Source: Herbaspirillum sp. LeCh32-8 (GTDB lineage: Bacteria > Pseudomonadota > Gammaproteobacteria > Burkholderiales > Burkholderiaceae_D). From it: a stretch of 64,000 nt of DNA. Positions 1 to 64,000 of the stretch are shown here, piece after piece (the first letter of the stretch is position 1; each line of letters begins with the position of its first letter). The stretch covers positions 1 to 64,000 of the forward strand of contig NZ_JAGIPZ010000003.1 in assembly GCF_017814915.1 (NCBI RefSeq). Direction: 5' to 3'. A program made the position numbers and the translations under genes. The notes beneath the pieces were generated by a model. That model was not told where the DNA came from. It saw only the letters and a list, made by a program, of their open reading frames with translations, and did no database searches.

Positions 1-231
1 ATCCGCGTCAACGTGGTCAGCCCCGGCCCGATCCGCACCCCTGGCCTGGGCGACCTGGTGCCTGACGAAGCGCGCCAAGGCCTGTTCGACTACCTGGCCG
101 GCCAGGTGCCGCTGGGCCGCCTGGGCGAGCCGCAAGAGATCGGCAAGGCAGTCGCCTTCCTGGCCTCGGACGCCGCCAGCTTCATCAACGGCATCGAGCT
201 GTTCGTCGACGGCGGCATGGCGCAGGTCTGA
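1..231 (+). CDS. Short-chain dehydrogenase/reductase, C-terminal part
   Basis: The gene enters from the left edge, so only the last 76 codons are visible. They open with [14 protein letters not shown], the conserved segment that follows the catalytic Tyr and Lys in classical SDRs and helps position the NAD(P) cofactor. They close with the usual C-terminal signature ([20 protein letters not shown]). The Rossmann glycine motif and the active site lie outside the window, so substrate and cofactor preference cannot be judged. It is followed after 47 bp by small exported or cytosolic proteins on the same strand and may lead that group. Confidence 0.9.
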
Positions 232-278
232 TCGTCGCGGCCAGGCCCGGGCGGCCTGGCCTTAATACCGAGACTCCG

Positions 279-731
279 ATGAAATCCATCATCCGACACG
301 CCTTGATGGCGACGGCGCTGGCCGTCGCGTCAATGGCCTTCGCACAGGACAGCAAAATGACTATCACTTCCATCCCAGATGCCGCCTTGGCACAACAGCT
401 GGTCGACCTGCATTTCAACATCTGGAACGACCCCGAGCCCAAGAACTGGCCGGCCAAGTTTTCCCAGGCCTATGCGCCCAACTTTTCCGTGGCCGACCCC
501 AAGGCCGTGGCCAGCGGCTACGTCAGCGTGGGCCAGCTGATCCAGCGGGTGCAGTCGGAACACGCCGGCTTTGTCTTCACGCCCGACCCGATCACCTGGA
601 ACCACGGCCTTGGCCGCGTGACCTGGGGTTACGGGCCGCGCAGCAACCCCAACCTGGTGCGCGGTGAAGACATCTTCACCATCAAGGACGGCAAGCTTGC
701 CAGCATGCACGTCTTTCTCAATCCTCAATGA
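279..731 (+). CDS. Exported SnoaL/NTF2-like protein
   Basis: A 150-residue protein with a clean Sec signal peptide (charged MKSIIRH, hydrophobic core, predicted cleavage after AFA near residue 22), so probably periplasmic. The remainder has the size and flavour of the SnoaL/NTF2 cone fold: a helix with an aromatic/Asp pair (HFNIWNDP) and a C-terminal beta segment ending in GEDIFTIKDGKLASMHVFL, where the DGKI/L-type turn is typical of the family. Such proteins may be isomerases, hydrolases or simple ligand binders, so no reaction is assigned. The stop overlaps the longest possible reading frame of the next gene, indicating one transcription unit. Confidence 0.7.
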   Translation: MKSIIRHALMATALAVASMAFAQDSKMTITSIPDAALAQQLVDLHFNIWNDPEPKNWPAKFSQAYAPNFSVADPKAVASGYVSVGQLIQRVQSEHAGFVFTPDPITWNHGLGRVTWGYGPRSNPNLVRGEDIFTIKDGKLASMHVFLNPQ

Positions 732-745
732 ATCAGGAATTTGCC

Positions 746-1333
746 ATGAAATATTTCGCTTCCATGCTCACCTCGCTGCTGTTGCTTGCCACCGTTCAGG
801 GCCATGCCGCCGGGGTGCAAGCGGTCGGCGTCGATCACGTCGGCATCAATGTGCCCAACTTGCAGCAGGCGGAGCAGTTCTTTTCCAGCGCCTTCGGCTG
901 TGTGCCGGTGACGCACATCGGCCCGTTCAAACTGGATGGCGCGGCGGGCGGCGGTGACACCAAGTTCGCCCCGCGCGCCGACAGCGTCACGCTGGCCATG
1001 CTGCGCTGTGGCACCGGCTCCAATATCGAACTGTTCGAATACAAGAACTCGAAGGGCAGCATGGACATGCCCAAGGCCGAAGACATCGGCGCATCGCACA
1101 TCGCCTTCTACACCGATGACATCGCCGGCGCGGTGGCCTACCTGAAGTCGCAAGGCATCACGATTCTGGGCGAGCCCATCACCATGCCCTCCGGCGATAC
1201 GCAAGGCGAGACCTGGGTGCATTTCCGCTCGCCGTGGGGATCTGAAATGGAACTGGTGAGCTATCCGAAGGGAAAGGGTTACGAGAAGCACTCGTCGGTG
1301 AAGTTGTGGAACCCGAAGAAGCCGGCCAACTGA
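746..1333 (+). CDS. Exported VOC (glyoxalase/bleomycin resistance) family protein
   Basis: The start at 746 is chosen over 728 because AGGA lies 7 bases upstream of it and it places a signal peptide (MKYFASMLTSLLLLATVQGHA) at the N-terminus. The mature part opens with VDHVGINVPNLQQAEQFF, the first beta-alpha unit of a vicinal oxygen chelate domain. It continues with a second half (IAFYTDDIAGAVAYLKSQGI) and ends in VHFRSPWGSEMELVSY, where the Glu is the usual metal ligand. The family covers dioxygenases, glyoxalases and epimerases; an exported member is less usual and its substrate is unknown. It sits between a SnoaL-like and an ABM-type gene on the same strand. Confidence 0.8.
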   Translation: MKYFASMLTSLLLLATVQGHAAGVQAVGVDHVGINVPNLQQAEQFFSSAFGCVPVTHIGPFKLDGAAGGGDTKFAPRADSVTLAMLRCGTGSNIELFEYKNSKGSMDMPKAEDIGASHIAFYTDDIAGAVAYLKSQGITILGEPITMPSGDTQGETWVHFRSPWGSEMELVSYPKGKGYEKHSSVKLWNPKKPAN

Positions 1334-1371
1334 GATCGCCGCATCACACCGTCATATCAACAGGAAGAATC

Positions 1372-1785
1372 ATGAGCAACGCAATCGACAGCGCCGCCTA
1401 CAGCGCGCAATTCCCCGATCATGGCAATTCGGCGGCGGATCACGACAAGAACCTGGGCACTGCCTTCGTGGTGAGCGCCTACTATCGCGTGCACCCCGAA
1501 GACCGGCAGGCCTTCATCGATGCCGTCATCCCCGAGATGACGGCCGCCAGAAAGATGCCCGGCTGCGTTTACTACGCCTTTGCGCAGGATCTCACCGACG
1601 CCAATCTTTTCCACCTCGTCGAAGGTTGGGCGGACGAAGCGTCATACGAAGGCCATGAAGCCGCCGAGACCTTCCTCGCCGCACTGTCGACTGTCGTGAA
1701 GCATGTCCGCATCCTTGATCGGCAAGGTGTGCGCTATGAAGTGGCGCGTCAGATCATCGACGATCCCAGGGACAAGGTGGCCTGA
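1372..1785 (+). CDS. Antibiotic biosynthesis monooxygenase (ABM) domain protein
   Basis: The start at 1372 has AGGAAG about 6 bases upstream. The 137-residue product carries one ABM ferredoxin-like domain from about residue 30: FVVSAYYRVHPEDRQAFIDAV, then MPGCVYYAFAQDLTDANLFHLVEGWADEASYEGH, then the terminal strand before VKHVRILDRQGVRYEV. ABM proteins of this kind (YgiN-like) are small dimeric, cofactor-free quinol or aromatic monooxygenases. There is no signal peptide. It follows the VOC gene by 38 bp and precedes the AraC-type regulator by 34 bp, so all may be co-transcribed. The true substrate is not visible. Confidence 0.8.
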   Translation: MSNAIDSAAYSAQFPDHGNSAADHDKNLGTAFVVSAYYRVHPEDRQAFIDAVIPEMTAARKMPGCVYYAFAQDLTDANLFHLVEGWADEASYEGHEAAETFLAALSTVVKHVRILDRQGVRYEVARQIIDDPRDKVA

Positions 1786-1819
1786 ATGGAAAACGCGCCA
1801 TCAGGCCGGACGTGACGCC

Positions 1820-2275
1820 ATGCCCAGCCTCGATATGAACATTCATCCGGCAAGGCTGAGCAGGCCGCATGCTTGTCCGCACTGTCGTTGCGCGGCGCCG
1901 TCGCTTCCTGAGCCCGCGTCAAATGGTCTGTCCATGTCTCAGGAGAAAGCCGCTCGCGATTACATACTGAGGCGTCTTCCCGAGCGCTTTCTGATCAAGG
2001 ATGTGGCCCGCCATTGCAATCTTTCCAGTGCCCGGTTTGCGCACAAATTCAAGAAATCACTTGGCGTCTCCTGTCGGACATGGATACAGGAACAGCGCAT
2101 CATCCTGGCGATAAGCCTGTTCCACTTCGGCCGCGATGACATCTCCCAGGTCGCGATGGATTGCGGATTCTTCGATCAAAGCCACTTCAACCGGGTATTC
2201 AAGAAGCTGGTGGGCACGTCACCGGGCGCCTGGCTGCGTACCGCCGCCCTGCGTATGGCTTCCTATAAGAACTAG
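1820..2275 (+). CDS. AraC-family transcriptional regulator (HTH domain, short)
   Basis: From 1820 this encodes 151 residues. About 50 poorly conserved N-terminal residues hold a CPHCRC motif. The rest is a complete AraC-type double helix-turn-helix: FLIKDVARHCNLSSARFAHKFKKSLGVSCRTWIQ, then ISQVAMDCGFFDQSHFNRVFKKLVGTSPGAWL, with the canonical G-F-x-D-x-S-H-F-x-R-x-F signature. It lacks the cupin-like ligand domain of full-size AraC regulators and so resembles SoxS/MarA-sized activators. A start at 1934 is also possible. Likely targets are the flanking hydrolase and small-protein genes, but no binding site was identified. Confidence 0.8.
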   Translation: MPSLDMNIHPARLSRPHACPHCRCAAPSLPEPASNGLSMSQEKAARDYILRRLPERFLIKDVARHCNLSSARFAHKFKKSLGVSCRTWIQEQRIILAISLFHFGRDDISQVAMDCGFFDQSHFNRVFKKLVGTSPGAWLRTAALRMASYKN

Positions 2276-2282
2276 ATTGACT

Positions 2283-2313
2283 GTTTCCCCCGCAGCTCCC
2301 CTGAGGGGGAAAC
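2283..2313 (+). other. Perfect hairpin downstream of the AraC gene
   Basis: GTTTCCCCC (2283-2291) and GGGGGAAAC (2305-2313) form a perfect 9-bp stem with a 13-nt loop. No T-run follows directly. The terminator at 2320-2355 comes next, so this may be a 3-prime stabilising structure or part of a tandem terminator. The rest of the gap up to 2577 shows no coding signal. Confidence 0.5.
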
Positions 2314-2319
2314 ACCTCG

Positions 2320-2355
2320 GTCGCGCAGGCTTCTCCCGGTCGGCGCGACTTTTTT
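2320..2355 (+). terminator. Rho-independent terminator after the AraC gene
   Basis: GTCGCGC (2320-2326) pairs with GCGCGAC (2343-2349) across a 16-nt loop and is followed at once by six T (2350-2355). Confidence 0.65.
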
Positions 2356-2577
2356 AAGAAACGCGGATACGCGTTCCGGCGGGCCGCCGGCAATATCGAA
2401 GCGCTGCGGCAGGGACGCTCGCACTACTACTTTCAGCCATCGGCAGACCGCTATTGGAGAGATGCGCAATCGGGATATTTTCCCGACACTGGGCGCGGAA
2501 TTCTCCACGTACTGCAAGCCCGCTGCGATGCAGCCACCTCAAAGGACCATCTGGTGTCAACCACTCATTCTCGCCCC

Positions 2578-3543
2578 ATGGCCGAACTCACCCGGCGGCA
2601 GTTCATGCTTGCCGGTGCGGCCACCATCGCTGGCTGCGCCGTGCCCCTGCTTGCCGTCGCCGGCAGCGCTGAAACGCAAACTGTCTCGCCAACCCACGAA
2701 AGGAACGAACAAATGTCTTTTGTCACCACCAAGGACGGCACCCAGATCTTCTATAAAGATTGGGGCCCGAAATCTGCAACGCCTATCGTCTTCTCCCATG
2801 GCTGGCCGCTTTGCAGCGACGACTGGGATGCCCAGTTGCTGTTCTTCCTGGCCAACGGCTATCGCGTGATCGCGCACGATCGTCGTGGGCACGGCCGTTC
2901 GACGCAGACCGACACCGGCAACGACATGGACACCTATGCCGCGGACCTGGCCTTCCTCACCGACCATCTTGACCTGAAGGGTGCGGTGCACATCGGCCAC
3001 TCCACCGGTGGCGGCGAAGTCGCGCGCTACGTTAGTCGCGCCAAACCGGGCCGCGTGTCGAAGGCAGTGCTGGTGGGCGCCGTTCCCCCGATCATGGTCA
3101 AGTCGGCGTCGAATCCTGGCGGTACGCCCATTGAGGTCTTCGACGGTTTCCGTGCCGCGTTGGCAGCGAACCGCGCCCAGTTCTTCCTCGATGTTCCCAG
3201 CGGTCCGTTCTATGGTTTCAACCGACCGGGCGCCAAGGTCAGCCAGGGCATCATCCAGAACTGGTGGCGCCAGGGCATGATGGGCGGCGCCAAGGCGCAC
3301 TACGACTGCATCAAGGCGTTCTCGGAAACCGACCAGACTGAAGACCTCAAGAAGATCGACGTGCCTACCCTCGTCATGCACGGCGACGACGACCAGGTCG
3401 TGCCCATCGCCGACTCCGGCTTGCTGTCCGTCAAATTGCTCAAGCACGGACAACTGAAGGTGTACAAGGGACTGCCGCACGGCATGCTGACCACGCACGC
3501 GGAGATTCTCAATCCGGACCTGCTGGCCTTCGTACGTAGCTGA
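2578..3543 (+). CDS. Alpha/beta hydrolase, cofactor-free chloroperoxidase type, with TAT-like leader
   Basis: From 2578 the protein has 321 residues. The first 45 look like a twin-arginine leader ([16 protein letters not shown]). An IAGC sequence at residues 17-20 would also fit a lipobox. The body is a non-heme haloperoxidase/perhydrolase of the alpha/beta hydrolase fold: oxyanion HGWP near residue 75, DRRGHGRS, nucleophile Ser142 in GHSTGG, acid in [10 protein letters not shown] and base in LPHGML. Such enzymes make peracids or hydrolyse esters. A second good start exists at 2713 (AGGA 8 bases upstream) giving a 276-residue protein, the usual family length, without the leader. The two forms could differ in location. 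Confidence 0.88.
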
Positions 3544-3552
3544 TCGGAGCCG

Positions 3553-3596
3553 GGGGCAGGTGCGCCGCATCTTGCCGGCGGCAAGCTGCCCCTTTT
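3553..3596 (+). terminator. Rho-independent terminator after the chloroperoxidase gene
   Basis: GGGGCAG (3553-3559) pairs with CTGCCCC (3586-3592). An inner hairpin CTTGCC/GGCAAG (3571-3576 and 3580-3585) stacks on its 3-prime side, and TTTT follows at 3593. Confidence 0.65.
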
Positions 3597-3720
3597 ACTT
3601 GCTGGCGATACGCTCGAAGGCATCCGAGAGGCCTGCTCTGTCTTCGATCACCCTGACGCCTGCGGTCAGGGCGACATCCCTCACGCGGCGCGCCATCCTG
3701 AGCACAGCTGTTGATGCCCC
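3595..3720 (-). pseudogene. Possible remnant of an unidentified gene
   Basis: In the gap between the two hydrolase genes the minus strand reads, ending at a TAA at 3595, a 41-residue stretch with protein-like composition (VRDVALTAGVRVIEDRAGLS and onward). There is no start, no ribosome site and no recognisable upstream continuation, because the frame runs into the antisense of the epoxide hydrolase. It could be the decayed 3-prime end of a lost gene. Nothing else was seen between 3597 and 3856 apart from the ribosome site of the next gene. Confidence 0.2.
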
Positions 3721-3856
3721 CCTGCTCGCCCGGGCAACCGGGCAAACACGACCGCTCCAGCGACCATGCTTCGTTGGCGCCGCTATCCCACATGTCACCT
3801 CCGCAGAAATCGACCACGCACGCAATGCAGCGCCTCGCTCTGAAAAGGAATTTCTA

Positions 3857-5155
3857 ATGTCCAAGATCTCTACCCTGCTGTCCTCTGAAGCAATTTCCCG
3901 ACGCCAGGCGCTGATGGGCCTGGCGCACGGCGCCACCATGGCCGCGCTCGGTTCCAGCCTGTTCGCCCACGGCATTGCCGAGGCAGCGACAAAAAATGAC
4001 GCGCTCCCGGAGGGCGCCGTCGTGCCTTTCCGCGTCGCGGTGCCGCAGGCACGTATCGACGACCTCAAGCAGCGTCTTGCGGCAACGCGCTGGCCCGATC
4101 GCGAGACCGTGAGCGATTGGAGCCAAGGGGTTCCGCTTGATGCCGCAAAGCGCCTGGTCACGTATTGGCACGACCGCTACGATTGGCGCAAATTCGAGCG
4201 CAAGCTGAACGCCTTCCCGCAATTCCGCACGACGATCGATGGACTCGGCATTCACTTCATTCACGTGAAGTCGAAGCACGCCGACGCCATGCCGATCATC
4301 CTCACCCATGGCTGGCCGGGCAGCATCGTGGAATTCCTGAAAGTCATCGGGCCCCTGACGGACCCGACCGCCCATGGCGGCACGCCTGCAGACGCATTCC
4401 ATGTCGTGATTCCCTCGCAGCCCGGCTTCGGGTGGTCCGACAAGCCGACCGGGACAGGTTGGGACGTGGTGCGGACCGCCAAGGCCTGGGGCGTGCTGAT
4501 GGCCAGGCTCGGCTATTCACGCTGGGTCGCGCAGGGCGGCGACTGGGGCTCGGGCGTCACGCACGCATTGGGGCACATCCGCCCCGAGGGACTTGTGGCG
4601 GCGCACGTGAACTGGCCGCTGGTGATCCCTGCCAAGCCGCCCGAGCATCCCACTCCCGAGGAGCAAGCCGCGCTTCTGGCCGCCGGAAAGTTCCTCGCCG
4701 ACGGAGCAGGCTACTTTGCCGAGCAGGCAACACGACCCCAAACGGTCGGCTATGCGCTTGCGGACTCTGCTGCAGGTCAGGCCACATGGATCTACGAGAA
4801 ATTCCAGGCCTGGACCGACAACAACGGTCGTGTCGAGGACGTGCTTTCCACCGAAGAAATGCTGGACGATATCTCGGTGTACTGGCTGACCAACTCGGCA
4901 ACGTCGTCGGCCCGGATCTATTGGGAAAACACGCGCAACGGCGGCGGATTCGACGCCGGCAAGATCGACCTTCCCATGGCCGCGACGATCTTCCCCAAGG
5001 AAATCTACCGGGCGCCAAAGTCCTGGGCGCAGGAACGCTGGTCCAATCTGATCTACTGGAATGAAGTCGATCGCGGCGGCCACTTTGCCGCCCTCGAGCA
5101 ACCCCGGCTGTTCACCGAAGAGTTGCGCAAGGCTTTCCGCTCCGTGCGCGCCTGA
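3857..5155 (+). CDS. Epoxide hydrolase with TAT signal
   Basis: The ATG at 3857 follows AAAAGGAA. The 432-residue product begins with a twin-arginine leader (SRRQALMGLAHG, cleavage near AEAA at residue 44), so export as a folded protein is expected. Next is the epoxide hydrolase N-terminal cap/meander domain (FRVAVPQARIDDLKQRLAATRWPD) and the alpha/beta hydrolase core: oxyanion HGWPGS at about 151, nucleophile Asp229 in GGDWGS and the base His near 409 in RGGHFAALEQP. The reaction is water addition to an epoxide through a covalent Asp ester. Length is slightly above the usual 380-400 because of the leader. It is preceded by a terminator and so is probably transcribed separately from the chloroperoxidase gene. 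Confidence 0.92.
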   Translation: MSKISTLLSSEAISRRQALMGLAHGATMAALGSSLFAHGIAEAATKNDALPEGAVVPFRVAVPQARIDDLKQRLAATRWPDRETVSDWSQGVPLDAAKRLVTYWHDRYDWRKFERKLNAFPQFRTTIDGLGIHFIHVKSKHADAMPIILTHGWPGSIVEFLKVIGPLTDPTAHGGTPADAFHVVIPSQPGFGWSDKPTGTGWDVVRTAKAWGVLMARLGYSRWVAQGGDWGSGVTHALGHIRPEGLVAAHVNWPLVIPAKPPEHPTPEEQAALLAAGKFLADGAGYFAEQATRPQTVGYALADSAAGQATWIYEKFQAWTDNNGRVEDVLSTEEMLDDISVYWLTNSATSSARIYWENTRNGGGFDAGKIDLPMAATIFPKEIYRAPKSWAQERWSNLIYWNEVDRGGHFAALEQPRLFTEELRKAFRSVRA

Positions 5156-5723
5156 GTTGACCGAACCCGCCAGCGGGAGCGCACAAGGCGGTTTCGTCTC
5201 TCGTCTGGCGGCCTGGCTTGAACTGCCAGGCTCGCGCACGCATCGAACTATTGGTTGAGACGGTCCATTGCAAGGCCGGCCGCACTGATGACTTCCGTCG
5301 CAACGCGTTGCCCGGCTCGGTAGCGTTGCGCGCATCCGGTCGCTTCTGTATCCGCATATTGGCAGGGCCGCCCGAGATAGGCCACGTTGCCCGATGGCCG
5401 GGCGAGCGCCGACTACAAGGCCAGCGGGCGCAAAGGTGTAGGGTCGAGCGACGGCAAGTCACTACTGATCCGCGTCAAGCCATCACCTTCGATATAGACG
5501 ATCAGATGTGCCGAGGACGGTTGGCGCGTGGGTGCATACGACATCAAGGTAAAGGCGCCAGCTGCAATGGACTATCTGTGCCAGCCTTGTGCCTTCGCAA
5601 GCGTATCTGCGGCAATGCGGCGTTGCTCGGGGCTGGGTAACGAAACGCATCCTGGGAAAAACTGGCAACAGGACGGCGCTGCTGCAAAGAGTGCAGAGCT
5701 TTCCGATCATCTTGGCATCGGTC
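5156..5723 (+). other. 568-bp gap without a supported gene; possible SDR fragment
   Basis: No frame here shows sustained coding character or a start with a ribosome site. One frame around 5508-5550 reads CAEDGWRVGAYDIK. This resembles the second beta strand of an SDR Rossmann fold, but flanking stops and missing glycine motif make it at best a short remnant. Confidence 0.3.
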
Positions 5724-5757
5724 AATAAAAAAAGCCTGCGACATTGCCGCAGGCTTT
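5724..5757 (-). terminator. Rho-independent terminator of the autotransporter gene
   Basis: AAAGCCTGCG (5731-5740) and CGCAGGCTTT (5748-5757) form a perfect 10-bp stem with a 7-nt loop. On the minus strand it is followed by a run of seven T (plus-strand A at 5727-5733, partly within the stem). Confidence 0.9.
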
Positions 5758-5839
5758 CTTTGTCAGAAACAATGATGTTCAGAAGCGTGAGCGCGGCGCC
5801 GAGGCGGCCGATCCAAATGCTTTGCTCCAGACGCCCTCA

Positions 5840-8173
5840 TTAAAAGAGCAGGCGCAGCTTGGCGGACACGGTCTGCTCGGTATAGTGCTCGCGCCCTTCG
5901 ACGGCATAATCCAGCGATACGGTCGTGGTGCTGTTCAAGCGTCCCGAGATACCCAGGCCGCCGTCGACCAGCCAATGGCTGGGACGCACACCGTAAGTGG
6001 AGAACGTGGCACCGCCGCCGACGAAACTGGATGAGATCAGATTCTGCTTGGCCAAGGCGTCGTAACCGGCGGCCAGCGAAGCCGAGAGCTTGAGGTGGTC
6101 GCCCACGTATTGATCGAACTGGTTACCGAGGCGGAAGATCAGCGCTTGCGTGGTGTGGCTCCCCACATCCAGATTGAGCGCACCGGCACCGTTTTCCCGA
6201 TAACCGGCTTCGCGAATCCATGAGTAATCCAGGCTCAGGCGAGGTGTGGTGTAGGCGCGATCCATGGGCAGCGCAAAGGTGCGCGACAAGCCTACACCGG
6301 CGTGGCCGCTATAACCGCTGAAGCCAGAATTGGCCTGGCGACTGAGACCGCCGAAGTTGATGCGCCGCTCGCCGCTGGTACGATGATAGCCGCCGTCGGC
6401 CTGATAATCCAGATTGGTGGTTTCGTCCAAGCGATGGGTGCCGTACAGGATGGCTTGGTAGCTATCGACGTCGGCGTCGCTGGGAGCCGTGCTATCGCCG
6501 CTGTTCAAGTTGGTATGGCCGTATGCCAAGGCGACGCCGACCTGGTCTGCACTGCTGACTTGCGCGTCAGCGCCTGCCACCAGGCCGTAGGTGTTGGCCG
6601 TGAAACCGAGCAAACCCTCATAACTGCTTTGCCGCGCGTGCGAGCCGAACGGTTTGATCCACGCGCCCTTGTCGATCAGCACACTTTCCCCGGAGGAGAT
6701 GCCGCTCAAGCTGCTTTGCCGGTTCTGGACGATAGATTGTGTTTGCGTCAAGGTATTCTGCACGCCAGCCACCGAATTGCCCGCCAGCAGCGGCAGCGTC
6801 TGCTTGGCCGCAATACTGACTTGCGAAGCGGTCGACAACCGGCCCAGCGCAGTGACGACATTGTCCATATCGCCATTGCCCGTGGTTCCGTTGGCGGCGA
6901 ATGAATTGACGAACTGGTCGAGCACGTTGGCCGATCCCCTTGCGGCGTTCGCGCCTTGTTGGTCGACCGACGACGTCACCGAATTGGGACCGCCGCTGCT
7001 GGAACCTCCACCGGCCCCGCCACTGCCAGAGCCACCGCTGCCGGAACCGCCGCCACTGGAGGCCGCGACGATCTGCAGAGAGACCGAATTGCCGTTGACC
7101 ACCGGCGTGAAGTTGAACAACAGCGAGTTGTCGGTCACCGTGAAACCGTTCTGCACCAGGGTGCCTGCCGTGATCACGTTGCTCAATGAAGCAGCGGTAA
7201 AGGCAAACGACGGATTGGAGACATTGACATCAATTCCCGTGCCGGCGGCAAAAGTCGCCGTGCCGGTGACATTCAACTTGCCGTAGGCGCTGTCGGAAGT
7301 GACATTGGTACGCAGCACGCCGGTTGCGCTCTGCACGTAGTTGCCCGTGATGAGCCCAGTCTGGCCGGCCACCAGTGAAAGGGTGCCGTTGTTGGTCACG
7401 CCGTGGATGGCTTCGATGCCGGCGTGATTCGGGACCAATGAAGAAGGCGAGGCGCTGCCCAAGGTCCACGTCGCCCCATTGGCAATGGAGACACTACTGA
7501 CCAGGAAAGCGTTGGCCTGGGTGAAGGTCGCGCCGGCGTCGAGATTGACAGTAATCAGGCCGCCGACCACATCGCCGTTGATGACCGATTGCGTGCCCTT
7601 GATGTTCAGGGTGATGGTGTTGTTGTTGCCCGCGATGGCCAACATCCCGCCAGTGATCGTACCGTAATTGTCGATCACAAAAGGAATGGTGTTGCCGATC
7701 ACGTCAATGGCGGTACCACCCGTCAGCGGAAAGGCAGCGTTTGTCGTGCTGATGATCACGCCATTGTTGATCAGGGTCTGCAAGGAGCCGGAGACGGTGC
7801 CCGCGCTGTTGCCGATCATTAATGCGTCCCAGCCGGCACTGGTGCCGGTGATGGTGCCATCGTTGGTCAAGGTGGTGCCGTTGGTGACGTAGACGGCAGG
7901 CGCGGCGCCGCCGGTTGCCGTTACAGTGTTGCCAGCCGCGTTGGTGTAGGTGCCGGAGGAAAACTCGCAGCTCGTGGTCGACGAACTGCCGCACAGCACG
8001 GGCGTCGCATGGACATGACCTGACATCCCGATCAGCACGGCGCTCGCAACGGCCAGCGACATGAAGCAGCGCACCGGCCGGGCGATCTGTTGTTGGTGAG
8101 TGGTGGTGTGCTGCTGGCTTGCTGCACTACGTTGGATATGTTGAACTTGATTACTACGGAACCTGCACTTCAT
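5840..8173 (-). CDS. Autotransporter with short beta-helical passenger and C-terminal barrel
   Basis: A 777-residue type V secretion protein. The N-terminus has an extended leader: a long polar Gln/His/Thr-rich stretch of about 36 residues before the hydrophobic core, ending near HVHA at about 56. This form is common in autotransporters. The passenger (about 57-370) is rich in NNGTI, TNDGTIT and NYGTITG repeats typical of a beta-helix. A Gly/Ser linker (GGGSGSGGSGSGGAGGG) comes near 375-395. The last 270 residues read as an outer-membrane autotransporter barrel (GAWIKPFGSHARQSS..., LDYSWIREAGYRENGAGALNL) ending in a terminal Phe (KLRLLF). No protease motif was noticed in the passenger, so adhesion or surface display is more likely. 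It is monocistronic and ends at the terminator at 5724-5757. Confidence 0.9.
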   Translation of the reverse strand: MKCRFRSNQVQHIQRSAASQQHTTTHQQQIARPVRCFMSLAVASAVLIGMSGHVHATPVLCGSSSTTSCEFSSGTYTNAAGNTVTATGGAAPAVYVTNGTTLTNDGTITGTSAGWDALMIGNSAGTVSGSLQTLINNGVIISTTNAAFPLTGGTAIDVIGNTIPFVIDNYGTITGGMLAIAGNNNTITLNIKGTQSVINGDVVGGLITVNLDAGATFTQANAFLVSSVSIANGATWTLGSASPSSLVPNHAGIEAIHGVTNNGTLSLVAGQTGLITGNYVQSATGVLRTNVTSDSAYGKLNVTGTATFAAGTGIDVNVSNPSFAFTAASLSNVITAGTLVQNGFTVTDNSLLFNFTPVVNGNSVSLQIVAASSGGGSGSGGSGSGGAGGGSSSGGPNSVTSSVDQQGANAARGSANVLDQFVNSFAANGTTGNGDMDNVVTALGRLSTASQVSIAAKQTLPLLAGNSVAGVQNTLTQTQSIVQNRQSSLSGISSGESVLIDKGAWIKPFGSHARQSSYEGLLGFTANTYGLVAGADAQVSSADQVGVALAYGHTNLNSGDSTAPSDADVDSYQAILYGTHRLDETTNLDYQADGGYHRTSGERRINFGGLSRQANSGFSGYSGHAGVGLSRTFALPMDRAYTTPRLSLDYSWIREAGYRENGAGALNLDVGSHTTQALIFRLGNQFDQYVGDHLKLSASLAAGYDALAKQNLISSSFVGGGATFSTYGVRPSHWLVDGGLGISGRLNSTTTVSLDYAVEGREHYTEQTVSAKLRLLF

Positions 8174-8961
8174 TATTTTTACCTGGACATTTCACGTCTA
8201 TCGCCCGCCCCTTACGCTCCCGCGTAGGCCCCTTCCCCGAGCTTTCAGCGCGAGATGCTAGCATCTCTTCATGCTGGTGATCTTTGCCATTTGCGTGTCC
8301 GCCACATGGACAAACCTGACGATGAACCACATTCGCGATTGAACGTGCATGCATGCCTTCGTTCGGCTGCGCTCCCTCCCGGGAAAAGTGGAAGAACTGA
8401 AGCCGCCGGCTCGTATTGTTCAAGCGCATCCGCACTGAAAACGAATTGCGCCTCGTGTCGCCATTGCGCAACTCATCCATAAGAACAGCTAAATGAGAGA
8501 CGCAAAATGAGCCTCATGCCGGCGCGAAACGGGCTAGCCGCGACAACCACCGGCGAAAATTCAACGGTCGGCGCGAACGACATCCGTCTTTGCCTTACGA
8601 AGAACTTTTATCGCGTTCAGATCTGAACCTGGCGATGCACCCACGAAACCCCAAGGTGTCCTCCTATTGCGGGCCTGGAAATGTCTGCATCCTGCGGTCA
8701 TGCGCCACCGCATGCATCTGCGACTGATGGAAGCGGAAAGGCTCGGGCGGATTCGAAACGAGCCTGCGAAGTTTAGATGAGTGGCTTGCCCAAACGCGCT
8801 TGCACAGCGCCGCGGCGGCGTCTCGCTACGGCCGGCGGCAAACCATGTCTGAATCGCAATTTCCCTTGGGAAAGGACATATTTTGCAGATGCATTGCCTC
8901 TGGAAATCCGATAAATTAAGTCCCCTGCGCTCGATCCGGTTCGCAACATCACGAGGGGAAG
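8174..8961. other. 788-bp intergenic region between divergent genes
   Basis: This separates the autotransporter (minus) from a receiver gene (plus) and must hold both promoters. No reading frame in it has convincing coding character; a 108-codon minus frame (8154-8480) overlaps the autotransporter start and has no ribosome site. A CCGATAA at 8908-8914 resembles the -10 of flagellar sigma-28 promoters, but no matching -35 was found. Confidence 0.4.
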
Positions 8962-9375
8962 ATGATGAAGAATACCGACCAGCATTTCCTTGTAGTGGAC
9001 GACATGGCGACGATGCGTCGCGTGGTCATGGGGCTGCTCAAGGAACTGGAATACGTCAACATGATCGATGCCGACGACGGCTCGTCAGGCTGGAAGATTC
9101 TCGACGGCGGCACCGCGCCGGTGACCTTCGTGATCACCGACTGGAACATGCCGGTGCTGGACGGGATCGGGCTGCTCAGAAAGATCCGCGCCACGCCCAA
9201 GCTGGCCAACCTGCCGGTTCTCATGATCACTGCGGAAGCCAAGAAGGAAAACGTCGTTACAGCGGCCGAAGCCGGCGCCGACGGCTACATCGTCAAACCC
9301 TTCACCGCAGCAGTGCTGGATGACAAGATCCGCAAGATCCTGGCGCGCCGCGCCCATCTGGCAAACGCCAACTGA
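8962..9375 (+). CDS. CheY-like single-domain response regulator
   Basis: A 137-residue stand-alone receiver. Acidic pair Asp13/Asp14 (VVDDMATMRR), phospho-acceptor Asp60 (FVITDWNMPVLDG), Thr90 (LMITAEAKKENV) and Lys112 (IVKPF) are all present. The sequence from DDMATMRRVVMGLLKELEY to TDWNMP is close to chemotaxis CheY, so binding to a flagellar switch or similar partner is likely. There is no output domain and no kinase or chemotaxis gene beside it. AGGGGA lies a few bases upstream of tandem ATG codons at 8962 and 8965. It is monocistronic, with a terminator at 9441-9466. Confidence 0.9.
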   Translation: MMKNTDQHFLVVDDMATMRRVVMGLLKELEYVNMIDADDGSSGWKILDGGTAPVTFVITDWNMPVLDGIGLLRKIRATPKLANLPVLMITAEAKKENVVTAAEAGADGYIVKPFTAAVLDDKIRKILARRAHLANAN

Positions 9376-9440
9376 ACGGCGAGGCCGCCGGGCAGGCGGC
9401 GCAGACCCGAACGCAAGCACCCGAGAGATTCAATACAATG

Positions 9441-9466
9441 GGGTACCGGCACGGTGCCCGTTTTTT
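9441..9466 (+). terminator. Rho-independent terminator after the CheY-like gene
   Basis: GGGTACC (9441-9447) pairs with GGTGCCC (9453-9459), with one G-T pair and a 5-nt loop. It is followed by G and six T (9461-9466). Confidence 0.6.
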
Positions 9467-9585
9467 CGCGCCCGCGTCCGCCGGGCCGGTGCGCCGCATG
9501 CGCCGCGCGCGTTGCTTCATGTCCGAATGAACGACGGCGCCGGTCCCGGATATCTCCGTTTTTGACCTACCGATGGGACCAACAG

Positions 9586-9783
9586 GTGAGCAAGGAAGTG
9601 GAAAGCCCGTGCACGTCGCTGTGCAAGCTGAAGCATGAAGTGTGCGTCGGCTGCGGCCGCACCAAGGATGAAATCAAGAAGTGGAAAGGCATGAAGCACA
9701 AGGACAAGAAGGCGACCGTGGAACGCGCCTCGGTGCGCTTGAAAGAGCTCGGGAAGAAGGACAAGAAAGACAGGAAGGGCTAA
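9586..9783 (+). CDS. DUF1289 small cysteine-containing protein
   Basis: A small protein with the DUF1289 pattern ESPCTSLCKLKHEVCVGCGRTKDEIKKW: four cysteines in CxxxC and CxxC arrangement followed by a Lys-rich tail (KKDKKDRKG). The four Cys suggest a zinc or Fe-S site; the family's molecular role is unknown. The start is uncertain. GTG at 9586 gives 65 residues, close to the family length, while the frame stays open upstream without family similarity. It lies after the terminator of the CheY-like gene and so needs its own promoter. Confidence 0.8.
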   Translation: MSKEVESPCTSLCKLKHEVCVGCGRTKDEIKKWKGMKHKDKKATVERASVRLKELGKKDKKDRKG

Positions 9784-9945
9784 GCTCGACCGGATCCGGC
9801 TGATCTTGCAAACCGTCTGTGGATAACTTAAGTGCGCGCGAGCAGGCACCGATGCGCGTGGCTCCGTGGCCCCATCGCTCCTGCAGTTCCACAGTCCCGC
9901 ACCGTTCACCCGGCATTTGCCGTTGACGCCGCGAGGCCAAGCCTG

Positions 9946-10347
9946 CTAGGGCTTGATCGCCTTGCCGGAGAACTTCCCCACCGTCTCCACCAGCTCTTTG
10001 ATCGAACAGGGCTTGAGCAGTACCTCGTCGAACAAGCCCAGCATCCATGACTTGTCAGTCAGCGGCGTGGCCGTCAGCGCGATGATGGGCATGCTGCGCA
10101 GGTGCGGTAGTTTGCGTATGGTGGAGGCCAGCGTGATGCCGTCGATACGCGGCATGCGCAGATCGGTCAGGATGATGTCCACGGGCTCGCTCTCCAGCTT
10201 GACCAGGGCTTCCACACCATCTCCCGCCTCCAGGACGCGGTATCCCTGGTTGGACAGGGTGGCGGAAAAAATATCGCGGGCATCGAGGTTGTCCTCGACC
10301 ACGAGTACCGAAATCGGCGACTGGCTGGTGTCGTTCATCAAAGGCAA
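9946..10347 (-). CDS. Stand-alone receiver-domain response regulator
   Basis: 133 residues forming one receiver domain: Glu18/Asp19 (VLVVEDNLDARDIF), phospho-acceptor Asp62 (IILTDLRMPRIDG), Thr in ALTATP and Lys in LLKPCS. There is no DNA-binding or enzymatic output domain. It resembles the receivers of hybrid kinases more than CheY, so a phosphorelay role is possible. Starts at 10347 and 10338 are both feasible and neither has a strong ribosome site. No kinase gene is adjacent. Confidence 0.85.
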   Translation of the reverse strand: MPLMNDTSQSPISVLVVEDNLDARDIFSATLSNQGYRVLEAGDGVEALVKLESEPVDIILTDLRMPRIDGITLASTIRKLPHLRSMPIIALTATPLTDKSWMLGLFDEVLLKPCSIKELVETVGKFSGKAIKP

Positions 10348-10503
10348 TCAGGTTCGGCGTTGTCGAATCATCACCAAATAAGACTAGCAGGTACACAAAA
10401 GATTCAGAAACCGTCGCCTAATGACGACACCCCGTGCTGCAGCATGCCAGCGAGCAACAATTCCCGCGTCGTCGGCCTGCCGGCTCGAGAGCCAATGCCG
10501 TGC

Positions 10504-11046
10504 TTACAGGGCTTGCCCGTCCCGCCTGATCGCCTGAGCGAAGCCTTGCAGGAAGGCCGTCACCTGTTGCGCGCAATGCGGCGCGCGCATCTGCTCTTGC
10601 ACCTCCTGCGGCGACTTGCCCACGACCCCGATGCGCAAAAAATGCTCCGCGAAAAATCGCGTGCTCACCGTCGACAGCACCAGCCGCAGTGACGCCAACA
10701 TATCGTCCCCGCGATGCGAGGCGTGGACCAGCGCCATCGGTTTGCCGATGATCTCATCGCGCGAGACCATCCAGTCGATCGCGTTCTTCATGCCGCCGGG
10801 AATCGCGCGCACGTATTCCGGACTGGAGATGATCACGCCATCGGCAGCGGCCAGTTGGGCCAATAGCGCCAGGACCTGCGCCGGCGTGGCCTCGCCTTCG
10901 GCGTCCGGGGAGAACACCGGCAAGCTGTCGATCCGGTCGAAGACGCTCAGCGTCATGCCCGCCGGCGCAAGCGCTTGCATCGCCCTGAGCAGCGCGGTGT
11001 TGGTGGACGCCTTGCGGGCGCTGCCGGAGATGGCCAGGATGTGCAT
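10504..11046 (-). CDS. NADPH-dependent FMN reductase family protein
   Basis: A 180-residue flavodoxin-fold protein. It starts with ILAISGSARKASTNTALLRAM (the phosphate-binding GSxRxxSxN loop for FMN) and carries the SPEYVRAIPGGMKNAIDWM motif (SPEY...P..LKNAIDW) of the NADPH:FMN reductase/quinone reductase family. It probably reduces FMN, quinones or azo/chromate-like acceptors in the cytosol. It is alone on the minus strand, with the receiver gene downstream on the same strand after 156 bp. Confidence 0.9.
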   Translation of the reverse strand: MHILAISGSARKASTNTALLRAMQALAPAGMTLSVFDRIDSLPVFSPDAEGEATPAQVLALLAQLAAADGVIISSPEYVRAIPGGMKNAIDWMVSRDEIIGKPMALVHASHRGDDMLASLRLVLSTVSTRFFAEHFLRIGVVGKSPQEVQEQMRAPHCAQQVTAFLQGFAQAIRRDGQAL

Positions 11047-11132
11047 GCAGGATCAGGCGCGACGCCTTACGGGGAAGAAGCGGCAAGGATAGTCGCACGG
11101 AGGGAGGCGGACAAGTCCGCCGCCAAATGAAA

Positions 11133-11161
11133 CGCCGCCGGCCCGTGAGGGCGCAGCGGCG
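11133..11161 (-). terminator. Weak terminator downstream of the first TonB receptor
   Basis: CGCCGC (11133-11138) and GCGGCG (11156-11161) plus an inner GCCC/GGGC form an interrupted stem. On the minus strand only a short T-rich stretch follows, so strength is uncertain. Confidence 0.4.
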
Positions 11162-11229
11162 CAATGCTGCCGATACTGCAGACGGCGCCGGCGACGCATC
11201 GGAGCGCGCAGCCGGCTTATGTCGCTACA

Positions 11230-13467
11230 TCAGAAGTCGACCTGAGCCGACAGCACGAAGGTACGACCCGAAGCGGTGCCGACGTAACCGTTCTGCATCA
11301 CCCAGTAGTTCTTGTCGAACAGGTTCTCGATGTTGGCGCGGTAGGTCACGACCTGGCCGGCGGTCCTGGTGATGTAGCGCGCGCCGATGTCCACGCGAGT
11401 CCAGCCCGGCACCTTCATCGTATTTGCGCCGCTGTACCACATGGAGCCGGTGTGGGCGATGCGGGAGTTCAGCGCCAGGCCGGTCAGCCACGGTGCATCC
11501 CAGTCCACGCCGGCGTTGACGTTGTACTTGGGCACGGCGCCGATTTCCTTGCCGTCATTGGTGCCGTTAGTGGTATGCGACTGCTTGGTGTCGAAGAAGG
11601 TGCTGCTGGCGTTGAAGCGCAAGCCGCGTTGCAGTTCGCCGTAGGCAGCCAGCTCCAGGCCGCGCACGCGGTTGCGCCCGTCCTGGGTGGTATAGGTGAT
11701 ACCGTCGCGAACCGTCGAGCTGGTATTGGCCTGGTCGATCTGGAACACGGCCGCCGTGGTGGTCATGCGGCCCCAGTCGACCTTCACGCCGCTTTCATAT
11801 TGCTTGGAGCGGGCCGGCGGGAACTGCTTGGGACCGTTGCCGTCGGTGGCCGAGATGCTGGGGCCGGCGGTCAACGCGGCGGTGTAGCTGGCGTACAGCG
11901 AGACGCGATCCATCGGCTTGACCACCACACCCGCGACCGGCGAAATGCCGGTCTGGTTGGCGCTGGCGGAGAAGCCCGTCAGGTCATTGGTATAGATCTG
12001 CTGACGACGCAAGCCGGCGATCAGACGCAGGCGATCATCCAGCATCGACATGGAGTCGGTCACCGCCAGGCTGGTCAGGCGGGTCTGGGATTGCGGCGTC
12101 ATCTGGCCGCGCGTGACGGGATTGGCCGGCAGCGCAACCGGGTTGTACAGGTTCGAGCTCACGCCGGTGCTGACCGGCGGCGAGTAGAAGTAATCGGTCT
12201 GCTGATCGAGCATGTTGCCGCCCACGATCAGGGTGTGCTGGATGCCGCCGGTATTGAAGCGCGCACGCAGGCCGACGTCGGCCGAGGTCGAGGTGACGCG
12301 CTGGTCGTAGTAGGTTTCGGTCAGCGCGCTGGTATCGCCGCGGGTATTGAGGATGCTGGCGCCAGGCCAGGTCTGGTACGACTGCGCCACGTGGTAACCG
12401 ACCGCGCCATAGGCGGTGAGGTTGTTGTTGATGTCGAACTCCAGGCGCGTCGCCACGGCCTTGTCATCCGATTGCAGCGTGGTGCCCGGATACAGGTTGG
12501 TATTGCCATCGGGCGCGTCCGGCATCACCGCGCTGCTGATGCTGAACTGCGGACGGAAGTTGCGGGTGTCTTCGTGCTGGGTATAGGCGTCCAGGCTCCA
12601 GCGCACGCGGCTGCCGTTGTAATCGAGCGCGACCGAACCCATGGATTGCTGCTGATTGCTGCCCGACAGGCCGGTGTTGCCGTCGGCGCCCAGCGCATTG
12701 ACGCGGATGCCCCACTCCTTGTTTTCGCCGAAGCGGCGGCCGATGTCAGCCTTCAGGCCGAACTGCGAATTGGACAGGTAAGTGGCCGTGATGCTGGAGT
12801 TCGGATCTTCGTTGGCGCGCTTGGGCACCAGGTTGACTGCGCCGCCGATGCCGCCGGCCGGGCCCATGCCATACATCAGGGTACCCGGGCCCTTGAGCAC
12901 TTCGATGCGCTCGACCATCGAGATCGGCATGCGGGTCAGCGGCACCAGGCCGTACAGGCCGTTAAAGGACACATCGTTGGCCGACATGGTGAAGCCGCGG
13001 ATCTGGTAGCTGTCGCCGAAACCGCCGTTGCCGTTGGTGTTGCGCACCGAAGCGTCGTTGGCGATCACGTCGCCGATGGCGCGCGCCTGCACGTCTTCGA
13101 TGCCCTGCGAGGTGTAGTTGGTGGTGCTGAACGGGGTGTCCATCACGCTGGCCGTACCCAGCACGCCAAGGCTGCCGCCGCGGGCGACCAGGCCGCCGGC
13201 GTAGGGTGCCGTGGGGTCAGCGCTTTCGGTGACGGTGACGGTGGGCAGCACGGCGTTGCTGTTGCTGCCGCTGTTGGTGCTCGTGGTGGTGGTGGTCGTC
13301 GTCGACGTGGGAGTGGCGGCGTCGGTGGTGGTCGACGCGGTCTGCGCGTAGGCGGCTGGCACGGCCAGCATCGGCGCCATCAGCACCAGATGGCGCGCGG
13401 CGGATGCCACGGCCTTCAGTTGGAAAACGGAATTGCGTTGGCGCTTCGACGCCTGGACCTGCCCCAT
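11230..13467 (-). CDS. TonB-dependent siderophore receptor
   Basis: A 745-residue outer-membrane receptor. The leader ends near AYA at about 41. A long Thr/Ser-rich spacer (about 44-70) and a TonB-box-like PTVTVT near 75-80 follow. The plug carries the family hallmarks VNDVSFNGLYG, RIEVLKGPGTLMYGMGPAGGIGGAVNLVPKRA. The barrel ends in ANIENLFDKNYWVMQ and a terminal Phe (AQVDF). It imports a ferric siderophore using TonB/ExbBD energy; the ligand cannot be told from sequence. A second receptor gene lies upstream on the same strand but 222 bp away, with a separate palindrome in the leader (13497-13515). No biosynthesis genes are nearby, so xenosiderophore use is plausible. Confidence 0.93.
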   Translation of the reverse strand: MGQVQASKRQRNSVFQLKAVASAARHLVLMAPMLAVPAAYAQTASTTTDAATPTSTTTTTTTSTNSGSNSNAVLPTVTVTESADPTAPYAGGLVARGGSLGVLGTASVMDTPFSTTNYTSQGIEDVQARAIGDVIANDASVRNTNGNGGFGDSYQIRGFTMSANDVSFNGLYGLVPLTRMPISMVERIEVLKGPGTLMYGMGPAGGIGGAVNLVPKRANEDPNSSITATYLSNSQFGLKADIGRRFGENKEWGIRVNALGADGNTGLSGSNQQQSMGSVALDYNGSRVRWSLDAYTQHEDTRNFRPQFSISSAVMPDAPDGNTNLYPGTTLQSDDKAVATRLEFDINNNLTAYGAVGYHVAQSYQTWPGASILNTRGDTSALTETYYDQRVTSTSADVGLRARFNTGGIQHTLIVGGNMLDQQTDYFYSPPVSTGVSSNLYNPVALPANPVTRGQMTPQSQTRLTSLAVTDSMSMLDDRLRLIAGLRRQQIYTNDLTGFSASANQTGISPVAGVVVKPMDRVSLYASYTAALTAGPSISATDGNGPKQFPPARSKQYESGVKVDWGRMTTTAAVFQIDQANTSSTVRDGITYTTQDGRNRVRGLELAAYGELQRGLRFNASSTFFDTKQSHTTNGTNDGKEIGAVPKYNVNAGVDWDAPWLTGLALNSRIAHTGSMWYSGANTMKVPGWTRVDIGARYITRTAGQVVTYRANIENLFDKNYWVMQNGYVGTASGRTFVLSAQVDF

Positions 13468-13496
13468 GATCTGACCTTTCGTGTTGTAAACAAGGA

Positions 13497-13515
13497 AACT
13501 GAAACGCTTTCAGTT
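13497..13515 (-). promoter_or_regulatory. Perfect 8-3-8 palindrome in the TonB receptor leader
   Basis: AACTGAAACGCTTTCAGTT has perfect 8-bp arms around CGC. It lies 30 bp upstream of the receptor start. It does not resemble a Fur box and could be an operator or an RNA hairpin. Confidence 0.45.
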
Positions 13516-13689
13516 GAGAAAAAGAAGCGTTCTTATTTCGATGACACGCGAAAATCGGAAAGGGATCAGCCCAGGTCGAAAAAGTTGTAACAGGCCCGCC
13601 GGGACGCTGCTCCATATAGAGCAGCGCCTATCGCGCGCGCCCCGGCGCGAGCAGGCATCGGGGCATCCACTCAACTCTGCAGTGCAACC

Positions 13690-15813
13690 TTACATGTCGA
13701 TCTTCACCCGCGCCACCACCGTGCGCTCGGTGCCGGGGATGACGTACAGGTTGCCCCACGATCCCGTGTAGTAGTTGCGGTTGAACAGGTTGTGCACGTC
13801 CAGCGAGACGCGCACGTTCTTGCTGGCCTGCCAGTAGCTGAGCAACTTGACCGTGGTATAGGCCGGCAGCGTATAGGTGTCGGCGGTGTTGCCCGAGCGG
13901 TTGCCGACATAGGTGACGCCGCCGCCAACGCCGTAGCGGTCGCCGTTGGACAGCGCGTCCTCGCGGATGGCCAGCAGGCCGGCGCTGTAGGCCGGAATGT
14001 TGGCCAGGCGCGTGCCGGCGGCGTAGGTCTTGTCCTTGGTCACGCGCGCGTTGTCCCAGGAGAAGTTGCCGGAGACGCGCCAGTGGGTGTCCAGCTGGCC
14101 GAACACATCGGCCTCGAAACCGGTGCTCCTGACCTCGCCGGCGGCCACCGAGAAGCCGGCCACGTCGCTGGCGGTCAGCACGTTGGTCTTGGTGATGTCG
14201 TAGACGGCGAAGTTGGCGCCCAGCTTTTCATCCCGCGATTGCAGCTTCACACCGGCCTCGTAGGCGGTCGAGCGTTGCGGGTCGAAAGCGCGGCCGTTGA
14301 TGTCGACGCCGCTGTTGCCACGGAAGGACCTGCCGGCGGTGATGTAGTAGGAACTCCAGTCATTGGGCAAATAGGTCACGCCCGCGCGCGGGGAGATCGC
14401 GCTTTGCTGCTGCGAGGTATTGCTGACCGAGGGCGCGCGGGTCTGCACGCTCTGGTTGTACTGATCCCAGCGCACGCCGCCCAGCACCTTCCATTGCGGC
14501 GACAGGCTGATCTGGTCCTGCACGAACAGCGCCTTCACGCGCTGGCGTTCGTCGGAGCTTGAGGTGCGGTTGGTGACCGGCAGCAGCGCCGTGCCGTAGA
14601 CCGGGTTGTAGATGTCGATGGGCTCGTTGGCCGAGCGCAGGATCTCGGTGTTCATCCACAGCTGCGAGGCCTCGGCGCCGAACAGCACGTCGTGGCCGAT
14701 GCTGCCGGTCTTGAATTTGCCTTCCAGCTCGGCCTGCAGCGAGGTATCGCGCGAGGGCAGCTGGCGCCAGGTGCGGGTGCGGTTGAGCGTGCGGTTGTCG
14801 GCGGCCAGCGGATTGCTCAGCGCCGCCTCGGTGTAGTAACCGTCGAAGCTGCTTTCCTTATAGCTGGCGCCAAACTTGGCGCGCCAGTTTTCCGAGAAGT
14901 GATGTTCCAGCGTCAGTTGATGGGTGTCGCTATTCAACTGCATGTTGCCGTCCGACGGCTCGCTCAGCACGCGGTCGCGCGGCAGCGTGCCCAGCACGCC
15001 GCGCACGTTGATGATGCCGCGGTCCAGCGGCGTGGATGAGCGCAGGATCTCGGCTTCATAGTTCAGCACCGTGTCGCGGTTGATGACCCAGGTGACGGCC
15101 GGCGCCACCAGCTGGCGGCGATTGCTGAGCATGCTGTTGCGAGTGTCGCCTTCTTCGGTCATGACGTTGAGGCGATAGGCGACGTTCTGGCTCAAGGGGC
15201 CGGTGCTGTCCAGCGTGGCGCGCTTCAGGCCGCCGCTGCCGGCGCTCAGCTCGGCCACGTTCTTCTGGGTGAACTGCGGCTTCTTGGTGACGATGTTGAT
15301 GGTGCCGCCCGGCTCGCTGCTGCCGTAGATGGCGGAGGCAGGGCCCTTCAGGAATTCGATGCGCTCCACGGTGGCGGTGTCGCGGCGCGGGTTGTAGCCG
15401 CGCGAGCCGGGGAAGCCGTTAATCAGGAAGCCCATGTCGGTGCTGCTGAAGCCGCGGATGCCGAAGTTGTCCCAGGTGCCGCCGAAGTCGTTGAGCTTGG
15501 TGATGCCGCTCACGTATTCCACCGTATCGGCCAGGCGCAGCGCGCCAACGTCTTCGATCTGCTGGCTGGTCATCACCCGCACCGACTGCGGCACTTCCAT
15601 CAGCGGCGTCTCGGTCCGGGTGGCGCCGCTGCTGCTGGAGGCCTTGTAGGATTGTTGCTCGCCGGCGGAGACCACGCTGATCTCCGGCAGGGCATTGGCG
15701 GAGGCGTCGGCCGGCGCGCTTTGCGCGTGAGCCATGTTCATCGAGAAGTTGATGGAGATGAGGCCGGCCGCCAGCAGGTGGCGACGCAGGATGCTGCACG
15801 TTCGTGTTTGCAT
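13690..15813 (-). CDS. TonB-dependent siderophore receptor (Fur-controlled)
   Basis: 707 residues: leader to about AHA-30, a TonB-box-like PEISVVSA near 43-50, and a plug with MEVPQSVRVMTSQQIEDVGALRLADTVEYVSGI and VERIEFLKGPASAIYGSSEPGGTINIVTKKP. A 22-strand-type barrel ends LDVHNLFNRNYYTGSWGN...VARVKIDM. This is the FhuA/FhuE/FoxA-like architecture of hydroxamate-type ferric siderophore receptors; the actual ligand is unknown. A strong Fur-like inverted repeat lies 39-70 bp upstream. The plug and C-terminus closely resemble the receptor at 50659, which by contrast sits behind a cobalamin riboswitch, so the two are paralogues under different metal signals. Confidence 0.93.
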   Translation of the reverse strand: MQTRTCSILRRHLLAAGLISINFSMNMAHAQSAPADASANALPEISVVSAGEQQSYKASSSSGATRTETPLMEVPQSVRVMTSQQIEDVGALRLADTVEYVSGITKLNDFGGTWDNFGIRGFSSTDMGFLINGFPGSRGYNPRRDTATVERIEFLKGPASAIYGSSEPGGTINIVTKKPQFTQKNVAELSAGSGGLKRATLDSTGPLSQNVAYRLNVMTEEGDTRNSMLSNRRQLVAPAVTWVINRDTVLNYEAEILRSSTPLDRGIINVRGVLGTLPRDRVLSEPSDGNMQLNSDTHQLTLEHHFSENWRAKFGASYKESSFDGYYTEAALSNPLAADNRTLNRTRTWRQLPSRDTSLQAELEGKFKTGSIGHDVLFGAEASQLWMNTEILRSANEPIDIYNPVYGTALLPVTNRTSSSDERQRVKALFVQDQISLSPQWKVLGGVRWDQYNQSVQTRAPSVSNTSQQQSAISPRAGVTYLPNDWSSYYITAGRSFRGNSGVDINGRAFDPQRSTAYEAGVKLQSRDEKLGANFAVYDITKTNVLTASDVAGFSVAAGEVRSTGFEADVFGQLDTHWRVSGNFSWDNARVTKDKTYAAGTRLANIPAYSAGLLAIREDALSNGDRYGVGGGVTYVGNRSGNTADTYTLPAYTTVKLLSYWQASKNVRVSLDVHNLFNRNYYTGSWGNLYVIPGTERTVVARVKIDM

Positions 15814-15851
15814 GGAACTTGAGGGAAATTTTCAGGAGGCTGAAATATAAA

Positions 15852-15883
15852 TGATAATTGTTAATAATTGATAGCAATTATCA
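15852..15883 (-). promoter_or_regulatory. Fur-box-like inverted repeat
   Basis: TGATAATTG (15852-15860) and CAATTATCA (15875-15883) are perfect 9-bp arms in a strongly AT-rich stretch, with TTAATAATTGATAG between them. This matches the GATAAT/ATTATC hexamers of Fur sites, possibly two overlapping sites. Confidence 0.75.
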
Positions 15884-16030
15884 ACAAAGTGTGTCAGCCG
15901 CCCTATATCGTTGCAAATTTCCACCTCCTAAGTCTTGCCTAAGTTTTGTGTGCCAGCCCCATCGGCGACCGCAAACCGCCGTCCATCAAGGCGCTAGAGG
16001 CTGCGCCGGCCGCCATCGCTGCCGCGCCAA

Positions 16031-16056
16031 TGAAAAAAGCCACCCGCAGGTGGCTT
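16031..16056 (-). terminator. Rho-independent terminator of the aminopeptidase operon
   Basis: AAGCCACC (16037-16044) and GGTGGCTT (16049-16056) form an 8-bp stem with a CGCA loop. On the minus strand a T6 run follows. It lies about 50 bp beyond the stop of map. Confidence 0.9.
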
Positions 16057-16104
16057 CGGTGACTCGTCAACAAAAGGGCTGTGCCGAATACGAGCCCGGC
16101 GTAC

Positions 16105-16872
16105 TTACACCGGCGACTTTTCCCCCGGCCGCAAGGTCAGCACTTTCACGCCGGCGGCGGTCACGGCCACGGTGTGCTCGAACTGGGCGGACAACTTGCC
16201 GTCCTCGGTGCGCACAGTCCAGCCGTCGTCTTCGGTGAAGACCTCGTCGCTGCCCTGGTTGATCATCGGCTCGATGGTGAAGGTCATGCCCTCGCGCAGC
16301 AGCTGGCCGGTGCGCGGCTTGCCCCAGTGCAGCACCTCGGGCGACTCGTGCATCTCGCGGCCGATGCCGTGGCCGCAGTATTCGCGCACCACCGAATAGC
16401 CGTGGCGCCTGGCGTGGCTCTCGATGGCATGGCCGATGTCGCCAAGTCGCGCGCCCGGGCGCACCGCCTTGATGCCCTTCCACAGCGCCTCGTAGGTGAC
16501 CTGCACCAGCCGCCGCGCGGCCGGCGCCACCTCGCCCACCAGATAGGTCTTGCTGGAGTCGGCGATGAAGCCGTTCTTCTCCAGCGTGATGTCGAAGTTG
16601 ACGATGTCGCCGCCCTGCAGGATCTCTTGCGCCGACGGCACGCCGTGGCATACCACGCTGTTGCGCGAGGCGTTGAGCGCGTAGGCGAAACCGTACTGCC
16701 CCTTGCTGGCGGGGCGCGCCTGCAGCTCATCGACGATGAAGCGATCCACCAGGTCGTTGACCTGCATGGTGGACATGCCGGTCAGCGCCAGCCCGTCCAG
16801 ATACGTGAACACGCTGGCCAGCAGGCGGCCGGACTGCGCCATCAGGGCGATTTCTTCCGCGCTCTTGGTCAC
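16105..16872 (-). CDS. map: Type I methionine aminopeptidase
   Basis: From the GTG at 16872 the protein has 255 residues, the normal length for type I MetAP, which removes initiator Met from nascent proteins. The metal-binding residues of the pita-bread fold are in place: Asp in VNFDITLEKNGF, Asp in IADSSKTYLVGE, His in YCGHGIGREMHESPEV, Glu in FTIEPM and the last Glu in QFEHTVAVT. VCHGVPS supplies the substrate-side His. The GTG overlaps the stop of the upstream ParD-like gene in GTGA, which implies translational coupling. Being tied to a ParD-like gene, this is probably an accessory copy; the housekeeping map next to rpsB would lie elsewhere. Confidence 0.93.
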   Translation of the reverse strand: MTKSAEEIALMAQSGRLLASVFTYLDGLALTGMSTMQVNDLVDRFIVDELQARPASKGQYGFAYALNASRNSVVCHGVPSAQEILQGGDIVNFDITLEKNGFIADSSKTYLVGEVAPAARRLVQVTYEALWKGIKAVRPGARLGDIGHAIESHARRHGYSVVREYCGHGIGREMHESPEVLHWGKPRTGQLLREGMTFTIEPMINQGSDEVFTEDDGWTVRTEDGKLSAQFEHTVAVTAAGVKVLTLRPGEKSPV

Positions 16873-17081
16873 GATGCGCCGCTCCTGGCCGGCGGCACCG
16901 TTACCCCCGCCGCCTTCAGTTCGCGCGCGACGACCTCGTTGAAACTCAGGGTCGGGTTCATCTCGCACAGCATGCCGATCTTGACCCAGAACGCGGCCTG
17001 CGCATTGATCGAGCGACACGCCACCGCGCTGGCCTTGCGGATCTGGTCGTGCAGCTCATCTTCGATATTGACGATGCCCAT
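16869..17081 (-). CDS. ParD-like ribbon-helix-helix protein
   Basis: A 70-residue protein starting at 17081 (GAGG seven bases upstream): MGIVNIEDELHDQIRKASAVACRSINAQAAFWVKIGMLCEMNP. It has the short N-terminal beta strand followed by two helices of a ribbon-helix-helix DNA-binding fold, as in ParD-like antitoxins. No ParE toxin is present. The partner gene is instead map, overlapped by 4 bp. A perfect 7-3-7 palindrome about 25 bp upstream is a likely autorepression site. Whether it regulates map, acts on the MAP protein or is a lone repressor is not known. A start at 17096 is also possible. Confidence 0.75.
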   Translation of the reverse strand: MGIVNIEDELHDQIRKASAVACRSINAQAAFWVKIGMLCEMNPTLSFNEVVARELKAAGVTVPPARSGAS

Positions 17082-17104
17082 GGGCTTGCCTCGCATATAT
17101 GATT

Positions 17105-17121
17105 TATATACGAAGTATATA
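17105..17121 (-). promoter_or_regulatory. Palindromic operator of the ParD-like/map pair
   Basis: TATATAC GAA GTATATA is a perfect 7-3-7 inverted repeat inside an AT-rich stretch that also holds further TATAT half-sites (17095-17123). Position and symmetry suit a ribbon-helix-helix autorepressor overlapping the promoter. Confidence 0.6.
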
Positions 17122-17165
17122 TTCACCACAGCGCCCCGCGCAAGCCGCCACCCGCCTCGGCGCCA

Positions 17166-17201
17166 AAGAAAAACGCCGTGCGACCAGGTCGTCACGGCGT
17201 T
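17166..17201 (-). terminator. Rho-independent terminator of the dehydrogenase operon
   Basis: AACGCCGTG (17172-17180) and CACGGCGTT (17193-17201) form a 9-bp stem extended by CGAC/GTCG. A T-rich tract follows on the minus strand. Confidence 0.85.
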
Positions 17202-17221
17202 CTTGTCGGGAAGGAGCAGGC

Positions 17222-18826
17222 TTATTTCCAGTCCGACTCCGGGTTGTGTCGTTTGCGGCGTGTTGCCAGCAGCAAGAACAACAGCAGCAGCAGAACCACC
17301 ACTGCGCCCAAGCCCATGCCGATGCGCGCGAGCAGCAACAGGTTGGAGCGCGGACCACCCTGGCGGATCGTTTCCACATCGGCGGCGCTGACCTTGACGT
17401 CGGGGTTGCCGTAGAACTTCAGGATGTAGTTCGACAGCGCCGCCACGTCCTCGTTGTTGAGCTTGTTCAACGCATTGGGCTGGTCGCCGAAGGGCGGCAT
17501 GAAGACATGCCCGCCGTGCTCGGTCTCGCGCTCGACGCCGTAGAGGATGGTCGCGATCAGGTTGTTCGCGTTGACGCCGGCGGTAGCAGAGTTGCGATAC
17601 AGGCTGGGGTAGTAACCGTCCTTGGTGCCCTGGCCGTTGTAGCCGTGGCAAGAGGCGCAGCTGCCGGAGAAGATGCGCGCGCCGCGCACTTCCTCGGCCG
17701 ACGTCGGATCGGCAGACAGGCCGCGCAAGGCCGGCAAGGCGTTGCCAGCCTTGCCCTGCTCGAAGCGCGTGCGATGCTGCTCGGCGCCGGCGTCGGCCAC
17801 CGGCGGGCGATCCTTGATATAGACCGCGATCGCGCGCAGGTCGTCGTTGCTCAGGTGGCTGAAGCTGTGCGTGATGGCCTCGGCCATGCTGCCGGCGGCT
17901 TGCGCCTTGCCTTCCAGGCGGCCGGTCTTCAGGTAGGCGACCAGCTCGTCGTTGCTCCATGCGCCAATGCCGCTGACCGGGTGCGGCGTGATGTTCGGCG
18001 CATACCACGGGCCGACCTGGGCGCCGGAGAGCTGCAGGCTCAGCTTTTCCTGCATCAGGAAGCCGCGCGGCGTGTGGCAGGTGCTGCAGTGGGCCGGGCC
18101 TTCGGCCAGGTAGCGGCCGCGCAGCCATTGCTGCGAACGCTCCGGCGCCGGCGGCAGCGGCTTGTCGTTGAGGAACAGCGCATTCCACGCCTTCATGGAC
18201 ATGCGGATGTTCATCGGGAACGGCAGCCTGGTCTCGGCCGTGGCCTGCTCCACCGGTTGCACACCCTTCATGAAGTACGCGTACAGCGCGTGCACGTCCT
18301 CATCGGTGAGCACCGAATAGGCCGTGTAGGGCATCGCCGGATAGAGATTGGCGCCGTCGGCGCGCACGCCACGGCGCAACGCGTCGGCAAACTGCGCCTC
18401 GGTGTAGTTGCCGATGCCGAACCGCTTCGACGGCGTAATGTTGGTGGCGATGATCTCGCCCACCGGCGAGGTGATGGCGTTGCCGCCAGCCATCGGCTTG
18501 CCGCGCGCGGCGGTGTGGCAGGCCATGCAGTCGGACGCCACCGCCAGGTAGCGGCCGCGCTCGATCAGGGCTTGCTCGGGCGACGGCGCTGCCGGCTGAA
18601 TTGGCTGAACGGCAGCCTGAACGGCGGCTTGCTCGACAGGCTGCTGTGCGGCTTGCGACGCGGCTTGCGACGCGGCTGGCGCTGCGGGTTGTGCTGCGGG
18701 TTGTGCTGCGGGTTGTGCTGCAGATTGTGCTGCAGGTTCAGGCGCGGTCTCGGCGCGGGCCGGCAATGTTGCCAGCGCGAACGCGGCGGCCAGGCCGGCG
18801 AGGATGAAGGTCGAGGTCTTGTTCAT
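17222..18826 (-). CDS. Triheme cytochrome c subunit of a GMC-type dehydrogenase
   Basis: 534 residues. A Sec leader ends near ARA-25, then an Ala/Gln/Pro-rich low-complexity linker (about 27-80) made of AAQP units. Three cytochrome c domains follow, with heme sites CMACH (100-104), CSTCH (247-251) and CASCH (390-394). A C-terminal membrane anchor lies near 495-520, followed by a short basic tail. This is the electron-transfer subunit that carries electrons from the flavin subunit to the quinone pool or terminal oxidases, as in FAD-dependent glucose, gluconate, sorbitol or fructose dehydrogenases. The start lies one base beyond the stop of the catalytic subunit gene. The linker is longer than usual. 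Confidence 0.93.
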   Translation of the reverse strand: MNKTSTFILAGLAAAFALATLPARAETAPEPAAQSAAQPAAQPAAQPAAPAASQAASQAAQQPVEQAAVQAAVQPIQPAAPSPEQALIERGRYLAVASDCMACHTAARGKPMAGGNAITSPVGEIIATNITPSKRFGIGNYTEAQFADALRRGVRADGANLYPAMPYTAYSVLTDEDVHALYAYFMKGVQPVEQATAETRLPFPMNIRMSMKAWNALFLNDKPLPPAPERSQQWLRGRYLAEGPAHCSTCHTPRGFLMQEKLSLQLSGAQVGPWYAPNITPHPVSGIGAWSNDELVAYLKTGRLEGKAQAAGSMAEAITHSFSHLSNDDLRAIAVYIKDRPPVADAGAEQHRTRFEQGKAGNALPALRGLSADPTSAEEVRGARIFSGSCASCHGYNGQGTKDGYYPSLYRNSATAGVNANNLIATILYGVERETEHGGHVFMPPFGDQPNALNKLNNEDVAALSNYILKFYGNPDVKVSAADVETIRQGGPRSNLLLLARIGMGLGAVVVLLLLLFLLLATRRKRHNPESDWK

Positions 18827-18827
18827 C

Positions 18828-20459
18828 TCAGGCCTTTCGCAGTTGGCGCACGATGGCGTCGGCCGCCTTCAGGCCCAGCGCTGCCATGCTGATGGTGCTG
18901 TTGCCGCACGCGGTGCTGGCCATGGCGCCGCCGCCGGGCAGGAACAGGTTGTCGTGGTCGTAGGCGCGGCAATCGGCGTCGACCACCGCGGTGGTCGGGT
19001 CGTTGCCCATGATGGTGCCGCCCATGATGTGCTTGCTCTGCGCGAACTTGGGGCTGATCTTGACGTCGATGGCGCCCATCGCCTCGGCGATGCGATGGCC
19101 GATCGGCAGCGAATAGACCTCGGCCGACTTGCGGGTATAGTCGCCCACGTCGTAGTGCACCGCCGGTCGCGGCAGGCCCAGCCAGTCCTTCTTGTCGGAC
19201 AGCGTCAGGCGGTTGTTGGCGTCAGGCAGCACTTCGTGCGCCAGCACGATATCGGCGGTGCAGCCGGCCATGCGGCGGATTTCCTCGTCCAGCGCCTTGC
19301 CGACCAAGCCCTTCTTCAGCGCGCCGAAGGTAACGAAACGATTGCGCGCAAAGTTGTTGAAGCGGAAGTAGGCGCCGGCGTGTTCCGAGCGGAAGTCGCC
19401 CTGCGAGGTTTCCATGATGCCGCTGTTGACCACCGGCCCGACGCCGGACCAGTAAGGCTCGGACAGCGTCAGCGTCATGGTCAGCTGCGGGTGGTCCATC
19501 ATGTTGCGGCCGACCTGGTCGGAGCTGTTGGCCAGGCCGTTGGGGTTGCGCTCGTTCTTCGACATCAGCAGCAGCTTGGGCGTCTCGATGCCGTTGCAGG
19601 CCAGCACGAAGAGCTTGCCGCCGACGCGGTGGCTCTGCTTGTTGGCGTCGAAGTAATTGACCGCCTCGACCTGGTTCTTCGCGTTGGTCTCGACCTTGTA
19701 CACCACGGCATCGGTCAGGATGGTCGCGCCCTTGGCTTCCAGGCGGCCCAGCGCGGTGGCGGCGTCGTACTTGGCGCCGACCGGGCACACCGGCACGCAG
19801 TTGTTGTTGGCGCAGCAGGCCGGCCGATCATCGTAGGGGATGCCGCTGTTGCGCGCCTGCGCGGTGGGGATGTTGCGATAGCCCAGTTCCCGCACCACCT
19901 CGGTGAAGCGCTGCTCGCCGGGGCTGAACGGCAAGGCCTCCATCGGGTACGGCTGCGAGCGCAGCGGCGGCCATTGCAGTTCCGGGTCGGACGGGCCGCA
20001 GATGCCCAGCTTGTGCTCCACGCGGGTGTAGTACGGTTCCAGCACGTCGTAGCCGAACGCCCAGTCGCGCCCCACGCCGTAGCGCGATTGCAGGCGCATG
20101 TCGTCCGGCGTCAGGCGCCAGCAGGTGCCGGCCCAATGCCAGGTTGATCCGCCGGCGTAGCGGATGAAGGTCTGCGCGTATTTGTCGGGGCCGGACAGAT
20201 CCAGGTAGTGGTCGTCCGGATTCTCGCTGGAAGGCATCGGGTGCGGCGCCCACGGACGCGGCGGATAGCAGGACGAGGGATCGCCCTTCAAGGCCAGCGG
20301 CAGGTTGCGGAAACTCTCGACGATCTCGGAGCGCGCCACGCGCGGGCCGGCTTCGAGCATCAGCACCGAAATGCCTGCATCCAGAAGCTGCTCCGCGATC
20401 AGGACGCCGACGACGCCGGTGCCGACGATGACGACGTCGGCGTTGCTAGTGCTGTTCAT
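18828..20459 (-). CDS. GMC oxidoreductase, catalytic FAD subunit of a three-subunit dehydrogenase
   Basis: 543 residues. FAD-binding Rossmann motif IVGTGVVGVLIAEQLLDAG at the N-terminus and the GMC C-terminal block DHDNLFLPGGGAMASTACGNSTISM. A cluster CC-x4-C-x3-C (Cys215, 216, 221, 225, in CCANNNCVPVCPVG) matches the cysteines that bind a 3Fe-4S cluster in bacterial FAD-glucose dehydrogenase. There is no signal peptide; in this family the TAT leader of the small subunit carries the complex to the periplasm. The substrate is likely a sugar, polyol or aldonate but cannot be fixed. It is second in the operon between the small subunit and the triheme cytochrome. Confidence 0.93.
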   Translation of the reverse strand: MNSTSNADVVIVGTGVVGVLIAEQLLDAGISVLMLEAGPRVARSEIVESFRNLPLALKGDPSSCYPPRPWAPHPMPSSENPDDHYLDLSGPDKYAQTFIRYAGGSTWHWAGTCWRLTPDDMRLQSRYGVGRDWAFGYDVLEPYYTRVEHKLGICGPSDPELQWPPLRSQPYPMEALPFSPGEQRFTEVVRELGYRNIPTAQARNSGIPYDDRPACCANNNCVPVCPVGAKYDAATALGRLEAKGATILTDAVVYKVETNAKNQVEAVNYFDANKQSHRVGGKLFVLACNGIETPKLLLMSKNERNPNGLANSSDQVGRNMMDHPQLTMTLTLSEPYWSGVGPVVNSGIMETSQGDFRSEHAGAYFRFNNFARNRFVTFGALKKGLVGKALDEEIRRMAGCTADIVLAHEVLPDANNRLTLSDKKDWLGLPRPAVHYDVGDYTRKSAEVYSLPIGHRIAEAMGAIDVKISPKFAQSKHIMGGTIMGNDPTTAVVDADCRAYDHDNLFLPGGGAMASTACGNSTISMAALGLKAADAIVRQLRKA

Positions 20460-20487
20460 GCGAATGACTCTTGTACGTGAAATGCGT

Positions 20488-21018
20488 TCAGAAGCGGGGC
20501 ATTGCTGCCAACGGAACGATGTCCTGGCGCCAGCGGTTGGGACCGCTGATGCCGTAGGAAGGAATGGCGACCACGTCGATGGTGGTCTGGTAGGTCAGCG
20601 CCTCTTCATAGGTGAACACCTTGGCGTCGCGCTTGGGCGATGAGCAGCCGGTGTACCAGGCGAAAATGATCCAGTGCGCCAGCGTCTGCAGCGGGCCTTC
20701 GGGAATGTCGGCGAAGAAGTCTTCGACGATCCTGGCCTGTTTGCGCTCGGCGATGGCGATGATCTCGCCCATCATCCTGGGCAGCTCCGCATGCTCGGCC
20801 GCCGCGACTTTGAGCATGCGGGCGCCGACGGCGGGATTGAGACGGTGGTTCACCAGGAGATTGGACAGGCGCATGAACTGCGCCTGCAGGCTGGCGTCCT
20901 CCTGCGGCACGGCCCAGGAGGGCAGGCTGGAGACCGCGACATAGCTGCCCAGGAGCGTGATCCCGGTCAGCATCAGACTGCGCCGCGACATCATGACTTT
21001 CTTGCTGATTTCATTCAT
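20488..21018 (-). CDS. Small (gamma) subunit of the GMC dehydrogenase, TAT-exported
   Basis: 176 residues from the ATG at 21018. A twin-arginine leader (SRRSLMLTGITLLGS, cleavage near SWA at about 40) is followed by the sorbitol/gluconate dehydrogenase small-subunit fold (LSNLLVNHRLNPAVGARML..., ILHW-like LAHWIIFAWYTGCSS, YEEALTYQTTIDVVAIPSYGISGPNRW). In known complexes this subunit chaperones the flavin subunit through the TAT pathway. It is first gene of the operon small subunit, GMC, cytochrome. The longer open frame upstream lacks coding character. Confidence 0.9.
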   Translation of the reverse strand: MNEISKKVMMSRRSLMLTGITLLGSYVAVSSLPSWAVPQEDASLQAQFMRLSNLLVNHRLNPAVGARMLKVAAAEHAELPRMMGEIIAIAERKQARIVEDFFADIPEGPLQTLAHWIIFAWYTGCSSPKRDAKVFTYEEALTYQTTIDVVAIPSYGISGPNRWRQDIVPLAAMPRF

Positions 21019-21320
21019 TGGCGTGTGGCTTCCTGCTGCATTCTTTACATCTGCGTCACCCGATCCGGACGGGCGATTCGGGGCGAATGCTAACAGGGAT
21101 TGGCGCCGCGTGCCTGAGCAGGCGCGCCGCAGCGTTGCAAATGCGCCGCGATGTTTCCGTTCACTCAAGCAATGCCTGCACCACCGCCCACCGGCCGTAG
21201 CGACAGCCCTGCCCGGCAGAGGAAAATCCATCTCTGTTTTCACGATTGAAGCGCAAATGGCGTGGCGATAATCAGGCTGCGAAAGTCTTTCCGGCAGAAA
21301 AGCAGGTGGGATGTTGCGCG

Positions 21321-21360
21321 AATGATTGCACGGCAAACGTTGGCAATCATTCTCATTCTC
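21321..21360 (+). promoter_or_regulatory. Inverted repeat and Fur-like site upstream of the chemoreceptor
   Basis: AATGATTGC (21321-21329) and GCAATCATT (21343-21351) are perfect arms 13 nt apart. The right half extends into GGCAATCATTCTCATTCTC (21342-21360), which matches 13 of 19 positions of the classical Fur consensus. It lies 26 bp before the chemoreceptor start, in the 367-bp divergent region that otherwise shows no gene. Confidence 0.5.
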
Positions 21361-21385
21361 AACACATGGGGCAAAAGGGAAAAAA

Positions 21386-22945
21386 ATGAATTGGTTCCGG
21401 AATCTGAAGATCGCGAAGAAACTGCTGCTGGCGTTTCTGACCGTGCTGGCGCTGACCGCCATCCTGGGGATATTTTCGATTTCGCGACTGGCCAAGCTCA
21501 ACAGCGCCTCCTCGGAAATCACGGGCGACTGGATGCCAGCGCAAAAGACGCTGGGCGACATCAAGCTGCTCTACGTGCGGCTGCGCGGCACCGAGTCCCA
21601 GCTGGCGATCTATGAGGGCGACCTGGACGCCATGAACGGCCTGATCGGTCGCAGCCAGGCGATCCTGACCGGCCTGGACAAGACCATGAAGGAATATGAA
21701 GCCTCGATCGATACCGACCAGGAGCGCGAGATCTATCCGCTGGTGCGCAAGCAGATGGCCGAATTCCTGGTCGAGCACGGCAAGATCGTCGCCGCCTTCC
21801 TGGCCAAGAACAACGCCGAGGGTCGCGATCTGTTTCTCGGCCAGTCCAACAAGCTGTATCCGCAAATCCTGGGCAATCTCGACAAGCTGATCAAGGTCAA
21901 CCAGGATGGCGGCGAAGCCGCCACCAAAGGCGCCGACGACACCTTCGCGCAGGGGCGCCTGTGGGTCATCGGCATGCTGGTCGCGGCGCTGGCCATCGGC
22001 ACCGGCCTGGCGCTGTACGTGGCGCGCATCATCTCCGAGCCGCTCAAGGACGCGGTGAGCCTGGCGCAGCGCGTCGCCCAGGGCGACCTGACTGCCGATA
22101 TCCGCGCGCAGAGCCGCGACGAGACCGGCCAGCTGATGTCGGCCCTGAAGACCATGAACGAGGGCTTGCTCAACGTGGTCGGCAACGTGCGCGCCGGCAC
22201 CGACCGCATCACCACCGCCTCGACCGAAATCGCCAGCGGCAACCTCGACCTCTCCAGCCGCACCGAGCAGCAGGCCGGCTCGCTGGAAGAGACCGCCTCG
22301 GCGCTGGAAGAACTGACCTCCACCGTCAAGCAGAACTCGGACAACGCCCGCCAGGCCAACCAGCTGGCGCGCACCGCCTCCACCATCGCGGTGCAGGGCG
22401 GCGACGTGGTGGGCCAGGTGGTGACCACCATGGCCTCGATCAACGATGCGTCGAACCGCATCGTGGAGATCATCAGCGTGATCGACGGCATTGCCTTCCA
22501 GACCAACATCCTGGCGCTGAACGCAGCGGTGGAAGCGGCGCGCGCCGGCGAGCAGGGCCGCGGCTTCGCCGTGGTGGCCTCCGAAGTACGCTCGCTGGCG
22601 CAGCGTTCGGCCTCGGCCGCCAAGGAGATCAAGGTGCTGATCGACGATTCCGTCACCAAGGTCGGCGCCGGCACCACGCTCGTGCAGCAGGCCGGCTCGA
22701 CCATGTCGGAGGTGGTCGACAGCGTCAAGCGCGTGACCGACATCGTGGCCGAGATCTCGGCCGCCAGCAACGAGCAGAGTACCGGCATCGAAGAGATCAA
22801 CCGCGCGGTGGCGCAGATGGATCAGGTCACCCAGCAGAACGCGGCGCTGGTGGAAGAAGCCGCCGCCGCGGCGCAGTCGATGCAGGAGCAGGCCGGCGAG
22901 TTGTCCTCGCTGGTCAGCGTGTTCAAGCTGCGGGCCGGCGCCTGA
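21386..22945 (+). CDS. Methyl-accepting chemotaxis protein
   Basis: 519 residues from the ATG at 21386 (AAGGGA six bases upstream). Topology: cytoplasmic start, transmembrane helix about 11-30, periplasmic four-helix-bundle sensor (about 35-185), second transmembrane helix about 190-210, then a HAMP domain ([26 protein letters not shown]). The long signalling coiled coil contains the conserved tip [44 protein letters not shown], which contacts CheA/CheW. There is no C-terminal NWETF-type pentapeptide. The ligand is unknown. A Fur-like site directly upstream hints at iron-linked expression. It ends at a strong bidirectional terminator. Confidence 0.95.
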
Positions 22946-22964
22946 CGGTGCTCACGTCCCCATG

Positions 22965-22992
22965 AAAAAAGCCCGCGCAAGCGGGCTTTTTT
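22965..22992. terminator. Bidirectional terminator between convergent genes
   Basis: AAAAAAGCCCGC (22965-22976), GCAA loop and GCGGGCTTTTTT (22981-22992) form a symmetric stem with A and T tracts. It serves both the chemoreceptor and the dehydrogenase gene. Confidence 0.95.
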
Positions 22993-23006
22993 TCGATCGA
23001 TCCGGC

Positions 23007-24098
23007 TCAGGCTGCCTTCTTCGCGCCGGCCGCCTTGCTGACGAAGGCGCACGCGGCCTCGGTCACCTGCGCCGTGGTGGCCTTGCCTCCCAGGTCGCCG
23101 GTGTGCAGCGACGGATCGGCGGTGACCGCCTCGACCGCCTGCATCACCTGCGCGGCGGCTTGGTGTTCGCCCAGGTGTTCCAGCATCATCACCACCGACC
23201 AGAACGTGCCGACCGGATTGGCCAGGCCGCGCCCCATGATGTCGAAGGCCGAACCGTGGATAGGCTCGAACATCGACGGATAGCGGCGCTCGGGGTCGAT
23301 GTTGCCGGTGGGCGCGATGCCCAGGCTGCCCGCCAGCGCGGCGGCCAGATCCGACAGGATGTCGGCGTGCAGATTGGTGGCGACGATGGTGTCCAGCGTG
23401 GCGGGACGGTTGACCATGCGCGCGGTGGCGGCGTCGACCAGCTCCTTGTCCCATTTCACGTCCGGAAATTCCTTCGCGACCTGCAGCGCGATCTCATCCC
23501 ACATCACCATTGCGTGGCGCTGGGCGTTGCTCTTGGTGACCACGGTCAGCAGCTTGCGCGGGCGCGACTGCGCCAGCTTGAAGGCGAAGCGCATGATGCG
23601 CTCGACGCCGGCGCGGGTCATGATCGAAACATCCGTGGCGGCCTCGATCGGATGCCCCTGGTGCACGCGGCCGCCGACGCCGGCGTATTCGCCCTCCGAG
23701 TTTTCGCGCACGATGACCCAGTTCAGGTCCTCCGGCTTGCAGCGCTTCAAGGGCGCGTCGATGCCGGGCAGGATGCGCGTCGGGCGCACGTTGGCGTACT
23801 GGTCGAAGCCCTGGCAAATCTTCAGGCGCAGGCCCCACAGCGTGATGTGGTCGGGGATGTGCGGATCGCCGGCCGAGCCGAACAGGATCGCATCCTTGTT
23901 GCGCAGCGCGTCCAGTCCGTCGGCCGGCATCATGGCGCCGGTCTTGCGATAGTAGTCGCCGCCCCAGTCGAAGTCCTCGAACTCGAATCTGAATGCGCTG
24001 CTGGTGGCGGCCAGCGCTTCCAGCAACTGGCGTCCTGCGGGCACGACTTCCTTGCCGATGCCGTCGCCGGGGATGGTGGCAATGCGATACGTCTTCAT
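23007..24098 (-). CDS. Tartrate/D-malate dehydrogenase-type beta-decarboxylating dehydrogenase
   Basis: 363 residues from the ATG at 24098. It is a member of the isocitrate/isopropylmalate dehydrogenase family: IPGDGIGKEV at the start, substrate-phase Arg and Tyr region VRENSEGEYAGVGGR, Lys in VTKSNAQRH, metal-binding Asp in ATNLHADILSDLAAALAGSLG and the NAD-binding EPIHGSAFDIMGRGLANPVG. The sequence reads as the TtuC/DmlA branch, which oxidises tartrate or D-malate with NAD and Mn or Mg. A divergent LysR gene of DmlR type with an operator in between supports a substrate-induced catabolic gene. Which of the two substrates is preferred cannot be read out. Confidence 0.88.
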   Translation of the reverse strand: MKTYRIATIPGDGIGKEVVPAGRQLLEALAATSSAFRFEFEDFDWGGDYYRKTGAMMPADGLDALRNKDAILFGSAGDPHIPDHITLWGLRLKICQGFDQYANVRPTRILPGIDAPLKRCKPEDLNWVIVRENSEGEYAGVGGRVHQGHPIEAATDVSIMTRAGVERIMRFAFKLAQSRPRKLLTVVTKSNAQRHAMVMWDEIALQVAKEFPDVKWDKELVDAATARMVNRPATLDTIVATNLHADILSDLAAALAGSLGIAPTGNIDPERRYPSMFEPIHGSAFDIMGRGLANPVGTFWSVVMMLEHLGEHQAAAQVMQAVEAVTADPSLHTGDLGGKATTAQVTEAACAFVSKAAGAKKAA

Positions 24099-24179
24099 GT
24101 CTGCGACCTTTCGAAATGGGTGGGGTGTGGCCGCACTGTACGCAGATATCCCGCTAAAAACCGGTGCTAAACTCAAAGC

Positions 24180-24202
24180 ATCTTTAACTTCAATTTAAAG
24201 AT
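24180..24202 (+). promoter_or_regulatory. Inverted-repeat operator between the dehydrogenase and LysR genes
   Basis: ATCTTTAA (24180-24187) and TTAAAGAT (24195-24202) are perfect arms 7 nt apart in an AT-rich patch. The site ends 5 bp before the LysR start, as expected for an autorepressing LysR site that also activates the divergent gene. Confidence 0.65.
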
Positions 24203-24207
24203 CAATC

Positions 24208-25146
24208 ATGCAAGACATCGTGCTTCCTTCGGATTTGCGCTTCTTCTCGGTGCTGGCCATGGCCGGCAGCCTGTCGGCGGCAGCGCGCGAGCTGGGCCTG
24301 ACGACCGCAGCGGTGAGCAAGCACCTGGCGCAGATGGAGAGCCGGGCCGGCGTGCCGCTGGTGAACCGCACCACGCGGCGCATGACGCTCACGCCCGAGG
24401 GCGAGCTCTATCTGGAACATGCGCGCCGCATCCTGGACGAAATCGATGAACTGTCGGAGTTGCTGGGCAGCGCCAGGCGGCGCCCGGAAGGCCTGCTGCG
24501 CGTGAATGCCACGCTCGGGTTCGGTCGCAGCCATGTGGCGCCGGTGATCTCGCGCTTCGTCGCGCTGCATCCGCAGGTCTCGGTGCAGCTGCAGTTGTCG
24601 GTGATGCCGCCGCCGCTGACCGACGACAGCTTCGACGTCTGCATCCGCTTCGGCGAGCCGCCCGACACCCGGGTGGTGGCGCGCCGCCTGGCGGCCAATG
24701 CGCGCCTGCTATGCGCCACACCGGCCTATCTCAAGCGGCGCGGCGTGCCCGTCACCCCGCACGACCTGAGCAAACACAACTGCCTGGGCATACGCCAGGG
24801 CGACGAGGCTTACGGGGTGTGGCGGCTGAGTGCCGGCAGCGGCCCGGCGGCCAAGACGGCAACGGTAAAGATACGCGGCAACCTCACCACCAACGACGGC
24901 GAGATTGCGGTGAAGTGGGCGCTGGAAGGACACGGCATCCTGATGCGCGCCGAGTGGGACGTCCGCCCCTACCTGCACGACGGCCGGCTGGTGCAGGTGC
25001 TGCCCGGCTGGCGCACGCCCAACGCCGACATCTACGCGGTCTATTCGCAGCGGCACCAGATGTCGAACCGGATCCGCGCCTTCGTCGACTTCATCGCCGC
25101 CGAGCTGGCTGATGTATCGGCGTCAGGCGGCCGCCGCAGGCGCTAA
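24208..25146 (+). CDS. LysR-family regulator, DmlR-like
   Basis: 312 residues: N-terminal winged helix (LRFFSVLAMAGSLSAAARELGLTTAAVSKHLAQMESRAGVPLVNRTTRRMTLT) and a periplasmic-binding-protein-like effector domain (LRVNATLGFGRSHVAPVISRFVALHPQVSVQLQLS; FDVCIRFGEPPDTRVVARRLA). The effector part is of the DmlR/PecT-like group. It is divergent from the tartrate/D-malate-type dehydrogenase with an inverted repeat between them, so it probably activates that gene in response to its substrate. Its 3-prime end overlaps the end of the convergent MocR gene by 4 bp. Confidence 0.92.
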   Translation: MQDIVLPSDLRFFSVLAMAGSLSAAARELGLTTAAVSKHLAQMESRAGVPLVNRTTRRMTLTPEGELYLEHARRILDEIDELSELLGSARRRPEGLLRVNATLGFGRSHVAPVISRFVALHPQVSVQLQLSVMPPPLTDDSFDVCIRFGEPPDTRVVARRLAANARLLCATPAYLKRRGVPVTPHDLSKHNCLGIRQGDEAYGVWRLSAGSGPAAKTATVKIRGNLTTNDGEIAVKWALEGHGILMRAEWDVRPYLHDGRLVQVLPGWRTPNADIYAVYSQRHQMSNRIRAFVDFIAAELADVSASGGRRRR

Positions 25147-26681
25147 CGCCGGCTGCGTTCCCACGCCCGGCGCAGTCGCGCCACCGCCTGCGCCAGCTCG
25201 TCCGGCGCCATCGAGGCGAAGCCGAAGCGTATGCCGTTGATGGCCTCCCCCCGCGGCGAGAACTGGCTGCCGCTGCGCACGAACAGGCCCTCCTCCAGCG
25301 CATGCCGCGCCATGGCATCCACATCCACCTGATCGTCGAAGGTCACCCACAAGGCCAGCCCGCCCTCCGGCGCGCGCGTGGCGATGCGCCCGCCGAAGCT
25401 GCGCTGCAGGCAGTCCAGCAAGACCTCTTGGCGCGCCCGGTAATGCTTGCTGCTGCGTCGCACATGCCGGCGCAATTCGCCGTCGGCGATCAGGCCGGCC
25501 AGCATCTTCTGCATCACCGCGTCGCCATGGCTGATGAGCAGCTGGTGATGCCGCTCCAGCGCCGCCACCAGGTTCTCCGGCGCCACGATGAAGCCGCAGC
25601 GAAAGCTCGACCCCAGCAACTTGGACAGCGCGCTGATGTAGATCACGCTGCGTTGGCGCGGGTCGCTGGCCAGCGGGGGATAGGGACGACCGGCGAAATG
25701 GTATTCGTGGTCGTAGTCTTCCTCGATGATGGAAAAGCCGTACTGCGCGGCCAGCGCCAGCAGCTTCTCGCGCCGGTCAGCGCGCAGGCTGACGGTGCTG
25801 GGGAACTGGTGGTGCGGCGTCAGGTAGATGAAACGAATCGCCTCGCGCCGGCAGATGTCTTCCACCTGCTGCACCACGCAGCCGTCGACGTCGATATCGA
25901 CCGTCTCCACCCGTGCGCCCAGCGACTGGAAGATGGCCCAGGCCGGTGGATAACTCAAGCGCTCCACCAGCACCACATCACCCGGGCGGATCAGCGCCGC
26001 GGCCGCCAGGTGCAAGGCCATCTGAGTGCCCGGCGTGAGGCAGATGTTGGCGGGCGTGGTCGCCAGCGCGCGCGTGGCGCCCAGCATGCCGGCCAGCGCC
26101 GCGCGCAGCTGGTGCGCGCCGTCCAGGTTGCCGTAGCGCACGCCGCCCGAGCGCAGACTGTCGCGCAGTGCGCTGCGGTAGTGGCGGTGCAGAACCGCCT
26201 GCGGCAGCAGCCGATGGTCCGGCGAGCCGTTGTCGACATACATCATGCCGCCCTGCCTCGGCTCTTTCCTGCCGGCCTGCGCGCGGCCGCGCGGCGGCAG
26301 CGCGTTCAGGTACGGCGGCAGCACCACCTCCTGGAACGCCGGCGCGAAGACGCGCGCCTGCGCACGCCCCTGTCCGTCGCGCCCCTCCTCCAGCGCCACC
26401 GGATCGAACGCCGCATTGACGAAGGTGCCGCGGCGCTGCTCGGTAACCAGCCAGCCCTTGATGGCCGCCTCCTCGTAGGCCACGATCACCGTCTTGCGAT
26501 TCACGCCCAGCATGGCCGCCATCTCGCGCGTGCCCGGCAAAGGCGCGCCGGGCGGCAACCGCCCATCCCGGATGGCGCGCGCGAGGCCGGCCAGGATGTC
26601 GCGATAGGACGCGCCGCCCGATGCGCCATCCAGTTCCAGCAGGAGGCGCCAGTTTCTCATCTGGACCATATGAACTTTCAC
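25143..26681 (-). CDS. MocR/PdxR-type regulator (GntR HTH fused to aminotransferase)
   Basis: About 512 residues from a GTG at 26681 (ATG codons at 26669 and 26660 are alternatives). The N-terminal GntR-type winged helix reads YRDILAGLARAIRDGRLPPGAPLPGTREMAAMLGVNRKTVIVAYEEA. A Gly/Arg-rich linker leads to a fold-type I aminotransferase domain with the PLP lysine at about 354 (SALSKLLGSSFR) and EEDYDHEYHF for cofactor contact. MocR proteins use PLP or an amino adduct as effector and usually control one divergent gene. Here that is the ferredoxin-reductase/M24 fusion 75 bp away. Confidence 0.92.
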   Translation of the reverse strand: MKVHMVQMRNWRLLLELDGASGGASYRDILAGLARAIRDGRLPPGAPLPGTREMAAMLGVNRKTVIVAYEEAAIKGWLVTEQRRGTFVNAAFDPVALEEGRDGQGRAQARVFAPAFQEVVLPPYLNALPPRGRAQAGRKEPRQGGMMYVDNGSPDHRLLPQAVLHRHYRSALRDSLRSGGVRYGNLDGAHQLRAALAGMLGATRALATTPANICLTPGTQMALHLAAAALIRPGDVVLVERLSYPPAWAIFQSLGARVETVDIDVDGCVVQQVEDICRREAIRFIYLTPHHQFPSTVSLRADRREKLLALAAQYGFSIIEEDYDHEYHFAGRPYPPLASDPRQRSVIYISALSKLLGSSFRCGFIVAPENLVAALERHHQLLISHGDAVMQKMLAGLIADGELRRHVRRSSKHYRARQEVLLDCLQRSFGGRIATRAPEGGLALWVTFDDQVDVDAMARHALEEGLFVRSGSQFSPRGEAINGIRFGFASMAPDELAQAVARLRRAWERSRR

Positions 26682-26694
26682 AATCTGGAGGTTT

Positions 26695-26706
26695 ATAGGG
26701 TCCTAT
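26695..26706. promoter_or_regulatory. Candidate MocR operator
   Basis: ATAGG-GT-CCTAT is a palindrome in the 75-bp divergent region. A related GGACC occurs at 26663-26667 inside the start region of the MocR gene; paired GGTCC/GGACC-type boxes would fit MocR binding. Confidence 0.4.
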
Positions 26707-26756
26707 TCTAGCGCCACAATTCCGGTCATTCGTATTGCTTTCATGAGGAGACCAGG

Positions 26757-28448
26757 GTGCAGCAAGCTCACATCATCACATTGGGAAACAGCGGCAAGCG
26801 CTTCGAAGCCGGCGACGGCCTGCTGCTGGATGAGGCGCTGGCGCAAGGCGTCAACGTGCCCTTTTCCTGCCGCCGCGGCGAATGCGGCTGCTGCAAGGTG
26901 CGCGTGCTGGCCGGCGAGCACCGGGCCGATGATTACCAGGCGCTGGGCACGCCCTACCGGCTGCAGAGCGATGAACTGCTGCTGTGCCAGAGCCGCGCCT
27001 GCGGCGACATGCGCATCGACATTCCCGGCTGGTCCTTCGATGCGCCGGCCTTGCGCTTCGAAGCCCGGGTGGTGGATAAATCATCGCCGACCGACGACGT
27101 GACGCGCCTGGTGCTACAGCCGGAGAGCGCGCAGGCGCCCGAGATCCGCCCCGGGCAATACATGAAGTTCTACCTGGACGACGGCAGCAGCCGTTGCTTC
27201 TCGGTGGCCAACCTGCCCGCCGCCGATGACGGCCGGCTGGAATTCCACATCCGTCGCGTGGCCGGCGGACGCTTCTCGCAGACCATGCTGGACCAGCTGC
27301 AGCCCGGCCAGCGCCTGAGTCTGGAAGGCGGCTTCGGCGCCTGCACCTGGCAGCCGGGCGCGCATGAGGAACTGCTGCTGTTCGCCAGCGGCACCGGTTA
27401 TGCCGGCATCAAGCCCATCCTGCTGGCGGCGCTGGCGCAGGAGGATGCGCCGCCGAACCGCAAGGTGACGCTGTACTGGGGCGGCCGCCGGGACGAAGAT
27501 TGCTACGACCGCGCCTTCCTCGATGCGCTGGCTGCCGCACATCACCACTTCCGCTGGTTCGGCATTAACGCCGCCGACGGCCGCGTGCAAGATGCGGCCG
27601 CCGCGCGCGACCATGCCTGGTCATCTGCGCGCGTCTATGCCTGCGGCAACCCGGCCATGGTCGAGGCGGTGAAGGAGCGTTGCGCGCAGTGGGGCGTGGC
27701 CGCGCATGAGATGGTGGCCGAAGCTTTTGTGCCGTCCGGCGCCAGTGCGCCGCCGCTGGCCACAGGCAGCTTCGACCCGGTGCTAGAGCGGGTGGGCCCG
27801 CGCTATTCGCTGGACGGCATGCTGGCCGCGCGCGAACAGTCGATCCGCGCGGTGGCCCAGATCGCCGGCAAGCTGCGCATCGGCATGCGCACTTCAGAGG
27901 CGGTGGAAATGGCCGATCAGCACCTGCGTGACATGGGCGCTTCGCACACCTGGCATCCCACCTACATCCGCTTCGGCGACGACACCGTACGCACGCCGCG
28001 CCAGGGCGTGCAGCGCGAACGCGTCTTGCAGGAGAGCGACATCGTGGTGGTCGACATCGGCCCGGTGTGGGACGGCTATGAAGGCGACTTCGGCGACACC
28101 TTCGTGTTCGGCGACGAGCGCCTGCATCGCGCCTGCGCGCAAGCCGCGCGCGACGTATTCAGCGCCGCCAAGCAAGCGTGGAAGACCGGCCTCACCGGCC
28201 GCGCGCTGTATGACTTTGCCGAGGCCCAAGCGCTGCGCGGCGGCTGGATGCTGGAACGCAATCTCGCCGGCCATCGCGTCTCGGACTTCCCGCATGCGCT
28301 GTTCGGCCCGGCCAAGCTGGCCGAGATGGACATCGTCCCCAGCGAGGCGATCTGGGTGCTGGAAATCCAGCTGCGCCATCCCAGCTATGCGGTCGGCGCG
28401 TTCTATGAAGACATCCTGATCGGCTTGCCCGGCGAGGCTCTTGCTTAG
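26757..28448 (+). CDS. Fusion of 2Fe-2S ferredoxin, FAD/NAD(P) reductase and M24 metallopeptidase-like domain
   Basis: 563 residues from a GTG with GAGGAG six bases upstream. Residues 1-90 are a plant-type ferredoxin with cluster ligands Cys38, Cys43, Cys46 and Cys77. Residues 95-325 are a ferredoxin-NADP-reductase module: flavin motif RCFSVAN (146-152), nucleotide motif FASGTGYAGIKP (209-220), terminal ACGNPAMV and a closing EAFVPSG. After a short linker, residues 350-563 form a pita-bread M24 domain in which all five metal ligands can be placed (Asp433, Asp444, His506, Glu536, Glu551). The first two modules move electrons from NAD(P)H to an oxygenase or other acceptor; the third would be a peptidase or related hydrolase. 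The frame is continuous with no sign of assembly error. This combination is not one I know. The divergent MocR gene suggests an amine or amino-acid-related substrate. Confidence 0.88.
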   Translation: MQQAHIITLGNSGKRFEAGDGLLLDEALAQGVNVPFSCRRGECGCCKVRVLAGEHRADDYQALGTPYRLQSDELLLCQSRACGDMRIDIPGWSFDAPALRFEARVVDKSSPTDDVTRLVLQPESAQAPEIRPGQYMKFYLDDGSSRCFSVANLPAADDGRLEFHIRRVAGGRFSQTMLDQLQPGQRLSLEGGFGACTWQPGAHEELLLFASGTGYAGIKPILLAALAQEDAPPNRKVTLYWGGRRDEDCYDRAFLDALAAAHHHFRWFGINAADGRVQDAAAARDHAWSSARVYACGNPAMVEAVKERCAQWGVAAHEMVAEAFVPSGASAPPLATGSFDPVLERVGPRYSLDGMLAAREQSIRAVAQIAGKLRIGMRTSEAVEMADQHLRDMGASHTWHPTYIRFGDDTVRTPRQGVQRERVLQESDIVVVDIGPVWDGYEGDFGDTFVFGDERLHRACAQAARDVFSAAKQAWKTGLTGRALYDFAEAQALRGGWMLERNLAGHRVSDFPHALFGPAKLAEMDIVPSEAIWVLEIQLRHPSYAVGAFYEDILIGLPGEALA

Positions 28449-28532
28449 TGAATCAGCAACCGGGAACCGGCATTGCGCGAGCAAGCCCTCGTCGCCAATC
28501 CGGCCGCCCTGTCCGGTGCCAGCTGAGACGCC

Positions 28533-29138
28533 TCAGGAGCCCGGCTGCGCGATCCACTTGGTGACGGTGGGCGCGGTCCAGGATTCGATGGCGTCGAGCA
28601 GCGGCCCCGGCGTGTCGGCGGCGACGATCATGTCGCGGTGCTCCGGCTTCATGAAACCCTGCTCGGTGGCCAGCGCCAGCATGGCGCGCATGGGCTCGTA
28701 AAAGCCGCGCACGTTGAGCACGCCGCACGCCTTGCTGTGATCGCCCAGTTGCGTCAGCGTGGCGACTTCAAACAACTCCTCGAAAGTACCGAGGCCGCCG
28801 GGCAGCGCGATGAAGGCGTCCGCCAGTTCGGCCATGCGCGCCTTGCGCACACGCATGTCGGCCACGATCTCATGCGAGCTCAGGCCCGCGGCCAGGTGAC
28901 CGCGCTCATGCAGACGGCGGGTGATCACCCCGGTCACTTCCGCCCCGGCGGCCAGCGCCGCCTCTGCCGTCACGCCCATCAGGCCCTTGTTGGTGCCGCC
29001 GTAGACCAGCCGGATGCCGCGCCGTCCCAGCTCGGCGCCGAGCGCACGGGCGGCGTCGCCGTACTCGGGCGAGTTGCCGAAGTTGGAGCCGCAGAACACG
29101 GCGATGCTGCGAATGCGGGAAGATGGGGCGAGTATCAT
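28533..29138 (-). CDS. LOG family protein (cytokinin riboside phosphoribohydrolase type)
   Basis: 201 residues with the Rossmann-like lysine-decarboxylase-like/LOG fold: IAVFCGSNFGNSPEYGDAARALG at the start, YGGTNKGLMG, and the active motif ALPGGLGTFEELFE (PGGxGTxxE). LOG enzymes split nucleoside 5-prime monophosphates such as isopentenyladenosine-MP into free base and ribose phosphate. In bacteria they may serve nucleotide turnover or, in plant-associated strains, cytokinin release. The start at 29138 has GGAGA five bases upstream. It stands alone. Confidence 0.92.
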   Translation of the reverse strand: MILAPSSRIRSIAVFCGSNFGNSPEYGDAARALGAELGRRGIRLVYGGTNKGLMGVTAEAALAAGAEVTGVITRRLHERGHLAAGLSSHEIVADMRVRKARMAELADAFIALPGGLGTFEELFEVATLTQLGDHSKACGVLNVRGFYEPMRAMLALATEQGFMKPEHRDMIVAADTPGPLLDAIESWTAPTVTKWIAQPGS

Positions 29139-29230
29139 GATGTCTCCAGGGCGATAGGCGCGCTCTGCGGCGCTGGAACGCAGGCAAATCTGCTGACGCG
29201 ACTATAAAGAAAAAACCGCCGAAGACAAAA

Positions 29231-29256
29231 GGAAAAACGCCCGCAGTCGCGGGCGT
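29231..29256 (-). terminator. Rho-independent terminator of the transketolase/dehydrogenase operon
   Basis: ACGCCCGC (29237-29244), AGTC loop and GCGGGCGT (29249-29256). On the minus strand TTTTTCC follows. Confidence 0.85.
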
Positions 29257-29290
29257 CTTCTTTGGCGCGGCCATCCATGCGACGACAATG

Positions 29291-30256
29291 CTAGCCGACG
29301 AGATTGACCGGCTGGCCGGCGACATAGGCCTCGATGTTGTCCACCAGCTGATCGGCCAGACCCTGGGTGGCTTCGTCGCTGGCCCAGGCCACGTGCGGCG
29401 TGAGCAGGAAGTTGGGACGCTCCAGCAGCGCCATGAACGGATGGTCCGGCGGCGGCGGCTCCACGCTGACCACGTCGAAGCCGGCGCCGCTGATATGGCC
29501 GGCCTCCAGCGCCGGCCCCAGCGCCGCCTCGTCGACCAGGCCGCCGCGGGCGGTGTTGATCAGCAGCGGCTTGCGCGCCATCTTCGCGAACTCGGCAGCG
29601 CCGATCATGCCCCTGGTGTCAGGCGTCAGCGGGCAATGCAGGCTGATGATGTCGGCGCGCGCCAGCACCTCGTCGAAGGCGGTATAAAGCGGCCCCATGT
29701 CGCTGCGCCCCTTGTGCGCGGCGAACAGCACCTGCATCCCCAGCGCGCGGCCCATGGCGGCGGTAGCCTGGCCCAGCACGCCGTCGCCGATCACCCCCAG
29801 CGTCGCGCCGGCCAGATCCTTGATCGGGTAATCGAAGAAGCAGAACTGCCCGGACGCCTGCCAGCGGCCGCGGCGCACCGCGTCCTGGTAGGCGGCGATG
29901 CTGCGACGCAGGGCGAAGATGAGCGCGAAGGTGTGTTCCGGCACGGTGTGGATGGCGTAGTTGCGGATGTTGCTGACCACGATGCCGCGTGCGCGACAGG
30001 CTGCGATGTCGACGTTGTCGGTGCCGGTGGCGGCAACCGCCACCATCTTCAGGCGCGGGGCGTCGGCAATCGCTTCAGCGCTCAGTTTGGACTTGTTCAG
30101 CACGACGATGTCGGCGTCGGCGATGCGTGCAGCCACCTCCCCGGGCGCGGTGTAGTCGAACACCTGCAGGCGATGTGCAAAGCAGGGTTGGCGCAGCGTG
30201 GTCTGCGGCGGCAAGGTGGCGCGGTCGAGGAAGACGATGTTCATTGCGTTGCTCAT
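29291..30256 (-). CDS. D-2-hydroxyacid dehydrogenase (glycerate/hydroxypyruvate reductase type)
   Basis: 321 residues from the ATG at 30256 (GGAG about 10 bases upstream); an ATG at 30244 is the alternative. It has the D-isomer 2-hydroxyacid dehydrogenase pattern: NAD motif GVIGDGVLGQA, HCPLTPDTRGMIG, catalytic Arg in LINTARGGLVDE, Glu in VSVEPPPPDHP and His in LLTPHVAWAS. Length and motifs fit hydroxypyruvate/glyoxylate reductases. The start is 6 bp after the transketolase stop, so the two are co-transcribed. With the MOFRL glycerate kinase on the opposite side this suggests flow hydroxypyruvate to glycerate to phosphoglycerate. Confidence 0.9.
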   Translation of the reverse strand: MSNAMNIVFLDRATLPPQTTLRQPCFAHRLQVFDYTAPGEVAARIADADIVVLNKSKLSAEAIADAPRLKMVAVAATGTDNVDIAACRARGIVVSNIRNYAIHTVPEHTFALIFALRRSIAAYQDAVRRGRWQASGQFCFFDYPIKDLAGATLGVIGDGVLGQATAAMGRALGMQVLFAAHKGRSDMGPLYTAFDEVLARADIISLHCPLTPDTRGMIGAAEFAKMARKPLLINTARGGLVDEAALGPALEAGHISGAGFDVVSVEPPPPDHPFMALLERPNFLLTPHVAWASDEATQGLADQLVDNIEAYVAGQPVNLVG

Positions 30257-30261
30257 GGCAT

Positions 30262-32268
30262 TCAGGCTCCGGTAGCGCCAAGCAGGCGCGTGGCTTCGAG
30301 GACGACGGCCTCGGCGGTGATGTTGAAGTGGCGATACAGCACGTCGGCCGGGCCGGGCGCGCCGAAGCCCTTCATGCCGACGAAGCCGCCGCGGCTGCCC
30401 AGGTATTGGTCCCAGCCGAAGCGCACGGCCGCCTCCACACCCACGCGCACGGCGCCGGCGCCGAGCACGCCGGCCCGGTAGGTCGCGTCCTGCTGGTCGA
30501 ACAACTCCCAGCACGGCAGCGAGACCACGGCGGTGGCGATACCCTGCGCTTCGAGCTGCGCGCGGGCCTCGACGGCGATGGCCACCTCCGAGCCGGTGGC
30601 CAGCAGCGTCACCTGGCGCACGCCGCCGTTGGTGTCGGCCCCGGCCTCAGCCAATACGTAGCCGCCGCGCGCGCTCAGGTTGTCGGCGCTGAATGTCTTG
30701 CGCACCGGCGCCAGCGTCTGGCGCGCAAACACCATGCTGACCGGACCGGTCTTGCGCTGCATCGCGGCTTCCCAGCACTCCACCGCCTCGGTGGCGTCGG
30801 CCGGGCGCATCACCCACATGTTGGGCATGGCGCGCAGCGAAGCCAGGATCTCCACCGGCTGGTGGGTCGGGCCGTTCTTGCCGATGCCGATCGAGTCATG
30901 GCTGAACACGTACTTCACCGGCAGCCCCATCAACGCCGCCATGCGCATGGCCGGGCGCTCGTAGTCGGAGAAGGCGAGATAGGTCACCGAGTACGGGATG
31001 ATGCCGCCGTGCGCGGCCATGCCGTTGGCCATCGCGCCCATCAGGTGCTCGCGCACGCCGCAGTGCACGTAGGCGCCGCCGCGGTTGTCGGCGGTGAAGG
31101 CCTCCAGCGGGCCCTTGTGTGCGGTCGGCGCTTCGAGATCGGCGCAGCCGACCATGCGCTCGGGGATCACCTCCGAAAGCAGCTTGTTGATCGCGGCCGA
31201 GATCAGGATGCCGCCCTGCGCGTTCTCGGGCTTGATCGCATCCTTCTTGAAGGTCTGCAGCGCGTCCTGCCAGTTGGCCGGCAGGTCGCCGCGCATGATG
31301 CGTTCCAGTTCGGCGCGATCGGCCGACGGCAGGGCCGCGACCCGCGCCTGCCACTCCTGATATTGCGCATCGCTGCGACGGCCGAAGGCGCGCCATTGCG
31401 ACAACACCTCCGACGGCACCTCGAACTGGCCGTGCGGCCACTTCAGCAGCTCGCGCGCGGCCTTTGCATCGTCGTCATAGAGGCGCGCGCTGTGGCCGCC
31501 GCGCTGGCCCTGCACGCGCGGAATGCCGCGGCCGATCACGGTGCGGCAAGCGATCATCGAAGGCCGGTCGACACTGCGCACCGCATCCAGCGCGCGCGAT
31601 ACCGCATCGATATCGTGGCCATCGACCTCGACCACGTTCCAGCCCGCCACGCGGAAGCGCTCGGCGACGTCTTCGCTGATCGAGAGCTCGGTCTTGCCGT
31701 CATCGGTGATCTGATTGTCGTCCCACAGCAGGGTCAGCTTGGACAGGCGCAGGTGGCCCGCCAGCGAGATCATCTCCTGGCCGATGCCTTCCTGCAGGCA
31801 ACCGTCGCCGACGAAGGCGTAGGTGCGGTGGTTGACGATGCCGTCGCCGAAGCGCGCGTTCAGGTAGGCCTCCGCCACCGCCATGCCGAAGGCGTTGGCG
31901 ATGCCCTGGCCGAGCGGGCCGGTGGTGACTTCAATGCCCAGTCTGGGATCGTATTCCGGATGACCGGCGCAGTGCGAGCCGAACTCGCGGAAGCTTTTGA
32001 TCTGGTCCAGCGAGATGTGCTCGTAACCGGTCAGGTAGAGCAGCGAATACAGCAGCATCGAGCCGTGCCCGTTGGAGAGCACCACGCGGTCGCGATCCCA
32101 CCAGGTCGGCTGCGCGGGGTTGAATCTGAGGTGCTTGGCGTAAAGCGCGGTGGCGATCTCGGCCATGCCCAGGGGCACGCCCTGGTGACCTTCGGTCGCG
32201 CGCACGATGGCGTCGATCGAGAGGAAGCGGATGGCGTGCGCCAGCGGCTGCAGTGTGTGTTCGCTCAT
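30262..32268 (-). CDS. tkt: Transketolase, full length
   Basis: 668 residues from the ATG at 32268 (a GTG 21 bases upstream is also in frame). All three domains are present. The thiamine-diphosphate part reads VLSNGHGSMLLYSLLYLTGY, GPLGQGIANAFGMAVAE and VGDGCLQEGIGQEMISLAGHLRL. The pyrimidine-binding part reads HCGVREHLMGAMANGMAAHG and TYLAFSDYERPAMRMAALM. The transketolase C-terminal domain has LLATGSEVAIAVEA. The enzyme moves two-carbon ketol units between sugar phosphates, and many can use hydroxypyruvate as donor. The gene lies between a LysR gene and a 2-hydroxyacid dehydrogenase, so it is probably an inducible paralogue rather than the Calvin/pentose-phosphate housekeeping copy. A second, split transketolase is encoded 7 kb away. 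Confidence 0.95.
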   Translation of the reverse strand: MSEHTLQPLAHAIRFLSIDAIVRATEGHQGVPLGMAEIATALYAKHLRFNPAQPTWWDRDRVVLSNGHGSMLLYSLLYLTGYEHISLDQIKSFREFGSHCAGHPEYDPRLGIEVTTGPLGQGIANAFGMAVAEAYLNARFGDGIVNHRTYAFVGDGCLQEGIGQEMISLAGHLRLSKLTLLWDDNQITDDGKTELSISEDVAERFRVAGWNVVEVDGHDIDAVSRALDAVRSVDRPSMIACRTVIGRGIPRVQGQRGGHSARLYDDDAKAARELLKWPHGQFEVPSEVLSQWRAFGRRSDAQYQEWQARVAALPSADRAELERIMRGDLPANWQDALQTFKKDAIKPENAQGGILISAAINKLLSEVIPERMVGCADLEAPTAHKGPLEAFTADNRGGAYVHCGVREHLMGAMANGMAAHGGIIPYSVTYLAFSDYERPAMRMAALMGLPVKYVFSHDSIGIGKNGPTHQPVEILASLRAMPNMWVMRPADATEAVECWEAAMQRKTGPVSMVFARQTLAPVRKTFSADNLSARGGYVLAEAGADTNGGVRQVTLLATGSEVAIAVEARAQLEAQGIATAVVSLPCWELFDQQDATYRAGVLGAGAVRVGVEAAVRFGWDQYLGSRGGFVGMKGFGAPGPADVLYRHFNITAEAVVLEATRLLGATGA

Positions 32269-32374
32269 GGCAATGACGCGGCCGGGCACAACGCCCCGGA
32301 CGCTTGTCTCCGTTTTTTATAAAAGGGACTTCATTGTTTTCGACGGCCTGCTGCGCAGGCAAGCGATGAAAATT

Positions 32375-32394
32375 CAGGGATGTCTGAATCCCTG
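32375..32394 (-). promoter_or_regulatory. Inverted repeat upstream of transketolase
   Basis: CAGGGAT (32375-32381) and ATCCCTG (32388-32394) flank GTCTGA in the 149-bp gap between the LysR gene and tkt. It may be a LysR operator for tkt or a processing hairpin after the LysR gene. Confidence 0.4.
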
Positions 32395-32417
32395 TCATCT
32401 GCCCCGTTGCAGGGCCG

Positions 32418-33311
32418 CTAGCGCGTCGTCTGGCTGGCCTGGGCGGCTTCGTCCCGCAGCCACTGGAGGAAGCTGATGACTTCCGGACGCGACTTGTTGC
32501 GCGCCGGACATACCGCGAAGTGTTGCGTCAGGTCCAGCACCAGCCCGGTGCGAAACACCGGCTGCAGGCGGCCGCTTTGCAAATGCTCGGCGGCGAAGGC
32601 GTCGCTCTCGAACACCACGCCCAGGCCCTGCACGGCGGCCTCGATGCTCATCATGGCGCGGTCGAAACGCAGCGCGATGCGCTCCGGACGCAACTCCGGC
32701 GCGTACTTGGCGAACCACTCCGGCCACTGCAGCAGGCTGCCGCGCGACTGGATCAGCGGCGACTGCACCAGGTCGGCCGGCCCTTCGATGCGGTGCAGGG
32801 CGAGAAAGTCGGGACTGGCCATGGGGATGATGCGTTCGGCCAGCACCGGCTCGATTTCCAGGTCCGGCCAGGCCGGCACGCCGCAGCGGATGTCGAGGTC
32901 GACCTGGCCGATCTCGAAATCGGAAAAGTCGGGCGAGGCCGACAAACCCAACGAGATATCCGGATGCAGCTTGGCGAAGCGGCCGATGCGCGGCATCAGC
33001 CACAGGCTGGCGAAACTGGGGCTGGAGTGAATGTGCAGCGAGTTCTCGACGCCGTGGCGCAGGTCGTCGGTGGCGGCGTTGATCGCGCCCAGCGCGCCGG
33101 CCACGCGCTTGAGATAGGACTGGCCGGCGGGCGTCAGTTCAACCCCCTTGGTGGAGCGCTCGAACAGGCGCAGGCCGAGCAGTTTTTCCAGTCGCGCGAC
33201 CTGGTGGCTGATGGCCGAAGGCGTGAGGTGCAGCTCGGCTGCGGCGAGGTTGAAACTCTTTCTGCGCGCGATCGCTTCAAAAGCCATCAGGGAGGTCAGC
33301 GGAGGAATCAT
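32418..33311 (-). CDS. LysR-family regulator, GcvA-like
   Basis: 297 residues. Winged helix PPLTSLMAFEAIARRKSFNLAAAELHLTPSAISHQVARLEKLLGLRLFERSTKGVELT is the GcvA-type start. The effector domain contains SSPSFASLWLMPRIGRFAKLHPDI and VDLDIRCGVPAWPDL, typical of that group. It lies upstream of and in the same direction as tkt and divergent from the glycerate kinase gene, so it is the likely regulator of both arms of the module. Confidence 0.92.
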   Translation of the reverse strand: MIPPLTSLMAFEAIARRKSFNLAAAELHLTPSAISHQVARLEKLLGLRLFERSTKGVELTPAGQSYLKRVAGALGAINAATDDLRHGVENSLHIHSSPSFASLWLMPRIGRFAKLHPDISLGLSASPDFSDFEIGQVDLDIRCGVPAWPDLEIEPVLAERIIPMASPDFLALHRIEGPADLVQSPLIQSRGSLLQWPEWFAKYAPELRPERIALRFDRAMMSIEAAVQGLGVVFESDAFAAEHLQSGRLQPVFRTGLVLDLTQHFAVCPARNKSRPEVISFLQWLRDEAAQASQTTR

Positions 33312-33523
33312 GGCGTTCGAAGCTCGTCTCTTTCTGGTGTCTTTTTTGATGTCTTCGCCGATTTCTGATGCGGCGCAACATGCACAGGTTCGAAGTATTC
33401 CTGAGATTTTATCGTTTGCCCCCTCATTTGCAACAGCAGCAAAATCAAGTCTCCGATAGATGATGGGCGGCGTGTTGCCGCAGCTTCACCACTCCATTCC
33501 ACACGACACTGCAGACGATAAAC

Positions 33524-34822
33524 ATGGACGATCCGAAAGCCTTCCTGAAGATGTTGTTCGACAGCGCGGTCAGCTACGCCCAGCCGGCCGACGTGCTGTC
33601 CGGATTCATGCCCCGACCACCCAAGGGCCGCACCATCGTGGTCGGCGCCGGCAAGGCCAGCGGCGCGATGGCGCATGCCTTCGACGCGCTGTGGCCTGCC
33701 GACGCCCCGCTGGAAGGTCTGGTGGTGACGCGTTACGGCCATACGCCGCCGCTTGCCGCCGACGCCCGCCGCCGCATCGCCGTGGTGGAAGCCGCGCACC
33801 CGGTGCCTGACGACGCCGGGCTCGATGCCGCGCAGCGCATGCTGGCGCTGGTGCAGGGGCTGGGCGCGGACGACCTGGTGATCTGCCTGATCTCCGGCGG
33901 CGGCTCGGCCTTGCTGACGCTGCCGGCCGACGGCATGAGCTTTGTCCAGAAGCAGCACGTGAACCAACAGCTGCTGGACTGCGGCGCAGGCATCGTCGAG
34001 ATGAATTGCGTGCGCAAGCACCTCTCGCGCATCAAGGGTGGACGCCTCGCGCTGGCGTGCGCGCCGGCGCCGCTGATCACGCTGGCCATCAGCGACGTGC
34101 CGGGCGACGACATCTCGGTCATCGCCAGCGGCCCCACCGTGCCCGACGACACCACCTGCGCCGATGCGCTGGCCGTGATCCGGCGCTACGGCATCGAGGT
34201 GCCTTCTTCTATCGTGGCGGCGCTGGAAGCCGGCGCGCTGGAGACACCCAAGTCCGGCGATCCGTGCTTTCGCGCCAATGAGGTGCACCTGATCGCCACG
34301 CCGCAGCGCTCGCTGGAAGCGGCCGCGGCGGCCGCGCGCGCGGCCGGGATCGAGGCGCATATCCTGTCCGACGAAATCGAGGGCGAGTCGCGCGAGATCG
34401 GCAAGATGCACGCAGCGCTGGCGCGCTACATCGCGCGCGACGGCACGCCGCTGAACCGGCCTTGCGTGCTGCTGTCGGGCGGCGAGACCACGGTGACCAT
34501 CCGCCCGCGCGCGCCGGACGCGCCCAAGGGCAAGGGCGGACGCGCCGGCGAATTCTGCCTGGGCCTGGCCGAGGCCTTGCAGGGCTATCCGGATATCTGG
34601 GCGCTGGCGGCCGACACCGACGGCATCGACGGCGTGGAAGACAACGCCGGCGCCTTCGTCACGCCCGACACCGTGGCGCGCGCCGCGGCGGCCGGACTGA
34701 AGCTGTCCGAGCATGCCGCTCGCAATGACTCCCACCGCTATTTCCAGGCGCTGGACGATCTGTTCGTGACCGGGCCGACGCATACCAACGTCAACGATTT
34801 CCGCGCGATCCTGATCCTGTAA
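33524..34822 (+). CDS. Glycerate 2-kinase (MOFRL family)
   Basis: 432 residues. The N-terminal DUF4147-type domain shows IVVGAGKASGAMAHAF, DLVICLISGGGSALLTLPADG, NCVRKHLSRIKGGRLA and ISDVPGDDISVIASGPTVPD. The C-terminal MOFRL domain shows LSGGETTVTI, GKGGRAGEFCLGLAEAL and AADTDGIDGVEDNAGAF. These proteins phosphorylate D-glycerate to 2-phosphoglycerate with ATP; old annotations call them TtuD hydroxypyruvate reductase. Together with the neighbouring 2-hydroxyacid dehydrogenase it would channel hydroxypyruvate or glycerate into lower glycolysis. The gene is divergent from the LysR gene. Confidence 0.94.
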   Translation: MDDPKAFLKMLFDSAVSYAQPADVLSGFMPRPPKGRTIVVGAGKASGAMAHAFDALWPADAPLEGLVVTRYGHTPPLAADARRRIAVVEAAHPVPDDAGLDAAQRMLALVQGLGADDLVICLISGGGSALLTLPADGMSFVQKQHVNQQLLDCGAGIVEMNCVRKHLSRIKGGRLALACAPAPLITLAISDVPGDDISVIASGPTVPDDTTCADALAVIRRYGIEVPSSIVAALEAGALETPKSGDPCFRANEVHLIATPQRSLEAAAAAARAAGIEAHILSDEIEGESREIGKMHAALARYIARDGTPLNRPCVLLSGGETTVTIRPRAPDAPKGKGGRAGEFCLGLAEALQGYPDIWALAADTDGIDGVEDNAGAFVTPDTVARAAAAGLKLSEHAARNDSHRYFQALDDLFVTGPTHTNVNDFRAILIL

Positions 34823-34862
34823 CGCGGCATTTTTCGCGCCTGGCGCGGCCTGCATGAAGAGA

Positions 34863-34896
34863 TGATGGTTCATCACTTCTCCATGACAAACCATCA
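34863..34896 (+). promoter_or_regulatory. Inverted repeat after the glycerate kinase gene
   Basis: TGATGGTT (34863-34870) and AACCATCA (34889-34896) are perfect arms 18 nt apart, with a nested TGATG/CATCA hairpin (34863-34875). It may be a weak terminator or an operator of the following operon; no T-run is seen. Confidence 0.35.
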
Positions 34897-34941
34897 CTTG
34901 TCGCAGGATCGGGAAAGGTTGAACATCGGTGCCAGAACAAC

Positions 34942-35127
34942 AGGGCCTGTTCACATTAGATCTGCGAGTGCGAGTGGCCAGCAAGCGTTGCCTGCCTAGG
35001 CGCAGCGACGCGGCGTAGTGGTGCTACGGCAAGGAGCTGTAACAACGGCAGGCGACGCTTGCTGGCCGCTCCCGGAGGGTTGCCCCCAGGAGCAACGCAT
35101 CTCGCAGATCTAATGTGAACAGGCCCT
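34942..35127. repeat. 186-bp inverted-repeat element (MITE-like)
   Basis: The outer arms 34942-34968 and 35101-35127 are perfect 27-bp reverse complements (outermost AGGGCCTGTTCACATTAGAT). Inner arms 34976-34996 and 35047-35067 match 20 of 21 positions. An apical hairpin CGTAG/CTACG lies at 35014-35028. The RNA or single strand could fold into one long stem. There is no open reading frame of note, no transposase and no obvious target-site duplication. It lies in the non-coding gap between glycerate kinase and the SDR/TRAP operon. Confidence 0.85.
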
Positions 35128-35284
35128 ACGGAGACACAGGCGAGCGGCCGCAAGAGCTGCATGCCAGGTTGTAATGAAACGCTGCACAAGGAAGTTGCCG
35201 TCACTGCACGCACCGCAGCCAACGACCGCCCGCATTGTCTCCAGTGTTCCCTACTAGAACGCCCACTTACTGGAGATATATTTC

Positions 35285-36034
35285 ATGCTGCTCAAGGACA
35301 AAGTCGCCATCATCACCGGCGGCGCCGGCCTCAACGGCCTCGGCTTTTCCACCGCCCGCCTGATGGCGGCCCAAGGCGCCCGCGTGGTCATCCTCGACCT
35401 GGCGCAAGCCGAACCTGCATCGGCCGCCGCCCGTTTGGGCGAGGGCCATCTCGGCCTGGTCGCCGACGTGACCGACAAGGCTTCCTGCGAAGCGGCCGCC
35501 GCCGCCGTGGTCAAGCAGTTCGGCCGCATCGACATCCTGGTCAACAACGCCGGCATCACCCAGCCGGCGAAATTGCTCGACATCACCGGCCGCGACTACG
35601 ACCGCATCCTGGATGTGAGCCTGCGCGGCACGCTGTACATGTCGCAAGCGGCGCTGCCGGCGATGCGCGCGCAAAAGAGCGGCTCCATCGTCTGCATTTC
35701 CTCGGTGTCGGCGCAACGCGGCGGCGGCATCCTGGGCGGCCCGCACTACTCGGCGGCCAAGGCCGGCGTGCTGGGCCTGGCGCGTGCGATGGCGCGCGAG
35801 TTCGGCCCGGAAGGCATCCGCGTGAACTGCGTCACGCCGGGCCTGATCTCCACCGACATCAACAAGAACATCCTCTCCGCCGAGAAGAAGGCCGAGATCG
35901 CCGAGACCATTCCGCTGGGCCGCCTGGGCGGACCGGACGACGTCGGCGGCGTGTGCGTGTTCCTCGCCAGCGACCTCTCGCAATACTGCACCGGCATCAC
36001 GCTGGACGTGAACGGCGGCATGCTGATCCACTAA
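35285..36034 (+). CDS. Short-chain dehydrogenase/reductase
   Basis: 249 residues, classical SDR: cofactor motif ITGGAGLNGLGFSTARLM, NNAGITQPA, catalytic Ser in SSVSAQ, Tyr and Lys in HYSAAKAG, and the C-terminal DVNGGMLIH. Start at 35285 with GGAGA eight bases upstream. It leads an operon with a TRAP transporter and a split transketolase. A sensible but unproven reading is that it oxidises the imported polyol or hydroxy acid to the keto compound that transketolase then cleaves. Confidence 0.93.
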   Translation: MLLKDKVAIITGGAGLNGLGFSTARLMAAQGARVVILDLAQAEPASAAARLGEGHLGLVADVTDKASCEAAAAAVVKQFGRIDILVNNAGITQPAKLLDITGRDYDRILDVSLRGTLYMSQAALPAMRAQKSGSIVCISSVSAQRGGGILGGPHYSAAKAGVLGLARAMAREFGPEGIRVNCVTPGLISTDINKNILSAEKKAEIAETIPLGRLGGPDDVGGVCVFLASDLSQYCTGITLDVNGGMLIH

Positions 36035-36118
36035 GCCGCAGCTATCCCGGCGCCGGCCAAGGGGGCCGGTGCGCACTTGTCGACATCAGAACACCCAGAA
36101 CATTCAAGGAGACCAGAC

Positions 36119-37165
36119 ATGAGCAACGAGACCACCAAGAAATCCAGCAACGCCATGAGCCGCCGCCAGGTGCTGAAAGTGGGCGCTGCCGCCGCCGCGC
36201 TGCCGCTGTTTTCGATCATGACCCGTCCGGCCAATGCGGCTGAATTCACCTATAAGTTCGCCACCGGCCAGGATCCGTCGCACCCGGTCAACAAGCGCGC
36301 GCAGGAAGCCATCGACCGCATCCGCAACGCCACCAACGGGCGCATGGAAATCAAGCTGTTCCCGGCCAACCAGCTGGGGTCGGACACCGACCTGATGTCG
36401 CAGATCCGCAATGGCGGCGTCGAATTCTTCAACCAGGCCAACACCGTGCTGTCGACGCTGGTGCCGGCCGCCGGCATCGTCAACACCGGCTTCGCGTTCC
36501 ACGATTACGGCGATGTCTGGAAGGCCATGGACGGCCAGCTGGGCGCCTATGTACGCGCGCAGATCGAGAAGGTCGGCCTGCTGACCATGTCCAAACCCTG
36601 GGACAACGGTTTCCGCCAGATCACCACCTCCACCAAGCCGATCAAGAACGCGGCCGACGTCAAGGGCGTGAAGCTGCGCGTGCCGGCCGCGCCCATGCTG
36701 ACCTCGCTGTTCACCGCGCTGGGCGCCAGCCCCAGCCCGATCAATTTCAACGAGGTCTATTCCTCGCTGCAGACCAAGCTGGTGGAAGGCCAGGAAAACC
36801 CGCTGGCCATCATCAGCACGGCGCGCCTGTATGAAGTGCAGAAGTACTGCACCATGTCCAACCACGTGTGGGACGCCTACTGGATCCTGGGCAACCGCCG
36901 CGCCTTCGAGAAGCTGCCCAAGGACATCCAGGAAATCGTGCGACGCGAGCTCGACAAGGCCGCCACCGACGAGCGCGCCGACATCGCCTCGTTCTCCGGC
37001 TTTGCCCGCAACGACCTGGCCGGCAAGGGCCTGCAGATCATCGAGCCGGACAAGGACTCCTTCAAGGAAGCGCTGGCCAAGGCCAACTTCTACAAGGACA
37101 TGAAGGCCAAGTTCGGCGATGAAGCCTGGAAGCTGCTGCAAAACAGCGTCGGGAGCCTGGGATGA
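36119..37165 (+). CDS. TRAP transporter substrate-binding protein (DctP family)
   Basis: 348 residues from the ATG at 36119 (AGGAGACC upstream). A twin-arginine leader (SRRQVLKVGAAAAALPLF, cleavage near ANA-AEF at about 40) precedes the DctP fold (FATGQDPSHPVNKRAQEAIDRIRNATNGRMEIKLFPANQLGSDTDLMSQIRNG). The family anchor for a carboxylate or acidic ligand is in GVKLRVPAAPMLTSLFTALGASPSPINFNEVYSSLQTKLVEGQENP. It delivers an organic acid or polyhydroxy acid to the DctQM permease encoded next, overlapping by 4 bp. Confidence 0.95.
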   Translation: MSNETTKKSSNAMSRRQVLKVGAAAAALPLFSIMTRPANAAEFTYKFATGQDPSHPVNKRAQEAIDRIRNATNGRMEIKLFPANQLGSDTDLMSQIRNGGVEFFNQANTVLSTLVPAAGIVNTGFAFHDYGDVWKAMDGQLGAYVRAQIEKVGLLTMSKPWDNGFRQITTSTKPIKNAADVKGVKLRVPAAPMLTSLFTALGASPSPINFNEVYSSLQTKLVEGQENPLAIISTARLYEVQKYCTMSNHVWDAYWILGNRRAFEKLPKDIQEIVRRELDKAATDERADIASFSGFARNDLAGKGLQIIEPDKDSFKEALAKANFYKDMKAKFGDEAWKLLQNSVGSLG

Positions 37166-39018
37166 GCGCGCTCTCGCTGGAGCGGCCGGCTGTCGATGAC
37201 AGCTCGCTGCCGGCGCGCATGGAGAACTGGCTGGGGCATGCCATCGAGATCCCGGCCGCCGCCCTGGTGGTGGGCGAAGTCGCCGTGCTGCTGGCAGGCG
37301 TGGTGATGCGCTTCATCTTCAACAGCCCGATTCCCTGGGCCGACGAACTGGCGTCCATCCTGTTCCTGTGGCTGGCCAACCTGGGCGCGGCCGTGGCGCT
37401 GCGCCGCGGCACCCACATGCGCACCACGGTGCTGGTCAACTTCATGAGCGAGCGCGGCCGCGCCTGGGCGGAAACCCTGGCCGTGGTCGCGCCCTGCCTG
37501 ATGCTGCTGATCCTGATGCAGCCGATGTGGGAGTACGCGGAAGACGAGATGTTCGTGCAGACCCCGGCGCTGGGCTGGCCCAACACCGTGCGCGCGGCCG
37601 CCGTCGCCACCGGCGCGGCGCTGATGATCGCGCTGAGCCTGCTGCGCATGTCGCGCCAGCGCCTGGTGGACTTCATCGGCGCGGCGGCGACCATCGCCGT
37701 GGTGGCCGCCGCCATGTATCTGGGCGCCGGCTGGCTGCAGAGCATCGGCAACTGGAACCTGGTGGTGTTCTTCGGCGTGGTGCTGGCGGTGTCGGTGCTG
37801 CTGGGCATCCCCATCGCCTTCTGCTTCGGCCTAGCGACGGTGGCCTTCATGCTGACCGTGACCACCAGCCCGCTGGCGGTGGTGGCCGGCCGCTTCGACG
37901 AGGGCATGAGTTCGCTGATCCTGCTGGCGGTGCCGCTGTTCATCCTGCTGGGCCACCTGGTCGAGATGACCGGCATGGCCAAGGCGATGGTGGACTTCCT
38001 GGCCTCGCTCTTGGGCCACGTGCGCGGCGGCCTGAACTACGTGCTGCTGGGCGCGATGCTGCTGGTGTCGGGCATCTCCGGCGCCAAGACCGCCGACATG
38101 GCGGCCGTGGCGCCGGTACTGCTGCCCGAGATGAAACGCCGCGGCAACCACGAGGGCGAACTGATTTCGCTGCTGGCGGCGTCCGGCGCCATGGCCGAAA
38201 CCATTCCCCCCTCGCTGGTGCTGATCACCATCGGCTCGGTGGCCGGCGTGTCGATCGCCGCGCTGTTCACCGGCGGCATCATGCCCGGCATCGTGCTGGC
38301 CGTGCTGCTGGCGGTGCTGGCGCGCTGGCGCAGCGCCGAAGTCGTCGAGGGCTTCAAGCGCGCGCCCGGCAAGGTGGTGCTGCGCTCGCTGGTGATCGCC
38401 CTGCCCGCGCTGCTGCTGCCGATGCTGATCCGCACCGCGGTGGTCGAGGGCGTGGCCACCGCCACCGAAGTCTCCACCATCGGCATCGCCTACGCGGTGG
38501 TGGCGGGGCTTCTGGTCTACCGCCAGTTCGACTGGAAGCGCCTGTACCCGATGCTGGTGGACACCGCAGCGTTGTCCGGCGCCATTCTTTTCATCATCGG
38601 CACCGCCACCGGCATGTCGTGGGCGCTGACGCAGTCCGGCTTCTCGCACTCGCTGGCCGAGGCGATGACCAGCGTGCCGGGCGGCAAATACGGTTTCCTG
38701 CTGGTGTCGATCGCCGCCTTCATCGTGCTGGGCAGCGTGCTGGAGGGCATTCCGGCGATGGTGCTGTTCGCGCCGCTGCTGTTCCCGGTGGCCAAGGCGA
38801 TCGGCGTGCATGAGGTGCATTACGCGATGGTGATCATCCTGTCGATGGGCGTGGGCCTGTTCGCGCCGCCCTTCGGCCTGGGCTACTACGCCGCCTGCAC
38901 CATCGGCCGCGTGCATCCGGACCTCGCGGTCAAGCGCATCTGGCCCTACCTCGGGGCGCTGGTGGTGGGCCTGCTGATCGTGGCCTTCGTGCCGTGGTTC
39001 TCGATCGGGTTCCTGTGA
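37162..39018 (+). CDS. Fused TRAP transporter permease (DctQ-DctM)
   Basis: 618 residues. About 1-180 is the small DctQ part with four membrane helices (VVMRFIFNSPIPWADELASILFLWLANLGAAVALRRGTHMR is the signature). The remainder is the DctM/large permease with about 12 helices (IPIAFCFGLATVAFML, ETIPPSLVLITIG, GILEG-like SVLEGIPAMVLFAPLLFPVA, ILSMGVGLFAPPFGLGYYAACTIG). Fusion of the two subunits is known in part of the TRAP family. The start overlaps the DctP stop (ATGA). It imports the ligand by sodium or proton symport. Confidence 0.95.
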   Translation: MSALSLERPAVDDSSLPARMENWLGHAIEIPAAALVVGEVAVLLAGVVMRFIFNSPIPWADELASILFLWLANLGAAVALRRGTHMRTTVLVNFMSERGRAWAETLAVVAPCLMLLILMQPMWEYAEDEMFVQTPALGWPNTVRAAAVATGAALMIALSLLRMSRQRLVDFIGAAATIAVVAAAMYLGAGWLQSIGNWNLVVFFGVVLAVSVLLGIPIAFCFGLATVAFMLTVTTSPLAVVAGRFDEGMSSLILLAVPLFILLGHLVEMTGMAKAMVDFLASLLGHVRGGLNYVLLGAMLLVSGISGAKTADMAAVAPVLLPEMKRRGNHEGELISLLAASGAMAETIPPSLVLITIGSVAGVSIAALFTGGIMPGIVLAVLLAVLARWRSAEVVEGFKRAPGKVVLRSLVIALPALLLPMLIRTAVVEGVATATEVSTIGIAYAVVAGLLVYRQFDWKRLYPMLVDTAALSGAILFIIGTATGMSWALTQSGFSHSLAEAMTSVPGGKYGFLLVSIAAFIVLGSVLEGIPAMVLFAPLLFPVAKAIGVHEVHYAMVIILSMGVGLFAPPFGLGYYAACTIGRVHPDLAVKRIWPYLGALVVGLLIVAFVPWFSIGFL

Positions 39019-39063
39019 TGGCTCCGGGCGGACCGCAACGTATTCAATCAACAAGGAATGTTC

Positions 39064-39909
39064 ATGTCTGAGAATTTGGCAAGTCTGCGCGAGAGCGCAT
39101 ATCGGATCCGCCGCTACGCCGTGCGCATGGGCGAGGTGCAGGGTCAGGGCTACATCGGCCAGGCGCTGGGCTGGGCCGATGTGCTGGCGGTGGCCTACAA
39201 GCACGCCATGCAGCTGCGCCCGGCCGAGCCGGAATGGGTCGGGCGCGACCGCTTCCTGCTGTCGCACGGTCACTATGCGATCGCGCTGTACGCGGCGCTG
39301 ATCGAGGCCGGCATCGTGCCGGAAGAAGAACTGGAAAGCTACGGCAGCGACGACAGCCGCCTGCCGATGTCGGGCATGGCGGCCTACACGCCGGGCATGG
39401 AAATCTCGGGCGGCTCGCTGGGCCAGGGCTTGGCCATTGCGGTGGGTATGGCGCTGGGTCTGCGCTATCAGAACAACCCGGCCTTCATCTACAACTCCAT
39501 GTCGGACGGCGAGCTGGACGAAGGCGCGACCTGGGAGGCGGCGATGGGCGCGGCGCACCACGGCCTGTCCAACCTGATCTGCCTGGTCGACATCAACAAC
39601 CAGCAGGCCGACGGCCCCTCCAGCAAGATCATGGGCTTCGAGCCGCTGGCCGACAAGTGGACCTCGTTCGGCTGGCACGTGCAGCGCGTGGACGGCAACG
39701 ACCTGGCGGCCGTGGTGAAGGCCTTCGACGCGGCGCGCAAGCTGAAGGAAGCCAAGCCGCGCGTGATCCTGTTCGACACCCTGATGGGCAAAGGCGTGCC
39801 CTTCCTGGAGCAGCGCGAGAAGAACCACTTCATCCGTGTCGATCCGCCTGAATGGCAACAGGCGTTGTCCATCCTCGACCAGTCCCATCAAGAAGGAAAC
39901 CAAGCATGA
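39064..39909 (+). CDS. Transketolase, N-terminal (thiamine-diphosphate) subunit
   Basis: 281 residues from the ATG at 39064 (AAGGA six bases upstream; the ATG at 39058 is too close to it). It holds only the first transketolase domain: RFLLSHGHYAIALYAALIEAG, ISGGSLGQGLAIAVGMALGLRYQ, SDGELDEGATWEAAMGAAHHGLSNLICLVDINNQQADG with the metal-binding Asp and Asn. The remaining domains are supplied by the next gene, which overlaps by 4 bp (ATGA). Split transketolases are common for specialised catabolic or sugar-sulfonate routes and for archaea. The native substrate is open. Confidence 0.94.
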   Translation: MSENLASLRESAYRIRRYAVRMGEVQGQGYIGQALGWADVLAVAYKHAMQLRPAEPEWVGRDRFLLSHGHYAIALYAALIEAGIVPEEELESYGSDDSRLPMSGMAAYTPGMEISGGSLGQGLAIAVGMALGLRYQNNPAFIYNSMSDGELDEGATWEAAMGAAHHGLSNLICLVDINNQQADGPSSKIMGFEPLADKWTSFGWHVQRVDGNDLAAVVKAFDAARKLKEAKPRVILFDTLMGKGVPFLEQREKNHFIRVDPPEWQQALSILDQSHQEGNQA

Positions 39910-40910
39910 ATACCGTCGCCGACAAGAAGCCGCGCCTGACCACCTCGGCCATGATCGCCTCGATCGCCGGCGAGGGCCAGCGCGTGACCGCCGCACCGTT
40001 CGGCAAGGCGCTGGTCGAATACGCGGCCGAGCGTCCCGAGATCGTCGGCCTGACCGCCGACCTGGCCAAGTACACCGACCTGCACCTGTTCCAGAAGGCC
40101 TATCCGGAACGCTTCTTCCAGATGGGCATGGCCGAACAGCTGCTGATGGCGGCAGCCGGCGGCATGGCCAAGGAAGGCCTGGTGCCGTTCGCCACCACCT
40201 ACGCGGTGTTCGCCACGCGCCGCGCCTACGATTTCATCCACCAGGTGATCGCCGAAGAAAACCTGAACGTGAAGATCTGCTGCGCCCTGCCCGGCCTGAC
40301 CACCGGCTACGGTCCCAGCCACCAGGCCACCGAAGACCTGGCGATGATGCGCGCCATTCCCGGCATGACCATCGTCGACCCGTGCGACGCGCTGGACCTG
40401 GAGCAGGCCGTGCCGCAGATTGCCGCCCACCAGGGGCCGGTCTACATGCGCCTGGCGCGCGGCAACGTGCCGCTGGTGCTGGACGAGTACGACTATAAGT
40501 TCGAGCTGGGCCGCGCCAAGGAATTGCGCGACGGCAATGACGTGCTGATCATCTCCAGCGGCTTCATGACCATGCGCGCGCTGGAAGTGGCCAAGGCGCT
40601 GGAAGCCGATAACGTCAGTGTGGCGGTGCTGCACTGCCCGACCATCAAGCCCTTCGACGAGGCCGCCGTGGTGGAGCAGGTCAAGCGCAAGAACCGCCTG
40701 GTGGTGGTGGCCGAGAACCATTCGGTGGTGGGCGGCCTGGGCGAGATCGTCGCCACCACGCTGATGCGCCACCGCGTGCATCCGGCCGGCTTCGAGATGG
40801 CCGGCCTGCCGGACGCCTTCCTCGACGCCGGTGCCCTGCCCACGCTGCACGACCGCTACGGCATCAGTTGCGAGGTGTTGAGCCAGCGCATCAAGGCGTG
40901 GCTGAAATAG
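39906..40910 (+). CDS. Transketolase, C-terminal (pyrimidine-binding and Tk-C) subunit
   Basis: 334 residues from the ATG at 39906. It carries the pyrimidine-binding domain (MGMAEQLLMAAAGGMAKEGLVPFATTYAVFATRRAYDFIHQ, with the catalytic Glu) and the transketolase C-terminal domain (VLIISSGFMTMRALEVAKALEADNVSVAVLHCPTIKPFDEAAV). It forms the active alpha2beta2-type enzyme with the preceding subunit. It is the last gene of the operon SDR, dctP, dctQM, tktN, tktC; a strong terminator follows. Confidence 0.94.
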   Translation: MNTVADKKPRLTTSAMIASIAGEGQRVTAAPFGKALVEYAAERPEIVGLTADLAKYTDLHLFQKAYPERFFQMGMAEQLLMAAAGGMAKEGLVPFATTYAVFATRRAYDFIHQVIAEENLNVKICCALPGLTTGYGPSHQATEDLAMMRAIPGMTIVDPCDALDLEQAVPQIAAHQGPVYMRLARGNVPLVLDEYDYKFELGRAKELRDGNDVLIISSGFMTMRALEVAKALEADNVSVAVLHCPTIKPFDEAAVVEQVKRKNRLVVVAENHSVVGGLGEIVATTLMRHRVHPAGFEMAGLPDAFLDAGALPTLHDRYGISCEVLSQRIKAWLK

Positions 40911-40966
40911 GCAGCTGAACGCAGCGGCGTCCCCGCTGACGCACATTCCTCGCACGCCAGCATCAG

Positions 40967-41004
40967 CACGGGCGGCCCGGACTCCGGGTCGCCCGTGTTT
41001 TTTT
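40967..41004 (+). terminator. Strong rho-independent terminator of the TRAP/transketolase operon
   Basis: CACGGGCG (40967-40974) pairs with CGCCCGTG (40990-40997) and CCCGG with CCGGG inside it, giving a 14-bp stem with one G-T pair and a 3-nt loop. Seven T follow (40998-41004). The rest of the gap to 41235 holds only the leader of the next gene. Confidence 0.95.
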
Positions 41005-41235
41005 GCGCGCGCCGACCGCGCCTTCATTGACGCAACAAAGTTGCAATTAATGCGCCCGGCATGACTTCCAAATAATGATTTTCTGGGCGCTTCGGTTAGA
41101 CTAGCTCCGAATCAGGGGAAATCCGTCCGGATCCCCGCATTGCCTGATCACCCCAACAACAAGAACAGCCCCCGTTCGTCATTGGTTTGACGTTCGTTGG
41201 AATCATATTTTCGATTCCGGAATAGGAAGTTAACT

Positions 41236-43251
41236 TTGAATCGCGCCGTTCCTTCAGAACCGCCCTCCCCGTCGGCACATCCGTCCGGCCTGGATCAGCT
41301 CATCCTGGCCGACCAGTTGACCGCCGTGCGCCACACCGTGCGACTGTCCATGCCGGTCAACGCAGTGTTGGGGATCATCTCGGCGGCGCTCGCCTGGAGC
41401 GCCGGCAAGCTCGATATCGCGCTGATCTGGCTGGCCTGCTCCGGCGCGGTCAACCTGTCGCGTCTCCTGGCCTGCCGCCTGCCGGTGGCGCGCGTGGCGG
41501 CGCTGCCGCTGCTGGCCCTCTTGCCGGGCAGCAAGGGCAAGAGCGCTGTGGAGCTGAACCTGCGCGCGCACTGGATCCTGGCCCTGATGTCCGGCCTGGT
41601 GTGGGCCGGTGTGCCCTTCCTGTGCGAGGGCTACACCACGCCCGAGACCCTGTTCTACCTGACCTGCGTATGCGGCATCACGGCCGGCGCCGTGACCCAC
41701 GGCTTCGCCTTCGCCCGCATCCCGATCTGCTTCATCACCCCGCCGCTGCTGTCCATCATCGTCTGCCTGGCCTGGCAGGGCGACACCGTGCGCGTGGCGC
41801 TTTCGCTGGCAGTGCTGCTGTATCTGGCGGCGCTGATCCGCGGCGCGCGCGTGAGCGAGAAGCTGGTGTCCGACGCCAGCGCGTCCAAAAACCGCGCCAC
41901 CTCGGCCACCCAGGCGCTGGAGATCGCCCACCGCGAACTGGGCGTGTTCGCCGAGAAGATGCAGTACCAGGCCGAGCACGACCTGCTGACCGGGCTGCTC
42001 AGCCGCGCCGGCTTCATGCAGAAGACGCAGGCGGTGGCAACGCCGCGCGCGCAGTCGCTGTGCATGATGTTCCTCGACCTGGACGGCTTCAAGGTCATCA
42101 ACGACGCCTACGGCCACGACGCCGGCGACCAGATGCTGATCGAAGTGGCGCGCCGCCTGGAGAGCACGCTGGCCGGCGCATTGACGGATGAATTCACGCT
42201 GGCGCGCCTGGGCGGGGACGAGTTCGCGATCCTGTATCAGGCAACGCAGCGCACCGACCCGGCTGCGATCGCGGCCCGACTGATCGCGGCGATCCGGGCG
42301 CCCTATCCGCGCCTGCCGAACCGCCATATCGGCCTGAGCATCGGCATCCACCTGTCGGACGCCGACGACATCAACGAGATGCTGATCTGCTCCGACGCGG
42401 CGATGTACGAATCCAAGCGCCGCGCACGCAACCAGTACAGCTTCTTCACCCCGGTGCTCAATGCGCGCCTGCAGATGAAGCGCGACGTCGAGCGCGACCT
42501 GGCCGCAGCGCTCAAGAACGGCGAGCTGGAGGTGTGGTTCCAGCCCATCATCCAGCGCAACGGTACCGCGCTGGAAGGCTTCGAGGCGCTGCTGCGCTGG
42601 CGTCATCACAAGCACGGGTGGATCGCACCGCCCGACCTGATCGAGATCGCGGCGCTGGCCGGCCTGTCGGAAGAATTGCTGCACTTCATCGTAGGCGAGG
42701 TGACGGAGATGATCCGCTTCCTGCACGCCGCCGGTCGCAGCGAACTGCGCGTGGCGATGAACATCTCCCCGCGCGAACTGGAACGCATCCTGATCGACGA
42801 CCTGGTGGGCAGCAAGTTGCAGGAGTTCGGCCTGCCGGCGGCGATGCTGGAAATCGAGATCACCGAAGAAGCCGCGCTCGACCTGCAGGCCGCGCGCCAG
42901 ACCCTGGCGGCCTTGTCGGAACTGGGCGTGAGCATCGCCATCGACGACTTCGGCGTGGGTTATTCCTCACTGGGCGTGCTGCGCCAGATGCGCGTGTCGC
43001 GCGTGAAGATCGACCGCAGCTTCGTCACCGGCTTGAACGACAGCGCGGAGAACCAGGCGCTGGTGCAGGCGGTGCTGCAGCTGGCGGAGTCGTTCAACTT
43101 CCTGGTGGTGGCCGAAGGCGTGGAAAGCGTGGAAGACCTGCGCATGCTGCAAGACATGAACTGCCCGGCGATGCAGGGCTACTACTTCTCGCCGCCCATG
43201 CCCGTGGCGCAGGCCCGGCAATGGATAGGCGGCGCGGCTGTGATGGCCTGA
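41236..43251 (+). CDS. Membrane GGDEF-EAL protein (c-di-GMP turnover)
   Basis: The TTG at 41236 is preferred because AGGAAG lies six bases upstream; this gives 671 residues. About 30-215 holds several hydrophobic helices of a membrane sensor region. The GGDEF domain has the intact motif (ARLGGDEFAILY) but no upstream RxxD inhibitory site. The EAL domain keeps its catalytic signature: EALLRW, NISPREL, EIEITEE, IDDFGVGYSSL, KIDRSFV, AEGVE and QGYYFSPPM. Both synthesis and breakdown of c-di-GMP are possible from sequence alone. It is monocistronic, after a strong terminator. Confidence 0.93.
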   Translation: MNRAVPSEPPSPSAHPSGLDQLILADQLTAVRHTVRLSMPVNAVLGIISAALAWSAGKLDIALIWLACSGAVNLSRLLACRLPVARVAALPLLALLPGSKGKSAVELNLRAHWILALMSGLVWAGVPFLCEGYTTPETLFYLTCVCGITAGAVTHGFAFARIPICFITPPLLSIIVCLAWQGDTVRVALSLAVLLYLAALIRGARVSEKLVSDASASKNRATSATQALEIAHRELGVFAEKMQYQAEHDLLTGLLSRAGFMQKTQAVATPRAQSLCMMFLDLDGFKVINDAYGHDAGDQMLIEVARRLESTLAGALTDEFTLARLGGDEFAILYQATQRTDPAAIAARLIAAIRAPYPRLPNRHIGLSIGIHLSDADDINEMLICSDAAMYESKRRARNQYSFFTPVLNARLQMKRDVERDLAAALKNGELEVWFQPIIQRNGTALEGFEALLRWRHHKHGWIAPPDLIEIAALAGLSEELLHFIVGEVTEMIRFLHAAGRSELRVAMNISPRELERILIDDLVGSKLQEFGLPAAMLEIEITEEAALDLQAARQTLAALSELGVSIAIDDFGVGYSSLGVLRQMRVSRVKIDRSFVTGLNDSAENQALVQAVLQLAESFNFLVVAEGVESVEDLRMLQDMNCPAMQGYYFSPPMPVAQARQWIGGAAVMA

Positions 43252-43291
43252 GGAGCGTAGCCGCGACCGCTCTGCGTTTGCATGCAGCGCC

Positions 43292-44449
43292 TCAGTTCAC
43301 ATGCAAGTGGCCGCGGCCGATCGCGGCGACGCTGGTCACGCCCAGCAGGCCCATGTCACGCTTGACTTCCTGGCCGATCAACTCCAGCGCGCGGGCCACG
43401 CCAGCCTCGCCGCCGACGGTGGCGGCGTAATTGAAGGGGCGTCCGATCCAGGCCGCTGCAGCGCCCAGTGCCAGCGCCTTCAACACGTCGGTGCCGCGGC
43501 GCACGCCGCTGTCTAGCATCACCGGCAAGCCGCCGGCCGCTTGCAGAATTTCAGGCAACACCAGCAAGGGTGCGACGCTGCCGTCGAGCTGGCGGCCGCC
43601 GTGGTTGGAGACGATCACGCCGTCGGCGCCCAGCTGATGAACGCGTGCAGCGTCGGCGCCATTGAGAATGCCCTTGATCACCAACGGGCCGCGCCACATC
43701 TTGCGCACGCGCGCAACGTGCTCCCAACTCAGGTGGCCACGATCGGAGAAATCGCGCAGCACATTGGACGACATGATGGGTGCGCCGCGCGTGGCGTAAT
43801 TGTTCTCGAAGTGCGGCATGCCATGGCGCAGCAAGGTCCGACCGAAAGTGCCCAGCAGCCAGCGCGGATGCGTCAAGCCTTGCCAGGCCAGCGATACGCT
43901 GGGCCGCAGGGGAGTGGAGAAACCGGCGCGAATATTGTTTTCGCGATTGGCCGACACTGGCGTGTCGACCGTCAGCACCAGGGTCTGGACGCCGGCCGCG
44001 CGCACGCGGTCAATCAACGCGTCGATCTGATCCTGCCTGCCGGGCAGGTAGGCCTGGAACCAGGTTTCCGGAGCGGCCGCCATCACTTCTTCCAGCCGGA
44101 TCAGCGAGGAGCCGCTCATGATGCAGGGGACGTTCGCTTTCTTCGCCGCCAGCGCCAGCGCGACGTCGCCGCGATAACTGGTCATTGCGGCCAGCCCCAT
44201 CGGCGCCACGCCTACCGGCATCGCATAGCGCGTACCGAACAGCGTTACCGAGATATCCACCGCAGATACGTCCACCAGTACATTGGGCTTGAAGGCATAG
44301 CGCGTGAACGCGCTGCGATTGGCGTTGACAGACTGCTCGTCCTCCACCGCCCCCGACACGTAGGCATACAGCGGATGCGGCAGCAGACGCCGGGCCGCCG
44401 GCTCGAAATCGTGCAGCGACAGGAAGCGCTTGAGGTTCGCGGTGCTCAT
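43292..44449 (-). CDS. FMN-dependent alpha-hydroxy-acid oxidase/dehydrogenase
   Basis: 385 residues from the ATG at 44449. It belongs to the glycolate oxidase/lactate/mandelate dehydrogenase family: DFEPAARRLLPHPLYAYVSGAVEDE, FMN-site MPVGVAPMGLAAM, TVDTPVSANRENNIRAGF, LVIKGILNGADAARVHQLGADGVIVSNHGGRQLDG with the catalytic His and Arg, and DSGVRRGTDVLKALALGA. It oxidises an L-2-hydroxy acid to the 2-keto acid. The gene is last in an operon with an RraA-like aldolase and an MFS carrier, which suggests uptake and oxidation of a hydroxy acid followed by aldol cleavage. Confidence 0.93.
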   Translation of the reverse strand: MSTANLKRFLSLHDFEPAARRLLPHPLYAYVSGAVEDEQSVNANRSAFTRYAFKPNVLVDVSAVDISVTLFGTRYAMPVGVAPMGLAAMTSYRGDVALALAAKKANVPCIMSGSSLIRLEEVMAAAPETWFQAYLPGRQDQIDALIDRVRAAGVQTLVLTVDTPVSANRENNIRAGFSTPLRPSVSLAWQGLTHPRWLLGTFGRTLLRHGMPHFENNYATRGAPIMSSNVLRDFSDRGHLSWEHVARVRKMWRGPLVIKGILNGADAARVHQLGADGVIVSNHGGRQLDGSVAPLLVLPEILQAAGGLPVMLDSGVRRGTDVLKALALGAAAAWIGRPFNYAATVGGEAGVARALELIGQEVKRDMGLLGVTSVAAIGRGHLHVN

Positions 44450-44543
44450 AATTACCTGGGAAAGATGGACGGACTGCCGCCGGCTCCGTGCAGAGGGCCG
44501 GCGGCAGTGCAACTGAAACCGGCATCGAAAGCCAAGTATCGCC

Positions 44544-45209
44544 TTACAGGCCGAACGGCTTGAGCACCTTGTCCAGCCAGGCCTGCTCCACCTTGCCGTT
44601 GGCGATCTCGGCCTTGATGCCATCCTCCATCGCAGCGGTGTTGCGCGCCGCCTCGATCAGCGCCGCGGCCTGCGCCTGACCAAAGCTGACCAGGCCGTCT
44701 TCGTCGCCCACGATCAGGTCGCCCGGATGGATCACCTGGCCGTCGATGCTGACCGGCACGTTCATCTGCGCCGGCCCGGTCTTGTAGGGACCGCGGTGGC
44801 TGACGCCGCGCGCATAGCAGGGGAAGTCGGCCGCCTCGAAGGCCGCCGTGTCGCGCACTGCGGCGTCGAGCACGAAGCCCACGCAGCCGCGCTGCTGCGC
44901 GTACAGCATGATCAGCTCGCCCACCAAGGCGTTGCTGGTCTCGCCGCCGCCGTCGACCACCAGAACGTGACCAGGCTGCATCATGGTCAGGGCCTTATAG
45001 ATCAGGAGGTTGTCGCCGGGGCGAGTCTTGATCGTCAGGGCGGTGCCCACCAGCTTGCGCGAGCGGTGGATGCGGCGCAGGCCGGTGACGCCCGACAAGC
45101 GTTGCAGGTTGTCGCTCAGGTGAGAGACAACAATGTCCTGCAGGGCAGCCACGACGTCGGCGGCGGCCACCGCGGGCGCGGGCTGGAGAAGGAAAGGGGA
45201 TGCCGTCAT
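44544..45209 (-). CDS. RraA family protein (HMG/oxaloacetate aldolase-type)
   Basis: 221 residues of the RraA/demethylmenaquinone-methyltransferase-like fold: SHLSDNLQRLSGVTGLRRIHRSRKLVGTALTIKTRPGDNL, VLVVDGGGETSNALVGELIMLYAQQRGCVGFVLDAAVRD (Gly-rich loop plus the Arg-Asp pair that binds substrate and Mg) and PGDLIVGDEDGLVSF. Members cleave 4-hydroxy-4-methyl-2-oxoglutarate or decarboxylate oxaloacetate. The context of a hydroxy-acid oxidase and transporter favours an aldolase over an RNase E inhibitor. Confidence 0.9.
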   Translation of the reverse strand: MTASPFLLQPAPAVAAADVVAALQDIVVSHLSDNLQRLSGVTGLRRIHRSRKLVGTALTIKTRPGDNLLIYKALTMMQPGHVLVVDGGGETSNALVGELIMLYAQQRGCVGFVLDAAVRDTAAFEAADFPCYARGVSHRGPYKTGPAQMNVPVSIDGQVIHPGDLIVGDEDGLVSFGQAQAAALIEAARNTAAMEDGIKAEIANGKVEQAWLDKVLKPFGL

Positions 45210-45244
45210 GCTTGTCTTTCAGTCGAAGGCGTAATCGGAAGGGC

Positions 45245-46609
45245 TCAGGGCGCGACGGTAGTGTCGTCCACCGGCTCGGCGATGGTCAGCAGCACCACGA
45301 AGCTGATCAGCGAGCCGACCGCCATGAAGGAGAACACGTAGTCCCAGCCGTAGTGATCCAGCAGCATGCCGGTGGCCAGCGGTGCGATGGCGCCGCCGAT
45401 CTGGCCACCCATGTTGACCACCGAGCTGGCGATGGGGAAGGTTTTCTTGTCGGCTACGCCCATCGGATAGGCCATGTAGGCGGAAAAACCGAAGCTGAGC
45501 AGCACGCCGGTCAAGAACAGCAGCGCCCCGTAGCTCACCGGATCGGCCGGCGAATTGATCAGGGCGTACATCATGCCGGCGGTAGCCAGTGCCGAGAGCA
45601 TCATGCCCGGCTTGCGGCGTTTGGCCAGCAGGCGGTCGGAGACCATGCCGCCCAGCAGGTTGCCGATCACCGCGCCGACCCAGGGGGCGGCGGCAACAAA
45701 GCCCATATTCATCACGGAGAACTTCTTGACCGACAGCAGGTAGGTCGGGATCCAGGCCAGCAGCACGTTGGAGATGCCCAGCTGGAAGCAGTAACCCAGC
45801 GCGCAGCCCAGCACGTTCCAGGAGCGGAACACGCTCTTGCTGTCAGTCAGCGGTGCCAGCTTGCGGGCGCGCACGAACTTATCCAGCCAGGCCGGCGCAG
45901 GCTTGCCGACCTTCGCGGCGCGCGCCGCGGCCTGATCGACCGCCGCCGCGCCGGTGATGTAGTCCAGTTCCTGCTGCGACACGCGCGCGCTTTGCGCCGG
46001 ATGGTTGGTCACCAGCAGATACCAGAGTACCGAGAACACCAGGCCGGGCACGGCAAAGAAAATGAAAATCTCGCGCCAGCCCCATAGCGCGATGATGGCC
46101 GCGCACACCGGCGGCACGATCACCGGGCCAAATTTCACGGCCGACAGGAAGATACCGCTGGCGGTGCCCTTTTCATGCGGCGGGAACCAGTTGTTGATGG
46201 TGGAGGCGATGCCGACTGGCAGCGGGCCTTCCGCCAGGCCGAGCGCAAAGCGATAGATCTTCAGGCCGAGAATGGAGCTGGTGGTGCCGATCAGGCCCGT
46301 GAACAGCGAGGTCAGGATCATCGCGCCGGTGAAGATGCGACGCACGCCGAAGCGGCTGGTGGCAAACCCCGAAGGCAACTGCGCCAGCGCATAGGCGAAC
46401 AGGAACAGGCTCAGCAAGGCCCCGGCCTCGGTATTGCTCATCGTGAATTCCTTGCGGATGAATGGCAAGGCAACACCGATGTTGGCGCGATCGGCCGCGG
46501 CGATGGTGTAAATCAGGAAGATCATTGCAGCGACCACCCAGCGGAAGCGGGTTGGTCGCGTCGGGTGCGACACTGCGGACGAGGCCTCGCGGCCCGATGG
46601 TTGCGACAT
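45245..46609 (-). CDS. MFS transporter, anion:cation symporter (ACS) type
   Basis: 454 residues with 12 predicted membrane helices. The N-terminal FRWVVAAMIFLIYTIAAADRANIGVALPFI is the ACS-family start (D-R-x-N/A). SGFATSRFGVRRIFTGAMILTSL is the loop 2-3 motif, and a long central loop lies near 215-260. Such carriers import glucarate, galactonate, tartrate, phthalate and similar organic anions. Start at 46609 with GGAG seven bases upstream. It is the first gene of the operon with the RraA-like and hydroxy-acid oxidase genes, divergent from a LysR gene. Confidence 0.94.
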   Translation of the reverse strand: MSQPSGREASSAVSHPTRPTRFRWVVAAMIFLIYTIAAADRANIGVALPFIRKEFTMSNTEAGALLSLFLFAYALAQLPSGFATSRFGVRRIFTGAMILTSLFTGLIGTTSSILGLKIYRFALGLAEGPLPVGIASTINNWFPPHEKGTASGIFLSAVKFGPVIVPPVCAAIIALWGWREIFIFFAVPGLVFSVLWYLLVTNHPAQSARVSQQELDYITGAAAVDQAAARAAKVGKPAPAWLDKFVRARKLAPLTDSKSVFRSWNVLGCALGYCFQLGISNVLLAWIPTYLLSVKKFSVMNMGFVAAAPWVGAVIGNLLGGMVSDRLLAKRRKPGMMLSALATAGMMYALINSPADPVSYGALLFLTGVLLSFGFSAYMAYPMGVADKKTFPIASSVVNMGGQIGGAIAPLATGMLLDHYGWDYVFSFMAVGSLISFVVLLTIAEPVDDTTVAP

Positions 46610-46730
46610 CGATATCTCCGTATAAGAATTGTGGCGGCACCTGGTTCGGCGACGGGCGCCTGTTGTGTTTTTATGCCGGCGTCGATTCTAAATACGATAG
46701 ATAGGGACGTAAAATGAGATATACGACGAT

Positions 46731-46755
46731 AATATAGTCACCTTAGGACTATATT
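46731..46755. promoter_or_regulatory. LysR operator between MFS operon and LysR gene
   Basis: AATATAGTC (46731-46739) and GACTATATT (46747-46755) are perfect 9-bp arms 7 nt apart, 40 bp before the LysR start in the 185-bp divergent region. Confidence 0.7.
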
Positions 46756-46794
46756 CTGCGTTTCCTGCCCCTGCTCTGTCCCAGCTCACGCACC

Positions 46795-47715
46795 ATGCTT
46801 TCCCACGCCATCGATACTTTCGTCACCATCGTCCGCACCGGCAGCCTGAGCGCCGCGGCGGCGGAAATGAACTTGACCCAGACCACCATCAGCAAGCGTA
46901 TCAAGGCGCTGGAAGAAGAACTGGGCATGCAGCTGCTGGAGCGCGGCAAGGGTATTCGCCAAGTCAAACTGACTGCCAGCGGCGAAGAGTTTTCACGCAT
47001 CGCCGAGCGCTGGAGCCTGCTCTCGCGAGAGGTCAACATCTTGAGTTCGCAGGGGCCGCGACTGAGCCTGACCATTGGCAGCGTGGACAGCTTGAACGTG
47101 TTCGTCTTCCCGCGCCTGTACCGCGCATTGCATGAGGAACATCCATCGCTGAAGATGGATATCGTGACGCTGCACTCGTATGAGATGTACGACATGATCG
47201 AGCGCCGGCAACTGGATCTGGCCTTCACGCTGCGCGAGCGCAGCATGCCCAACGTGAACGTGGAAGTGTTCTTCTCCTCGCCGATGGTGGTACTGAGCCT
47301 GCAATCGGGACGCGCCGGATCCGGCCGCAAGGTAAGGCCGCAGGCGCTGTCCGCCGACCACGAACTGTTCGTTCCCTGGGGTCGCCAGTTCGACGCCTGG
47401 CATGATCGCTGGTGGGATCCGCTCACGCCGTCGCGCATCAAGCTCGACAGCGGCCACCTGATCCTGTCTATGCTGCACCATCCGCGCCAGTGGTCCATCG
47501 TGCCGCTGTGGCTGGCACAGGCCGCGGCCTCCAAGGGGCCGTTCATGTACCGCGAGCTGACCGACGCTGCCCCGCCTTACACCTGCTACAAGCTCACCCA
47601 CAAGCAACCCACGGTCAGCACCGGGCGCAGCCTGGAGATCGTGGCGCGACATTGCACCGAGTTGTTCGACGGCGATGCGGTCAAGCCTTACCTCGGTTGG
47701 GATCGCGGCGGCTGA
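46795..47715 (+). CDS. LysR-family regulator
   Basis: 306 residues. Winged helix AIDTFVTIVRTGSLSAAAAEMNLTQTTISKRIKALEEELGMQLLERGKGIRQVKLT, then an effector domain (LSLTIGSVDSLNVFVFPRLYRALHEEHPSLKMDIVTLHSYEMYDMIERRQLDLAFTLRE). It is divergent from the MFS/RraA/hydroxy-acid oxidase operon with a good palindrome between, so it is that operon's probable regulator. A bidirectional terminator lies 98 bp downstream. Confidence 0.92.
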   Translation: MLSHAIDTFVTIVRTGSLSAAAAEMNLTQTTISKRIKALEEELGMQLLERGKGIRQVKLTASGEEFSRIAERWSLLSREVNILSSQGPRLSLTIGSVDSLNVFVFPRLYRALHEEHPSLKMDIVTLHSYEMYDMIERRQLDLAFTLRERSMPNVNVEVFFSSPMVVLSLQSGRAGSGRKVRPQALSADHELFVPWGRQFDAWHDRWWDPLTPSRIKLDSGHLILSMLHHPRQWSIVPLWLAQAAASKGPFMYRELTDAAPPYTCYKLTHKQPTVSTGRSLEIVARHCTELFDGDAVKPYLGWDRGG

Positions 47716-47812
47716 GGTCTGAGGTCCGAAGCTTGCCACCGTATCAGGAGAGTTTGGCGGTGCTCGCCTGTGGATAAGATAGGGACTGAAGAAATAAACC
47801 GTGAAGAACGAC

Positions 47813-47836
47813 AAAGGCCCGCGTCTGCGGGCCTTT
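47813..47836. terminator. Bidirectional terminator between convergent genes
   Basis: AAAGGCCCGC (47813-47822), GTCT loop and GCGGGCCTTT (47827-47836), with T/A at both ends. It serves the LysR gene and the siderophore-interacting protein gene. Confidence 0.9.
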
Positions 47837-47868
47837 TGCTGTGCATGGCCGATGTGGCGCGCCGCGCC

Positions 47869-48606
47869 TCAGTCCAGCTTCTCGTGGAAGTCGGACGCGC
47901 CGCGCTTCCAGTAGGCCGATACGCGCATGGCTTCCTTGGGATGCGCCTTCTCCTCGGTCAGCACGGCACGCAGTGTCTTCATGGTCGACGCTTCGCCGGC
48001 GGCCCAAATGTAGCCCTCGCCGGACGGCGGCACCAGAGCGCGCACTGCCGCCACCAACTCTTCGCCGGACGGCACCCACTTGATCTCGACCTCGGCCTGG
48101 CTCTCGAACTCGCGCAGGTCGCCGACGTGGGCGATTTCGGCAATCACGGTGACCCTGGCGCCGGGGCCGAATTCCTTCAGGCGGCGGGTGATCGCCGGCA
48201 ACGCCGACAGGTCGCCCACCAATACATGCCAGTCGTAGTCCAGCGGCACCACCATCGAGCCGCGCGGGCCGGCGATGACGGCGTCCATGCCGACCTTGGC
48301 CTGGCGCGCCCAGTCGGTGGCCGCACCCTCGGCGTGCAGCGCGAATTCCAATGTGAGCTCGCCGCGTTGTGGGTCGTGGCCGGTTGGCGTATAGTCGCGC
48401 CGAATCTGCTCACCTGTCGCATCGGCAAAGACGAACTTGACGTGGTCGTCGAAGGACATCGACACAAAGTCCTTCAGCGCTTCGCCGCGAAAGGTGATGC
48501 TCAACATGTTGGCGCCGGTCTGCCGCGTCGCCGCGACCTTGACGTCGCGGAACTTCACTTCGTGGCGAATGCGCTGCACAGTGCGTGGTGTTGTCATGGC
48601 GTCCAT
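47869..48606 (-). CDS. Siderophore-interacting protein (FAD-dependent ferric-siderophore reductase)
   Basis: 245 residues from the ATG at 48606 (GGGAG eight bases upstream; ATG at 48597 is possible). SIP/ViuB family: FAD part with RRDYTPTGHDPQRGELTLEFALH (R-x-Y-T motif) and GAATDWARQAKVGMDAVIAGPRGSM. The NAD(P) side has DWHVLVGDLSALPAI and the C-terminal GEGYIWAAGEASTMKTLRAVL, VSAYWKRG. It reduces ferric siderophores in the cytosol to release iron. It is divergent from a MarR gene with only 37 bp between the two starts. Confidence 0.93.
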   Translation of the reverse strand: MDAMTTPRTVQRIRHEVKFRDVKVAATRQTGANMLSITFRGEALKDFVSMSFDDHVKFVFADATGEQIRRDYTPTGHDPQRGELTLEFALHAEGAATDWARQAKVGMDAVIAGPRGSMVVPLDYDWHVLVGDLSALPAITRRLKEFGPGARVTVIAEIAHVGDLREFESQAEVEIKWVPSGEELVAAVRALVPPSGEGYIWAAGEASTMKTLRAVLTEEKAHPKEAMRVSAYWKRGASDFHEKLD

Positions 48607-48624
48607 GGCCGTGGCTCCCAAATT

Positions 48625-48663
48625 AGTTGATAATGTCCCCATTATGAAAACACAAGTTGATAA
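48625..48663. promoter_or_regulatory. Repeats in the SIP/MarR divergent region
   Basis: AGTTGATAA occurs as a direct repeat at 48625-48633 and 48655-48663, the second copy inside the MarR coding start. ATAATG and CATTAT (48630-48635 and 48640-48645) form a short inverted repeat over the MarR start codon. Such an overlap suggests that the MarR protein represses both genes. Confidence 0.45.
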
Positions 48664-49108
48664 AGTCAACCATTCACCTGCTGCCGACAGGGTCTTTGAC
48701 GCCATCCATACGGTGATGCACCTGTACCGTTCCAGCCGCTCGCAGGCCTTCCGCGAGGAGGAGCGCGACATTACCCACATGGAAAGCCGGGTGCTGGATT
48801 ATTTCGCGCGTCATCCCGGCGCCACGCAGAGCGACCTGGTGCTGCATTCCGGCCGCGACAAGGCCCAGCTCACGCGGCTGGTGCGCGGGCTGCGGGACCG
48901 GGGTTATCTGGAGGCGCAGGAGGACGAGCAGGACCGGCGCAGTGTGCGCCTGTCGCTGAGCGCGCAGGGCCAGACCCTGCAGCGCCAGTTGCGCAAATCC
49001 GGCGCGCAGATCCTGCAGCGCGCGGTGGAAGGCTTGTCAGCCGAGCAATGCGAAGAGCTGGTGCAGTTGCTGCAAGTAATGCAAGGCAACCTGGAGCGGC
49101 AACGCTAG
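48644..49108 (+). CDS. MarR-family transcriptional regulator
   Basis: 154 residues from the ATG at 48644. The winged helix is clear: DITHMESRVLDYFARHPGATQSDLVLHSGRDKAQLTRLVRGLRDRGYLEAQEDEQDRRSVRLSLSAQG, with the DxR wing motif DEQDRRSVRL. Flanking helices form the dimer. It lies divergent from the siderophore-interacting protein gene and probably regulates it and itself. Confidence 0.92.
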   Translation: MKTQVDKVNHSPAADRVFDAIHTVMHLYRSSRSQAFREEERDITHMESRVLDYFARHPGATQSDLVLHSGRDKAQLTRLVRGLRDRGYLEAQEDEQDRRSVRLSLSAQGQTLQRQLRKSGAQILQRAVEGLSAEQCEELVQLLQVMQGNLERQR

Positions 49109-49130
49109 GCGTGGGACCTGAAGGCAGACA

Positions 49131-50048
49131 TCAGCCGCGCCGGCGCGTGGCCCACCAGCAGGCGAAGGAGCCGGCGGTGACCATCACCACCCCCTGGAAG
49201 AAACCGGCGCCCGGGCGCACGCCCAGCCAGGCGCTGGCCAGCAGCGCGGAGAGCACCGGCGCGAAATAAGAAGCGGTCGCCAGCAGCGTGATGCTGCCGT
49301 GCTGCACGCCGTGGTTCCAGCAGGAATACGCGGTGGCGGTGAGCGCGCTGAGCACCAGCACCTGCGCCACGCCGGCCAGGTTGAAGGAGAGCGCCGGCTC
49401 CGCGCTCAACGCGTACTTGATCCACAGCAGCGTCGCGGTTGCCACCAGAAACAGCGGCACGGCGTTCTTGCCGTTGCCGACGCGGCGCGTCAGCACCGAG
49501 TAGGCGGCCCACAGGATGGCCGCACCGAAGGCCAGCGCGTAGGCCGGCGGATTGCTTTGAATGTTGGCCCACAGCAGCGCCGGCGACCAGGCGCCGTCGC
49601 CCTTCATCACCCACACGATCCCCGCGAAGCACAGCAGGATGGCCGGCGGCAGCAGCCAGGAGCCGCGCTGCTGGCGCATCAGCGTGGCCAGCAGGATGGT
49701 CAGGCTGGGCCAGAGATAGTTGATCATGCCCAGCTCCAGCGCCTGCGCGCGACCATGCGCCATGCCCACCGACAAGGCAAGCGCCACTTCATACGCCACG
49801 AACAGCGCGCCGCTACCCAACAGGTAGGCGCGCGGCAACTCGCGCACCCTGGGCCAACCCACCGACAAGGTGGCGAAGGCGGCGCTGGCCGTGAAGATCA
49901 ACGCCCCGCCGCCGGCCGCGCCGAAGATCTCGGCGATGCTGCGAATCAGGCCCAGCGACGCGCTCCACATCAGCACCGCCGACATGCCGATCAACGTCGA
50001 CGTACTGGCGCTGATGTCCTTGATCTTCACGCTTGCCCATTCGCTCAC
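49131..50048 (-). CDS. yddG: DMT-superfamily exporter, YddG-like (aromatic amino acids)
   Basis: 305 residues from a GTG at 50048, with ten hydrophobic helices in two EamA repeats. Segments such as MWSASLGLIRSIAEIFGAAGGGALIFTASA, LGMINYLWPSLTILLATLM, AAILWAAYSVLTRRVGNGKNAVPLF and SCWNHGVQHGSITLLATASYFAPVLSALLASAWLG follow the YddG group closely. YddG exports aromatic amino acids and, in enterics, methyl viologen. The symbol is given on this resemblance only. The gene is monocistronic and divergent from the cobalamin-riboswitch operon. Confidence 0.85.
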   Translation of the reverse strand: MSEWASVKIKDISASTSTLIGMSAVLMWSASLGLIRSIAEIFGAAGGGALIFTASAAFATLSVGWPRVRELPRAYLLGSGALFVAYEVALALSVGMAHGRAQALELGMINYLWPSLTILLATLMRQQRGSWLLPPAILLCFAGIVWVMKGDGAWSPALLWANIQSNPPAYALAFGAAILWAAYSVLTRRVGNGKNAVPLFLVATATLLWIKYALSAEPALSFNLAGVAQVLVLSALTATAYSCWNHGVQHGSITLLATASYFAPVLSALLASAWLGVRPGAGFFQGVVMVTAGSFACWWATRRRG

Positions 50049-50177
50049 TGCATTGACCCCGAAAATGCCGCCGCGTCGCCGCGACCGAAGGGCGATATTT
50101 TAATCGCCGCCACACAGCGCTGCGGCAATTTGCCGCACGGCTGCCCATCCCGGTGATACGCCTGTATCATGCTCGCG

Positions 50178-50390
50178 TTTGGTGCGCGCCGCCGGTCTTC
50201 TGCCGGCGGCCGTTAAACGGGAAACACGCGCCGGCGCCGCCGCCGGCCAACGTGTGCTGCCCCCGCAACGGTAAGACAGGCGCCGCATGTCGATATGCGG
50301 CAGGTTGCCTCCTCGGTCCACTGTGCCATCGGCATGGGAAGGCGTGGCAGCCGGCTCTGTCAGCCCGGATACCGGCCCGAACGATGCCAG
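50178..50390 (+). promoter_or_regulatory. Cobalamin riboswitch
   Basis: The leader shows the ordered elements of a B12 aptamer: a GC-rich P2-like hairpin (GCCGCCGG/CCGGCGGC), TTAAACGGGAAAC, the core GTGCTGCCCCCGCAACGGTAA and, about 130 nt on, the B12 box CAGCCCGGATACCGGCCC (50361-50378). This indicates that adenosylcobalamin or a related corrinoid switches off the downstream operon. The ends of the aptamer are approximate. Confidence 0.93.
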
Positions 50391-50438
50391 CGGACGGCCG
50401 GGGTGTGCCGGCCCGCCTGGCAAAGCCGTTGCCTTTTT
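50386..50438 (+). other. Candidate expression platform of the riboswitch
   Basis: GCCAG and CTGGC (50386-50390, 50417-50421) enclose GGCCGG/CCGGCC (50396-50401, 50408-50413); a T5 run occurs at 50434-50438. The spacing is loose for an intrinsic terminator, so it may instead be an antisequestor. The rest of the leader to 50658 shows nothing else. Confidence 0.4.
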
Positions 50439-50658
50439 CAGCGACATCATCGCATGCGTCCGACGCCGTGGTCGGAGCGCAGCCTGCGCACGTGCGTGCC
50501 ATGTGCAGGCTGCATGCGTATTTGATATTCGTATTTGATAAATGCAACACAGTTGCAATACAATGCACAACTCGCGCCGGCGCCAGTCGCCTCGCTTACG
50601 CACAACAACATGCGCCGCACACGCTTTGCGGCATGCATCAACAGGGGAAGCATCGTCC

Positions 50659-52782
50659 ATGAAGAATCCGGCCATCCGGCTCGCCGTCCTGAGCCTGTTC
50701 GCCCTCGCGCCCGCCAGTCAGGCGCGTGCCGCTGAGACCGACACGCCCGCCACCGGCGTCACCGATGGCGGCTTGGCGCCCATCGTCATCACCGACGATG
50801 CCGAGCGCCGTCCTTACCGGGCCGCCCGCAGCAGCAGCGCCACCCGCACCGATACGCCGCTGCAGGAACTGCCGCAGGCGGTGCAGGTGGTGCCGCGCCA
50901 GTTGATGGACGATCTCGGCGCCACGCGCCTGGACGACGTGCTGCTTTACGTGAGCGGCGTGGCGCGCCAGAACAATTTCGGCGGTCTGTGGGACAACTAC
51001 TCCATCCGTGGCTTCTCCGGCAACGAGAACGGCGGCATGAATATCCTGTGGAACGGCTTTGCCTCCAACCGTGGCTATGCGCCCCCGCGCGACACTGCCA
51101 ATGTGGAGAGCGTGGACTTCCTGAAAGGCCCGGCGGCCGCGTTGTACGGCAACAGCGAGCCGGGCGGCACCATCAACGTGGTCACCAAGAAGCCCCAGTT
51201 CAAGGCGGCCAACGCGCTGGACCTGACGATCGGCACCAACAACTTCTACCGCAGCGCGCTGGACTCCACCGGCGCGCTCTCCAGCGAGGTCGCCTACCGC
51301 CTCAACGCGGCAATGGAGACGCGCGGCAGCGTACGCGACAACATGCGCAGCACGCGCGAGTTCCTGGCGCCGGCGCTGACCTGGGCGCTGGGCGACCACA
51401 CCATCCTCAACTACGAGGCCGAGTTCCTGCGCCAGAAGGCGCCGCTGGACCGTGGCGTGGTCGCGGTCAACGGCAATCCCGGCGCGTTGCCGGCTTCGCG
51501 CTTCCTGGGCGAACCCGGCGACGGCGACGTCAAGATGGAAAACCAGAACCACCTGCTGACGCTGGAGCACCGTCTCAACGAGGACTGGCATCTGCGCACC
51601 GGGGTATTCCACAAACAGGGCACGCTGGACGGCTACTCCACCGAAGCCTCGTCGCTGCGCGCCGACAACAGCACCCTCTGGCGCCAGCGCCGCTACCGCG
51701 ACTACAGCTGGCACGACACCTCGCTGCAGGCCGAGCTCGGCGGCAAGTTCGCCACCGGCGAGCTGCGCCACGAAGTGCTGGCCGGGGTGGAAGCCGACTG
51801 GATGACGCTGGACCAGCGCATGCTGCGCATCAATCCATCCGCCGGCGCGCCGTATGCAATCGACATCAACAACCCGGTGTACGGCCAGGCGCAGCCGACC
51901 CCGCTGCCCAACACCGACACTGCCGAGCACCAGACCAGCACCGGCCTCTACCTGCAAGACCAGCTGAGCCTGGGACGCTGGCGGCTGCTGGGCGGCGTGC
52001 GCGCCGACAACTTCCGCTCCACGCTCGACAATCGCCGCACCGCCGTCAGCACGCGCCAGGACAAGGGCGCCGTCTCGCCCCGCCTGGGCGTGACCTACCT
52101 GTTCACCGATGCCCTCTCGGCCTACGCCAGCGCCAGCAAATCGTTCCGCCCCAACAGCGGCAGCGACGTCAACGGCAACGCCTTCAGTCCAGAGACCTCG
52201 CGCGCCGGTGAACTGGGCCTGAAATGGCAGAGCGAAGACCGACGCAGCGGCGCCACCCTGGCCGTGTTCGACATCGCCAAGCAGAACGTGCTGACCGGCG
52301 ACCCGGCCAATGCCGGCTTCTCCATCGCCGCCGGCGAAGTGCGCAGCCGCGGCGTGGAGCTGGACTACAGCGGCAAGCTGGGTCGCCACTGGCGCCTGAC
52401 CGGCAACTTCGCCTACACCGACGCCTACGTCAGCCGCGACAACACGCTGGCCATCGGCTCGCGCCTGGTCAACGTGCCGCGCGCCTCGGGCAGTGCGCTG
52501 GCAGTGTATGAAGACGCCGATGCGCGCGACGGCGTGTGGGGCGTGGGCGGCGGCGCCAGTTATGTGGGTGAACGCACCGGCGACCAGGCCGGCAGCTTCA
52601 AGCTGCCCGCCTATGTGACGGCGCGCGCGCTTGCCTACTGGCAGGTGACGCCGCAGGTGAAGCTGTCGCTAGACATGAACAACCTGTTCAACAAGCGCTA
52701 CTACGCCAGCTCTTACAACAACCTCTGGATCATGCCCGGCGACGAACGCAGCGCGACCTTGAGCATGAACCTGAAATTCTGA
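50659..52782 (+). CDS. TonB-dependent receptor under cobalamin riboswitch control
   Basis: 707 residues from the ATG at 50659 (AGGGGA ten bases upstream). Leader ends near ARA-24; a TonB-box-like PIVITD lies at 41-46. The plug shows LPQAVQVVPRQLMDDLGATRLDDVLLYVSGVARQ and VESVDFLKGPAAALYGNSEPGGTINVVTKKP. The barrel ends in LDMNNLFNKRYYASSYNN...LSMNLKF with a terminal Phe. It has the siderophore-receptor (FhuE/FoxA-like) architecture and length, not the shorter BtuB one, yet is controlled by a B12 riboswitch. It heads an operon with a NikABCDE/Dpp-type ABC importer. Import of a cobalt or nickel chelate, or a corrinoid, is the best reading. Confidence 0.93.
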   Translation: MKNPAIRLAVLSLFALAPASQARAAETDTPATGVTDGGLAPIVITDDAERRPYRAARSSSATRTDTPLQELPQAVQVVPRQLMDDLGATRLDDVLLYVSGVARQNNFGGLWDNYSIRGFSGNENGGMNILWNGFASNRGYAPPRDTANVESVDFLKGPAAALYGNSEPGGTINVVTKKPQFKAANALDLTIGTNNFYRSALDSTGALSSEVAYRLNAAMETRGSVRDNMRSTREFLAPALTWALGDHTILNYEAEFLRQKAPLDRGVVAVNGNPGALPASRFLGEPGDGDVKMENQNHLLTLEHRLNEDWHLRTGVFHKQGTLDGYSTEASSLRADNSTLWRQRRYRDYSWHDTSLQAELGGKFATGELRHEVLAGVEADWMTLDQRMLRINPSAGAPYAIDINNPVYGQAQPTPLPNTDTAEHQTSTGLYLQDQLSLGRWRLLGGVRADNFRSTLDNRRTAVSTRQDKGAVSPRLGVTYLFTDALSAYASASKSFRPNSGSDVNGNAFSPETSRAGELGLKWQSEDRRSGATLAVFDIAKQNVLTGDPANAGFSIAAGEVRSRGVELDYSGKLGRHWRLTGNFAYTDAYVSRDNTLAIGSRLVNVPRASGSALAVYEDADARDGVWGVGGGASYVGERTGDQAGSFKLPAYVTARALAYWQVTPQVKLSLDMNNLFNKRYYASSYNNLWIMPGDERSATLSMNLKF

Positions 52783-52790
52783 CGCGCCGC

Positions 52791-54383
52791 ATGCCAGCTC
52801 CACAGATAAGGCGACGCCGCCTGCTCGCCACGGCGGCCATCACCGCCGTCGGCAGCGCCATGCTGCCGCACCGCGCGACCTTTGCGCACGGCGACGACAA
52901 GACCCATTCGCATGCCATCGACGCCGCCGGCGCCGACGTACTGACGGTAGTCGGCCCGTGGGAGATGACCGGACTCGATCCCTCCCGCTCCGGCTACATG
53001 TTCGCGCGCATGGAAGTGGTGGAGACGCTGCTGGAAGTGGACGACGGCGGCAATCTGCTGCCCGGACTGGCCGCCGACTGGCACGCCCGCGCCGATGGCC
53101 TGCAATGGCGCTTCACGCTGCGCGCCGGGCGCCGCTATCACGACGGCACGCAGCTCACTCCGGCCAGCGTGCTGGCCTGCCTGCAACGCGCGCAGGCGCG
53201 CCCTGGGGTACTCGCGCTGGCGCGCATCAGCGCCATGCGCGTGGAGGGCGCACAGCTGGTGGTCGAGCTGGAGCAACCGTTCACGGCCCTGCCCTATCTT
53301 TTCACGCATTACAGCACGCAGATCCTGGCGCCGACCTCGTTCGACGCCGCCGGCAACGTCATTCGCATCATCGGCAGCGGTCCGTACCGCATTGCCTCGC
53401 TGTCGCTGCCGCAGCAGTTCGACATCGAACGTTTCGCGCCCCATGACGATGGCAAGCCGGCGGCGCGCCGCATCGCCCGTGCGCGCTACATCAGCGTGGC
53501 GCGCGCCGAGACGCGCACGCTGCTGATGCAAAGCGGCCAGGCCGACCTCGCCTTCTCGCTCGACCCGCCCAGCATCCGCGCCTTGCAGCACAATCCGCGC
53601 GCACAGCTGGTGTCGGCGATGCTGCCGCGCACGACCTTCATCAAGCTCAACGCCGGCCATCCCTTCCTGCGCGACGTGCGCGTGCGGCGCGCCATCGCCC
53701 TGTGCGTGGAGCGCCAAGGCATTGCGCGCGCATTGCTGCGCGATCCGGAACTGGGCGCAACACAGCTGTTCCCGCCGTCCCTGCGACGCTGGCATGACGC
53801 CGCGCTGGCGCCGCTGCGCACCGACCCGGCTGCCGCGCGGGCCTTGCTGGATGAGGCCGGCTGGCGCATTGCTGCCGACGGCATCCGACGCAACCAGGAC
53901 GGCGAACGCCTGACGCTGAATCTGACTACCTTCGTGGATCGCCCGGAGCTGCCGCTGATCGCCGCCGCCCTGCAGGAGGAGATGCGCCAGATCGGCATCG
54001 CCGTGCGTGTGGTGATCGGCAACTCCAGCGACATCCCCGCCGGCCACCGCAGCGGCACGCTGCAGATGGGCCTGGCGGCGCGCAACTTCGGCAACCTGCC
54101 TGATCCGGTCGCCACGCTGCTGCAGGATTTCGGCGCGCAAGGCGGCGACTGGGGCGCGATGGGGTGGAGCCATCCCGATCTCGCCGCAGCGCTGGCGCGC
54201 CTGTCCTCAGGCGCCGGCGGACAGACTGAACGCACGCGCATCGCCGCGGTGCTGCAGGATGAATTGCCGGTCATCCCGGTGGTCTGGTACCGCCAGACCT
54301 GCGCGGTCAACCGACGCGTGGCCAACGCCAGCATCGACCCCTTCGAACGCAGCTACAGGATCTCGCAACTGCAATGGACTTGA
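52791..54383 (+). CDS. ABC transporter substrate-binding protein, NikA/DppA (SBP_bac_5) family, His-rich N-terminus
   Basis: 530 residues. A leader with four consecutive Arg (RRRRLLATAAITAVGSAML) has likely cleavage after TFA-32, so that the mature protein would start with HGDDKTHSH, three His in nine residues. The family-5 fold follows: LDPSRSGYMFARMEVVETLLEVDDGGNLLPGLAADWHARADGLQWRFTLRAGRRYHDGTQLTPASV and IRIIGSGPYRI. It binds peptides, nickel chelates or similar ligands; here the riboswitch and His-rich start favour a metal complex. It follows the TonB receptor by 8 bp and overlaps the next gene. Confidence 0.92.
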   Translation: MPAPQIRRRRLLATAAITAVGSAMLPHRATFAHGDDKTHSHAIDAAGADVLTVVGPWEMTGLDPSRSGYMFARMEVVETLLEVDDGGNLLPGLAADWHARADGLQWRFTLRAGRRYHDGTQLTPASVLACLQRAQARPGVLALARISAMRVEGAQLVVELEQPFTALPYLFTHYSTQILAPTSFDAAGNVIRIIGSGPYRIASLSLPQQFDIERFAPHDDGKPAARRIARARYISVARAETRTLLMQSGQADLAFSLDPPSIRALQHNPRAQLVSAMLPRTTFIKLNAGHPFLRDVRVRRAIALCVERQGIARALLRDPELGATQLFPPSLRRWHDAALAPLRTDPAAARALLDEAGWRIAADGIRRNQDGERLTLNLTTFVDRPELPLIAAALQEEMRQIGIAVRVVIGNSSDIPAGHRSGTLQMGLAARNFGNLPDPVATLLQDFGAQGGDWGAMGWSHPDLAAALARLSSGAGGQTERTRIAAVLQDELPVIPVVWYRQTCAVNRRVANASIDPFERSYRISQLQWT

Positions 54384-55348
54384 TGCCTCTCCTTTCCCCG
54401 GCCGGCTGGCGCAGGCTCGCGCCGGCGCTGCTGCGCCGCCTGCTGCAAGCGACGATGGTGGCGCTGCTGGTCGGCACGCTGTGCTTCTTCATGACGCGCA
54501 TGCTGCCCGGCGACATGGCCTATCGCATCGCCGCCGGCCGCTACGGCTACGACATGGTCACCAGCGCGGCGGCAGATGCGGTGCGGCATGAGCTCGGACT
54601 GGACCGCCCGTTGCTGGCGGCACTGGCCGAGTGGTGGTCGCGCCTGTTACAGCTGAACCTTGGCCAGTCGCAGGTCACCGCGCAACCGGTGTTGACGGAA
54701 CTCGCGCACCAGCTCGGCCCGACGCTGCGCCTGTCGGCGCTGGCCATGGTGCTGTCGTTGCTGCTGGGGCCGCCGCTGGGCGTGCTGGCCGGGCTGCGCC
54801 CCGGCGGCGTGCTCGATCGCGCCACGCTGGCGCTGTCGGTCGGACTGCGCGCCCTGCCCGCCTTCCTGCTCGGCCTGGTGCTGGTGCTGCTGTTCTCGGT
54901 GCAACTGGGGGCGCTGCCGGCGGCCGGCCATGGCGACCACGGCAGCATCCTGCTGCCGGCGCTGACGTTGGCGCTGGGCTTGGCCGCCGTATCGTGCCGG
55001 GTGGCGCGCGACGCGATGGTGAGCGTGCGCTCATCCGCCTACTTCGGGTTCGCCCTCACCAAGGGCTTGAGCGAGCACCAGGCGCTGGCGCGGCATGGCT
55101 TGCGCAACGTCGCCGCGCCGGTGGTCGCCTACCTCGGCGTGCAGCTGGTGATGCTGGTCGAAGGCGTGGTGCTGGTAGAAACCATCTTCGCCTGGCCCGG
55201 CATCGGACACGCGCTGGTGCATGCCATCTTCGGGCGCGATGTACCCATGATCCAGGGAACGGCGCTGGTGCTGGGCCTGATGTTCGTCCTCTTCAATGCG
55301 CTGGTCGACCTGGCCTGCGCACTCATCGATCCGCGCCGCCGACCATGA
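54374..55348 (+). CDS. ABC transporter permease, NikB/DppB type
   Basis: 324 residues (an ATG at 54383 in a TGATG overlap is the alternative start). Features: N-terminal helix with FFMTRMLPGDMAYRIAAGRYG, the conserved block for the first permease of Dpp/Nik systems, and six membrane helices. The EAA-loop region reads VSCRVARDAMVSVRSSAYFGFALTKGLSEHQALARHGLRNVAAPVV, and the end is VVLVETIFAWPGIGHALVHAIFGRDVPMIQGTALVLG. It overlaps the binding-protein gene by 10 bp and the second permease by 4 bp. Confidence 0.93.
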   Translation: MDLMPLLSPAGWRRLAPALLRRLLQATMVALLVGTLCFFMTRMLPGDMAYRIAAGRYGYDMVTSAAADAVRHELGLDRPLLAALAEWWSRLLQLNLGQSQVTAQPVLTELAHQLGPTLRLSALAMVLSLLLGPPLGVLAGLRPGGVLDRATLALSVGLRALPAFLLGLVLVLLFSVQLGALPAAGHGDHGSILLPALTLALGLAAVSCRVARDAMVSVRSSAYFGFALTKGLSEHQALARHGLRNVAAPVVAYLGVQLVMLVEGVVLVETIFAWPGIGHALVHAIFGRDVPMIQGTALVLGLMFVLFNALVDLACALIDPRRRP

Positions 55349-56166
55349 GAACCGAATCCTTTCCCCCGGCTCCCGCCGTCCCCATGCGCGCGGGCCAACG
55401 CATCGCCGTCGCCCTGCTGCTGGCCATCGCCGTCTTCGCCCTGCTGGCGCCCTGGCTGAGCGGCGGCGACCCGGCGCGCCAGCAACTGGAGCGCTTCCTC
55501 GAAGGCCCCAGCCTGACGCATCCGCTCGGCCTGGATCACCTCGGCCGCGATATGCTGGCGCGCCTGGCCCACGGCGCCCGCCTGTCGCTGTCGCTGGCCT
55601 TGCTCAGCGTGATGAGCGCGGCCATTCCGGGCACCGCGCTGGGCCTGCTGGCGGCCTGGCATGGCGGCTGGCTCGAGCGCGCCTTGTCGGCCATCGCCGA
55701 CGCCGTGCTGGCGCTGCCCGGCCTGCTGCTGGTGTTGCTGCTGGCGGCATTCGCGCCCGGCGGCTTCTGGCCGCTGTACGTGGGCATCGCGCTGGCTCTA
55801 TGGGTGGAATATTTCCGCGTGGCGCGCGCGGCCGCACGCATCCTGCTGGCCGGGCCGCAGGTGGAGGCCTCGCGCATGCTGGGCTTCGCTGCCGGCTACA
55901 TCGTGCGCCGCCAACTGCTGCCCGAATTGCTGCCGCGCCTGTTCACGCTGATGCGCTTCGGCTTCGCCGGCGCGGTGCTGGCGATGTCGGCGCTGGGCTT
56001 TGTCGGCGTTGGGCTGCAACCGCCCACGCCCGAGCTGGGGGTGATGATGATCGAGCTGCTGCCCTATTACAGCGAGGCGCCGTGGCTGATCGGCTCGCCG
56101 GTGCTGCTGCTGTTCCTGACGCTGCTGGGCTTGCTGCTGCTCTCGCGCGAACAGGAGCCGGCATGA
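55345..56166 (+). CDS. ABC transporter permease, NikC/DppC type
   Basis: 273 residues from the ATG at 55345 (ATGA overlap). THPLGLDHLGRDMLARLAHGARLSLSLALLSV is the hallmark of the second permease. The EAA region reads EYFRVARAAARILLAGPQVEASRMLGFAAGYIVRRQLLPELLPRL, followed by LGFVGVGLQPPTPELGVMMIELLPYYSEAPWL. About six membrane helices. It forms the membrane channel with the preceding permease. Confidence 0.93.
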   Translation: MRTESFPPAPAVPMRAGQRIAVALLLAIAVFALLAPWLSGGDPARQQLERFLEGPSLTHPLGLDHLGRDMLARLAHGARLSLSLALLSVMSAAIPGTALGLLAAWHGGWLERALSAIADAVLALPGLLLVLLLAAFAPGGFWPLYVGIALALWVEYFRVARAAARILLAGPQVEASRMLGFAAGYIVRRQLLPELLPRLFTLMRFGFAGAVLAMSALGFVGVGLQPPTPELGVMMIELLPYYSEAPWLIGSPVLLLFLTLLGLLLLSREQEPA

Positions 56167-57632
56167 TGAGCAAGAAACACAAGGACATCGCGCCAACGCC
56201 CGTACTGCGCGTGCAGGACCTCGCGGTGCTGCATCGTCAGGACGCGCTGGTGCAGGGCATTTCCTTCCAGATCGCGGCCGGCGGCGTGTTCACGTTGCTG
56301 GGTGAAAGCGGCTCCGGCAAGTCGTTGCTGGCACAGGCGGTGATGGGGAAATTGCCGGCGCAGCTGCGCTGTGAGGGCAGCATCGAGCTCGCCGGCCGCC
56401 GCAGCGACGCCGCCGACCAGCACGCACGCCATGCGGCATGGGGGCGCCAGATGGCGCTGCTGCCGCAAGAACCCTGGCTGGCGCTGGATCCCACCATGCA
56501 GGTATGGCGCCAGGTAGCGCTGACCTATGAGCTGGTCAGTCGCGCCGCGCAAGACAGCCAGAACGACAGCTTGCGCACCGCACGCAACGGTGCCCGCCAG
56601 GCTGCGCTGGCCGATCTTGATCGGCTGGGGCTGGCGCAAGCGGCGCACAAATATCCGTTCATGATCTCCGGCGGCATGGCGCAGCGCGTCGCTTTCCTGG
56701 CGACCCATGCGACAGGAGCGCCGTTGATGATCATCGACGAGCCCACCAAGGGCCTGGACCATGAACGACGCAACGACATGCTGGCATTGTTGCAGGCCGC
56801 GCAGGCCGAGGGCATCGGCCTGCTGTGCATTACCCACGACGTCTGGCTGGCGCACGCGCTGGGCGGCGAGGTCGGTGTGCTGCTCGACGGCAATCTGGTG
56901 GAGCATGGGCCGGCCCGGCAGGTGCTGGAACGGCCGCAACACGCCTACACGCAGCGGCTGCTGGCGGCCGATCCGCAGCGGTGGCCGCATGCGACGCCCT
57001 CCGCGTCGCATGATGTCGACCACGCCACACCGGTGGTGGAGATCACCGGCCTGGCCAAGTCCTTCGGCGAGCAGCACCTCTTCAGCGGCATCGATGCGCG
57101 TATTGCGCCCGGTGAGGTGGTCGCCGTCAACGGCCCCAGCGGCGCCGGCAAAACCAGCTTCGGCAATATCGTGCTGGGCCTGCTGCAGCCGGACGCCGGC
57201 AGCGTGCGGCGCGCGCCCGGCTTGCCGGCCACGGCGTTCCAGAAGCTCTATCAGGATCCGGTGGCGGCCTTCGTCCCCGGACTGACGCTGAAGCAAGCGC
57301 TGCGCGACCTGATCCGCCTGCACCGACTGGACTGGCAGGAGCTGGAGTATCTGCTGCAACGCATGCGCCTGCCGCTGGAACTGCTGGAACGCAAACCCGG
57401 CCAGGTGTCGGGCGGAGAGCTGCAGCGCATCGCGCTGGCGCGCGTGCTGCTCCTGAAGCCGGCCCTGATCTTCGCCGACGAGCCCACCTCTCGGCTCGAT
57501 CCGCTCACCCAGCAGGAGGTGGTGCAGTTGATGCTGGAGCAGTGCCGCCGACATCGCAGCGCATTGCTGCTGGTGACCCACGATATCTATCTGGCGCGCA
57601 ACGTGGCTGATCGCAGCATCCGGTTGGGCTGA
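56163..57632 (+). CDS. Double ATP-binding protein (NikD-NikE fusion type)
   Basis: 489 residues with two complete ABC ATPase domains in one chain. Domain 1 (about 15-255) has Walker A GESGSGKS, signature ISGGMAQR, Walker B LMIIDEPT and switch His in CITHDVW. Domain 2 (about 280-489) has Walker A GPSGAGKTS, signature VSGGELQR, Walker B LIFADEPT and LVTHDIYL. In most Nik/Dpp importers these are two proteins. The second domain is shorter than usual and ends without the C-terminal oligopeptide extension. The start overlaps the permease stop (ATGA). Last gene of the operon, followed by a strong terminator. Confidence 0.93.
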   Translation: MMSKKHKDIAPTPVLRVQDLAVLHRQDALVQGISFQIAAGGVFTLLGESGSGKSLLAQAVMGKLPAQLRCEGSIELAGRRSDAADQHARHAAWGRQMALLPQEPWLALDPTMQVWRQVALTYELVSRAAQDSQNDSLRTARNGARQAALADLDRLGLAQAAHKYPFMISGGMAQRVAFLATHATGAPLMIIDEPTKGLDHERRNDMLALLQAAQAEGIGLLCITHDVWLAHALGGEVGVLLDGNLVEHGPARQVLERPQHAYTQRLLAADPQRWPHATPSASHDVDHATPVVEITGLAKSFGEQHLFSGIDARIAPGEVVAVNGPSGAGKTSFGNIVLGLLQPDAGSVRRAPGLPATAFQKLYQDPVAAFVPGLTLKQALRDLIRLHRLDWQELEYLLQRMRLPLELLERKPGQVSGGELQRIALARVLLLKPALIFADEPTSRLDPLTQQEVVQLMLEQCRRHRSALLLVTHDIYLARNVADRSIRLG

Positions 57633-57660
57633 GCGCATCAGACAGGCATGCCGTGCAAGC

Positions 57661-57690
57661 AAAAGGGCCGCATCAAAGCGGCCCTTTTTT
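57661..57690. terminator. Bidirectional terminator after the ABC operon
   Basis: AAAAGGGCCGC (57661-57671), 6-nt loop and GCGGCCCTTTT (57678-57688), followed by further T to 57690. It lies between the ABC operon and the convergent mini-gene. Confidence 0.93.
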
Positions 57691-57704
57691 ACAGGCTGGT
57701 CCCC

Positions 57705-57776
57705 TCAGGTAAGCAGGATCAGCAGCAGGATGAGGGGGATCGGCACACCCAGCAGCCACAGCAAAATGGCACCCAT
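57705..57776 (-). CDS. 23-residue hydrophobic mini-protein
   Basis: A very short gene: ATG at 57776 with a perfect AAGGAGA five bases upstream, 23 codons and TGA. The peptide (MGAILLWLLGVPIP followed by a Leu/Ile-rich end) is one membrane helix with a central G-x-P-x-P. It starts 10 bp after the stop of the larger membrane-protein gene and is read in the same direction, so the two are co-transcribed. I recall similar small hydrophobic proteins in other proteobacteria but cannot name a function. Possible roles are a small partner of the upstream protein or an envelope-stress peptide. Confidence 0.65.
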   Translation of the reverse strand: MGAILLWLLGVPIPLILLLILLT

Positions 57777-57786
57777 GATGGTCTCC

Positions 57787-58857
57787 TTATGCGTTGAGGT
57801 TGGTGTCGGCGAGGTTCTCGCGGCGGCGAACCGGGCCGTCGCCGAACAGCTCCACACGGTCGCGCATGCGGCCGCCGAAGGTGGCGAACAGGCTGGCGAT
57901 GAAGGCGCCGCACAGCAGGGAAAGGAACATCCACATCGCGCCGTAGGCAGCCGCCTTGCGGGTGGCGTCGGCAGCTTGCTTGGCCTTGGCGCCGGCCTCG
58001 TCAATGGCCCGCTGGTAGGAGGCGTACACGTCGGCCACGCGCTTCTCGGCGTCAGCCTGGCCCATGCCGGTGCGGCGCGCCACGATCTGGCCGATGTAGG
58101 TCTTGTCGGCCGCCGCCAGGCTGCCGCTGCGCAGGGAGTAGGCGAAGATGCGCGTTACTTCCAGCCGCTGCGCCGGCGACACGTCCGACTCGGGCGGCGT
58201 GGCGTTGGCCGGACCCGGCACTGCCAGCGGTGCTGACTCTGCAGCCGGTGCGGGTGCGGCCGGGTTAGCGGGGGTGGACGACGCCGCAGCAGGCGCGCCG
58301 GTGCTGCCGCGGAACAGGGTATCGATGAAGTAGCCGGACATGCGGTCGGCCAGATTGACCGCCTCGCCCGGGTTCTGCGCCGCGCCGGCGCCTGCCGCAG
58401 CGGCCGTCATGCCCAGCGCCGAGCCGGCCACGCCCAGGGTGCGCGCGCCGCCCGAAATGACCGTGCCGACCGCCGTGCCCAACAGCGCGGCGGTCGCCAG
58501 CGACGCCACCGACCAGGCCAGGAAGCCGTGCGCGGTGTCGCGGAAATACACTTCACGGGTGTGCACGCCGGCCCACTTCACGCGCAGGCGCCCGGCCAGG
58601 AAGCCGCCGACGGCGGCCGCCGCGATCTGGGTGAACACCAGCCAGCCGGCGGTCGAATAACCGATCGCCTTGGCCGACAAGCCTTCGCCCGACCATGGCG
58701 AGATGGAGGAGAAGCCCAGGCCGAAGCCGAGCATCACCAGGATGAAGGACAGCGCCGCGGCGGCAAACGCCCCCGCAAAAATCGCGCCCCATGAAACGCC
58801 GGACGCGGCGGAGGCCTCGGGCCCCGCTTCGACGGCATGCAGTGGATGAGTTGCCAT
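57787..58857 (-). CDS. Membrane protein of unknown function, Ala/Pro-rich central region
   Basis: 356 residues. The start at 58857 has GGAG four to five bases upstream. N-terminal half: three or four hydrophobic helices (SWGAIFAGAFAAAALSFILVMLGFGLGF; GWLVFTQIAAAAVGGFLAGRL; FLAWSVASLATAALLGTAVGTVISGG). A stretch RTLGVAGSALGMTAAAAGAGAAQNPGEAVNLADRMSGYFIDTLF precedes an Ala/Pro-rich linker (about 185-225). A soluble helical part with DKTYIGQIVARRTGMGQADAEKRVADVYASY follows, and a last helix (MWMFLSLLCGAFIASLFATFGGRMRD). No enzyme motif was recognised. It resembles uncharacterised proteobacterial inner-membrane proteins and is co-transcribed with the mini-protein. Confidence 0.8.
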   Translation of the reverse strand: MATHPLHAVEAGPEASAASGVSWGAIFAGAFAAAALSFILVMLGFGLGFSSISPWSGEGLSAKAIGYSTAGWLVFTQIAAAAVGGFLAGRLRVKWAGVHTREVYFRDTAHGFLAWSVASLATAALLGTAVGTVISGGARTLGVAGSALGMTAAAAGAGAAQNPGEAVNLADRMSGYFIDTLFRGSTGAPAAASSTPANPAAPAPAAESAPLAVPGPANATPPESDVSPAQRLEVTRIFAYSLRSGSLAAADKTYIGQIVARRTGMGQADAEKRVADVYASYQRAIDEAGAKAKQAADATRKAAAYGAMWMFLSLLCGAFIASLFATFGGRMRDRVELFGDGPVRRRENLADTNLNA

Positions 58858-59128
58858 GTGTCTCCTCGCTTTCTTGATGAGCAGGACTCCGCAGGTGCGC
58901 GGATCTGGATTTCATTAAGACAGGCTGACTGTAGCGAGCTCGGCACGACGCGGGCTATAAGACGACAACGCGACATGCCGTAGGAGAGTTGGCGAAGGGG
59001 TGCCGGAAGAAGGGAACTGCGGAGGAAGCCGCAAGGTTGGCTGCGAACGCAAGCATGCGCTGCAGCGCCGTGCCCGTTGGACACGACGCCGCCCGGGGCG
59101 ACCGGCAAGCTCGGCCGCGCGCCGGTGC

Positions 59129-60169
59129 TTACATGCGATCAGCCTCGACGATGGCCTGCGCGAACTCGCGCGGGGCCTCCTGCGGCAGGTTGTGGCCGAT
59201 GCCGCCGGACAGCGTGTGGTGCGCATACGGGCCGGAGAAGCGCTTGCGATACGCCACCGGATCCAGGTGCGGCGCGCCGTTGGCGTCGCCCTCCAGCGTC
59301 ACGGTCGGCACGGTGATGACCGGAAAAGTACCCAGGCGCTGTTCCAGCGCGTCGTATTGCGTCTGCCCCTGCGCCAGGCCCAGGCGCCAGCGATAGTTGT
59401 GCACGACGATGGCCACGTGGTCCGGATTGTCGAAGGAGGCGGCGCTGCGGGCGTAGGTGGCTTCATCGAAGTTCCACTTGGGCGAGGCGGTCTTCCAGAT
59501 CAGGCGGTTGAAATCCTTGCGGTACTTGTCGTAACCGGCCACGCCGCGGTCGGTGGCGAGATAGAACTGATACCACCAGTCCAGCTCAGCCTGCGGCGGC
59601 AGCGGCTGGCGGCCGGCGTCGACGTTGGTCATCAGGTAGCCGCTGACCGACACCAGCGCCTTGACGCGCTCCGGCCACTGGGCGGCGATGATGCAGGCGG
59701 TGCGCGCGCCCCAGTCGAAGGCGCCGAACACGGCGCGGCGGATCTTCAGCGCATCCATGAAGGCGATGATGTCCAGCGCCACCACCGCCTGCTGGCCGTT
59801 GCGCACCGTCGAATCCGACAGGAAGCGGGTCGTGCCGTAGCCGCGCAGGTAAGGCACCAGCACGCGATAACCGGCGGCGGCAAGCGCCGGCGCGACGTCG
59901 ACGAAGCTGTAGATGTCATACGGCCAGCCGTGCAGCAGGATCACCACCGGCCCGTCGGCCGGACCGTCCTCGGCGTAACCGACGTCAAGCAGACCGGCCC
60001 GGACCTGCTTGAGCTCGCGAAAGGAAGTGTGGCCGCCGGCGGTAACGCCGCCCAGCAGGCTGTTGGCCTGGGCATGCGCGCTGCCCGAAAGGCCGAACTG
60101 CGCCGCCACGGCGGTGGCGGCTGCCACGCCGAACAGGCGACGGCGCTGAAGATTGATTTCGTTGGACAT
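59129..60169 (-). CDS. TAT-exported alpha/beta hydrolase, epoxide hydrolase-like
   Basis: 346 residues from the ATG at 60169 (GGAGA upstream). Twin-arginine leader QRRRLFGVAAATAVAAQFGLSG with cleavage near AHA at about 32. Alpha/beta hydrolase core: oxyanion LLHGWPYDIYSF, LRGYGTTRF and nucleophile Asp in GAFDWGARTA (Asp instead of Ser, as in epoxide hydrolases and haloalkane dehalogenases). The base is His in GGIGHNLPQEAP. Substrate unknown. Its upstream region carries a 17-bp motif that recurs before the response-regulator gene at 63308, so it may be a target of that two-component system. Confidence 0.92.
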   Translation of the reverse strand: MSNEINLQRRRLFGVAAATAVAAQFGLSGSAHAQANSLLGGVTAGGHTSFRELKQVRAGLLDVGYAEDGPADGPVVILLHGWPYDIYSFVDVAPALAAAGYRVLVPYLRGYGTTRFLSDSTVRNGQQAVVALDIIAFMDALKIRRAVFGAFDWGARTACIIAAQWPERVKALVSVSGYLMTNVDAGRQPLPPQAELDWWYQFYLATDRGVAGYDKYRKDFNRLIWKTASPKWNFDEATYARSAASFDNPDHVAIVVHNYRWRLGLAQGQTQYDALEQRLGTFPVITVPTVTLEGDANGAPHLDPVAYRKRFSGPYAHHTLSGGIGHNLPQEAPREFAQAIVEADRM

Positions 60170-60278
60170 CTTGTTCTCCGGTTGTGTGGAAGGGGCAAGA
60201 CGGAGAATGCGCGCGCCATGTATCGCGCTTGTGTATGGGAAAGCGCCGGATTGCAAGGCTTTGTACCTTGTACGGCGG

Positions 60279-60295
60279 CAGATACATTGGGATAC
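60279..60295 (-). promoter_or_regulatory. Candidate response-regulator box upstream of the hydrolase
   Basis: On the minus strand GTATCCCAATGTATCTG, 110 bp before the hydrolase start. It matches 15 of 17 bases with GTACCCCAATGTATCCG at 63407-63423. TTGTACCTTGTAC (60261-60273) lies next to it. Confidence 0.6.
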
Positions 60296-60370
60296 GAAAG
60301 GGGCGGTTGGGGTTGTCCGATGCGCCGCCTTGCCGTCGAGCGCTGATCGACCTCCGGTGCGGCGCGACGG

Positions 60371-60404
60371 ACGACACTGGATCCCTGCTTTCGCAGGGAC
60401 GACG
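60371..60404 (+). repeat. Palindromic intergenic repeat, copy 1
   Basis: 34-bp core CGACACTGGATCCCTG...GACGACGG with hairpin TCCCTGC-TTTC-GCAGGGA. First of four copies in this gap. Confidence 0.8.
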
Positions 60405-60488
60405 GGTTCAATGAAGCGGGAGTCTGCCTTGCAACTGCTGAAGCTTGATGCAGCCAGGGTGACTGGCGCCAATGAGAGGTGCGACGAA

Positions 60489-60522
60489 CGACGCTGGATC
60501 CCGGCTTTCGCCGGGATGACGG
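60489..60522 (+). repeat. Palindromic intergenic repeat, copy 2
   Basis: Same 34-bp core with hairpin ATCCCGGC-TTTC-GCCGGGAT. The stem bases differ from copy 1 on both sides, so pairing is kept. Confidence 0.8.
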
Positions 60523-60550
60523 ATTAAGCGAGATAGCGAGCCCCCCTATC

Positions 60551-60672
60551 GATGCTGCAGGCGAGCAGCGCCCCCACGAGGCCGAAGGCGAGGCTGAACG
60601 GAGGCGATGCCGCAGGCGAGGAAGAAACAGCGCGATGCCGCAGGCGAGCTCCATCCCGATGCCGTAGGCAAG
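60551..60672 (+). repeat. Short direct repeats GATGCCGCAGGCGAG
   Basis: Four copies of a 15-mer at 60551, 60606, 60634 and 60658 (GATGCTGCAGGCGAG, two exact GATGCCGCAGGCGAG, GATGCCGTAGGCAAG), spaced 55, 28 and 24 bp. No coding frame is evident across them. Confidence 0.6.
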
Positions 60673-60818
60673 GCGGATGGCATTTCCCCTTGTGGGCCAG
60701 CCGTCGGAGCGCGGGGAAAAATGGATCAGCAAGGCAACCGGAGCGCAGCGACTTTGCCTTGCCCATTTTTCAGCGCGCTCCGGCGGGAACCCCGAAGGGG
60801 CTGGCACTTAGGGGCCGC

Positions 60819-60855
60819 CTTTCTTTGCTTACTTTCTTTGGCGGAGCAAAGAAAG
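60819..60855. repeat. CTTTCTTTGC inverted repeat
   Basis: CTTTCTTTGC (60819-60828) and GCAAAGAAAG (60846-60855) are perfect arms with TTACTTTCTTTGG in the spacer, which adds a direct copy of CTTTCTTTG. Its position in a repeat-rich gap suggests a dispersed intergenic element. Confidence 0.6.
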
Positions 60856-60988
60856 TGAGCGGCTGCCGGGCCGCACCCGGCGCTCCGTTCCGACCGGAGA
60901 AAGAAAAGCACAAAGCCAGTACATCTGCATGCAGCAAGACCAGACTACCCAACACGTCCAACAACAAGCACCCGTGAAGCGCAACAAA

Positions 60989-61022
60989 CGACGCTGGGTC
61001 CCTGCTTTCGCAGGGACGACGG
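60989..61022 (+). repeat. Palindromic intergenic repeat, copy 3
   Basis: 34-bp core with hairpin TCCCTGC-TTTC-GCAGGGA, preceded like copies 2 and 4 by GCR-ACRAA-type sequence. 34 of 34 positions align with the other copies without gaps. Confidence 0.8.
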
Positions 61023-61113
61023 ATTCAATCGAGAACGAGACTGCCTTGGCGATGACGGATGAAGCTTGATGCTGCCTGGGTGATGGATGCCGGCGCCGAA
61101 GCAGCGCAACGAA

Positions 61114-61147
61114 CGACACTGGATCCCGGCCTGCGCCGGGATGACGG
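61114..61147 (+). repeat. Palindromic intergenic repeat, copy 4
   Basis: 34-bp core with hairpin ATCCCGGC-CTGC-GCCGGGAT. It lies 63 bp before the end of the convergent sensor kinase gene. Confidence 0.8.
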
Positions 61148-61209
61148 AGGATGGCGTACCGAGCACGGCATACAACGCTCTGTGATTCGGAGCACTCAGC
61201 ATCCTATGG

Positions 61210-62571
61210 TCAGCCCAAAGAAGCCACCACCAGCTCCGCCTCCAGCCCACCTCCCTCACGATTTCTCAACACCAACGAACCATTCAAGGCCTCCGCCAGC
61301 TGCTGCGCAATCGCCAGTCCCAGCCCAGTCCCGCCGGTGCCGCGATTGCGCGAAGACTCCAGCCGGAAGAACGGCTGGAACACCGCATCAAGCTGGTCCG
61401 CCGGAATCCCCGGCCCGCGGTCGCGGACGAACACCGCCACCCGCCCGCCGTCCAGCAGGTGCGCCTCCACCTCGGCCGAGCCGCCGAACTTCAAGGCGTT
61501 GTCGATCAGGTTGGTCAGAATGCGCCGCAAGGCATGCGAACGCGTCACCAGCGCCAGGCCCGACACCGGCAGCGGCTCGGGCATGGCGACATCGCGCCCG
61601 GTGTCCTGGTAATCGAACACCATGCTTTCCAGGAACGACGCCAGGTCGATGCGCACCGGCGCTTCGGTGCTGCCGTGCGCGCTGCGCGCGTAGGCGATGC
61701 CCTCCTGCACCAGGCGCTCGATCTCGGCCAGGTCGTGCATCAGCTTGTCGCGCCCGGCGCTCTCCTCGGCCATCTCGGCGCGCAGCTTCATGCGGGTGAT
61801 CGGCGTCTGCAGATCGTGCGACACCGCGGCCAGGATCTGCACCCGCTCCTGCAGGTAATCCGAAATGCGCTCGCGCATGGCGTTGAAGGCGGTCGCCGCA
61901 TGCGCCACCTCGACCGGGCCGTCCTCCTGCAAGGGCGGCGCGTTCTTGCTGAGGTCGAGGCGATCAGCGGCGTCGGCCAGGTCGGCCAGCGGCCGCAGCG
62001 CCAGGCGCACCGCAAACCAGCTGCACAGCACCAGCACCAGCAACTGCGCCGCCAGCACATAGGGCAGCCACTGCGTGAGCGGCTTCATGGCCGGCTTGAT
62101 GTCCACCGCCAGCGCGCTGCCGTCGGACAGTTTCAGGTGCGCCTGCAGGTGTTCGCGCGGGCCGGGCACGGTTTCCATCGTGAACGGATAGCGCGCGCCG
62201 AGCGCGTCGCGGATCTTGCCGGCGATCTGCTGCGCGCGCGGCGACAGTTCGGGCACGCCGGCCATGCCTTCGCCGATCACATAGCCATAGGTGCCGCGCT
62301 GCAGCGGGCCGATCCATTCAGGACGTTCTGCTGCGGGCAGGCGGTCGAGGATGGCGACCGAGGTGGCGACGTCGTTCTCCAGCGTGTCGAGCATGACCGC
62401 GCGCGCGGCCATGTAGCGCTCCATGAAGAGCACGCCGAAGGACAGAATGTGCGCCAGCGCCAGCCCGGCCAGCAGGATCAGGAACAGGCGGGCGCCCAAC
62501 GTGCGCGGCATGCGCAGCAGGCGGCGCGGCGCGGCGTGGGTGGTTGCGGCGGACGCAGCGGTGACGTTCAC
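61210..62571 (-). CDS. Sensor histidine kinase (EnvZ-like, HAMP)
   Basis: 453 residues. Transmembrane helix at about 27-50, periplasmic domain about 51-165, second helix about 168-190, HAMP (RLALRPLADLADAADRLDLSKNAPPLQEDGPVEVAHAATAFNAMRERI). The dimerisation/phospho-acceptor domain has His252 (AAVSHDLQTPITRMKLRAEMAEE). The ATPase part has N box NLIDNALKFGG, VRDRGPGIP and TGGTGLGLAIAQQLAEAL. It autophosphorylates and passes phosphate to the response regulator encoded just upstream, with which it overlaps by 4 bp. The signal is unknown; the neighbouring CcdA-type gene hints at envelope redox or oxidant stress. Confidence 0.94.
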   Translation of the reverse strand: MNVTAASAATTHAAPRRLLRMPRTLGARLFLILLAGLALAHILSFGVLFMERYMAARAVMLDTLENDVATSVAILDRLPAAERPEWIGPLQRGTYGYVIGEGMAGVPELSPRAQQIAGKIRDALGARYPFTMETVPGPREHLQAHLKLSDGSALAVDIKPAMKPLTQWLPYVLAAQLLVLVLCSWFAVRLALRPLADLADAADRLDLSKNAPPLQEDGPVEVAHAATAFNAMRERISDYLQERVQILAAVSHDLQTPITRMKLRAEMAEESAGRDKLMHDLAEIERLVQEGIAYARSAHGSTEAPVRIDLASFLESMVFDYQDTGRDVAMPEPLPVSGLALVTRSHALRRILTNLIDNALKFGGSAEVEAHLLDGGRVAVFVRDRGPGIPADQLDAVFQPFFRLESSRNRGTGGTGLGLAIAQQLAEALNGSLVLRNREGGGLEAELVVASLG

Positions 62572-63308
62572 GTGCGCGCCTCTTCGATCTCGACCGGCAT
62601 CGAGAACACGTAGCCCTCGTTGCGGATGGTCTTGATGTAGCGCGGCTCGCGCGCGTCATCCTCCAGGCGCTGGCGCACGCGGCTCACCAGGAGGTCGATC
62701 GAGCGATCGAAGATCTCGGCCTCGCGGCCCTGCGTGAGCGACAGCAGCTGGTCGCGGTTGAGCACGCGCTGCGGATGATCGACGAACACGCGCAGCAGAC
62801 GATACTCGGCGCCGGAGAGCGTCACCACCGTGCCGTCGGTGGCCAGCAGGTGGCGCTCGCTGGTGTCCAGCCGCCAGGGGCCGAACCTCAGGATCTTGCC
62901 CGCCTCGGATACCTGCAGATTGGGCGGCAGCATGCGCGTACGGCGCAGCACCGACTTGATGCGCGCCAGCAGCTCGCGCGCGGCGAACGGCTTGGCGAGG
63001 TAATCGTCGGCGCCCATCTCCAGGCCGATCACGCGGTCGGTCTCTTCCGAGCGCGCGGTCAGCATGATCACCGGCGTGGCGCGGTGCTTGCCGGCGCGCA
63101 GCTCGCGACACAGCACCAGGCCATCGTCGCCGGGCATCATGATGTCCAGCACGATCAGGTCCACCGCGTTGGCGGCCACGAAAGCGCGCATCTGGCGTCC
63201 GTCGGCGGCCACGTCCACGCGCAGCCCGTTCTTTTTCAGATAGTCCGCCACCAGCTCGCGGATTTCCCTGTCGTCGTCGACGATCAGGATGTGATCGATG
63301 TGTTCCAC
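62568..63308 (-). CDS. OmpR-family response regulator
   Basis: 246 residues from a GTG at 63308 (AGAGG six bases upstream). Receiver with DDD at 11-13, phospho-acceptor Asp55 (LIVLDIMMPGDDG), Thr in MLTARS and Lys in LAKPFAARELLARI. The C-terminal winged helix reads FGPWRLDTSERHLLATDGTVVTLSGAEYRLLRVFVDHPQRVLNRDQLLSLTQGRE and IDLLVSRVRQRLEDDAREPRYIKTIRNEGYVF. The stop overlaps the kinase start (ATGA). The 348-bp region upstream, shared with the divergent CcdA-type gene, holds a repeated TTGTAC/TGTATC-type motif. That motif also precedes the hydrolase gene at 60169. Confidence 0.94.
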   Translation of the reverse strand: MEHIDHILIVDDDREIRELVADYLKKNGLRVDVAADGRQMRAFVAANAVDLIVLDIMMPGDDGLVLCRELRAGKHRATPVIMLTARSEETDRVIGLEMGADDYLAKPFAARELLARIKSVLRRTRMLPPNLQVSEAGKILRFGPWRLDTSERHLLATDGTVVTLSGAEYRLLRVFVDHPQRVLNRDQLLSLTQGREAEIFDRSIDLLVSRVRQRLEDDAREPRYIKTIRNEGYVFSMPVEIEEART

Positions 63309-63406
63309 CTGCAGCCTCTCTTGCTTTTCTGGTTTCTTCGGATTTTCCCAATCCTGTCTTTTACGTGGTGCACGCCCATCCCGCAAGCGGGCGCGGCCGC
63401 AGATTT

Positions 63407-63423
63407 GTACCCCAATGTATCCG
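63407..63423. promoter_or_regulatory. Candidate response-regulator box, copy near the regulator gene
   Basis: GTACCCCAATGTATCCG, 15 of 17 identical to the box before the hydrolase. A looser relative, GTATCCGCCATGTGTAG, lies on the minus strand at 63576-63592. Confidence 0.6.
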
Positions 63424-63514
63424 GGCGGTTTGCCGACACAGCAAACGACAAAGGCGTCGCAAAGTTGCTCGAATGACATCGACGTTGCGGCGTCGCCCCG
63501 TATTTTCTCCCGAT

Positions 63515-63532
63515 TTGTACGCGCATGTACAA
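63515..63532. promoter_or_regulatory. TTGTAC palindrome in the divergent region
   Basis: TTGTAC-GCGCAT-GTACAA is a perfect 6-6-6 inverted repeat. Its left part GATTTGTAC repeats the sequence at 63402-63410, suggesting two related sites about 110 bp apart. Confidence 0.55.
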
Positions 63533-63656
63533 GCGCCGCCGCCGGACAACTTGCGATACACAAGACCGGCTTGGGCTACACATGGCGGATACACCGGCGC
63601 GGTTTCATGCAGGGGTCGCAACACATACCGCATCCACCCTCGCAAGGAGCCACATC

Positions 63657-64000
63657 ATGATCCTCTATCTCGCCGCCTTCTTGGGCGGGGCGCTCACACT
63701 CCTGAGCCCCTGCATCCTGCCGGTTCTGCCCTTCCTGTTCGCCCGCGCCGACCAGCCTTTCCTCACCGCGCGCCTGCCGATGCTGGCCGGCATGGCGCTG
63801 GTGTTCGCCGCCGTGGCGACGCTGGCCGCGGTGGGTGCGAACTGGGCGGTGCACGTCAATGAAATCGGCCGCATCGCCGCCATGCTGGTGCTGGCCCTGT
63901 TCGGGCTGGCGCTGGTGTGGCCGGCGCTGGCCCTGCTGCTGGCGCGTCCCGGCGTGATGCTGGGCAATGTGCTGGCCGAGCATTCGCGCCGGCGCCCGGC
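63657..64000 (+). CDS. CcdA/DsbD-type membrane protein, N-terminal part
   Basis: The gene starts at 63657 (AGGAG seven bases upstream) and runs off the right edge after 114 codons. It opens with LGGALTLLSPCILPVLPFLFARAD, the first helix of the CcdA/DsbD transmembrane domain with its redox-active Cys in the S-P-C-I-L-P motif. A second helix (MLAGMALVFAAVATLAAVG) and a third (IAAMLVLALFGLALVWPALALLL) follow. These proteins carry electrons from thioredoxin across the membrane to periplasmic thiol or methionine-sulfoxide reductases. It is divergent from the two-component system, whose boxes lie in between. Confidence 0.88.
   Translation, partial: MILYLAAFLGGALTLLSPCILPVLPFLFARADQPFLTARLPMLAGMALVFAAVATLAAVGANWAVHVNEIGRIAAMLVLALFGLALVWPALALLLARPGVMLGNVLAEHSRRRP

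Follow-up and report, generated by a model that had tools for sequence, protein, structure and literature searches.

In Pseudomonas aeruginosa, PA2911-PA2914 is reported as a Zur-controlled importer of cobalt-pyochelin that pairs a TonB receptor with a complete ABC importer for the metal-metallophore, a case in which cobalt meets zinc starvation (PMC11481552). Its ABC part is described as similar to siderophore/B12 importers, and no riboswitch is mentioned in the part of that account available to us (PMC11481552), whereas the operon analyzed here has an ABC part of the Nik/Dpp type and a cobalamin riboswitch upstream. The staphylopine importer CntABCDF also combines a family-5 binding protein with a Nik/Opp-type importer, its cargo being a metal-opine, and the pseudopaline receptor ZrmA/CntO is likewise a Zur-controlled TonB receptor (ZrmA). 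However, CntD and CntF are, by their model names, separate ATPases rather than one double chain, our binding protein reaches 94.5 bits against the CntA model NF047575 (cut-off 800), and no metallophore-synthesis gene was recognized adjoining our operon. NikABCDE resembles our operon in its kinds of subunit and their order, with matches to the NikD and NikE models in the two halves of the ATPase, but no subunit here reaches the NikA-E cut-offs, the ATPases are fused, NikA His416 is replaced, a TonB receptor belongs to the operon and Zur control is predicted. A cobalamin riboswitch also lies upstream of CbtJKL, CbtAB, BtuBCDF and TBDR-NiCoT-CobW, whose inner-membrane parts are, unlike ours, reported to be BtuF-like, secondary or of ECF type (PMC7689651). 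Our locus further differs from these systems in that its nearest promoter is of the predicted Zur type and its riboswitch a lineage-specific addition. In the open-access literature searched, we found no report of an operon combining Zur with a cobalamin riboswitch, nor of the present operon.

A receptor and ABC importer in one gene cluster

The operon lies in a 64,000-nucleotide stretch of Herbaspirillum sp. LeCh32-8 DNA, hereafter the window (Table 1). Its five genes are all on one strand, with an 8-base gap followed by overlaps of 10, 4 and 4 bases; the start chosen for TBDR1 is the ATG behind AGGGGAAG, in an open frame that begins further upstream. TBDR1 exceeds the cut-off of the TonB-siderophore model TIGR01783 (381.6 bits, cut-off 223.5) and falls below that of the TonB-B12 (BtuB) model TIGR01779 (68.4 bits, cut-off 599.7). 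We found an SBP_bac_5 domain in the binding protein, BPD_transp_1 in each permease and two ABC_tran stretches in the ATPase. Families and spacing thus match an earlier note on this DNA, which had described a siderophore-type receptor packed together with a family-5 binding protein, two permeases and a double ATPase, none of them of the Btu type. Together the receptor and the ABC importer form an outer-to-inner membrane route of the metallophore kind, in support of the complete route that it had proposed.

Table 1. Coordinates of the operon and its leader in the window
Feature	Positions	Strand	Basis or remark
Cobalamin riboswitch aptamer (RF00174)	50163..50394	+	covariance match, 55.7 bits
-10-like TATCAT	50165-50170	+	at position of TANNAT in homologous riboswitches
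Post-aptamer hairpin GGCCGG-GGTGTG-CCGGCC	50396..50413	+	common to homologous leaders
Weak terminator-like hairpin, 5 bp, then TTTTT	50419..50438	+	may be chance; absent from homologous leaders
Promoter-like site TTGATA-18-TACAAT of the operon, sigma70-like	50535..50564	+	10/12 matches
Predicted Zur operator ATGCAACACAGTTGCAA, within promoter spacer	50542..50558	+	position, conservation, zinc genes near the other genomic copies
TBDR1, TonB-dependent receptor, siderophore type, 707 aa	50659..52782	+	family models
Family-5 periplasmic binding protein, NikA/CntA-like, 530 aa	52791..54383	+	family models, sequence and structure comparison
ABC permease 1 (Opp2B/NikB-like), 324 aa	54374..55348	+	family models
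ABC permease 2 (Opp2C/NikC-like), 273 aa	55345..56166	+	family models
Double ATPase, NikD-like and NikE-like halves in one chain, 489 aa	56163..57632	+	family models

The best matches of the binding protein, both by sequence search and by Foldseek, are NikA-type proteins. The scores against the NikA equivalogs TIGR02294 (145.3, cut-off 393) and NF045468 (179.7, cut-off 600) are both below cut-off, as are those of the permeases against NikB (231.1 of 447 bits) and NikC (161 of 358.45) and those of the ATPase halves, one model to each, against NikD (229.9 of 318.7) and NikE (187.2 of 332.55). In a 34-sequence profile, the NikA nickel ligand His416, essential in NikA according to the title of structure entry 3qim, aligns to an invariant Gly (residue 451 in the window protein). 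The N-terminus bears a His-containing stretch, AHGDD..H.HA in a 14-sequence consensus and weaker in the 34-sequence one. Z-scores are about as high for the family-5 folds that take peptides, glutathione or agropinic acid as for NikA, and we dropped the fold as a pointer to nickel or peptide, the tie across ligands leaving the cargo unsettled by fold. This tie and the Gly at the His416 position would suit an importer whose substrate is organic but no metal ligand, for instance a peptide or an opine; the NikA-type best matches and the predicted Zur control described below speak against such a cargo, which we judge quite improbable. The opine dehydrogenase family PF10100 had no match in the genome, nor in any of 14 control genomes.

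A conserved Zur-type palindrome in the nearest promoter

Between the riboswitch and TBDR1, the spacer of the promoter-like site (1 site found against 0.2 expected) contains the palindrome TGCAAC-N3-GTTGCA. Two perfect and five one-mismatch copies occur in the 5.03 Mb genome, against none for the reversed control. Two tandem copies, one of them perfect, precede zigA-folE2 (703.7 bits for the ZigA zinc metallochaperone model, cut-off 600; 290.7 for folE2, cut-off 215). Another, mismatched in a flanking base only, separates a ZrgA gene (PF10986, 147.9 bits, cut-off 27.4) from zinc-type ABC genes that are nearest AztA (210.9 of 220) and AztB (232.7 of 280) but below the cut-offs. At this site, genes for a MacB-like permease, an ATPase and a DUF3299 protein are in a row with zrgA, the make-up of PA4063-PA4066. 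No zinc gene was recognized alongside the one-mismatch sites at 41030, C11:367554 and C22:310710.

A pattern extending the palindrome with the -10 box was searched in 60 genomes of the family and found at 14 sites in eight of them, against one site for the reversed control. Eleven of the 14, two in this genome and some in other genera, adjoin a ZnuC/ZnuB-, ZrgA-, ZigA- or TBDR1-like gene, and the remaining three have no such neighbor or only a weak ABC match. Because its other genomic copies precede zigA-folE2 and part zrgA from a zinc-type ABC operon, the palindrome is very probably a Zur operator, to which Zur would bind. A NikR or Fur site was considered and dropped, the genes behind the other copies being zinc-starvation genes. 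This interpretation is in line with the two Zur boxes reported for the cobW1-folE_IB2 operon of C. metallidurans (PMC10882993).

We also surveyed 34 genomes of the genus and 145 of the family. TBDR1 scores above 1000 bits in 18 of the 34 Herbaspirillum genomes, and the binding protein adjoins it in 15 of these. A perfect palindrome lies 99-124 bp before the receptor match in all 15, whereas a riboswitch is on the same strand near the operon in this genome only, divergent in two and not found nearby in 12. In three genomes TBDR1 occurs without the binding protein, and two of these lack the palindrome as well. Among 35 named loci, the 25 without a Herbaspirillum label showed no palindrome near the receptor or binding-protein start, with up to two mismatches allowed. 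Since the palindrome is kept in 15 of 15 genomes and the same-strand riboswitch in one, the conserved signal would be zinc starvation and not B12. The riboswitch was rejected as a conserved driver, as none stands at the operon in 14 family relatives, nor in the genus save the two divergent ones; the lone RF00174 match among those relatives (locus L029) lies ahead of a different receptor gene on the opposite strand.

The cobalamin riboswitch and its relatives

By its covariance match, the element upstream of the operon is a genuine cobalamin aptamer, which may bind cobalamin and affect expression. The match covers positions 1-189 of the 189 of the model (E 4e-11, gathering score 31.5) and is the only one above a gathering score within the window; the earlier note had recognized the riboswitch and set its start at 50178, 15 bases late. 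Of the 77 consensus pairs, the aptamer can form 72, with 12 pairs altered but still pairing, and it is substituted in 21 of 152 paired-column and 22 of 84 unpaired-column positions. Its newly broken pairs number three, above every one of eight homologues (0-2). The best -35 candidate for a riboswitch promoter is poor, with only 3/6 matches. In the post-aptamer hairpin, one pair is changed on both sides yet kept and one is broken in the window. Terminator-like patterns occur at three sites on both strands against 0.6 expected, and a terminator downstream of the aptamer was not relied on, its stem being only 5 bp and its folding energy no better than that of shuffles. In an alignment of ten leaders, the one upstream of our operon lacks the regulatory hairpin that the homologous leaders have in common close to the start codon, and its similarity to them stops at about 50424.

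The nearest relatives of this riboswitch match it at 79-82% over about 250 nt, and weaker ones at 73-78%. In each of the eight genomes whose downstream genes were read, related riboswitches head TBDR2 and a FecB-like gene, in two of them divergently from the Zur operon; in genome G142, one precedes TBDR3 (the genes downstream of the homologous riboswitches in G151 and G154 are outside this count). TBDR2 was not found in the present genome, where the best match has 28% identity. Herbaspirillum sp. alder98 holds a decayed riboswitch stub at the same place and strand, which scores 47 against 33 for the best of 1000 shuffles; no stub was found in YR522 (score 24), which likewise has a divergent riboswitch. 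As judged by these comparisons, the riboswitch is specific to this lineage and homologous to those heading a different receptor system.

It could be a leftover: a B12-regulated TBDR2 system once beside the Zur operon would have been lost, and its riboswitch or a sister one would have stayed, idle, leaving Zur as sole control. The lack of TBDR2, the absence of the leaders' regulatory hairpin, the decay of the same riboswitch in alder98 and the position of the Zur-type promoter downstream of it all agree with this history. Yet the aptamer retains most of its pairs, with 12 changes that preserve pairing, whereas the alder98 stub decayed, and the -10-like element is also retained; we regard an idle riboswitch as unlikely, though a serious candidate.

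Two further cobalamin riboswitches are present in the genome. The second precedes CbtB, CbtA, a small protein, CobN and a CbiE-type gene, all above model cut-offs except the small protein. The third precedes a BtuB-like receptor and FecCD-permease and ATPase frames (read from translation), with a BtuF-like gene on the other strand; the receptor (121.4 of 599.7 bits) and the BtuF-like protein (201.2 of 234) are both below cut-off. For H. seropedicae, one cobalamin riboswitch is reported, before cbtBA (PMC7011215), and a cobalamin riboswitch is placed before a cobalt transporter gene (PMC6337395).

Because B12-type uptake and cob genes sit behind these other two riboswitches, the corrinoid precursor that the earlier note had named as a possible cargo is unlikely. 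The riboswitch itself would favor import of a corrinoid or its precursor, but TBDR1 is far nearer the siderophore model and scores below even the BtuB-like receptor on the B12-receptor model, whose cut-off neither reaches, the binding protein is of family 5 and not of the BtuF type, and the palindrome is conserved. No cob/cbi gene was recognized near the operon among the frames read (about 45-62 kb, with three flanking proteins profile-scanned). We consider such a cargo very improbable.

The same note had made the riboswitch the main control of a B12-repressed importer of cobalt or a cobalt-metallophore. A same-strand riboswitch does adjoin the operon, the importer has Nik/Cnt-type relatives, NikABCDE is reported behind a B12 riboswitch in C. 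tetani and D. hafniense (PMC2667541), and in Novosphingobium an AdoCbl riboswitch is reported to precede a TonB receptor accompanied by NiCoT and CobW (PMC7689651). However, 14 other Herbaspirillum genomes have the operon and the palindrome with no same-strand riboswitch, and the CbtBA cobalt system is already behind another riboswitch. Control mainly by B12 now appears improbable, and what stands of that proposal is a cobalt chelate as possible cargo, in keeping with Zur-controlled cobalt-pyochelin import.

Zinc and cobalamin as candidate signals

Our analysis points to a Zur-repressed metal-chelate importer, with the lineage-specific riboswitch as a probable second, B12-repressed input, and we think this reading probable. 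When zinc is short, Zur would leave the palindrome in the proximal promoter and the operon would be transcribed. TBDR1 would then carry the chelate across the outer membrane, and the binding protein would pass it to the two permeases, the double ATPase powering entry into the cytoplasm. The upstream riboswitch, with its own -10-like element, would most likely open the operon to a second, B12-repressed input, and the importer would then respond to B12/cobalt need too. The imported metal is probably zinc, or cobalt replacing zinc. By analogy with the cobalt-pyochelin importer and with zinc-starved C. metallidurans, which is reported to take up cobalt (PMC11340326), a cobalt cargo is possible.

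A more tentative extension is that two starvation signals act at two levels, Zur at the proximal promoter for zinc and the cobalamin riboswitch behind a distal promoter for B12/cobalt. The operon might then be a broad metal-chelate route serving both the replacement of zinc by cobalt and the supply of cobalt for B12. As receptors of the TBDR1 and TBDR3 kinds shift between Zur and riboswitch control in Herbaspirillum, the zinc and B12 regulons would swap receptors.

The locus also carries a caution, in that a riboswitch adjoining an operon is not necessarily what chiefly controls it; here a conserved operator lies 150 bases downstream. According to the part of a 2021 review available to us, no cobalt-specific outer-membrane receptor had been confirmed so far (PMC7689651). 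Should both controls operate, signals of zinc and of cobalamin would converge on one chelated-metal importer, and the operon would provide a genetic handle on chelated-cobalt uptake by Gram-negative bacteria.

An importer operon behind a cobalamin riboswitch

According to the earlier note, a cobalamin riboswitch drives a TonB receptor and a Nik/Dpp-type importer, whose suggested cargo is a cobaltophore or a corrinoid precursor. The Rfam covariance model RF00174 recovered the riboswitch over the whole model (55.7 bits), and the five genes are packed as described, on the same strand downstream of it, with one 8-base gap and otherwise overlapping neighbours. The receptor, TBDR1, scores 381.6 bits against the TIGR01783 siderophore-receptor model (cut-off 223.5) and 68.4 against the B12-receptor model, below its cut-off of 599.7. 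Among solved structures it is closest to the enantio-pyochelin receptor and to one named FoxA or CntO depending on the entry, with FhuA next. The models nearest to the binding protein, permeases and double ATPase (for the latter, among the best 25 of 188 matches) are Nik, Opp2 and Cnt, and all these proteins fall under the cut-offs of those models shown. Structure prediction (mean pLDDT 83.8) gives the binding protein a family-5 fold whose top Foldseek matches are NikA entries, nearly equalled in structural score by glutathione and peptide binders; an invariant glycine occupies the position of NikA His416 in 34 relatives. Behind the signal peptide comes a short His-bearing stretch, visible in a consensus built from 14 close relatives and weaker in one built from the 34. 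Identity of the binding protein to ten named loci labelled Herbaspirillum is 70-76%.

Elsewhere in the window, a TBDR1 paralogue (50% identity) is preceded by an AT-rich stretch, which we take to be Fur-box-like, and has a large frame downstream. A siderophore-interacting protein gene (PF04954) lies 1.4 kb upstream of the riboswitch, opposite a frame resembling a MarR regulator in translation.

Positions of the features discussed
Feature	Sequence	Position	Strand
Large frame	window	11230-13467	-
TBDR1 paralogue	window	13690-15813	-
One-mismatch palindrome	window	41030-41046	
One-mismatch palindrome	contig C11	367554	
One-mismatch palindrome	contig C22	310710	
GGDEF/EAL-like frame	window	41197-43251	
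Siderophore-interacting protein	window	47869-48780	-
Cobalamin riboswitch	window	50163-50394	+
Palindrome ATGCAACACAGTTGCAA	window	50542-50558	
TBDR1	window	50659-52782	+
Binding protein	window	52791-54383	+
Permeases	window	54374-55348, 55345-56166	+
Double ATPase	window	56163-57632	+
Palindrome, TBDR1 operon and TBDR3	L022 (G142)	13073-16838	
Riboswitch, receptor and further gene	L093 (G056)	1443-5415	
TBDR2 riboswitch operon	L170	10775-19617	

The genome (5.03 Mb, 100% complete) contains three RF00174 matches. The second precedes CbtB (67 bits, cut-off 64.4), CbtA (251, cut-off 182.9), a small protein, CobN (1225.9, cut-off 822.05) and a CbiE-type gene (360.8, cut-off 302). The third precedes a BtuB-like receptor (121.4 of 599.7, below cut-off), then FecCD-permease and ATPase frames, with a BtuF-like gene (201.2 of 234, below cut-off) on the opposite strand. 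The genome thus already has genes for B12-type uptake and for a predicted cobalt transporter.

A palindrome in a promoter-like site ahead of the operon

Alignment of the 700 bases before TBDR1 with those of seven relatives, all of which lack the riboswitch there, revealed a single block of strong conservation, some 100 bases ahead of the start codon. In the window, this block is a promoter-like TTGATA-18-TACAAT (1 found, 0.2 expected) whose spacer, downstream of the riboswitch, is a palindrome. Genome-wide, the pattern has two perfect copies and five with one mismatch, and the reversed pattern none. A tandem pair precedes ZigA (703.7 bits, cut-off 600) and FolE2, and one copy separates zrgA from a zinc-type ABC operon; no zinc gene was recognised beside three one-mismatch copies, in the window and on contigs C11 and C22. 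The window copy, about 150 bases ahead of a GGDEF/EAL-like frame (judged from translation), may reflect chance or a zinc link. A search of 60 family genomes with an extended pattern returned 14 sites, spread over eight of them (reversed control, one site), and a ZnuC/ZnuB-, ZrgA-, ZigA- or TBDR1-like gene adjoins 11 of the 14; no such gene adjoins the L190 site, and the overlapping L194 and L200 sites have a weak ABC-ATPase match and nothing more. Because zinc genes adjoin several of the other copies and family sites, and two Zur boxes are reported ahead of cobW1-folE_IB2 in C. metallidurans (PMC10882993), we read the palindrome as a predicted Zur operator. No published Zur-box letters for this bacterial group were found for comparison.

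Among 34 Herbaspirillum genomes, 18 carry TBDR1 (above 1000 bits), directly followed by the binding protein in 15. A perfect palindrome lies 99 to 124 bases ahead of the receptor match in all 15. One of the three genomes in which the binding protein does not adjoin TBDR1 (L143, L145 and L146 in G148, G159 and G167) has the palindrome at 165 bases; the other two have no copy within three mismatches. In the same 34 genomes, RF00174 precedes TBDR1 on its strand only in LeCh32-8; two strains, Herbaspirillum sp. YR522 and sp. alder98, have it next to TBDR1 on the opposite strand, and it is not near TBDR1 in the remaining 12 of the 15. Of 35 named loci, 25 are not labelled Herbaspirillum. These retain the importer genes, 11 of them had no TBDR1-like receptor matched within the stretch read, and no palindrome was found around the start of the operon. 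The riboswitch and operon of the earlier note are real, but its headline of riboswitch control is reversed, with the palindrome in 15/15 genomes and a same-strand riboswitch in 1/15. From sequence, the operon would be a Zur-type metal-chelate importer to which a riboswitch was added upstream.

Fold retention and probable origin of the riboswitch

Aligned with eight homologues, the window aptamer keeps 72 of 77 consensus pairs, with two in gaps and three newly broken (homologues have fewer, 0-2). Relative to the majority of homologues, six still-pairing pairs are changed on one side and six on both, and substitutions affect 21 of 152 paired and 22 of 84 unpaired columns. This pattern of pair retention, compensated changes and substitutions favours maintenance of the aptamer, tempered by the derivation of the consensus structure from that same alignment and by the smaller number of broken pairs in the homologues. 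An action of the riboswitch on the operon is advanced tentatively; a relic without effect on the operon is only somewhat less likely.

In 8 of 8 Herbaspirillum genomes whose downstream region was read, the riboswitches most similar to that of the window (79-82% over about 250 nt; 73-78% for more distant ones) stand ahead of another receptor, TBDR2, and the gene of a FecB-like Peripla_BP_2 binding protein comes next; loci read further add a FecCD-type permease and an ATPase. A further relative heads a third receptor, TBDR3, in genome G142. TBDR2 is absent from the LeCh32-8 genome (best match 28%). The window and TBDR2 leaders share the aptamer and one hairpin 3' of it; similarity stops near 50424, and the conserved start-codon-proximal hairpin of TBDR2 leaders is missing in the window. 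The TBDR2 and Zur-type operons of YR522 and alder98 point away from each other. An intergenic stub of alder98, on the TBDR1 strand, aligns with some 85 bases around the window riboswitch's 5' end (score 47, against 33 for the best of 1000 shuffles), and its core is closer to that riboswitch (44) than to alder98's own TBDR2 riboswitch (26); no such stub occurs in YR522 (score 24). The common ancestor therefore probably had a same-strand riboswitch, which decayed in alder98 and was retained in LeCh32-8. The riboswitch operon of alder98 and YR522 (L170 and L169) comprises TBDR2, the Peripla_BP_2 protein, a permease frame and an ATPase, and one more related receptor lies downstream. This operon, which is separate from the BtuB locus, is a candidate importer of a corrinoid or a cobalt chelate.

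Possible links between zinc and cobalt

In locus L093 of genome G056, a cobalamin riboswitch is followed by a siderophore-type receptor and another gene, and importer genes of the family found in the window operon lie 7 kb away on the other strand. In G142, one palindrome lies between the TBDR1 operon and a divergent TBDR3; past TBDR3, the other strand carries the gene of a nickel/cobalt permease of NicO type (366.5 bits, cut-off 27.7). Another TBDR3 copy (L091) stands behind a cobalamin riboswitch. At a Zur-type site of LeCh32-8, zrgA, an ABC ATPase, a MacB-like permease (from translation) and a DUF3299 gene stand in a row. In P. aeruginosa, a Zur-controlled receptor and ABC importer are reported to import cobalt-pyochelin in zinc starvation (PMC11481552), and zinc-starved C. 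metallidurans is reported to fill with cobalt (PMC11340326). Together with these reports, the zrgA row and the placement of TBDR3 under either palindrome or riboswitch suggest exchange between the zinc and the B12/cobalt regulons.
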